Shown piece by piece: positions 1 to 33,034 of a DNA stretch of 33,034 nucleotides. The notes beneath the pieces are model-generated. The model saw only the letters and a list, made by a program, of their open reading frames with translations, had not been told where the DNA came from and made no database searches. Source of the stretch: Syntrophobacteraceae bacterium (GTDB taxonomy: Bacteria; Desulfobacterota; Syntrophobacteria; Syntrophobacterales; Syntrophobacteraceae). The translations under genes and the position numbers were made by a program. The stretch is taken from NCBI GenBank assembly GCA_031292215.1, contig JARLHO010000087.1, positions 1 through 33,034 of the forward strand. Reading direction: 5' to 3'. Numbering within the stretch: the first letter of the stretch is position 1; every line of letters starts with the position of its first letter.

Positions 1-44
1 AGCGCGGGGAGCTCTGCTCCCCGCACCCCCACGGGTCTCCGGGT
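1..44. repeat. Left arm of 44-bp inverted repeat
   Basis: This arm is the reverse complement of 141-184 with a single mismatch (position 34). It contains its own small palindrome (GCGGGGAGC, 3-nt spacer, GCTCCCCGC), so each arm can also fold alone. The sequence may continue to the left of the window. It looks like a REP/BIME-type or MITE-like intergenic repeat; no coding function is seen. Confidence 0.85.
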
Positions 45-140
45 CGCGGGCCCGGAGCCCCCCACCCCCCCCAATCCTTAGGCGGCAAAAATTATTCTAA
101 ATCGCGTTCGGCAAAAAAAATATCGCCCGCCCGGCCCCCC
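45..140. other. Spacer inside the inverted repeat, non-coding
   Basis: A C-rich tract is followed by an A/T-rich tract. I see no gene, promoter or RNA here. It is the loop between the two arms of the long inverted repeat. Confidence 0.6.
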
Positions 141-184
141 ACCCGGAGACGCGTGGGGGTGCGGGGAGCAGAGCTCCCCGCGCT
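141..184. repeat. Right arm of 44-bp inverted repeat
   Basis: It pairs with 1-44 at 43 of 44 positions. It ends about 10 bases from the stop codon of the small minus-strand frame at 195-383, so on that strand the hairpin lies just after the gene and could act as its 3' end structure. No T-run follows on either strand. Confidence 0.85.
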
Positions 185-194
185 TTTGTCCTTT

Positions 195-383
195 TTATGG
201 CCTCAGGGGAGTGCAGGCGATGATGAGGTCTCGGACATGGGAATAGAGCCGCTCCGCTTTCCGTAGATGTCTTAGCGCTTTTGACGGTGCGCCTCGGTCC
301 CGCGATAGCCTTTTGTATTCGTTTGCGTGCTGCTCAGCCCTTTGGTGAAGTCGGATAAGGCGTGTCTTCTGCTCAGCGGTCAT
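195..383 (-). CDS. Small basic hypothetical protein (62 aa)
   Basis: I do not recognise this protein. The ATG at 383 is preceded on the minus strand by AGAGAGGA with a 6-nt spacer, a good ribosome binding site, which is the main reason to believe it. The product is rich in Arg, Lys and Gln and looks largely helical, with no membrane segment or signal peptide. It lies downstream of the transposase gene on the same strand, separated by about 130 bases. A longer upstream extension in the same frame (to 674) overlaps the transposase and is probably not translated. It may be a passenger or remnant of the mobile element. Confidence 0.35.
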   Translation of the reverse strand: MTAEQKTRLIRLHQRAEQHANEYKRLSRDRGAPSKALRHLRKAERLYSHVRDLIIACTPLRP

Positions 384-510
384 AAACTGTTCCTCTCTAC
401 GATGAATATGCGCGAAATGATAAGAGGAGAGCAATGACCGGGAAATCGGGTCAAGACGGTATATTCCCGGAGGGTTTATCCCCATTTCTAAAAAATACGG
501 TCTTCTTTCC

Positions 511-1707
511 TCACAGAAACTGCCGCCCTGATTGTTGTAACTGCGCACTGTCCCGGTGAGGGCATTCGATCGGGTATCCCCAGGGGGAAAAGGACTTCGC
601 CTCCAGGTACAATTTTTCGACGAGCATGGCGACCACCATTTTCCCGTAAAACCAGGCGATACAGCTTTCCTCATTATGTTTTGGAATGTGGCCGATTCCG
701 ATGATGTTTTTCAGTCGTTTAAAGGTCGGTTGGATTTGCCAGCCCTCGCGGTATAATTCCAGGATATCCCGGGTTTTCATCGAGTGACGGTTAACCGTTG
801 TGAATACGCACACATACTCGGCATGCTCCAGGGTTTCGGGCAAAAGGCGACGCTGACGCTTGGAGGCCTTGGCCCTTAGCCTTTTTCTGGCCAGTTCGGC
901 GGCCTCTTGGGTCTTTTTGATGGCGCAAAGACGGCCCTTTTGAAGTTCTTTGCCCCCCGGCGCTCGAAAATAGACATCCCAGTCCCCGCAATCCACGACC
1001 TTTAACCGGCGAAGGTGATCGAGCGGCAGAAACGGTTTCCCGCTTTTATGGAAAAGGGGAAAATTGGAGCTGTGGAACCGCACGAGGACATGGCCTCCGC
1101 CATTGATAACATGAGTAATGCCTCGGCGTTTGCAGTATCTGCGCTCCCCTATGACAAGATCGCCCGGCGAGATATCGAAGCGTTGAAAATCCTCGCCCGC
1201 ATTCGGGTTGGTGATCCTGAAGCAGTCACAGCGCAAATTGTCTAGTCTCAGACAGTAATGAAGTCTCCAATCGCTTCCCGTGCTTCCCGGTTCACTGATC
1301 GGCGCTCCGTCAACCACCCGGACCTGAAACCGGCTTCGCGGCTCTTCCACACCGGGGTGGCTGTTCATCCCTTTTAAAATTTCCACGCACATCCAATGGA
1401 GCCAATGTTCCGAGACCTTCAGGCGATGGAGCAGCGCGGCGTCATTTATGCTGCAAAGATTTGCCTCGTGGGCGTATGCGCTCGTCGTTCGAAGCGACAT
1501 CCCGCTTGCCAGATGAATCATGAGAACCCGCAGAAGGGTCTTGGCCGAGTCGATCTTTCGCCTGCGAGACAAAGCGCCCAGTTCGAGCGCTTTTTCTTCC
1601 CAGCCTGCCGGCAAAAACCTTAATACTATTTCCCAATCGTCCTGAGCTTGTGGATTCATTAGTTTGGATATTCTTTCAAAATACGGCGGAAGTAAATGGC
1701 TTTTCAT
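511..1707 (-). CDS. IS4-family transposase, probably catalytically dead
   Basis: This 398-aa protein has the layout of IS4-family DDE transposases. The first acidic residue sits in VVDGAP (D133). The region that normally reads GDRGY here reads GERRY (E188). The family's Y-x2-R-x3-E-x6-K signature near residues 319-333 keeps its exact spacing but reads Y319-x2-G322-x3-Q326-x6-K333. The catalytic Glu is therefore Gln, the conserved Arg is Gly, and the second Asp is Glu. These changes suggest an inactive enzyme although the frame is open. The start is uncertain: neither the ATG at 1707 nor the one at 1659 (MNPQ) has a clear ribosome binding site. I could not identify matched IS ends or a target duplication. 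Family assignment is firm; inactivity is inferred. Confidence 0.85.
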   Translation of the reverse strand: MKSHLLPPYFERISKLMNPQAQDDWEIVLRFLPAGWEEKALELGALSRRRKIDSAKTLLRVLMIHLASGMSLRTTSAYAHEANLCSINDAALLHRLKVSEHWLHWMCVEILKGMNSHPGVEEPRSRFQVRVVDGAPISEPGSTGSDWRLHYCLRLDNLRCDCFRITNPNAGEDFQRFDISPGDLVIGERRYCKRRGITHVINGGGHVLVRFHSSNFPLFHKSGKPFLPLDHLRRLKVVDCGDWDVYFRAPGGKELQKGRLCAIKKTQEAAELARKRLRAKASKRQRRLLPETLEHAEYVCVFTTVNRHSMKTRDILELYREGWQIQPTFKRLKNIIGIGHIPKHNEESCIAWFYGKMVVAMLVEKLYLEAKSFSPWGYPIECPHRDSAQLQQSGRQFL

Positions 1708-2055
1708 GTAAACATTTATGGGGCAAAGACCGGGAGGGTGATCTGGGATGCCGTTCCATCTTGTGACCTCGCAAAAAAGAATGAATATTTTATCCGCAAA
1801 ACGATTTTCACGCCATTATATCGCCTGGCGATCGGGGACGGCCGATCAAACGGTAATTTCCCCTCTTTTAGCCGTCGGCCTCTCCATCTTTCGCACGGGC
1901 TTTTGCCGCCCCGCCTGAAATTGCGCCCATCCCATCTGCGCCATTACAGATGATGGATCTTCCGTTGCCTGGATGAGCATATCGTTTGGCCTCTTTTCTA
2001 TCGTGATTTCTTCTATAGTATTTCGACAAAGGTGGAGAAAAAGTTAACACTAAAG
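1708..2055. other. Intergenic, no convincing gene
   Basis: Only short overlapping frames without family resemblance occur here. The frame described at 2056-2358 stays open upstream to about 1954, so its true 5' end could lie in this stretch. Confidence 0.5.
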
Positions 2056-2358
2056 ATGCGGTGGAAGAAAAAGACTAATGATTTATCCGATGCGGTACGA
2101 TTTCTAATTATAATGGAAACTCTCATTTACCGGAGGAAGCATTGGAAAGCGGCGGAATAGCTTTATCGCTCCGATTTACGGAAATAGTTCTGTAATCCGG
2201 AAGTGTACTATTATGAAAGGGTAAAAACGATGAACTTGAGCAAGTAGCGTAAAAAGCAGGGTTAGTATGCTGTTTATCGTGGAGTGGATCGTATTAAAGA
2301 AGAGCTTACCGATTGTACTATCGCTAAAGGATGTTGCGCATGGGAACTCGCAAAATAA
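2056..2358 (+). pseudogene. Small reading frame interrupted only by TAG codons
   Basis: Read from the ATG at 2056, one frame runs to a TAA at 2356-2358 and is broken only by four TAG codons (2158, 2185, 2245, 2263), with no internal TAA or TGA. The translated stretches between them look like one protein: basic, helical, ending in a Cys-containing segment (KGCCAWELAK). Each TAG would become a Gln codon by one base change, so C-to-T decay of a gene is the simplest reading; UAG recoding is the alternative. A strong terminator follows 47 bases downstream. No good ribosome binding site precedes the ATGs at 2056, 2113 or 2230. I do not recognise the family. Confidence 0.35.
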
Positions 2359-2405
2359 ACCGCTCGGGCCGCCGAGGATACGATTTCTACTCCGCTATAC
2401 ATCTC

Positions 2406-2435
2406 CCGGGCGGCCGCTAAGGCCGCCCGGCTTTT
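2406..2435 (+). terminator. Intrinsic terminator
   Basis: A perfect 10-bp stem (CCGGGCGGCC / GGCCGCCCGG) with a 5-nt GCTAA loop is followed by CTTTT. It would end transcription coming from the degraded frame at 2056-2358 and insulates the promoter at 2522. Confidence 0.75.
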
Positions 2436-2521
2436 GGCGAACTCTTGTCTGCGGGCCCCCCGCCTAAACGAAGCGTTATCCAACCCAAAAATTTACCCGG
2501 TCGTTTGATCTGTTTTTTCGC

Positions 2522-2550
2522 TTGACCTGTTCACGGGTGCAATTTAGATT
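2522..2550 (+). promoter_or_regulatory. Sigma-70-type promoter for the KdpD-like gene
   Basis: TTGACC and TAGATT are separated by exactly 17 bases and lie about 105 bases upstream of the chosen start codon. The match is 5 of 6 at -35 and 4 of 6 at -10. Confidence 0.5.
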
Positions 2551-2655
2551 CAACTTACTCACTATTTTGGGTATGACAAACGGAGTGCGAAACAAACCCG
2601 TTTAACGAGCATGGCGCCCGGTGCGGTCGTTCGCCGGAAGAAACGGAGACAGATG

Positions 2656-3912
2656 ATGTCCGATGCAAAGGTTACTGCGGAAAAGGTGCTGGTGTGCGTA
2701 AACGCAAGTCCTGCCGGCGCGGGAGTCATAAGATATGCGGCAAGAAAGGCCGCTGCGGCGGGAGGCAGGCTTTTTGCCGTATATGTGGAAACACCCGGCG
2801 AATTGCTGACCACTAAAGAGGCGCGTGAGCGGGCTAGCGACCATTTGAGACTGGCGGAGGAACTGGGAGCTAAAACGGCGATCCTTACTGGCAAACACAT
2901 TGCCGAAGAGACGATAAAGTTTGCAAGGGATAAGGGCATAACGAAAATTATTGCGGGAAAACCCGGCCGCTCGCGCCTTGCAACCATTTTCTCCGGAAGC
3001 GCCGTAGACCGTCTTGTGCGAATCAGCGACGGAATCGATGTCGAGATCGTTTCGGGGGATTTGGGCGAGGCGGTTCAAAAAACGTATAGGATCGGCTCTG
3101 AGCAAATCTCCTGGTCCGATTACGGAGCAGGCCTTCTTTTTTACGCGTTCGCAACGGGCTTGTGCCTGTTGATGTATCCGCATATCGATTTAAGCAACCT
3201 CATCATGGTCTACTTGCTGGCCGTACTGGTGACGGCGATGGAATCCGGCCGAGGGCCGGCGATAGTCATTTCTCTTTTGAGCGTTTTGACCTTTGATTTC
3301 CTCTTTGTGCCGCCGCGATTTTCCTTCACCGTAGATGATGCCCAATTCATCGTTACTTTCCTGGTCATGTTTGCGGTCGCCCTGGCGATTAGCCACCTTG
3401 CCTCGCTCATGCGCGCCCAGACCCGCACGGCCCGTCTGCACGAAAGACAGGCGGCGGCGATGCACGGTCTTAGCCGCCAGCTCGCCTGCTCCAGGGGCGT
3501 CGAAAATATCGTGAAGATCGCCGTGGAATACATTTCCGAGATTTTTGACTCTCCTCTGATAGTGCTTCTGCCTGACAGCGCGGGCAGGTTGAAGACCTCC
3601 GGGGGCGACCCCTCGCCGGTGCTCCAAAATGACCTGGTAAGGCAGCTCGATCTTGCTCGGAAATCTTTTGAGTCGGGCAAGTCAACCGGTTGGGGAAGCG
3701 AGGTTTGGCCGGAAAACGAAATCCTCTACACCCCCCTTGAGGTGGCGGACTCGAACCTTGGAGTCGTGGCGCTGCGGCCTCGCGATCCCAAACGATTTCT
3801 CATGGCCGATCAGCGTCTCCTTTTGGATTCGCTCGTTAAACAGGTGGCGCTTTCCCTCGATGTGGAATACATGGCGCAAAAGTGCGCGCCCCTACAATCG
3901 TCTGCTTCCTGA
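2656..3912 (+). CDS. KdpD-like sensor without kinase: USP, DUF4118, GAF
   Basis: The 418-aa product matches the middle of KdpD only. In order it has a universal-stress-protein domain (about residues 8-135, with KIIAGKPGRS), four hydrophobic segments of DUF4118 (about 150-245, with the typical FDFLFVPPRFSF), and a GAF-like domain (about 265-400). It ends just where KdpD would continue into the HisKA domain, and it lacks the N-terminal KdpD Walker-A sensor domain. The start at 2656 has GGAG 7 nt upstream; an ATG at 2653 and the longer frame from 2611 are less likely. It converges on the permease gene. In Staphylococcus KdpD the USP domain binds c-di-AMP, so a signal-sensing or scaffold role in potassium or osmotic control is a reasonable inference. 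Confidence 0.85.
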   Translation: MSDAKVTAEKVLVCVNASPAGAGVIRYAARKAAAAGGRLFAVYVETPGELLTTKEARERASDHLRLAEELGAKTAILTGKHIAEETIKFARDKGITKIIAGKPGRSRLATIFSGSAVDRLVRISDGIDVEIVSGDLGEAVQKTYRIGSEQISWSDYGAGLLFYAFATGLCLLMYPHIDLSNLIMVYLLAVLVTAMESGRGPAIVISLLSVLTFDFLFVPPRFSFTVDDAQFIVTFLVMFAVALAISHLASLMRAQTRTARLHERQAAAMHGLSRQLACSRGVENIVKIAVEYISEIFDSPLIVLLPDSAGRLKTSGGDPSPVLQNDLVRQLDLARKSFESGKSTGWGSEVWPENEILYTPLEVADSNLGVVALRPRDPKRFLMADQRLLLDSLVKQVALSLDVEYMAQKCAPLQSSAS

Positions 3913-3932
3913 TAATTTGGCCGCAATTCCCC

Positions 3933-5789
3933 TTATCCGTTCGAAACGGCCCGGCGCCCGAAGTAGTCGATCTGGAAATTAAACTGCGAGAACTTTTTGG
4001 GAAGCTTCATCAGGTTGAATACCATCACCCCGATGGCCAGTCTGTCCATCCAGGAGGACATTGGCCAGCCAAAATGGACGGTGATGGTTTTTTCGGGCAG
4101 TTCGTATTGAAGAAGCTTTAGCAGGAGCAAGATCCTCTGGTAGAGAGAGCCTCTGGAGAGCGGGAAACGATAGTGATTTTTCGCCATCTTGGGCGGGATG
4201 CCCTGGCGGGGGGTAAAAAAGGTTATGTAGGCCTCATTTTCTTTCGGCTCTTCCAGGGCTTCTTCGCGCGGGCGCCGGAAGATTACGTGTATGTCGTCTG
4301 TGGACGATTCCGCAAAGCTAAGCATCATCTCCATCTCGTTATCCGATTGGCCGATCTGGACGATTTCCGGGGCGCGGCGCTTGGCAAGAAACCAGCCGGC
4401 CACAAGTACAAAAGTGGTGACGCTCCCCCAGAGCGCGGTGCCGTGCGGTTTGTCTATCGCCAGGAAAATAAAGCATCCCACCAAAATGATCCACAGGATA
4501 AGAGTCCCCAGGCGACTCGTGTAGTAGGGGACTACCTCCTTTGTTCCGGTAAAATACCGGTAGATCAAAAGCGAGCCGAGGTTTATGCAAAAACTCGCCA
4601 CCAGCCCTATGGCGTACATATCGGCAAGGACTTCCTGGGATCCGCTTGTGATCATGACGATGATGGAGAAAAAGGTCGCATTGAGAATATGGATTCGATA
4701 GAGCGAGTTGCGGCGGTTGGTTGCAATCAGCCAGTGGAACCCGTATCGGTGCGCCACGCGCTCCAGCAGTTCGCTTGAGGCGACAAAGGCGGTGTTTACG
4801 GCCATCATCAAAGTGATGCTGGCAAGGCCTGCCACCATGATGCCGAAAAAAGTCCCGTTTAGGACCGTGGCATAATGGGTGATAAGGTCGCCTTCGTGGG
4901 CGGCAAAATCGAGGGGGGCGCTAAGGGCCAGGGCGGCCACGATGGGCGTCACCAGGCCAACCGTACAGGCCAGGAATAGATATGCCTTGTGTGAGTCGCG
5001 CCAACTGCGCACCAGCCCGGCCGTCTGGATAACCGATTCTATTCCTGAATAGGCCAGGATACAGAAGGCGAGATGGGATATAAAATTTCCGTAATCATGG
5101 AGCAGCGAGCCGGTTTGAAGAGATTTTAGCGAATCTATCCCCGATTGTTTGATGTTTTGGAGGGCCGCGCCGTTTAACTCGACCAGCCCCGAGGCCACAA
5201 GATTTAGGATAACGAAGGCTGCCAGGGCGAAAACCAAAAAGGTGAACCTGGCGTTTTCCTTTATGCCGATAATATTTAGCCCGGCTATCGCCCAGAGTAT
5301 CGCCAGCACCAGGACGATAACAAGCGTGTTGGCCTGGGCGACATGGGGGAAAAACGAGGAGGCGTTTAGAACCGCGCTAACAGCCGATAGACAGGCGGTG
5401 AGGGTGTAGTCGACCATGATCGATGAGACGGCCACAAAAGAGATCATCGGGCCGAGCACCAGGTAGGAAAACGAGTAGACCCCTCCCCCGATGAGTCCGT
5501 TATGCTCCAAAATTTCGGCGATTTCGGTAAATCGCGTGCTCATAAAGCGCATGAGGATACTGGTTAGAGCGATAAATACGATTGCGCTCAACCCGATGAA
5601 CCTGTGCGCCTCCGCAGGTACGTAGAAGATGGACGTAAATTCGTCCATCAGCGTGATGATGCCTACAGCCAGCCAGGTAAGCCACAGCTTTCCGGCCTGG
5701 GAGTAGGAGATGAGGTTGGGTTTGCGCAGGAGAAGGACAAAAGTCCACACAAGCGACAGATTCAGCAGCACGAGAACGATGAGCTTCAT
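3933..5789 (-). CDS. APC-superfamily permease under a c-di-AMP riboswitch, possible K+ importer
   Basis: This is a 618-aa integral membrane protein with about twelve hydrophobic segments in the first 480 residues (for example GGGVYSFSYLVLGP in the early core) and a soluble C-terminal region of about 140 residues. The architecture is that of the amino acid/polyamine/organocation superfamily. B. subtilis YdaO/KimA, a c-di-AMP-regulated potassium importer, has similar length and a similar cytosolic tail, and its mRNA carries the same riboswitch class found here at 5966-6076. Potassium transport is therefore a good hypothesis but not proven; an amino acid permease is the alternative. I chose the ATG at 5789; a GTG at 5810 is in frame but has no ribosome binding site. 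The gene ends 20 bases from the end of the convergent KdpD-like gene. Confidence 0.85.
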   Translation of the reverse strand: MKLIVLVLLNLSLVWTFVLLLRKPNLISYSQAGKLWLTWLAVGIITLMDEFTSIFYVPAEAHRFIGLSAIVFIALTSILMRFMSTRFTEIAEILEHNGLIGGGVYSFSYLVLGPMISFVAVSSIMVDYTLTACLSAVSAVLNASSFFPHVAQANTLVIVLVLAILWAIAGLNIIGIKENARFTFLVFALAAFVILNLVASGLVELNGAALQNIKQSGIDSLKSLQTGSLLHDYGNFISHLAFCILAYSGIESVIQTAGLVRSWRDSHKAYLFLACTVGLVTPIVAALALSAPLDFAAHEGDLITHYATVLNGTFFGIMVAGLASITLMMAVNTAFVASSELLERVAHRYGFHWLIATNRRNSLYRIHILNATFFSIIVMITSGSQEVLADMYAIGLVASFCINLGSLLIYRYFTGTKEVVPYYTSRLGTLILWIILVGCFIFLAIDKPHGTALWGSVTTFVLVAGWFLAKRRAPEIVQIGQSDNEMEMMLSFAESSTDDIHVIFRRPREEALEEPKENEAYITFFTPRQGIPPKMAKNHYRFPLSRGSLYQRILLLLKLLQYELPEKTITVHFGWPMSSWMDRLAIGVMVFNLMKLPKKFSQFNFQIDYFGRRAVSNG

Positions 5790-5965
5790 GTAACTCTTTT
5801 GTGACCTCACGCAATGGAATCTAACTGCAATAGGATCCTAAGCACTGACGGGCCGAGCGTTTATCGCGGAAAGACGAGGAGGGGGTGGCTAAATTCCAAA
5901 GGAAAGACCTGCCTCTTATAAAGACGTGTCAAACCCGAATCGAGTCCGTTACAAATTGCCCTCTT

Positions 5966-6076
5966 GACGCCTGCGAGGTTAGCTGACGGGCTAGGGCTAA
6001 AGAGGTTGCCCCGCGCCTTGTGGCGATACGCCCCGTGTTTATTGGGTCCCCCGCTCCGAATTGCGGATTCGGCGAT
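5966..6076 (-). promoter_or_regulatory. ydaO/yuaA-type c-di-AMP riboswitch
   Basis: On the minus strand the leader of the permease gene shows the conserved blocks of this aptamer in order: ATCGCCGAATCC, CGGAGCGGGGGACCCA, GGGGCGTATC, then GTCAGCTAACCTCG and AGGCGTC. The outer P1 helix forms between CGCC (6075-6072) and GGCG (5971-5968). The internal hairpin CCGAA/TTCGG is also present. A promoter places the transcript start only a few bases upstream. About 175 bases separate the aptamer from the start codon. I saw no obvious intrinsic terminator there, so the expression platform is unresolved. Known members usually turn genes off when c-di-AMP is high. Confidence 0.9.
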
Positions 6077-6089
6077 AACTGCGAAATGC

Positions 6090-6118
6090 ACCTTAATTCG
6101 CGGTAATGACTATGTCAA
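6090..6118 (-). promoter_or_regulatory. Promoter of the riboswitch-permease transcript
   Basis: A perfect TTGACA (-35) at 6118-6113 is followed after 17 bases by TAAGGT (-10, weak, 3 of 6). The predicted start near 6083 falls about 7 bases before the riboswitch P1 helix, which fits well. Confidence 0.55.
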
Positions 6119-6312
6119 GAAATGTTAAGATTTGCGTAAGTCTTCCTTTAAAAAAAATTGCTCTCTTTCCCCGTGGCGTCGATTTGGTTGTCTGGCCGGG
6201 GTTGGGGCTTTCGCTTTCTCTTTAATTACACGAGATTTCAAGATACCATGGCCCCCTTGGCGATCCGCGCGCGAGTTCGCCTTGGCGCTCCTCGTAAACA
6301 GGAAAATCATCC

Positions 6313-8118
6313 ATGAGCTTTAGGACAAAACTTATCCTGGCATTTGGCGGTCAGCTTGCGATCCTCATCCTGCTCGGCCTGGTAAGTATTCGGACCATTA
6401 CGATGTCGAGCCACACCCTGCAAAGGATCTTCAGGGAAAACTACGACTCCGTGGCTGCCTGTCTTGCGATGAAAGACTCCATCCAGGCATTGGACCAAAC
6501 TGCGGAAACATTTATCTGGGAAGGCGTAAAGGAGGGGAAAATCTCCTTGCAGGAGCAAGAGTTCTCGGATCGTCTCCGGTTCCAGCAGGGTAACGTCACG
6601 GTTCCGGGAGAACAGGCGCTAACCGATGCTTTGACCAACCAGTGGAATGTCTATCGCCGGCTGTTTGAACGATTCTTTACGCTTTCCGCGGGTGAGTCCG
6701 CACGCCGGCAGTTCTATCGCACAAGGCTCCTGCCCCACTCCCGGCTCGTCTCCAGCCTGGCCCAGCGGATCGCCGATATCAATCTCGACAACATGGTCTC
6801 AACCGATGGGCAGGCGCGCAGGAAGGCGGCCGAGACCAACCGAGCGCTGGTGTTGCTGGTAGTATCGGGAATCGTGCTCGCAGCCCTTTTTGCCGCCGTA
6901 ATCTGGCGCTCGCTCGCCCGGTCCATTTCCGGCCTCACACGCTCTGTTGAGGAAATCAAGCGGGGAAACCTCGACCTTTTCGTCCAGGTCGGCGCAAGAG
7001 ATGAAATCGGAAACCTCGCCTTGGCATTTAACGAGATGACCTCAAGCCTTCGCCAGTTAAGAACAACCAAGCGAAAAGAGCTTCTTCGCTCCCAACGGGC
7101 CACCAATTCGGTGCTAAATACCCTCCCTGAGGCCATCGCCATTTGCAGTCCCTCCGGCACGATAGAGGTCTCAAACGAGGCTGCCGCAAAAAATTTCGGA
7201 CTTACTCCCGGAGGCTCGATCCAGGACGTCGGCAAGGAAAGAATCGCATCGCTATTTGATCGGGCGATCCGGGAAATGCGCCCCATTCGAAGCGATGGCT
7301 GGGATTTTGCCATACAGAAATTTTTGGACGGCGATGAGTTGTTCTTTATGCCTGAAGCCGTTCCGATCCTCGATGACGAGCGACGAGCAATCGGGGTAAC
7401 TCTCGTTCTCTCCGATGTCACGCGGCTGCGCAAGGCCGATGAAGTCAAAAGCGGCCTCATAGCGACTGTTTCCCACGAACTAAAGACCCCCCTTACCTCT
7501 ATTCGGCTGGCAACCCATGCCCTGTTTAACGAAAAAATCGGCCTCCTGACTCCCAAGCAGGCTGAACTGGTGGCGGCCGCCAGGGAAGAAAGCGATCGGC
7601 TTCACCGGATAATCGACAATCTGCTCGAACTGGGCAGGATGGAAGCCGGGCGCTCCAGGCTCGATCCTGTACTGCTTAATGCCGAGGAGGTGCTGCTTGG
7701 GGCAGCCGAGCAAATGCGAGCCGCTTTTTCCGACCGGGGGGTAGCCCTTAGCCTCGATCTGCCGGGTGAGCCCTCCTTTGTAAAGGCCGACGGCGTGAGG
7801 CTGGGCATCGTATTTGCCAATCTTTTAAACAATGCGTTGCGGTACACCCCTCCTGGAGGCAAGGTCACGATCTCGGCCCGTGATGCGCAGAGCGAGGTGA
7901 TCTTTTCGGTCCAGGACACCGGCCAGGGGATAGCCGAAGAAGATCTGCCCCGTATTTTCGAAAAATTCTATCGAGTCTCGGCGGCCGAAGATCAGGGGGC
8001 CTCGGGGCTGGGGTTGGCGATAGTAAAAGAAATAGTCGGGGAGCACGGAAGTACAATCGAGGTGAGCAGCAGTCCGGGCAGGGGCGCCAGGTTCACCTTC
8101 GCCCTAAAGAAGGCCTAA
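6313..8118 (+). CDS. KinB-like membrane sensor histidine kinase
   Basis: The 601-aa protein has a transmembrane segment at about 7-29, a periplasmic region of about 145 residues rich in helices (KinB-type four-helix sensor), a second transmembrane segment at about 178-198, HAMP (about 199-252), PAS (about 262-372), HisKA with the phospho-acceptor H388 in SHELKTPL, and a HATPase domain with N-box (N503, N506, N507), DTGQGI (D535) and GLGLAI. All catalytic motifs are intact. AGGA lies about 10 bases upstream of the ATG. No response regulator is adjacent, so its partner lies elsewhere. The gene is divergent from the riboswitch-controlled permease. Its position beside a KdpD-like sensor that lacks a kinase invites the idea of a split sensory system, which is inference. 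Confidence 0.92.
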   Translation: MSFRTKLILAFGGQLAILILLGLVSIRTITMSSHTLQRIFRENYDSVAACLAMKDSIQALDQTAETFIWEGVKEGKISLQEQEFSDRLRFQQGNVTVPGEQALTDALTNQWNVYRRLFERFFTLSAGESARRQFYRTRLLPHSRLVSSLAQRIADINLDNMVSTDGQARRKAAETNRALVLLVVSGIVLAALFAAVIWRSLARSISGLTRSVEEIKRGNLDLFVQVGARDEIGNLALAFNEMTSSLRQLRTTKRKELLRSQRATNSVLNTLPEAIAICSPSGTIEVSNEAAAKNFGLTPGGSIQDVGKERIASLFDRAIREMRPIRSDGWDFAIQKFLDGDELFFMPEAVPILDDERRAIGVTLVLSDVTRLRKADEVKSGLIATVSHELKTPLTSIRLATHALFNEKIGLLTPKQAELVAAAREESDRLHRIIDNLLELGRMEAGRSRLDPVLLNAEEVLLGAAEQMRAAFSDRGVALSLDLPGEPSFVKADGVRLGIVFANLLNNALRYTPPGGKVTISARDAQSEVIFSVQDTGQGIAEEDLPRIFEKFYRVSAAEDQGASGLGLAIVKEIVGEHGSTIEVSSSPGRGARFTFALKKA

Positions 8119-8164
8119 ACCCGCCTGTGGCGCCCCATCGGCACATACCTCAACGGTCGGCGAT

Positions 8165-10459
8165 TTACGGGTCTGCGAATTTTTTCGCCAGATCGTTATC
8201 GATCACATAGAGGCATACCTCCCTTGCGCTATTTTCGGTGTAGCCGTACCTGGAGACGAGGTTGCGAATAAGGATGGCGACATCGTCTTTGATTCGCTTG
8301 TCGTAAGTCTTGAACCCCTCCGTTGCGTAATCTTTGACTCCACTTCGGAAGTTGTCGTTTTTGAGGAAGGGATCCAGCACGTTTTCTTTCAGGTTGTGGA
8401 CGTACCGGTCATGCAAAGATTGGTAGAGATGGGTTTCACACACCGGTTTCTCCTCGATTAGAATCTCCCGGGCAAGGGTTTGGGACGCATATGTGTTCTG
8501 CACCTCCATCCTGAATGCCCTTCGTTTGTCCGCGTCCGAACGATTCCCCAGGATCTTGCGCTCGATGGTTTCGAACAGCTCCTCGGTAATCTTTAGTTCC
8601 TCGTTTGTATAGTGGCATTTCAGGGTCTGTCCGATTTCGAAATTCACTGCGAACAGGTAGTTTTGAATCTGCCGGGAAATGTTATCCTCATTGTAATAGT
8701 AGAGTGATTCCTTTACCTCCTGGAGGACCGTGTAGTCGTAGAGACCGCTAAGGGCCACGGAAAAATCCTCCGAAACGGGTCCGCCCTCGCGGCAATGCTT
8801 CTTGAAGTAAAGGTTCAACATGGCCATCGTGATAGGCTTGCCCTTCTTCATGTAAGCCTGGTAGAATTCGTTGAACATCCTGATCGAATCTCTTCCGGTA
8901 AAGCCTCTGTCTCCTTCCGACTCCGATTCGGCGATGATTTTCCGCCGCCTCTTTGCAGTAAAATTTTTTCGGTCCCCCTCCGAGAGCCAGGGAGGAATGA
9001 TCCCCGCGTATATATCCATTTTGAGCAGCAGAAGATTTCGGTCGCAATAGATGCCGTATTGGCTTGCGTCGGGTATCCACTCGGCTATGGCCGGGGATTT
9101 GGGAATCAGCCTCGAAGAAATGACGATTTTTGCGAAATTTTCAAGGACTCTTGGGAGAAAATATTTTTGGATCTGGTTGCCGAAAATGTTTTCATAGATT
9201 TTAATCTCGGTATTATAATCGAGCACATAGGGTACTTTCACATAAGTGATGCGATCTGCAAACGACTGGGTATCCGCTGTGTTCTCGCGGTCCTCGGGGT
9301 TCATGAGCGCAAAGAAAAGCGAATTGACATTTTCTTCTATGCAATCCACCTTATGCACCCCTTCACTTATAATTCCGTGCAGATTGGCGAACCGCTCCTT
9401 ATTGTGGTCCTTGATGTCCATTAAGGCGTAAATACCATTGTTAGTGTTGGCATACCGCGAATAAAGGTACCTTACTCTATTGCCGTCCATCAATAGAGTA
9501 TTGAGATTGTTTTGGATCTGGTCATCGCTTACGCTGTGCGTCCGCTCTATTTTGTCGCCGGGGTTGAATACACTGATCCCGATTCCGAGCCTTCTATTGA
9601 ACAGGTGCTTTCGCGCATACACCATTGTAAAGACTTTGCACGGCGAGTCCAAAATCTCTAGAAGCGCATGGTATAACGATTGGCAGATAGTGCAGGGGCT
9701 GTCCTTGAAAACCCATTCGTATTGCTTGTGAGAAAAGAGCTTGTGCTTGAAAGCCTCGTCGGAAATGAGTTCGTCGAAGAAGTCCCTGCGGTAGGTTTTG
9801 GGAATAAGAAGCAGGGGGCTGTCATGGCTGGGACATGCTATTTCCAGGTACTCTTTGCCGGGGGCAGGCGACGGGGCCACGGCCTGCCCGCCCCCGGTGG
9901 AGCGCTCCACGATATCTTTTAATTGGTCGACGAGGTATTTTGCCGTGGGGTCCGTTCCGTTTCCAAGCAGTTTCCTGTCCAGGCGCCAAACCGTCTCGAA
10001 GCTCGATCCTTCCTCGGTTGCCGCATATTTTTCGAATTTCATCAGCAAGTTATTTAGAAAAGTGCTCTTGCCGCATCCGTGGGGACCCTCGAAAATGTAG
10101 ATTCTGTTTTGCCTGATGCCGCGCCGGAATGAGGAAATGTGTCCGAGCAGCCTGTTTAGGAAAAGCCGGTCGCCAAAAAACGGCCTGTCGGTCTCCTGTT
10201 CGAACAGGCGGCTCGAGTCGTAGGGGACATAGTTTATCGATTCGGGGTCATCGGGGTATTCATCTGTTCCAACATCCATGTAGCTGTATATCATGTCATG
10301 GAACATCTGGAAGACGTTGCGGAAGATGCGCTCGGGAAACTTGGCTGCAAGGGCGATATATTCCGGATAGCTAAACGGAGTGCGCCGCCCCCGCTCCTCT
10401 ATCCTGACGCAGAGTTCGTTAATCGCGCGTTGGCCATTTGAGAGTTCCGTGTCCATCAT
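8165..10459 (-). CDS. Second PrkA-like AAA+ protein (divergent paralogue)
   Basis: This 764-aa protein is last in the prkA-yhbH-spoVR operon. It has a Walker A motif GPHGCGKST at residues 125-133. A possible metal site follows, with C209-x2-H212 (CPSHDSPLLLIP) and C256-x2-C259 (CTIC). PrkA-type proteins have a comparable CP..PL.LIP segment, which supports a PrkA relationship, but overall it differs greatly from the first PrkA in the operon. The counterpart of the Walker B/sensor region (around DIKDHNKERFANL) is not canonical, so kinase activity cannot be assumed. The ATG overlaps the spoVR stop as ATGA, with GAGG 8 nt upstream, which implies translational coupling. The C-terminal third is mainly charged and helical. 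Confidence 0.8.
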   Translation of the reverse strand: MMDTELSNGQRAINELCVRIEERGRRTPFSYPEYIALAAKFPERIFRNVFQMFHDMIYSYMDVGTDEYPDDPESINYVPYDSSRLFEQETDRPFFGDRLFLNRLLGHISSFRRGIRQNRIYIFEGPHGCGKSTFLNNLLMKFEKYAATEEGSSFETVWRLDRKLLGNGTDPTAKYLVDQLKDIVERSTGGGQAVAPSPAPGKEYLEIACPSHDSPLLLIPKTYRRDFFDELISDEAFKHKLFSHKQYEWVFKDSPCTICQSLYHALLEILDSPCKVFTMVYARKHLFNRRLGIGISVFNPGDKIERTHSVSDDQIQNNLNTLLMDGNRVRYLYSRYANTNNGIYALMDIKDHNKERFANLHGIISEGVHKVDCIEENVNSLFFALMNPEDRENTADTQSFADRITYVKVPYVLDYNTEIKIYENIFGNQIQKYFLPRVLENFAKIVISSRLIPKSPAIAEWIPDASQYGIYCDRNLLLLKMDIYAGIIPPWLSEGDRKNFTAKRRRKIIAESESEGDRGFTGRDSIRMFNEFYQAYMKKGKPITMAMLNLYFKKHCREGGPVSEDFSVALSGLYDYTVLQEVKESLYYYNEDNISRQIQNYLFAVNFEIGQTLKCHYTNEELKITEELFETIERKILGNRSDADKRRAFRMEVQNTYASQTLAREILIEEKPVCETHLYQSLHDRYVHNLKENVLDPFLKNDNFRSGVKDYATEGFKTYDKRIKDDVAILIRNLVSRYGYTENSAREVCLYVIDNDLAKKFADP

Positions 10460-12084
10460 AACAGTGTCCTCGATAGCTGCCTGTCTTTCATGGTATAGAG
10501 CACCCTTCGGTGAGAGGGTTCCCTGTCGGCGGGGGGAGGCGACTCCCCGGGATAAGATTCGCGCGCCTTTTTAATCGGCTCCGAAGTTTCGAGCTTCACC
10601 GGCCCGCCCCAGAGGTATTCGATCCCGATCATAGTGTTCGAAATGAATTCCTTTACGAGCGGTTTGCCCTCGAAGTGGTGGTTGAGGCACAGGCAGTTGT
10701 CCTCGGTATTCGATTTTTCGATTTCTATAAACGGCGGATGATAGAGCTGGTCCAGGACCATTTGCCTGTACTGCCCCGCGTCCCTGCTTCGTACGTAGTA
10801 CTCCCTGGTCCCCTTGTCGGGGTTTAGTCTTGCGCCTGTTACGAAAAGTTTGTGCCTGTCCACGAATTCCTGGTCCACGAAGCTGTTTATGAACGTAAAG
10901 TCGTTGAAATCTTCCCTGACCCTGAAGATATGGTCCAGTCCGGAACCGGTGGCTTTATCGTAGTCGCGCCGCCGCCCGGCGTTTTGGAGCCTTTGAAAAT
11001 CGTAGCTCATCTTGCCTTTGTCAGCCATCTCTTCGATGTGGCTAAAGAGCCGCATCCCGAGGGCATAGGGATTTAGGCCGATTCTGGGCAGGGAAGTGAC
11101 CAAGGCGTTAACTCTGGCAAACCCCACTTCATTTCCCCTGATCCGGTCGTCTTTGAGGAAGAGTTTCTCGTGCCAGTAGCTGGCCCAGCCTTCGTTTAGG
11201 ATTTTAGTGCGGATCTGGGGCTGGAAATAGAGCGAGGTCTTGCGCACTATTTCGATCACCGACTGCATCCACCGGTTTTCTTCCTTTTGCAAAAAGGCGG
11301 AATTGAGCAGCAGGAAATCGAGCAGGTCTCGCGCTTGCCGCCGCCCTTGTTTCTTGTGGCGGTCGAAAAGAGCGTCGAATTCCGGATAAGACCTTGTAAC
11401 CTGAGAGAAAAAAAGGGTTTCGGACATTTCGCCGAATTGGCGCGCCGCTTCGTTATAGCGGTCGATCTCCTTTAGATAATCGATGAGGTTTACTTTACGG
11501 ATGGTCTGAAGAAATATATCGAAGTAGAAGTCGAGCTTTGCGGAGGTCTTGATTTCCCCGGGCTGGTTTAGTTCGGAGAGCTCGGAGTGGAACCCCACCA
11601 GGTTGTCTATGCTGCGGCTGAATTCGATCACGTAATCGACCCATCGCCCCTTCTCGGATCGAAGCATGGCGATCGACCTCTTGTCGGAGAGCGCCCGTCC
11701 GGCGAAATCTTCATCCCAGGTGTGCTTAAAGAACGTATTGTTTTGAAAAAAATCGATATGGGCCAGCACGTGGTAGAAGATCATGACATTTAACCAGTCG
11801 GGATTGTTGTCGTTATAGAACGAAATCGCCGGACGCGTATTGATCACCGTTTCGTAGGGATTGTTGGGGTAGAGTTCGTACCTTCCTTTCTCCTTTAGAA
11901 CTTCGACGTCGTTTACCCAGTAATCGTAGAGGGTGGGGATCATGTGTTTGGAGGAAAGTTCGATCAGATCTGTATTGGTCACGATGTATTCGAGCGTTTC
12001 GTCCCCGAAGCGCAACCCCGACTTTCGGGCCCTTTCCTTGCACCCTTCCATTATTTTTTTGGTGTGCTGATTGATAAGCTCCAT
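10456..12084 (-). CDS. spoVR: SpoVR family protein
   Basis: The 542-aa product is a SpoVR/YcgB family member of near-normal length (YcgB is about 510). Typical conserved segments are HVLAHIDFFQNN near residue 105 and LNEGWASYWHEK near residue 304. It is predicted to be soluble. The biochemical role is unknown. The family is linked to spore cortex formation in Bacillus and is co-inherited with PrkA and YhbH/YeaH in many non-sporulating bacteria, where stress or starvation is the usual context. The start has GGAG 8 nt upstream and follows the yhbH stop by 15 bases. The C-terminus runs about 30 residues beyond the usual end as a Pro/Ser/Arg-rich tail overlapping the next gene. Confidence 0.93.
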   Translation of the reverse strand: MELINQHTKKIMEGCKERARKSGLRFGDETLEYIVTNTDLIELSSKHMIPTLYDYWVNDVEVLKEKGRYELYPNNPYETVINTRPAISFYNDNNPDWLNVMIFYHVLAHIDFFQNNTFFKHTWDEDFAGRALSDKRSIAMLRSEKGRWVDYVIEFSRSIDNLVGFHSELSELNQPGEIKTSAKLDFYFDIFLQTIRKVNLIDYLKEIDRYNEAARQFGEMSETLFFSQVTRSYPEFDALFDRHKKQGRRQARDLLDFLLLNSAFLQKEENRWMQSVIEIVRKTSLYFQPQIRTKILNEGWASYWHEKLFLKDDRIRGNEVGFARVNALVTSLPRIGLNPYALGMRLFSHIEEMADKGKMSYDFQRLQNAGRRRDYDKATGSGLDHIFRVREDFNDFTFINSFVDQEFVDRHKLFVTGARLNPDKGTREYYVRSRDAGQYRQMVLDQLYHPPFIEIEKSNTEDNCLCLNHHFEGKPLVKEFISNTMIGIEYLWGGPVKLETSEPIKKARESYPGESPPPADREPSHRRVLYTMKDRQLSRTLL

Positions 12085-12099
12085 CTTTATGGCTCCATG

Positions 12100-13428
12100 T
12101 CAGGAGAGCAGTCTCTTTATTCCCTCTATGAGCTGAACCTCGGTTGCGTTTTCGCCTACCTTATCTATGCGAAGCGCCTGCGCAAATTCTTCGAGAAGCC
12201 CGGAGTTCGCTATATACTTCTCCACAGTGGTCGAGCCGCCGGGGCTCGAACCCGCAATAGTCACCCCGACCCTGCTCGCAAATCCGAGGGTTTTCCTGAT
12301 CTCGGCGACCGTGTCGTGTCCCTGCGAATCCCAGTCGTCTCCGTCTGTGCCGTGGAAAACGTAGATATTGTAGTCGCGGGCCAGATTTCCCGCCTCAACG
12401 ATCTCGTTTACCAGCCGGTAGGCCGATTCGACCCGGGTCCCGCCCGCCACCGAAGAGTTGTAGTAGGTGTAGAAGTCGGTGACCTCCCTGGCCGTTGTGT
12501 CATGCAAAATGAACTTCGTTTCCACCTGTCTTTCGTACTGATAAAGAATCCAGCTGTAGATCAGCACGTGCTGGGTAACGACCGCGTCTGTGGGCGGGCC
12601 GGCCATCGAACCCGAGTAGTCCCTTAGAAAGAAGATCATGGCCTGCGATTCGTAGTCTTTTTCCTTCGACAGGATCCGGTAGACTTGGTCCTGCGGGGAA
12701 ACCAGAAACCGCGCGAGGTCGATTTCCCCGCTGTCCGTGATGTTGCCGAGGTTGATATTGGTCTGGACGACTTTTTTTAGTGTCGCCTTCTTGTCGAGCA
12801 ACTGCCCGTTTCTTGCGTGCCTGTCGGTAAGATCGTAGGTGAAACGGGTTAGCGAACGCTTTGTCCCCTTGTTTTTAAGATTTGGCAATTCGAACTTCTC
12901 GCCCAGGACCTTCCCGAGATCGTAGGCGCTCGATTCTATTTCATGAGCGGCCTCTTCCCCGCCGCCCGGCCCCGCACCCTGGCCGCCTTCCCCCGGAGTC
13001 CCGTCGGCCGGCTCCTCTCCAATCACTTCCCCTTCTTTGCCTTCACCCGTTCCTCCCGATGTGCTTTCTTCCTCCGTCTCCTCGCTCCTGGCGTCATGGA
13101 TGAATTTTTCCTCAACCGTTGTGGGCACCAGGATGATTTTGTCCTTGCCCCCGCGACCGGGCTTTACCAGCCGTCCAACCCGGATCTTGCGCGGGAAACC
13201 ATCCGTTTCCCGCTGCTTGTCGCGTTCGAGAAGCTCGTCTATGGCGCTTAGACTCTGGACCTGAGAGGCGATGGAAGGCGATGAGTCTTGAATAAAAACC
13301 ATGTCGCCGCCCCAGCAGGCCTTATCCGGCCCATGCGTACCAAGGAGCGGAGGCGCGCTGTCTTGCGCTTCGCCCCGCAAGGCCTCTTCGCGTTTGCTCT
13401 CGGGGGAGTCTGAAACCCTATGTCCCAT
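12100..13428 (-). CDS. yhbH: YhbH/YeaH (DUF444) protein with vWA-like domain
   Basis: The 442-aa protein has the DUF444 layout. A basic N-terminal part is followed by a low-complexity Gly/Glu-rich linker (about 115-160), the family block LGKVLGEKFELPNLKNKG, and a C-terminal von Willebrand A-like domain with a MIDAS motif D270-x-S272-x-S274 (RDYSGSM) and a GGT loop. Members always travel with prkA and spoVR. Binding of a PrkA partner through the metal site is plausible but unproven. GAGG lies 5 nt before the ATG at 13428; an ATG at 13302 (MVFIQD) is a less likely alternative. About 40 N-terminal residues have no counterpart in the family. The gap to prkA is 21 bases. Confidence 0.92.
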   Translation of the reverse strand: MGHRVSDSPESKREEALRGEAQDSAPPLLGTHGPDKACWGGDMVFIQDSSPSIASQVQSLSAIDELLERDKQRETDGFPRKIRVGRLVKPGRGGKDKIILVPTTVEEKFIHDARSEETEEESTSGGTGEGKEGEVIGEEPADGTPGEGGQGAGPGGGEEAAHEIESSAYDLGKVLGEKFELPNLKNKGTKRSLTRFTYDLTDRHARNGQLLDKKATLKKVVQTNINLGNITDSGEIDLARFLVSPQDQVYRILSKEKDYESQAMIFFLRDYSGSMAGPPTDAVVTQHVLIYSWILYQYERQVETKFILHDTTAREVTDFYTYYNSSVAGGTRVESAYRLVNEIVEAGNLARDYNIYVFHGTDGDDWDSQGHDTVAEIRKTLGFASRVGVTIAGSSPGGSTTVEKYIANSGLLEEFAQALRIDKVGENATEVQLIEGIKRLLS

Positions 13429-13449
13429 GGGGCCCTCGTTTACCTTTTT

Positions 13450-15516
13450 TTAGTTCTCGTCGATTTTGGTGCAAAAGTACTCCACGGTCTTCTGGGCACA
13501 GGTCCGGCAGTATCCCAGTTTGTCGAGCATGGCGATTATGATCCGGTCGTAGAGCTTCTGGTTTTCCTCGTTGGTGCGGTTGGCCAAGGCGCCGATAAGG
13601 CTCCCCGCCCCGGCGATGTCGGATTTTAGCCGTACCTCGGTTACCGCCTTGACCAGTTCGAGATTGTCCATGAAGTCATAATCGCGGTCCGTGGACAGCT
13701 TCTGGCCGTAAATCTTTCGAATTGAAGTCCTGAAGGATTCCCTTTGCTCCCGGGTCTTTAGCCCCAGCCTGTCTTCGACGGATTGAATGTAGCGCTCGTC
13801 GATCTTTAAAGCCTTCAACTCTCCGGTCTGCGGATTTTTGTATTTCCACATCCTCTCAGGGCCCAGTTCTTCGGCGTCCATCCCGATGATCATGTTCACG
13901 TAGTTCATCACGTCCTTGCGAATGGCATGGGGTTCATCCATATAGGCATTGAACATCTCGGTCATTATCCGTTCACGGTATAGTCCTCTGGCGATTTTTA
14001 GATCGTCGAGGTACTTTGCGCGCTCGTTTGCCTCCGAAACATAATCGAGCACCACCCGTTCGATGCACTTGAAGATGTCGTAGGAGAACATGCATTGACC
14101 TTCATTGGTCTCCGAGGTCTCCATGAGCAGTTGGACGGCCCGGCCAAGATTGCGCTGGCCCAGTCCCTTCTGGCCGAACCTCTTGGTGATGTCCGGTTCG
14201 TGATTGAGGGCGTCGATGACCTCGCTTAGCGTCTTTATGCTCTTCTCGCCTGCTACTTCGCCTGCGGCCAGCTTCATCGTTTCGATCGGGGTGAGTTTTT
14301 CGGATCTGGGCAGCCGGCTAAGCACCACCGCAGCCGATACGGCGCTGTTGAGATTGGGATCCTGGTGAAGCTTTTCCTTTGTCAGGGTCGTTTTGGCCTC
14401 GCTGCCTATGGCGTAGGAGGTCAACTGCTCCTGGAGCCGGTAGTCGGTGTTGTGGGCCACGTAGCAAATCCTGCATCGGTCCACTATCGGCGCCTCCTCC
14501 TTTTCAGCAAGGAACCTGTTGAACTCGGAGTTGTTGCTGGTGGCGATGATCAGGGTGTCGATGGGCCAACGGAACCCGTCGATTTCTATGTTCCGGTTCT
14601 GGATCACCCCCAGGTAGACCTGCACGAGGTCCTTTTTGTTCTTGAAGATTTCATCGCTGAAATGGATTCCTCCGCCCGCCACCCGAGCCAGGGCGCCCCG
14701 TCTCAAGTCGAACCGGTAGGGGTTGTTCAGGTCCGTTATGTGGAGCAGCCGCTGGATCGATTCTTCCCCCAGCAGATCGACGGCCGATGAGGTTATCTTG
14801 TCCTTTGCCGAGTATTTGCCGGTCATCGACCCCATGCTCTCGCTAAGCGGGACCGGGACGACTTCGAAAAAGCCAAGGAGCTTTTCGAGATCTCCTTTCG
14901 AGTATTCCCTTATCTCGTTTAGCATGTAGTCGCTGCACGCCCCGAGAGGCCTGAAATTGAGATAGAGTCTTTCGATCTGCTCGTCGGAAAAACCGGCCGC
15001 TTCGGAAAGAAACCGCCTGTTCTTGTCCGGGGATTCATAGAGATTCAACGCCAGGATCATCGGGTCTTCGAAGGTTTGAGACTGTATCGTCTTTATCTTG
15101 CCGTAGTTTCCGAACGCCTCCAGGTTCTTGATATTGAAGGTATATCTTCGGTTTTCCTCCCGGGCGATAAAACTGCGGTACAGACTGCACAGATAGTCGA
15201 CAAGGAATGTTTTCCCGTTGCCCGGTTCCCCGACGAGAACGAAAGCCATCTCCCGCGAGGAACCCCCTTCGGCGGCATCCTTTACAAACGAGACGAAACT
15301 GTTGATCTCGTCGTACATGCCGATGACGTGCTTCGAGAAGGCCCGAAAGATCTTGAAATCATAGGTGCTCTTGCCGTTTACCAGCACTTTCTCTATCCCC
15401 GACGGCTCGTCGAGGATCATTCTGGCCACGGCTTGGTAGGCGTTTTCAAAATGCCTCTTTCCCTCCCTGACCAGTTGAATATGGTATTGAAGGCTCTTAG
15501 CGTTATTTGCTTCCAT
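13450..15516 (-). CDS. prkA: PrkA serine protein kinase / AAA+ ATPase
   Basis: The 688-aa protein has the PrkA arrangement: an N-terminal AAA+ core with Walker A GEPGNGKT (residues 96-103), a Walker B-like segment GGIHFSDE (about 282-289) and a sensor-1 segment IIATSNNSEF, then the PrkA C-terminal domain. It contains a Cys pair in DRCRICY. PrkA/YeaG is reported as a Ser/Thr kinase in several bacteria, and protease-like activity has been proposed for B. subtilis PrkA, so the activity is best left open. The ATG at 15516 has GGAG 6 nt upstream; the frame extends to a TTG at 15528 that overlaps this site. It is the first gene of the four-gene operon. Confidence 0.93.
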   Translation of the reverse strand: MEANNAKSLQYHIQLVREGKRHFENAYQAVARMILDEPSGIEKVLVNGKSTYDFKIFRAFSKHVIGMYDEINSFVSFVKDAAEGGSSREMAFVLVGEPGNGKTFLVDYLCSLYRSFIAREENRRYTFNIKNLEAFGNYGKIKTIQSQTFEDPMILALNLYESPDKNRRFLSEAAGFSDEQIERLYLNFRPLGACSDYMLNEIREYSKGDLEKLLGFFEVVPVPLSESMGSMTGKYSAKDKITSSAVDLLGEESIQRLLHITDLNNPYRFDLRRGALARVAGGGIHFSDEIFKNKKDLVQVYLGVIQNRNIEIDGFRWPIDTLIIATSNNSEFNRFLAEKEEAPIVDRCRICYVAHNTDYRLQEQLTSYAIGSEAKTTLTKEKLHQDPNLNSAVSAAVVLSRLPRSEKLTPIETMKLAAGEVAGEKSIKTLSEVIDALNHEPDITKRFGQKGLGQRNLGRAVQLLMETSETNEGQCMFSYDIFKCIERVVLDYVSEANERAKYLDDLKIARGLYRERIMTEMFNAYMDEPHAIRKDVMNYVNMIIGMDAEELGPERMWKYKNPQTGELKALKIDERYIQSVEDRLGLKTREQRESFRTSIRKIYGQKLSTDRDYDFMDNLELVKAVTEVRLKSDIAGAGSLIGALANRTNEENQKLYDRIIIAMLDKLGYCRTCAQKTVEYFCTKIDEN

Positions 15517-15581
15517 CTTCTGCTCCAAGCTGAAGAGTTAGGGTGGCTTTTAGAAGACTCTCCTGGATGTCCTACGCTAAT

Positions 15582-15596
15582 TCAAGCTTTGTGCCC
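15582..15596 (-). promoter_or_regulatory. Possible imperfect sigma-54 promoter for the prkA operon
   Basis: The minus strand reads GGGCACAAAGCTTGA about 65 bases upstream of prkA. It matches the -24 GGCAC and the -12 TTG with correct spacing, but the essential -12 GC reads GA. In E. coli yeaGH is linked to nitrogen starvation and sigma-54, which makes this worth noting. The match is weak. Confidence 0.2.
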
Positions 15597-15692
15597 GGTG
15601 CAGGATAAAGAGCTTCGAAAAATAATTATTTTCGGGTTTTGGCCCGGAGACTACGGCGCAGGTGCGGCGGCGCGTTAAATGGCGAGCCCCGT

Positions 15693-15815
15693 CTAGTGTT
15701 ACGTCCCGTAAGTTATATGTTATTGCCAACAAGCCAACGACGTAGGGTGGGCACGGCTTTTTTGTGCCCACCGACTGCTTTTCAGTATCGTTGAATTTTC
15801 GGGACGCAACACTAG
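15693..15815. mobile_element. MITE-like 123-bp element
   Basis: The element is bounded by imperfect terminal inverted repeats of about 20 bp (CTAGTGTTACGTCCCGTAAG at the left; the right end reads CTAGTGTTGCGTCCCGAAAA on the minus strand). It carries a central hairpin with a 9-bp stem, GGTGGGCAC / GTGCCCACC at 15746-15772. It has no open frame of its own. The GTGGGCAC...GTGCCCAC core resembles small non-autonomous repeats found in many bacterial genomes. It sits between the prkA operon and the HxlR gene. Confidence 0.65.
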
Positions 15816-16120
15816 CTCGCTCCATGACATTTGTTTGACGCTGCCTTCCGTGCAAATGCATCCCCCCGGGACTTGCAAAAAGGACCATTGGCATACTGAT
15901 GCCCCTTTTGGCCCTGCAATGCAGTTCCAATAATTGAGAGTCAACCGATGGACATCTTGAGCGGCATCCCGAAGACGGCTACGCGCGCGTCATGGTGTTC
16001 GCCGATGGAATGCCCGCATGGGAAGAAAAAGGATACCCCATTTTTCGTCCGGGTCAAGTCTGCCGCACAAAAACAAAACGATCGGCCCGAGCGTGGACAG
16101 CAAAGACCCGCGCCTTCCCA
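15816..16120. other. Intergenic, no gene recognised
   Basis: Only short overlapping frames without protein-family features occur here. The stretch follows the stop codon of the HxlR gene (minus strand). No terminator was found. Confidence 0.5.
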
Positions 16121-16450
16121 TCACGAGTCCATAGAACGCATGATCTGGTATTGCCGCCCCCACCGGTGCATCTCGTCCAGGATGGGTTTAAGACTTTTTC
16201 CCGTTTCCGTGATCGAGTATTCGACCCGGGGAGGCACCTCCGCGTAGACTTTACGCGCGACAAGATTATCGTTTTCCATCTGCCGGAGCTGCTGAGTGAG
16301 CATCTTCTGGCTTATCCCGGAAATCCCGCGGGACAGTTCGCCAAATCTTTTCGTGCCTGTAAACAACTCCCGCAGGATCAACACCTTCCATTTGTTGCCC
16401 AAAAGGGCCAAGGTGATTTCCACCGGGCAGCCGAACTTTTCTCCGGACAT
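16121..16450 (-). CDS. HxlR-family (DUF24) redox-type transcription regulator
   Basis: The 109-aa protein is a winged-helix regulator of the HxlR family, with LGNKWKVLILREL followed by GISQKMLTQQLRQMENDNLV and the wing YAEVPPRVEYSIT. A Cys near the N-terminus (C8 in FGCPVE) corresponds to the redox-sensing Cys of YodB, CatR and HypR. The ATG at 16450 has a strong AAAGGAG 7 nt upstream; a longer frame from 16477 would place this site inside the coding region. It is divergent from a dioxygenase, FMN reductase and DoxX operon. A palindrome covers its own promoter. It is probably a quinone/electrophile-sensing repressor of itself and of the divergent operon. Confidence 0.93.
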   Translation of the reverse strand: MSGEKFGCPVEITLALLGNKWKVLILRELFTGTKRFGELSRGISGISQKMLTQQLRQMENDNLVARKVYAEVPPRVEYSITETGKSLKPILDEMHRWGRQYQIMRSMDS

Positions 16451-16476
16451 ATCTTTCTCCTTTAACAATACTGCCA

Positions 16477-16504
16477 TACTTACCTTTTGGTTAGTACATT
16501 ACAA
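16477..16504 (-). promoter_or_regulatory. Promoter of the HxlR gene
   Basis: The minus strand has TTGTAA (16504-16499), a 16-base spacer, and TAAGTA (16482-16477), about 25 bases upstream of the start codon. It overlaps the palindromic operator. Confidence 0.4.
16478..16495. promoter_or_regulatory. Palindromic operator for the HxlR regulator
   Basis: ACTTACC-TTTT-GGTTAGT is a near-perfect palindrome (6 of 7 paired positions) in the divergent intergenic region. It covers the spacer and part of the -10 of the regulator's promoter, as expected for autorepression. Confidence 0.55.
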
Positions 16505-16624
16505 ATTAGTGCCTACTTGCATTTCGATCGTTTCAGCCATAATGTAGGGCCAATCGCTAAAGCAAGCAAGCGGTCGCTCACCGGGCGGGCGCCGATACAA
16601 ACAGCGGAGCATGGAGGCAGGAAA

Positions 16625-17404
16625 ATGGCTGAACGGATGCCGACAATTTTTTTCGGGCATGGAAATCCCATGCTCACGGTTTCTCAAAACGCTTACACAA
16701 AGGGATGGAGCGAGGCAGGCAACACGTTTGCTCGCCCCAAAGCCGTCCTGGCGGTGTCCGCGCATTGGTGGGGGAAAGGACTTGCGGTCACCTCCAGTCC
16801 CTTACCGGCCACGATACATGATTTCTACGGCTTTCCCGAAGAGCTGTTTGGAATTACATATCCCGCGCCGGGCAGCCTGGAGCTGGCTTCGCGGGTGAGG
16901 GAGCTTCTTTCGCCGGAAAGGGTCGCCTTTGACGAAAACCGGGGACTCGACCACGGGACCTGGACGGTATTGCGCCACGTCTTTGCGAGCGCCGATGTTC
17001 CGGTCGTTCAACTGAGCATCGATGGGAGCCGGTCTTCGCAGTTTCATTACGAAGCGGGCAGAAGACTCGCCCCGCTTCGCAAGGAGGGGGTCCTTATCGT
17101 TGGCAGCGGCAACATCGTTCACAACCTGTCTCTCTATTCGTGGGAGGCCCGGGACCTTTTTGGCTTCGACTGGGCCCAACGCTTCGATAAACGGGTGAGG
17201 GAGCTTTTGTCCGCACGGGGCGACGCACAGCTTATCGACTACGAAAACCTCGGGAAAGACGCCCGGTTGTCGATTCCGACTCCGGAACACTACCTGCCTT
17301 TGCTCTACGTGCTGGGCGCGGGCGATAAGGGGGAACGTCCGAGTTTTCCGGTTGAGGGAATGGATGGGGGCGCGATGTCCATGCTGGCGGTAAGGTTTGG
17401 TTGA
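16625..17404 (+). CDS. ygiD: Extradiol aromatic ring-opening dioxygenase, YgiD/DODA type
   Basis: The 259-aa protein is a class III extradiol dioxygenase of the 4,5-DOPA dioxygenase-like family, of normal length. Metal-ligand and active-site His residues lie in FFGHGNPM, SAHWWG, LDHGTW, GNIVHNL and PTPEHYLPL. It is expected to cleave catechol-type rings using Fe or Zn in the cytoplasm; the physiological substrate is unknown. The ATG at 16625 has GGAGG 8 nt upstream; an in-frame extension to 16487 runs into the regulatory region and is unlikely. It is first in a three-gene cluster with the FMN reductase and DoxX genes. Oxygen-dependent chemistry suggests it matters during air exposure. Confidence 0.93.
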   Translation: MAERMPTIFFGHGNPMLTVSQNAYTKGWSEAGNTFARPKAVLAVSAHWWGKGLAVTSSPLPATIHDFYGFPEELFGITYPAPGSLELASRVRELLSPERVAFDENRGLDHGTWTVLRHVFASADVPVVQLSIDGSRSSQFHYEAGRRLAPLRKEGVLIVGSGNIVHNLSLYSWEARDLFGFDWAQRFDKRVRELLSARGDAQLIDYENLGKDARLSIPTPEHYLPLLYVLGAGDKGERPSFPVEGMDGGAMSMLAVRFG

Positions 17405-17467
17405 GGCGGCCCCGGCTGGTGTAGCGCTAAAATGTAATGAGTTTTCATCGTAGTGGGAGGAATTGCC

Positions 17468-18019
17468 ATGGAAAAATATCAGATCGGCGTCGTGGTGGGA
17501 AGTATTCGCAGGGATTCGTTCAATCAAATGATGTCGGGAGCGCTGGCAAACCTTGCGCCGGCGGAATTTTCATTTAAACAGCTAAAAATTGATGATTTGC
17601 CGCTCTACAACCAGGACGATGACGGGAGCCCTTCCGATTCCGTCGTTAGGCTGAAAAAAGAAATTCTTTCGGCCCACGGGCTTCTTTTCCTTACTCCGGA
17701 GTACAACCGCTCGATACCGGGGGTGCTAAAGAATGCGCTCGACCATGCATCCAGGCCTTACGGGCAAAACGCCTGGGCGAAAAAACCAGCGGGTGTGGTT
17801 GGCGTCTCCATTGGTCCGAGCGGCACGGCGATGGCCCAACAGCATTTGCGAAATATCCTGGCGTATCTGGATGTGGCTACTTTGGGCCAGCCGGAGGTTT
17901 TTCTCCAGGCCAAAGAGGGGCTTTTCGACGAATCGGGAAATATCGGGGCAAGCGCTAAAGACTTTCTGCAAGAGTGGATGAACCGGTATGTCGCATGGGT
18001 GAAAATGCACGCTGCATGA
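17468..18019 (+). CDS. NAD(P)H-dependent FMN reductase (quinone reductase type)
   Basis: The 183-aa product is a flavodoxin-like NAD(P)H:FMN oxidoreductase of the ChrR/YieF/azoreductase group. It shows the FMN phosphate loop GSIRRDSFNQ near residue 11, TPEYNRSIPGVLKNALD near residue 78 and VSIGPSG near residue 116. Such enzymes reduce quinones, chromate or azo dyes, often by two-electron transfer that avoids semiquinone radicals. GGAGG lies 7 nt before the ATG at 17468. The 63-base gap after the dioxygenase gene has no terminator, so co-transcription is likely. It fits an HxlR-controlled quinone detoxification operon. Confidence 0.92.
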   Translation: MEKYQIGVVVGSIRRDSFNQMMSGALANLAPAEFSFKQLKIDDLPLYNQDDDGSPSDSVVRLKKEILSAHGLLFLTPEYNRSIPGVLKNALDHASRPYGQNAWAKKPAGVVGVSIGPSGTAMAQQHLRNILAYLDVATLGQPEVFLQAKEGLFDESGNIGASAKDFLQEWMNRYVAWVKMHAA

Positions 18020-18133
18020 CACGTGCGCCAAACCGGTTCGCCGGAGAGGCAGGGGAAAACAGTCAACCATGCGTTAGTCCGAACTCGTCTGCGTGCTGGA
18101 GGAACCGGTCACGGCCCGGTTTTGGAGGATACT

Positions 18134-18541
18134 ATGAATAAAGTCGTACCTTTGATGGCGAGACTGCTGATGGCGCAAATTTTTCTCATCTCCGGTTTTG
18201 GCAAGTTAGGGGCCGGTTATGCGGCTACCGCCGCCTATATGAAGGCGATGGGGACTCCGCCGGTGCTTTTGCCTCTGGTCATAGCCCTGGAAATCGGAGG
18301 CGGTCTGGCGCTGGTGCTTGGGTTTAAGATTCGTTGGGCCGCTTTGGCCCTGGCCCTTTTTTGCGTTGTCGCCGGGCTGATTTTCCACCATAATTTGGGC
18401 GACAGGATGCAGGCGATCATGTTCATGAAGAACCTTGCCATGGCTGGAGGACTTCTGTTGCTCCACGGCTGCGGGGCCGGCGCTTTGAGCGTCGATGCCT
18501 GGCGCGCGGCGATTCCATCCGGTCGCAGCGCTTTGCGTTGA
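18134..18541 (+). CDS. DoxX family membrane protein
   Basis: The 135-aa protein has four hydrophobic segments and the DoxX start pattern (LLMAQIFLISGFGKL). GGAGG lies 5 nt upstream of the ATG at 18134; upstream frame extension to 18023 has no support. DoxX-like proteins such as B. subtilis CatD are encoded with ring-cleaving dioxygenases under HxlR/DUF24 repressors, matching the arrangement here. The exact biochemical role is not established. It lies 114 bases after the FMN reductase gene, with no terminator between them. Confidence 0.9.
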   Translation: MNKVVPLMARLLMAQIFLISGFGKLGAGYAATAAYMKAMGTPPVLLPLVIALEIGGGLALVLGFKIRWAALALALFCVVAGLIFHHNLGDRMQAIMFMKNLAMAGGLLLLHGCGAGALSVDAWRAAIPSGRSALR

Positions 18542-18660
18542 TTCATTTCCCGCAGGTTAGGGCTCGACTGACTTGAGCCGGGTCCAACCCTTTGACTACC
18601 GCTCGGGAGGGTAAGAACGTCTGCCCCTGAATGGACAAGTATTTGATTGGCGCATAAATC

Positions 18661-20235
18661 ATGGATCGACGGGAAATACTAAACGGCGTGGAGCAATATG
18701 GCGGATACTGGGATTTTATCGTGGTGGGAGGTGGCGCAACCGGACTTGGAGTAGGTTTGGACGCGGCTTCGAGAGGGTATAAGACAATTTTACTCGAACA
18801 GCACGATTTTTCCAAAGGGACTTCCAGCCGCAGCACCAAGCTGGTCCATGGCGGCGTGCGCTACCTTCGCCAGGGCAACGTGTCGCTCGTGATCGAGGCG
18901 CTTCATGAACGGGGGCTTTTGATCCACAATGCCCCCCATCTGGTCAGCCACCAGCCGTTCATCGTCCCCGGCTACGAGTGGTGGGACGGCCCGTTTTACG
19001 GCGCGGGTCTCAAGGTCTACGACCTTTTAGCCGGTAAACTGGGGCTTGGCCCTTCCAGGAGGCTATCCAAAAAGGAAACCCTGGCGCGCATCCCGACACT
19101 GGAACCTGTTGGTCTGCGGGGTGGAGTCGTCTATTTCGACGCTCAGTTCGATGACTCGCGGCTTGCGCTGAATCTGGCTCAAACCATGGCGGATCTTGGC
19201 GGATCTCCTCTCAATTACTTCCAGGTGACCGACTTCATAAAGACCGGTGATTTGATTCAAGGCGTCATAGCCCGGGATGGGGAGAGCGGAAAACATTATG
19301 AGATCAACGCCCGGGTGGTGGTAAACGCCACCGGGGTCTTCGCCGACACCCTGCTCCAAATGGATAATCCGGAAGCAAAACGAATAATTTCTCCCAGCCA
19401 GGGGGTGCATTTGATCCTGGATAGGGAATTTTTACCCGGCGCTGATGCTATAATGGCGCCCCGGACCCGGGACGGCCGGGTGTTGTTTGCCGTTCCCTGG
19501 CATGACAAAGTGATTGTGGGCACAACGGATACGCCCGTTGACGAGGTTTGCCTGGAGCCTCGCGCCCTCGATCACGAAATTGAATTCATTCTAAAACATG
19601 CGGCTGCCTACATGACCAAAGATCCGGGGCGCGCGGATGTAAAAAGCGTGTTCGCCGGTCTAAGACCTTTGGTCAATATGGGCGAGCCCAAGAGCACCGC
19701 GGCGATTTCGCGGGATCACTGCCTGGTGGTGTCCGAGTCGGGTTTGGTGACCATTACCGGCGGCAAATGGACCACGTATCGTAAAATGGCAGAGGATACG
19801 GTCAATCAGGCGATGGTGGTCGCCGGTCTGGGTGAGCGCCAATGTGTGACCAGGGACTTAAGAATCCATGGCTGGCGTAAAAACTATGATCCACTCGATC
19901 CCCTGCGCTACTACGGCGCCGATGCGGTCTTTATCGCAAGGCTCGTAAATGAGGACCCCTGGCTTGGCGAAAAGTTGCACCAAAAACTCCCCTATAGAAA
20001 AGCCGAAGTTATCTGGGCCGTTCGCCAAGAGATGGCTCGCACCGTGGAAGACTTTTTGGCCCGCCGGAGCCGGTCGCTTTTCCTGGATGCCGGGGCAAGC
20101 ATGGACATGGCGCCCGAAGTCGCCCGATTAATGGCTTCCGAGCTAAAGCGTGACAGCGATTGGCAAGAGGCGCAAGCAGACGAGTACGAAAGGGTTGCCG
20201 AAGGGTATCTGCTGCGCGGCGCCCTGCCCGGTTAG
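18661..20235 (+). CDS. glpD: FAD-dependent glycerol-3-phosphate dehydrogenase
   Basis: The 524-aa product is an aerobic-type GlpD flavoprotein that oxidises sn-glycerol 3-phosphate to dihydroxyacetone phosphate and passes electrons to the quinone pool at the membrane. It has the dinucleotide-binding motif VVGGGATGLG (residues 21-30), SSRSTKLVHGGVRYL, FAVPWHDKVIVGTTDTP and TITGGKWTTYRKMAEDTV, plus the C-terminal alpha-helical domain. Length is normal. No good ribosome binding site precedes the ATG, but an in-frame stop just upstream and the position of the FAD motif support this start. No glycerol kinase or facilitator gene is adjacent. The 119-base gap from doxX holds no clear promoter. Confidence 0.95.
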   Translation: MDRREILNGVEQYGGYWDFIVVGGGATGLGVGLDAASRGYKTILLEQHDFSKGTSSRSTKLVHGGVRYLRQGNVSLVIEALHERGLLIHNAPHLVSHQPFIVPGYEWWDGPFYGAGLKVYDLLAGKLGLGPSRRLSKKETLARIPTLEPVGLRGGVVYFDAQFDDSRLALNLAQTMADLGGSPLNYFQVTDFIKTGDLIQGVIARDGESGKHYEINARVVVNATGVFADTLLQMDNPEAKRIISPSQGVHLILDREFLPGADAIMAPRTRDGRVLFAVPWHDKVIVGTTDTPVDEVCLEPRALDHEIEFILKHAAAYMTKDPGRADVKSVFAGLRPLVNMGEPKSTAAISRDHCLVVSESGLVTITGGKWTTYRKMAEDTVNQAMVVAGLGERQCVTRDLRIHGWRKNYDPLDPLRYYGADAVFIARLVNEDPWLGEKLHQKLPYRKAEVIWAVRQEMARTVEDFLARRSRSLFLDAGASMDMAPEVARLMASELKRDSDWQEAQADEYERVAEGYLLRGALPG

Positions 20236-20311
20236 CGCGGCCGATGTGTCCTGAAAAGAAGGGGGCAGCAGTACTATCGGCGGCGCCCCTCCCAATGGAA
20301 TCGCCCCTCGA

Positions 20312-22126
20312 TTAAAATTCGGACACGTCGGTATCAAAAGGGATGACCTCTTCCGGACGATGGTTGTCATGGAGGGCAAGAACTTTCCCATTGCCGGGTC
20401 TTCGTCGATCATGCGCCCCCTGGATGACTTTTTTTTCGTGATGTCCACTTTTGTAAAAATCGCATTTCATGCAGTTGTTCAGTTTTGTGGCGTAGGTTCC
20501 CTGCACCGAGCCTCCACAGAATGTGCCGGCTACCTGCGAACACTGTTTCCCATGATTGGGGTATGCGGGGCAGACGCCAAATTGTTTTGTCTTGGCGCCT
20601 CCCTTCTCTCGGCCGCATTTCTTGAATTCCCAACAGTTTGTATCTTTCTTTTCGAGTTCCCGACGGGCTGAGTAGTTGGGAGTTGTGTTTTCTCCTCTCT
20701 TTGTCGTATGTGCTCCAACAAGTGTTGCCAGATCGGACACAAAGTCCTTTAATTGCTCGGCTTGCGCGTTCATTTCCTCGGAAGCCGACGCGGATTCTTC
20801 GGCGCTTGCCGCGTTCTTTTGGACAACTCTATCCATATCGCCCACCGCTTTATTGATCTGCTCTATCCCCAGTGACTGTTCCCGGGATGCGGCCGATATC
20901 TGACCGATGAGCTCCGCCGATTGGGCGGCATTTTCAGACACCTCGAGAAAGCTCTCATTGGTCGACAATAAGAGATTGGCCCCTTCCTTGACCTTGGCTA
21001 TCGTTCCCTCGATGAGGTTGGCTGTATTCTTCGATGCCTCGGCCGCCCGCATGGCCAGGTTTCGCACTTCATCGGCTACAACCGCAAATCCCGCCCCGGC
21101 CTCTCCGGCGCGCGCGGCTTCAACGGCTGCGTTAAGCGCCAGCAGATTGGTCTGAAAAGCGATTTCGTCGATTGTTTTGATGATTTTGGATGTTTCCTCA
21201 CTGGCTTTGGATATTTCGGACATGGAGACGGTAAGCTTTTTCATGCTGACCGTTGCGTTGGTCAAAGTTTTATTCGCCTCGCCGGCCAACTGGTTCGTCT
21301 GAGCTGCATTGTCCGCATTTTGTTTTGTCATAGACGACATTTCTTCTAGCGAGGAGGAGGTCTCCTCGATGGATGAGGCCTGTTCCGATGCTCCGTCGGC
21401 AAGGGTCTGACTCGCCGAAGATACCTGACCGGATGCGGAGGAAACCTGCGTTGCCGAACTCATCAGCCCTTCGACCAGGCGGCTGATGGGTTTGGTGATG
21501 CTTTGGGTGATCAAAAAGGCGAGAAATGTCCCGAGAACCAAACCGCACGCGCCAAGAGCCAGCAAAATGTTTCGCCCGGCAGTCGATGACGCGCTCACCT
21601 GTTTGGCAAATTGTTGCGTTACCTGTTGCTGAAATTGAGCAAAACTTCTAAATAGCCCCATCATCTTGCTCTGAGGCCCGACGACCTTATCGACGATCAT
21701 TTCCTGAGCTTCCTGGTTTTTGTTCTTGATCGCCTGGGCCATGGCGTCGTCCATGAGCGCAAAAGTTTCGTCGCCCGCCTGCTTTAACTGGCCGAATATT
21801 TTTTGGCCTTTCGGGAGATAGAGCAGCTTTTGGAGCTTTTCGCCGGTTTGCGTGAAACCAACCTTTCCTTTCTCGTACTTTGCCTTTTCGACTTCGCGCA
21901 TTTGATCGCTTGTGGTGAAGGTAGCGTCTCGCATCGCGCGGGCGCTCGTCTCGAAGTCACTCTTCATGTCCATTAGCAGCATAAGCTTTAGGACCTGTCG
22001 ATCGGCTTTGTCGGAGTAAGTCTTGGTTCTGATTAAAAGGCTCGATCCCGCGATGGCCATAGCGCATGTGAGCGTCACCAGCAGCCCGAATCCCAGTGTT
22101 AGCTTCGCTTTTAAGGTCATTTGCAT
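20312..22126 (-). CDS. Methyl-accepting chemotaxis protein with Cys-rich C-terminal tail
   Basis: The 604-aa receptor has a transmembrane segment at about 9-31, a periplasmic helical domain, a second transmembrane segment at about 187-208, and a signalling domain with the canonical tip ([20 protein letters not shown], about 319-338). After residue 495 there is an unusual cytosolic tail: [14 protein letters not shown], then further Cys, giving seven (C498, C504, C519, C529, C537, C552, C555). It resembles the two-CW type domain found on some anaerobe signalling proteins. Metal or redox sensing by this tail is an inference. GGAG lies 6 nt before the ATG. A classical C-terminal CheR-binding pentapeptide is absent. 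It converges with glpD. Confidence 0.92.
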
Positions 22127-22782
22127 CGATAACTCCAGTCTCTAATCCTTATAAGAAAACGAGTATGGAAAATGGTTTAACCGGTTGATCAAGCCGTCTC
22201 CGATATTTAAAAAACGCTCTATTTCCGATCCCCCTGATACTGCTTTAAGGGGAACTTAATCCTTGCGGATTGGTATCTGCCGGCAAATTAAACGATGGGA
22301 GAGATACTTTTGCCGTTGTGTATCCCCGCATACACAACGGCAACCAATATTTGCAGCCCTCAGGTTTAAAATCGTCATTCTCCGCATCGAACATTAGGGA
22401 AAAGAGCTGAAAAGATGGGGAGGCAATAGCACTCTTGCGACCCACCCGGATGGTTCGCCTTCTGCGCGGCGCACTGCAGGAGAAATGCAGGTTATTTCCT
22501 GTTGGAACGGCGCGGACTTTTTGAAAAATGGTATGACTTAGGGGGGCCGGCGGGTAATGCGCAAACGGTGCAGGGAAAAGGACATGAAATTGTTGGAGCT
22601 CTCCGATTAAGACAAAGGTGCGTTCAAGCCCGGCTGCTGTGACCTCGGATGCAGTTTGAACGAGATGAAACTTCGGCGAATACGTCACCCGCAGGCGGTG
22701 CGGACTGCGGTCCGAGCTGCCGCGGGCGCAGCCAGTCGGGCAGGTCGGGGCTTGGCAATCCGTCTGCGGCGACACGCCGCCC
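22127..22782. other. Intergenic region between the Hdr operon and the chemoreceptor
   Basis: Apart from the hairpin at 22310-22343 I see nothing assignable. A long minus-strand frame (to 22892) overlaps the third MvhD gene and has no family resemblance. This is the 3' untranslated side of the Hdr/Mvh operon and the promoter side of the chemoreceptor gene. Confidence 0.5.
22310..22343. repeat. Perfect 14-bp inverted repeat (hairpin)
   Basis: TTGCCGTTGTGTAT and ATACACAACGGCAA flank a 6-nt loop. There is no T-run on either side, so it is not a classical intrinsic terminator. It may stabilise the 3' end of the Hdr transcript or be a protein-binding palindrome upstream of the chemoreceptor. Confidence 0.7.
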
Positions 22783-23238
22783 TTAAGCGCTTGCCCGCTG
22801 CTCCGGGGTGGGGCCGGTCGCCGTCTTTTCGATTTTACAGACCGGCCCAAGATTTCTGATGCGGTCGGTAAAGTCACGGCAGCACTGGGCAAACTGTGGC
22901 CCCATGGCCGAGGAATTGTAGAACATCTCGACTCTTTCCGGGTTCAAGCCGATGGTTTCCACCAGTTTCTTCACGTATGCCACGCGCTTGGTCGCCCTTT
23001 GATTGCCCAGGACGTAATGGCAATCCCCGATGAGACATCCGGAGACAAAAACGCCGTCCGCGCCTTCCTCCAGGGCCTTTAGAAGGGATATGACGTCCAC
23101 CCTGCCGGTGCACGGAACCTTGAGAATTTTTACGTTTGTCGGGTATTGAAGCCGCATGGAGCCTGCAAGGTCCGCGGCCGCATACGAGCACCACTGGCAG
23201 CAAAAACACAATATGACCGGCTCAAATGTACATTCCAT
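22783..23238 (-). CDS. mvhD: MvhD-like hydrogenase iron-sulfur (delta) subunit
   Basis: The 151-aa product is a standard-length MvhD family protein. The [2Fe-2S]-type Cys set is present: C14-x2-C17, C43, and C68-x4-C73 in SGCLIGDCHY. MvhD passes electrons between a partner enzyme and HdrA in flavin-based electron-bifurcating complexes. It is the last gene of the five-gene operon, 39 bases after the second HdrA gene. Unlike the other two MvhD proteins here it stops after the core domain and has no helix-turn-helix extension. A GGAG lies about 12 nt upstream of the ATG, a somewhat long spacing. Confidence 0.93.
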   Translation of the reverse strand: MECTFEPVILCFCCQWCSYAAADLAGSMRLQYPTNVKILKVPCTGRVDVISLLKALEEGADGVFVSGCLIGDCHYVLGNQRATKRVAYVKKLVETIGLNPERVEMFYNSSAMGPQFAQCCRDFTDRIRNLGPVCKIEKTATGPTPEQRASA

Positions 23239-23277
23239 GGCCCAAACGTCTCCCCGTGAGTTGAAATGTTTCTCCTG

Positions 23278-26200
23278 TTAGTGACCTGCCAACAAGGCGT
23301 GTATGCTCGCAAGGATCTGGTTGTGCTCATAGTGGCTAAGCTCAATGGCTTTGGCCGGGCACTCCGACACGCAGGTCCCGCAACCCTGGCAAAGAGCTTC
23401 GTTTATTTCCGAGACCTGCTCTTCATTGATTTTAGGGATATTGTACGGGCAGCTCCTTACGCACACGAGGCAGGCCGCGCACCTTTGGCCGTCCACATGG
23501 GCCACCGCCCCTCCAACACTAAGCGTTTTACCGGCGAGAAAAGAGCCTGCCCTGGAGGCGGCGGCGAGGGCCTGAGTGACGCTCTCGCCTATGAGCTTGG
23601 GGGAATGGGCAGTGCCGCAAAGAAAAATGCCCTCCGAGGCAAAGTCCACCGGGCGGAGCTTGGCGTGGGCTTCGATGAAGAACCCGTTGGCATTTCTGGG
23701 GACTTTTAGCTGCGAGGCGATCGCGTCCGTGTCGTTTGCGCGGGTTGCGGCGCTGAGCACGACCGCATCCGCTGCGATTTTCACCCAACGCTGCAAAACG
23801 TGGTCGCTAAATACCACCGCAAGACCCGTCCCGTTGGTCCTCACCTCAGGTTCTTTATCCGTGTCGAAGCGGGCGAACACGATGCCGTTTCGCCTGGCTT
23901 CCATGTAGTAATCCTCCAGCATGCCGTACATTCTCATGTCCCGGTAAAGGATGTAAATCTCCATTTCGGGATTGGTTTCCTTGAGCTGCAGAGCGTGCTT
24001 CACCGCGCTCTGGCAGCAGATGCGGCTGCAGTCCGGATTTTGCTTGTTGCGCGAGCCGACGCACTGGATCATGACCACCCGCTTCCACTTCCCAGGGTCT
24101 TTTTCTGCCGGAGGATGCTCGATCATTTCGTCGAGCTCGAGTTGCGTCATTATGCGTTCGTTTGTGCCGTAACCGTATTCGACGGGCTTGTGCTCATGGG
24201 CCCCCGTGGCAAGGATCGCCACCCCATGCTCGATGGTGTGCTCGGCCTTATCCGGCCCCGCTTCCACCGTGGAGGTGAAGTTTCCCTTGTAGCCCTTAAA
24301 GGAGGTGAGCGAGGCTTGCGTCAAGACCTCGATGCTCCCGTTGGTACGGACCTGCTCGACGAGGCCGTCGATGTAAGGCTTAACGTTCGTCCCCTCTATG
24401 GTGCGGGAGATCTTTTCGGCCAGGCCGCCAAGTCTTGTTTCCTTTTCAACGAGAAAGGCTTTAAATCCCTGTCCGGCGAGGTTTAACGCCGCGTTGAGCC
24501 CGGCGACTCCTCCGCCCACTACGAGCGCCGACTGGGTAATTCCGACTTTCCTGTCTTCAAGTTGCTTTAGCATCGCCGCTCGAGCCACAGACATCCTCAC
24601 GAGAACCTTTGCCTTTTCGGTTGCCTTTGCCCGCTCGTGCATATGCACCCAGGAATCCTGGTTGCGGATGTTGGCCATGTCGAAGAGGTACTTGTTTAGC
24701 CCCGCCTCCAGCAGAGTTTCGCGAAACAGCGGTTCATGCGTCAAAGGCGTACACGCGGCGACCACCATTCGGTTGATGCCCTTTTGCCTGATCACTTCCG
24801 CCATCCTCACCTGCGTGTCCTGGGAACAGGTAAAGAGGTTATCCTCGACATGGATCACGTTGGGAAGAGTCCTCGCATATTCCCGCACGGCCGCAACATC
24901 GACTATGCCCCCGATATTGATGCCGCAATTGCAGACGAAAACGCCGATCTTCGCAGGCTCCGAACTCACGTCTCTTTTAGGCGGGTATTCTCTTGTCCGG
25001 GTCTGGGTCCACCGGGACTCGGCAAGAAGCGCGCCGCCTGCCGCCGCAGCTCCTGAGGCCTCCATTACCGACTGCGGGATGTCCTTTGGGCCTTGAAGCG
25101 TTCCGCAGACATAAACCCCCGGGCGGCTGGTGGAAACAGGCATGAAGACATCGGTTGCCGCGTAATTGTGTTTGTTGAGGTCGATTCCGAGACGATCGGC
25201 CAGGGCGACGGTCTCGAGCCCGACTTCGAAACCCGTCGACAATACCGCCATGTCGAAGACGTCTTCCCGCAGTTCGCCGTCTTCGGCTGTGTACCGGATC
25301 TTTAGGTCGGCTTCGCCCTCCGCCTCTATGGTGTGAACCCTTGACCGGATGAACTTTACGCCCAGTTCTTTTGCGCGGTTGTAATATTGCTCGAATTCCT
25401 TGCCATAGGTGCGCATGTCCATGAAAAAAATGGAGCAATCGAGGTCATGGTGGGCATGCTCCTTGGCGATGACCGCCTCTTTTATGGCGTATATGCAGCA
25501 AACGGCCGAACAATAGGAGTTGGCGCAACCGTTGGTGCTGCGGGACCCGACGCACTGTATCCAGGCGATCTTTTCGGGTTCCTGCCGGTCGTAGGGACGC
25601 ATGAGGCTGCCGCGGTATGGGCCGGAGGCGCTCAGTATGCGCTCGAACTCGATGCTGGTCACAACGTTTGGGAATTTCGCATAATTTAGGGTATCCAATC
25701 CGGAAGGATCGAACACCTCGTTTCCGGGCGCCAGTATGACCGCGCCGACTTCGATCTCCGTCATGCGGGGCTGGTCGTCGTAGTGGACGGCGCCGGCAAG
25801 GCAGACCTTTTCACACATCCCGCAGCCTATGCAGATGCCTCGGTCGATGGCGAACCCCCCGGGGATGGCCTGAGGATAGCGCATGTAAGCCGCTTCCCTC
25901 AGATCGAGTTTCTGGTTGAATTCGTTTACGGCCGTCACCGGGCACACCGAACGGCACTGACCGCACGCGGTGCACGACGCAAGGTCGATGTAGCGGGGGT
26001 GAGTCTTTAAGGTCGCCGTGAAGTTCCCGGCTTCTCCTTCCAGCGACTGGACTTCGGAGTTGCATAGGATATTGATATTGAGATGGCGGCCTACCTCGAC
26101 CAGTTTGGGCGAGATGATGCACATGGCGCAGTCGTTGGTTGGAAACGTCTTGTCGAGCTGGGCCATTATGCCGCCGATGGTCGGGGACTTATCCGCCAGG

Positions 26201-26310
26201 TGCACGTAATAGCCGGAATTGGCGAGATCGAGCGACGCCTGCATTCCCGCAACGCCCGCCCCGACAACCAGTACAGAGCCTTTGCTGCTACCAGCCTTCG
26301 AGTTCGACAT
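23278..26310 (-). CDS. hdrA: HdrA-like double-module FAD/iron-sulfur protein (copy 2)
   Basis: The 1010-aa protein joins two HdrA-like modules. The first has an FAD motif (VVGAGVAGMQAS, residue 14 on), the Cys cluster TNDCAMCIISPK, two ferredoxin motifs (CTACGQCRSVCP and CIGCGMCEKVC) and CSAVCC. From about residue 455 a complete HdrA follows: VFVCNCG, AACTPLTHEP, a second FAD motif (VVGGGVAGLNAA), SRICCQSAVKHAL, then two C-terminal ferredoxin motifs, CAACLVCVRSCP and CQGCGTCVSECP, both with all Cys. HdrA is the bifurcating flavin subunit of heterodisulfide reductase-type complexes. GGAGG lies 7 nt before the ATG. Its physiological partners are unknown because HdrB and HdrC genes are absent. 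Confidence 0.93.
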   Translation of the reverse strand: MSNSKAGSSKGSVLVVGAGVAGMQASLDLANSGYYVHLADKSPTIGGIMAQLDKTFPTNDCAMCIISPKLVEVGRHLNINILCNSEVQSLEGEAGNFTATLKTHPRYIDLASCTACGQCRSVCPVTAVNEFNQKLDLREAAYMRYPQAIPGGFAIDRGICIGCGMCEKVCLAGAVHYDDQPRMTEIEVGAVILAPGNEVFDPSGLDTLNYAKFPNVVTSIEFERILSASGPYRGSLMRPYDRQEPEKIAWIQCVGSRSTNGCANSYCSAVCCIYAIKEAVIAKEHAHHDLDCSIFFMDMRTYGKEFEQYYNRAKELGVKFIRSRVHTIEAEGEADLKIRYTAEDGELREDVFDMAVLSTGFEVGLETVALADRLGIDLNKHNYAATDVFMPVSTSRPGVYVCGTLQGPKDIPQSVMEASGAAAAGGALLAESRWTQTRTREYPPKRDVSSEPAKIGVFVCNCGINIGGIVDVAAVREYARTLPNVIHVEDNLFTCSQDTQVRMAEVIRQKGINRMVVAACTPLTHEPLFRETLLEAGLNKYLFDMANIRNQDSWVHMHERAKATEKAKVLVRMSVARAAMLKQLEDRKVGITQSALVVGGGVAGLNAALNLAGQGFKAFLVEKETRLGGLAEKISRTIEGTNVKPYIDGLVEQVRTNGSIEVLTQASLTSFKGYKGNFTSTVEAGPDKAEHTIEHGVAILATGAHEHKPVEYGYGTNERIMTQLELDEMIEHPPAEKDPGKWKRVVMIQCVGSRNKQNPDCSRICCQSAVKHALQLKETNPEMEIYILYRDMRMYGMLEDYYMEARRNGIVFARFDTDKEPEVRTNGTGLAVVFSDHVLQRWVKIAADAVVLSAATRANDTDAIASQLKVPRNANGFFIEAHAKLRPVDFASEGIFLCGTAHSPKLIGESVTQALAAASRAGSFLAGKTLSVGGAVAHVDGQRCAACLVCVRSCPYNIPKINEEQVSEINEALCQGCGTCVSECPAKAIELSHYEHNQILASIHALLAGH

Positions 26311-26399
26311 AACCGTTCCTCCCGGATCGAAAAGCGCAGTGTGCGGCCGGTTCCATGCAACGTCCGGCCCTGCACACGGTTGGCATAACTAAAAACCTG

Positions 26400-27185
26400 T
26401 CAGGCTGCGATAAAACACTTTAGACCCGTATCGTACCTGACCAAGCCCTGCTTCGATGAAATGTTGAGCTGTCTTGAAACTTCGGACGGGCTAAGGCCCA
26501 GGGTCGAAGATATTTCCCCCGTCGAAAGAGGGCCCTCCCGCAAAAGCGAGGTGATCTGGCTAATCACCAGTTTGCTTACGATAATATCGTCGAACAACTT
26601 GTTTATCTCTTCGCTGTTGAAAAATTTATCGTATTCTTCCTCGGGTTCCGAAGAACTTCTCAGCTTAAGGGGCGCTCTCAGTCTTTGCCTTTCGACCAGC
26701 TTGATGTAGGGGATGAGCCTTGCGGTCGCTTCGAGTTTAAACCGCAGCGTCTTTTCGTCTAAGCCTTCGCTCGATCCGAGCGGCCCCAGCTTCTGAATCG
26801 CTGGGGCAAAGTCGTTCATAATGTTTGCGAAACGGATTCCTTCGCCGGCCGACACCCATTCGTGCCTCAGCCGCGCGGGATTTATCCCTATGCACTCCAG
26901 CAGCTTCTTGCATATTTTCACCATGCCCAACGCATTGTAATTTCCGTTCGTAATGTAGTGGCAGTCGTTTAGATGACATCCCCCGACGAACACTGCGTCC
27001 AGGCCGTTCGAAAAAGCGCGGAATATATGCGCCAGGTCGACCCTGGCCGAACACATGACCCTTATGAGCCGTATGTGAGGGGGGTATTGAAGGCGGGAAA
27101 CCCCGCAAAGGTCGGCCCCTCCGTAGCAGCACCAGTTGCATATGATACCGAGAAGTTTCGGATTGAATTCACCACCCGTACCCAT
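26400..27185 (-). CDS. MvhD-like subunit fused to a C-terminal helix-turn-helix (copy 2)
   Basis: The 261-aa protein has an N-terminal MvhD domain with C16-x2-C19 (CNWCC), C45 and C70-x4-C75 (GGCHLNDCHY), ending near residue 140. It then continues for about 120 residues: a charged helical linker and, at about 205-250, a winged-helix-like segment (ITSLLREGPLSTGEISSTLG followed by SPSEVSRQLNISSKQGLV) of ArsR/MarR appearance. Ordinary MvhD proteins are about 140-150 aa. The start has AGGTG 8 nt upstream. The fusion suggests an electron-transfer subunit that could also sense redox state and bind DNA, or that uses the fold for protein contacts; neither is shown. Confidence 0.88.
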   Translation of the reverse strand: MGTGGEFNPKLLGIICNWCCYGGADLCGVSRLQYPPHIRLIRVMCSARVDLAHIFRAFSNGLDAVFVGGCHLNDCHYITNGNYNALGMVKICKKLLECIGINPARLRHEWVSAGEGIRFANIMNDFAPAIQKLGPLGSSEGLDEKTLRFKLEATARLIPYIKLVERQRLRAPLKLRSSSEPEEEYDKFFNSEEINKLFDDIIVSKLVISQITSLLREGPLSTGEISSTLGLSPSEVSRQLNISSKQGLVRYDTGLKCFIAA

Positions 27186-27213
27186 ATCTTTTCACCTCTC
27201 CTCGATTTGTGCG

Positions 27214-30200
27214 TTAGTGCGCGTGCGCATGTCTTGGGGGAACAACAGCGTCGATCTGGCTGAAAATCTCTTCATCCGTGTAGTGTTTTAGCGATATGGC
27301 CGATGTCGGGCAGACCGTGTTGCAAAGACCGTCTCCTTTGCAAAGAACCGCATTCACCGCAGCCTTCCTGCCCTTGGGCGTCTGCGCAAAATCTATCGCG
27401 CCGTAGCTGCACACCGTGATACAGGCCCCGCAGGCTACACACCTGTTCTCGTCTACGTCGCAGACCGAACCCGATGCTACGACCGTTTCGTGCGAAAGAA
27501 GGGTGAGCGCGCGGCCCGCTGCTCCGTAAGCCTGGCTTACCGCCTCCGATATATGTTTGGGATAGTGAGCGGTCCCGCACAGGTAAACCCCTTCGGCGCC
27601 AAAGTCCACGGGCTTTAGCTTTGCATGGGCCTCCTGGAAAAATCCGTCCGGCCCCGGGGCGGTTTTGAACAACCCGGCGATTTTCTTTATCCCTTCGGAA
27701 GGAACGACCGCTGCGGACAAAATGAGGTGGTCGGCGTCCAAAAGAAGCCTTTGGCCCAGGACGGGATCGAGCGTGGTTATCCTAATGACCGGTCTTCCTT
27801 CCGCCACGACCGCCTCCACCAAGGGACGATCTTCCGGCTCGAACCGGACGAACTTCACGTCTTTGTCCGCTGCCTCCCGGTAATAATCCTCCCTCAGTCC
27901 GTACATTCTCATGTCCCGAAAAAGAATCGTGATATCGATCTGCGGGTTTATACCCTTTAGTTTCAACGCGTTTTTGACGGCGTGGCTGCAGCATATCCTC
28001 GCGCAGTAGTTCCTGTACTCCTGCCTGCAGCCCACGCACTGGATCATGACCATGCCGCGGGAACCCGCGATGCTTTTATCCCGCTTGGCGATCTTTTCCT
28101 CCAGTTCGAGCTGGGTCATTACTTTTTCATCTTGCCCGTAGAGGTATTCGGAGGGCTTGTATTCCTCGGCCCCCGTGGCGAGGACCGCCGCGCCATGTTT
28201 TATCTCGGAAAACCCCCTGTCGGATTTTAGCCTGGTCGTGAAGTTTCCGACAAAACCCGCGACTTCCACTATGCTCGCCTCCGTGTAGACGCGGATTCCG
28301 GGATGCTGGTAAACCCTGCGTATGCGATCTTCCAGGTAGGCCTGGACATCCAGCCCTTCCAGGGTATAGTGAATCCTTCTGGCCATTCCCCCCAGCTCTT
28401 TTTCTTTTTCCACCAGGTGAACCGGGTGTCCCTGTTTGGCTATGGACAGGGCGCAAGTCATTCCGGCCACACCCCCACCGACCACCAGCGCCGCCTTGTC
28501 CACCGGAAGGTCGTATTCCAGGAGGGGCTCGAGGCGGCAGGCCCTTGCAACCGACATGCGGATTATGTCCTTGGCCTTTTCGGTCGCCTTCTCCTGCTCT
28601 TTGGAATGCACCCAGGAACAATGTTCCCGGATGTTGGCCATGTCGTAGAAGTATTGATTGATTCCCGCCTCCCGCAGAGTGTCCCGGAAAAGAGGCTCAT
28701 GCGTTCTGGGGGTGCAGGCCGCAACCACCACGCGGTTCAGCCCCTTTTCCCGGATCGATTTCGAAAGCTTCTGGGCGGCTTCGGTCGAACATATAAAAAG
28801 GCTTTCTTCGGCATGCGCTACATTCGGCAGGCTCAAGGCGTATTCGACAGTCGAGGGCACATCGACTATCCTTCCGATATTGGCCCCGCAGTGGCATACA
28901 TAGACCCCCACCCTGGGCTCCTCATTGGAAACGTCCCGTTCCTCCGGATATATCCTTTCCCTGGACAATTTGCCGCGCCGGTAGGACAGGAGTTCGCCGC
29001 ACTGGGAACTCGCCCCGCTGGCCGTCGCCACCGACTCGGGGATGTCCACCGGGCCCTGGAAAGCGCCGCTTATGAAAACTCCCCGCCGCGTGGTCTCCAT
29101 GGGGTTTGCCGGGTTGGTTTTACAGAACCCGTGGGAATTGAGCTCGATTCCGAATCTGGCCGCGATGTCGTTACGATCGGCCGGAGGGGTGAGCCCCACG
29201 GAGAGCACCACCATCTCGAATTCTTCTTCCTTGACCCCGCCCTCGGCGGCGTAACGGATGGTGATGTTTTTACTCTCCGCAATTTCTTTTCCAAGCGACG
29301 CGTAGCTCCGTATGAACCGGACCCCGGGAATATTGGCCGTTCTTTGGTAGAACCGCTCGAAGTCTTTTCCGTAGGAACGGATGTCGTTGTGGAATATGGT
29401 GCACTCGGCATCGGCGTCATGGTCTTTTGTGAGGATAACCTGCTTTTGCGTATAGGTGCAGCAGACCGCCGAACAGTAGCTGTTTGCGCCCGGAAGGATC
29501 TGCCTCGAACCGATGCACTGTATCCAGGCTATTCTGTGGGGGTGTTCTCTGTCCGAAGCGCGCCTTATCTCTCCTTCATACGGGCCGGTGGCGCACAGGA
29601 GCCGTTCGTAGTCGAGGCTGGTGACCACGTTTTCCAGCCTGCCGTAGCCGAATTCGTCCCTTAGCCTTGCGTCGAAAGGCTTAAATCCCGGGGAAAGGAT
29701 TATCGCTCCCACTTTCACGTCGATTTTTTGCGCCTTCTGATTGAAATCTATGGCCCCGGTCTTACAGACCGCCGAACAGATGCGGCATTTTTTCTCTTTG
29801 AGGTAGAGGCAGCTCTCGTCTATGTAAGTCACAAGAGGCGTGGCCTGCGCGAAGAATATGTGGACCGCCTTGTTTTTTGAAATTTCCTGGTTGAACCGGT
29901 CGGGGTAGGTGACGGGGCAGTATTCCACGCACGTGGTGCAGCCCGTGCACTTGTCCTCTATAATGTACCGCGGCTTTTTGACAAGCGTTACGGTGAAGTT
30001 TCCCGCTTCCCCTTGCACGCCGTCGACTTCCGTATAGGTAAGGAGCTCTATATTGGGATGCCGGGCGCATTCGTTGAACTTGGGGGATTCGATGCACATG
30101 GAGCAGTCGTTGGTTGGAAAAGTCTTGTCGAGTTGCGCCATGTGGCCGCCGATGGTCGGCGATTTTTCGACCAAAAAAACCTTAAAGCCTGCCGTGCCAA

Positions 30201-30324
30201 GGTCCAGGGCCGCCTGAATGCCGCTGATTCCTCCACCGACGACCATAACATCGCCGTAAATGGAATTCTGAATATCCGCTAGAAACCGCTCCCTGACTTT
30301 TTCCAGTTCTGTTACCACTTCCAT
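27214..30324 (-). CDS. hdrA: HdrA-like double-module FAD/iron-sulfur protein (copy 1)
   Basis: This is a 1036-aa tandem HdrA related to copy 2. Module one has VVGGGISGIQAA, TNDCSMCIESPKFNEC, the ferredoxin motif CTGCTTCVEYCP, a second motif with wide first spacing (C-x7-C-x2-C-x3-C around KKCRICSAVC) and CSAVCC. Module two starts near residue 477 (VYVCHCG), then AACTPRTHEP, VVGGGVAGMTCA, CARICC and the C-terminal pair CVACGACITVCS and CKGDGLCNTVCP. In the last motif the second Cys is Asp, at about residue 998. The start is uncertain: GTG at 30327, ATG at 30324 or GTG at 30318 all lie around one GAGGTG. The C-terminus is His-rich (RHAHAH). Confidence 0.92.
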   Translation of the reverse strand: MEVVTELEKVRERFLADIQNSIYGDVMVVGGGISGIQAALDLGTAGFKVFLVEKSPTIGGHMAQLDKTFPTNDCSMCIESPKFNECARHPNIELLTYTEVDGVQGEAGNFTVTLVKKPRYIIEDKCTGCTTCVEYCPVTYPDRFNQEISKNKAVHIFFAQATPLVTYIDESCLYLKEKKCRICSAVCKTGAIDFNQKAQKIDVKVGAIILSPGFKPFDARLRDEFGYGRLENVVTSLDYERLLCATGPYEGEIRRASDREHPHRIAWIQCIGSRQILPGANSYCSAVCCTYTQKQVILTKDHDADAECTIFHNDIRSYGKDFERFYQRTANIPGVRFIRSYASLGKEIAESKNITIRYAAEGGVKEEEFEMVVLSVGLTPPADRNDIAARFGIELNSHGFCKTNPANPMETTRRGVFISGAFQGPVDIPESVATASGASSQCGELLSYRRGKLSRERIYPEERDVSNEEPRVGVYVCHCGANIGRIVDVPSTVEYALSLPNVAHAEESLFICSTEAAQKLSKSIREKGLNRVVVAACTPRTHEPLFRDTLREAGINQYFYDMANIREHCSWVHSKEQEKATEKAKDIIRMSVARACRLEPLLEYDLPVDKAALVVGGGVAGMTCALSIAKQGHPVHLVEKEKELGGMARRIHYTLEGLDVQAYLEDRIRRVYQHPGIRVYTEASIVEVAGFVGNFTTRLKSDRGFSEIKHGAAVLATGAEEYKPSEYLYGQDEKVMTQLELEEKIAKRDKSIAGSRGMVMIQCVGCRQEYRNYCARICCSHAVKNALKLKGINPQIDITILFRDMRMYGLREDYYREAADKDVKFVRFEPEDRPLVEAVVAEGRPVIRITTLDPVLGQRLLLDADHLILSAAVVPSEGIKKIAGLFKTAPGPDGFFQEAHAKLKPVDFGAEGVYLCGTAHYPKHISEAVSQAYGAAGRALTLLSHETVVASGSVCDVDENRCVACGACITVCSYGAIDFAQTPKGRKAAVNAVLCKGDGLCNTVCPTSAISLKHYTDEEIFSQIDAVVPPRHAHAH

Positions 30325-30374
30325 CACCTCGTAAAATCACTTCGGTCCATAGGTTCACCGGCCAACCCGGCGGC

Positions 30375-31121
30375 CTATGCGCCCGATCGAATGAACTTGG
30401 GCGTGTTGCCCTCAAAACCTTGGAATGCCGCTTTGCCTGCTTTTTCGACGTCGGCCAGCCGCTGGGAAATCGTGTAGACCGGGAGGCCGCAAGCGGCTGC
30501 AATCTCCCGCACAGATTGCGGCCCCTGCAGGAGCGACTCCAGGATGAGGGCCTTCTGGTACTCTTCGATGGCGGCCGCTCCGAGCATTTCTTCATACTTT
30601 CGCTTATCGATTTTTTCGTCGTATACATTGCCAATCTCGGTTAGCCGCCGTTCCATGCCGAGGAGCCACCGGAGTCGCGAAGACTCGAAAGTCTGGGAAA
30701 GAGCCGAAAGATGGAGCCCGAACCTGTCTCTATCCAGGGGCCCGAGCCCATGGACCGCTTCGGTTAGTTCGGAGACCGAACGGGCAAATTCCTGGCCTTC
30801 CGCCGCGCTCACCCAGCGGAGCTGCACACGATCGGCTCCGATACCCGAGAATTCGAGCAGCTTGCGAACCGTTTCCACGCGTCCGGATGTGTGGAAGTTG
30901 CCCTCGAGATAATGACAGTCTCCAATGTGGCAGCCATAGACGAAAACGGCGTCAAAGCCGCTCCGCAGACCTTCCACGATGAAAAGCGGGTCGACTCGCC
31001 CCGAACACATGGTCCTAAGGACGCGAATGGAGGGCGGGTACTGAAAGCGCGAAACCCCCGCCAGGTCGGCCCCTGCATAGGAACACCAGTTACACAAAAA
31101 GGCGAGAATCACCTCACTCAT
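30375..31121 (-). CDS. MvhD-like subunit fused to a C-terminal helix-turn-helix (copy 1)
   Basis: The 248-aa product opens the five-gene Hdr/Mvh operon. The MvhD domain has C10-x2-C13 (CNWCSY), C39 and C64-x4-C69 (YGCHIGDCHY). After residue 140 follow a charged helical linker and, at about 190-245, a winged-helix-like segment (LILESLLQGPQSVREIAAACG then PVYTISQRLADVEKAGK). The start at 31121 has GAGGAG 6 nt upstream; an in-frame extension to 31214 has no such support. The HTH-bearing tail is only loosely similar to that of copy 2, so the pair is an old duplication or two independent versions. A redox-responsive regulator or a docking domain are both possible. Confidence 0.88.
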   Translation of the reverse strand: MSEVILAFLCNWCSYAGADLAGVSRFQYPPSIRVLRTMCSGRVDPLFIVEGLRSGFDAVFVYGCHIGDCHYLEGNFHTSGRVETVRKLLEFSGIGADRVQLRWVSAAEGQEFARSVSELTEAVHGLGPLDRDRFGLHLSALSQTFESSRLRWLLGMERRLTEIGNVYDEKIDKRKYEEMLGAAAIEEYQKALILESLLQGPQSVREIAAACGLPVYTISQRLADVEKAGKAAFQGFEGNTPKFIRSGA

Positions 31122-31305
31122 TTCTGTCTCCTCTTCTCCCTGCGCATGTGCGAGCTTAAAAAAAATGACGTCCGCCGATAAAAGGCCTGTCTCGGGTTGG
31201 ACGCTGCCTGACACTCGTGCGGAAAAGAGCGCTGATGATCTCGCCTTAGCGATCCGGTAATGACGCCGGGACCGCCGGTAAGATTATGGGCAAATCTGGT
31301 TATGG

Positions 31306-31485
31306 ATGGCGAAGAACCGAAAAGAAGGCAATTTCTCGGCCACGCCTTCCGCCCTGCCAAACACGGGCAGGATCAAAAGCGCTGTTTCAGCCATGGCCGA
31401 AAAACTGGTGCATGAAAGGACTCCCTTCGAGAAATTGCGATACACAGCGGAGAAAATAACCCACCAATTCCTATGCGTCAAATAG
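31306..31485 (+). CDS. Small hypothetical protein (59 aa), doubtful
   Basis: The frame from the ATG at 31306 to a TAG at 31483-31485 gives a 59-aa, mostly basic and helical product (central part SAMAEKLVHERTPFEKLRY). I do not recognise it. There is no clear ribosome binding site. The minus strand also has an open frame here, so this may be a non-coding remnant. It lies in the roughly 650-base gap between the Hdr operon and the toxin gene. Confidence 0.25.
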   Translation: MAKNRKEGNFSATPSALPNTGRIKSAVSAMAEKLVHERTPFEKLRYTAEKITHQFLCVK

Positions 31486-31496
31486 AATGTGCCTAT

Positions 31497-31646
31497 GCGC
31501 AATGACGTGCATGGACCGGCTTGGCCCAATCGCCCCCCTTTTTTGCAAAGGGGGGTTGGGGGGATTTACCCCCCTGCCGTTCGCAATGACGCACCTGGAT
31601 GGGCTAGGCTCAATCGCCACCCTTTTTTTCAAAGGGGGGTGGGGGA
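31497..31646. repeat. Two tandem REP-like repeats with G/C hairpins
   Basis: Two copies of an imperfect repeat of about 65 bases (31497-31561 and 31579-31646) start with GCAATGACG and contain a CAATCGCC block followed by a hairpin. In copy 1 the hairpin is CCCCCCTTT / AAAGGGGGG. Copy 2 has a slightly degraded hairpin. C-run/T-run plus A-run/G-run hairpins of this kind are typical intergenic repeats. I see no coding role. Confidence 0.7.
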
Positions 31647-31776
31647 TCGAGAGTCTGTTCGACAAAGTGTCCTGTGAATACGGACGCCTTCCAGTTTGTC
31701 ACACATCCCGTCACTCGATCTACGTAAGTTTTACATGGCGAGCAAGATATTGCTGTTACAGCAGTGGGCGGGCCGT

Positions 31777-32061
31777 TCAAGGTTTATCCTTAACGGCATG
31801 CCGGACTCTCAAAATAACGACGGCCTCGCCGTCCAATCGGTAGCGTATGATATAGCCGTGCTTTCCCAAGGGTACGAACAGCTCCCGGTCTTGCCGTCCT
31901 TCGAGTCTTTTGCCAACACCGGGATGGGTGAGCAAAAGATTTGCCGCCTTCTTCAGTCGCGCGGCGGCGCGTCCGGCGGCCTCCGGATTATCGGGCTCGA
32001 TGAACCGACGAAAGCGTGCAATATCATCACGGGCCGCAGGCAACCATATCAACCTCGGCAT
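31777..32061 (-). CDS. RelE/ParE family toxin
   Basis: The 94-aa protein has the compact RelE/ParE fold pattern: LPAARDDIARFRRFIEP near the N-terminus, HPGVGKRLEGR in the middle and YIIRYRLDGEAVVILRVRHAVKD at the end. RelE-like members cleave mRNA on the ribosome and ParE-like members poison gyrase; sequence alone does not say which this is. GGAG lies 5 nt upstream of the ATG. The start overlaps the antitoxin gene by 13 bases, and the antitoxin is upstream, the usual type II order. Confidence 0.9.
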   Translation of the reverse strand: MPRLIWLPAARDDIARFRRFIEPDNPEAAGRAAARLKKAANLLLTHPGVGKRLEGRQDRELFVPLGKHGYIIRYRLDGEAVVILRVRHAVKDKP

Positions 32062-32333
32062 TCAGTCTCCGGCGCAGGGGGTTCCTCACTCGTTCCCCAT
32101 GTATCAAACCATGCCGTCATAGCCTCGTTGGTGATAAATTCGCCTGTGCGCTGATACGCCTCCCAGGCTTCGTCCGCTTCACGGTTCCGGACTTCGGCCA
32201 GTTCTTCTTTGTCGAGATATTCCCCAATGGCCTCCCGCATAAGCCAGTGCGCGGATCGTCGTTTTAGCGCGCCGAGGGATTTCAATCGCGCACAGGTCTC
32301 ATCGTCAAGTTTTACTCCCATTGTCGTCGCCAT
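32049..32333 (-). CDS. Ribbon-helix-helix (CopG/ParD-like) antitoxin
   Basis: The 94-aa protein begins with a ribbon-helix-helix domain (GVKLDDETCARLKSLG, then RSAHWLMREAIGEYL) that would bind the operon promoter as a dimer. An acidic C-terminal part (EADEAWEAYQRTGEFIT onward) would wrap the toxin. GAGGT lies about 6 nt upstream of the ATG. Antitoxin and toxin form a type II pair, probably autoregulated. The C-terminal extension of about 30 residues is longer than in many ParD proteins. Confidence 0.88.
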   Translation of the reverse strand: MATTMGVKLDDETCARLKSLGALKRRSAHWLMREAIGEYLDKEELAEVRNREADEAWEAYQRTGEFITNEAMTAWFDTWGTSEEPPAPETECRG

Positions 32334-32538
32334 AAAGCTACCTCATCATGGTTTCTAAAGGTGCAACTTTTATATAGTTTAAAGAACCCGGCACCGCGAT
32401 GTCAATTGCCCTTTTGGTGGCAAACTTTCGATCTGTAGCGCCGGGAGCGCGGCCGGTTGGGCCGTAAATCCGATCGGACCCGGCAGGGCGAGGAGGATGT
32501 AAAGACTGTCCGCTCGCTCTCCAACTTTTTCCATCCGG

Positions 32539-32574
32539 TTGCCGTTTGAATTGCCGCTTGTATTGCCGTTTCTC
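32539..32574. repeat. Three tandem 12-bp repeats
   Basis: TTGCCGTTTGAA, TTGCCGCTTGTA and TTGCCGTTTCTC follow each other without gaps. They lie about 205 bases upstream of the antitoxin start. They could be a small tandem repeat or a binding-site array. Confidence 0.5.
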
Positions 32575-32760
32575 GTTTCCGTTCCTGCGTGCCGTTTTGC
32601 GGCTTGACACTGCCTCGTGCTATATGTTCTTGCCGGGTTCATGTCCCGTGGGATCGAGGCGCGGGCGTTGCGCCCGCTCCCGCTTTTCGGCGCCGTTCTT
32701 TAAAAAAAGAATACGGAAATCTCTTAATCGCTTCCCCCCCCCCGCCAAACAACAATCACT

Positions 32761-32826
32761 GCTGTTACCCTGCTGTTAACCTGCTGTTAACCACGCTGAT
32801 AACCATGCTGATAACCATGCTGATAT
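32761..32826. repeat. Iteron-like tandem repeats of 11-12 bp
   Basis: Three copies of a CTGCTGTTAAC-type unit (first copy degraded) are followed by three copies of a CCATGCTGATAA-type unit (first CCACGCTGATAA, last ends TGATAT). The common core is GCTGWTAA. The arrangement resembles iterons or a multi-site operator. No replication protein is in view. Confidence 0.6.
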
Positions 32827-33034
32827 GAAGCTGTTATTTTGGACTTCTAGCTCAAATATGCGATGACAAATCGGGAAGTTATGAAAATGAAGCCTGTTTT
32901 TTTTCTGTTTTTTCAGGCGATAACAGCATCAGGGGGGGGCTTTGACGGGCTGTGTGCCCGGGCGCTCTACTTGCCCGAGCGAAGACGTGTTTTAAGCCGG
33001 GCTTAAGGCGCCGTTGCCGGCCCGCTTGGCCATA

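Follow-up and report, generated by a model that had tools for sequence, protein, structure and literature searches.

A c-di-AMP riboswitch upstream of a KimA-like permease, a probable potassium importer, in a Syntrophobacteraceae bacterium

The closest described counterparts of the locus analyzed here are the c-di-AMP riboswitches of the ydaO/yuaA class (RF00379) and the K+ importers KimA and Kup. In Bacillus thuringiensis, c-di-AMP acting on this class of aptamer promotes termination and lowers expression of the kdp K+ importer, and the kdpFABC riboswitch of that species has a proven intrinsic terminator downstream of its aptamer (PMC6488665). On the protein side, KimA of B. subtilis is a K+:H+ symporter of solved structure (PDB 6s3k, 8b70, 8b71), whose K+/H+ residues are D36, Y43, D117, T121, S125, T230, E233, and Y377 (PMC6994465). 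A KimA molecule carrying the T230A replacement still supported growth (PMC6994465).

We studied a stretch of 33,034 nucleotides from a Syntrophobacteraceae bacterium (hereafter the window), in which a first-pass annotation had placed a c-di-AMP (ydaO) riboswitch and its promoter at positions 5966-6118. The features of the locus, in the direction of transcription of the permease gene, are as follows:

6090..6118, minus strand: promoter, with -35 TTGACA (6118-6113), a 17-nt spacer, and -10 TAAGGT (6095-6090); single match in the window, kept in relatives
5954..6084, minus strand: c-di-AMP (ydaO/yuaA, RF00379) riboswitch aptamer, defined by covariance-model match and covariation
6000..6005, minus strand: 5' strand of the pseudoknot (CCTCTT), in the loop of the last aptamer hairpin, paired with 5965-5960
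5960..5965, minus strand: 3' strand of the pseudoknot (AAGAGG), in the 3' tail of the aptamer, paired with 6005-6000
5790..5953, minus strand: leader and candidate expression platform, 164-165 nt, with a weak hairpin (5936-5900) and a conserved GYGAGG element (5810-5804)
3933..5789, minus strand: KimA-like permease of the APC superfamily, 618 aa, ATG at 5789; probable K+:H+ symporter with a C-terminal cytosolic domain
2611..3912, plus strand: KdpD-like sensor of 433 aa with Usp-DUF4118-GAF domains and no kinase, its gene tail to tail with that of the permease

We consider it very probable that this locus is a c-di-AMP OFF switch acting on a KimA-like K+ importer. A sigma-70 promoter (6118-6090) would drive a transcript carrying the aptamer at its 5' end. 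When K+ is plentiful, diadenylate cyclases would raise c-di-AMP, the aptamer would fold round it, and the gene downstream would be expressed less; when K+ is scarce, c-di-AMP would drop and the permease gene, encoding a putative APC-fold K+:H+ symporter of a clade separate from but next to KimA and Kup, would be made. Ligand binding and K+ transport are proposed here from work on other species, and the OFF direction is transferred from Bacillus thuringiensis (PMC6488665), whose kdpFABC riboswitch has the same aptamer class and likewise lies upstream of a K+ importer.

The aptamer, its promoter and the supply of c-di-AMP

A search of RF00379 with Infernal returned a full-length match (model positions 1-134 of 134) on the minus strand at 5954-6084, scoring 92.5 bits (E 9.7e-21) against a curated gathering threshold of 38 bits. 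The riboswitch recognized in the first-pass annotation is consequently real, although its span was slightly displaced: the aptamer occupies 6084-5954, and position 6118 belongs to the promoter, as the 5'-most base of the -35 box. The conserved blocks that had been read on the minus strand are all intact, as is the pseudoknot. No other Rfam family reached its threshold within the window, and the 4.9-Mb genome assembly contained no second RF00379 match.

Covariation across 37 aptamers of the phylum supported the helices of the molecule, including the pseudoknot. In this set 91.9% of cells were paired, 20 of the 32 aptamer pairs showed a two-sided change in at least one sequence, and none of 500 shuffles reached the observed values. 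Pairing was poorest in the pseudoknot (74% of cells), three of whose six pairs showed two-sided change. The aptamer has the same helices and pseudoknot as the ydaO/yuaA riboswitch (RF00379) and the same place upstream of a gene of K+-importer type, and in itself presents no difference from that class. The RNA of the window is therefore a genuine and ordinary c-di-AMP riboswitch, one more instance of a well-known class.

The TTGACA promoter said to start the transcript just upstream was recovered at 6118-6090. Its -10 element is weak, agreeing at three of six positions, and a generic promoter scan does not report the TTGACA-17-TAAGGT pair. Five same-genus relatives keep the TTGAC(A/G) box at the same position and with the same spacing, and most relatives of the genus have a TANNNT-like -10 element. 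Transcription is expected to start near 6083, a few bases from the first modelled position of the aptamer.

The first-pass annotation had made its reading depend on a diadenylate cyclase being present in the genome. Three DAC-domain proteins scored over the cut-off:

DAC protein 1: DAC-YbbR architecture, CdaA type
DAC protein 2: 198 aa
DAC protein 3: L003, 1357-2892, minus strand, DACND-DACNH-DAC architecture

The DACND and DACNH sensor domains of the third protein suggest a separately sensed c-di-AMP input. The PgpH-type membrane domain (7TM-HD) had two matches in the genome, one of them strong.

The leader and its candidate expression platform

The leader that separates the aptamer from the start codon is long when compared to those of the RF00379 switches found before most Kup genes of relatives (165 nt versus 60 nt or less), and it lacks an obvious terminator. 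Neither a terminator scan nor hairpin and U-tract scoring revealed a convincing intrinsic terminator in the window leader, where only a weak hairpin is seen, whereas in each of two relatives (L105 and L108) a terminator-like hairpin precedes a run of U. Hairpin and U-tract scoring, which covered even lengths only, passed 2 of 16 leaders when 1.2 were expected, so the set is not clearly enriched; the L108 hairpin was missed because of this restriction to even lengths. The pyrimidine bias of the leader is slight (C/G 1.11), so we make no claim of Rho-dependent termination. In a thermodynamic model that left out the pseudoknot, the hairpin had a probability of 0.84 in the free RNA and 0.91 with the aptamer fixed, and no switching was visible. 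General complementarity between aptamer and leader did not exceed that of shuffles. In one relative, a reading frame in the leader overlapping the start was seen by eye; this frame is interrupted in the window.

One variant of the OFF-switch mechanism invokes a long-range anti-aptamer helix that would form, when c-di-AMP is absent, between the 3' strand of helix P3 and a GYGAGGT element. The P3 3' strand (ACCTCGC, 5979-5973) is indeed complementary to the conserved GYGAGGT (5810-5804), which lies about 20 nt before the start, and five of six same-genus leaders share the helix in an identical register, their individual z values being -1.1 to -3.3. However, p is 0.12 in the window leader itself, the five leaders are related rather than independent, the helix is absent from other genera, and a helix test of the first 110 leader bases found nothing above chance. 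The start-proximal GYGAGG complement is suggestive only, and we regard this variant as unlikely.

The properties of the leader also bear on whether the switch still functions. If the aptamer were a decaying or orphan copy, kept through recent ancestry after its regulation was lost, one could explain why neither a convincing terminator nor a masked start site is visible, why the start codon lies 165 nt downstream of the aptamer, and why the folding model of the leader is unchanged when the aptamer is constrained. Such a copy would not be expected to retain every aptamer block and the pseudoknot at 92.5 bits. Furthermore, among same-genus relatives the leader has strongly diverged but the aptamer and promoter have not, a pattern that indicates selection. 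We consequently find an orphan copy highly improbable and retain the reading of an active c-di-AMP OFF switch.

The permease and its probable substrate

The permease gene starts at an ATG (5789) that is kept in relatives. The only Pfam model matched by its product is AA_permease_2 (PF13520; 88.8 versus 27 bits), with which all 68 members of the permease family also score; since this is a superfamily-level model, the match does not fix the substrate. The protein has no match to Pfam PF02705 (K_trans) or to any NCBIfam model. When its single sequence was compared with solved structures it matched KimA (E 3e-5), and a family profile searched against the PDB again placed KimA on top (E 3.3e-15), followed by a cationic amino acid transporter (0.0043). 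A model predicted from the 68-row alignment (pLDDT 82, against 44 for the single-sequence prediction) had KimA as its top Foldseek match. Structure alignment (VIA-align) likewise ranked KimA first, with Z 40.9, 518 aligned residues that take in the cytosolic domain, and an rmsd of 17.7, a value that presumably results from a different placement of domains in the model. Other APC folds followed closely (Z 38, membrane part), and because many APC transporters with other substrates rank so near, the fold alone was not used to assign substrate.

In a quick tree, the members of the permease family grouped together in one clade (support 99), next to those of KimA (99) and Kup (100) and to a fourth one (100); we claim no order of clades, since the tree is a quick one and long branches join them. 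The controlled gene had been described as encoding an APC-superfamily permease like KimA, and our analysis refines this description: KimA is the nearest solved relative and shares the predicted fold over 518 residues, but the window permease lies outside the KimA clade, at about 16% identity. It resembles Kup in having equivalent K+-site residues, and Kup is also under RF00379 in relatives; it differs in lacking a PF02705 match and in its helix-1 motif (MDEFTSIFY versus GDIGTSPLY in Kup).

The taxonomic distribution of the switch revealed a recurring linkage with such genes. RF00379 was present in 33 of 147 genomes (the window genome and relatives), and the genes behind it in relatives encoded 9 permeases of the window type (besides that of the window), 18 Kup proteins, one of them the product of the second gene after a switch, 8 KimA proteins, and 1 KdpA; the names Kup, KimA, and KdpA reflect a by-eye judgment of sequence resemblance, to which an alignment was added in the case of KimA and Kup. 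Across 80 named loci of the permease family, a switch lay directly upstream in at least 14 of the 31 from Desulfobacterota (assigned by record title), a lower bound because some contigs end close to the gene. The other 49 loci, which come mostly from Ignavibacteria/Bacteroidota, had no switch in this place. Among named relatives, the closest are Syntrophobacteraceae and deltaproteobacterial metagenome-assembled genomes, which agrees with the earlier proposal of a likely Desulfobacterota member. Two Desulfobacterota loci (L108 and L125) present a tandem of riboswitch, permease, riboswitch, and Kup, each K+ importer with its own RF00379-type copy.

The K+/H+ residues of KimA have equivalents in the window permease at D49, Y56, D127, T131, S135, S248, E251, and Y392, in the order given above. 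D36, Y43, D117, T121, S125, E233, and Y377 of KimA are thus kept, while T230 is replaced by S and N237 by Q. These K+/H+ positions were invariant in 17 sampled family members except for that of D117 (13 of 17), which is replaced in some distant members; the T230 position was always S. The residues of the KimA K+ site are common to the window clade, KimA, Kup, and the fourth clade. The set was absent from 15 ordinary AA_permease_2 proteins of the same and related genomes, a comparison that rests on the other seven positions because the D36 column was gap-shifted for the KimA rows of the control alignment. The conserved residues constitute the main evidence pointing to K+ and, together with the predicted shape, suggest that the permease is more probably a K+ importer than an amino acid permease.

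The riboswitch could be as described here and yet control osmolyte uptake, with the permease importing an amino acid or other osmolyte. The Pfam name AA_permease_2, under which all 68 family members score, agrees with this explanation, and c-di-AMP acts on osmolyte transporters in other bacteria (PMC10284832). Against it stand the retention of the KimA K+-site set and its absence from the 15 ordinary AA_permease_2 proteins, a helix 1 without the GSG/GAG motif, and the observation that the other RF00379-linked genes assignable in relatives all encode K+ importers. We judge osmolyte import quite improbable. Of the potassium or osmolyte uptake originally suggested, site residues and linked genes favor the first and not the second, and we retain K+ import as the probable function.

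The cytosolic domain carries a further signature, GWPxSSW (permease residues 572-580), that is nearly invariant across the 68 members. By eye, it takes the place of an HN-type stretch seen in the phylum's KimA proteins (the c-di-AMP pocket H579/N580/Q581 of KimA), and being located at about this pocket it may bind something else. Several copies of the C-terminal cytosolic domain alone occur on contigs of G095 and G130, two of them in tandem (G130:C36) and some with stops.

Genomic surroundings and significance

The neighbors of the permease all point to potassium. KdpD-like sensor genes lie beside it in two phyla, a KdpD-like kinase-less protein adjoins it in two same-genus relatives as well as in the window, and Kup or a fourth-clade permease is found beside it in some loci. 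The KdpD-like sensor is tied to the switch by neighborhood only.

Other observations concern the rest of the genome and window. The only Kup-type match of the genome is a 3' half that follows reading frames of an NhaD-like antiporter (G000:C168 near 1258, L194). This half gene reflects either misassembly or deletion, and a second switch could have been lost in the same way. On the minus strand of the window, a run of four genes at 8165-15528 codes for a pair of distinct PrkA-type kinases (764 and 692 aa) together with a SpoVR protein and a DUF444/YhbH-like protein; it seems unusual for a single cluster to hold both PrkA paralogues. At 23278-31214, also on the minus strand, the genes for two HdrA-like FAD/Fe-S proteins (1010 and 1037 aa) are interleaved with those for two FlpD/MvhD proteins, both of which have a C-terminal ArsR-type helix-turn-helix domain.

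The novelty of the locus is modest and resides in the transporter clade only, the riboswitch itself being ordinary. We give roughly even chances to a broader proposal, namely that the family, whose members are annotated as amino acid permeases, is an uncharacterized clade of K+:H+ symporters found in Desulfobacterota, Ignavibacteria/Bacteroidota, and others, that it is controlled by RF00379 only in Desulfobacterota, and that its expression platform may use a long-range anti-aptamer helix and not a terminator. Short full-text literature searches found no description of such a re-assignment, which is weak evidence of absence. Overall, the combination of RNA control, active-site residues, and neighboring genes makes it probable that these widespread 'amino acid permeases' should be re-assigned as proteins of potassium uptake; the prediction can be tested for uncultured relatives of sulfate reducers and for Ignavibacteria.
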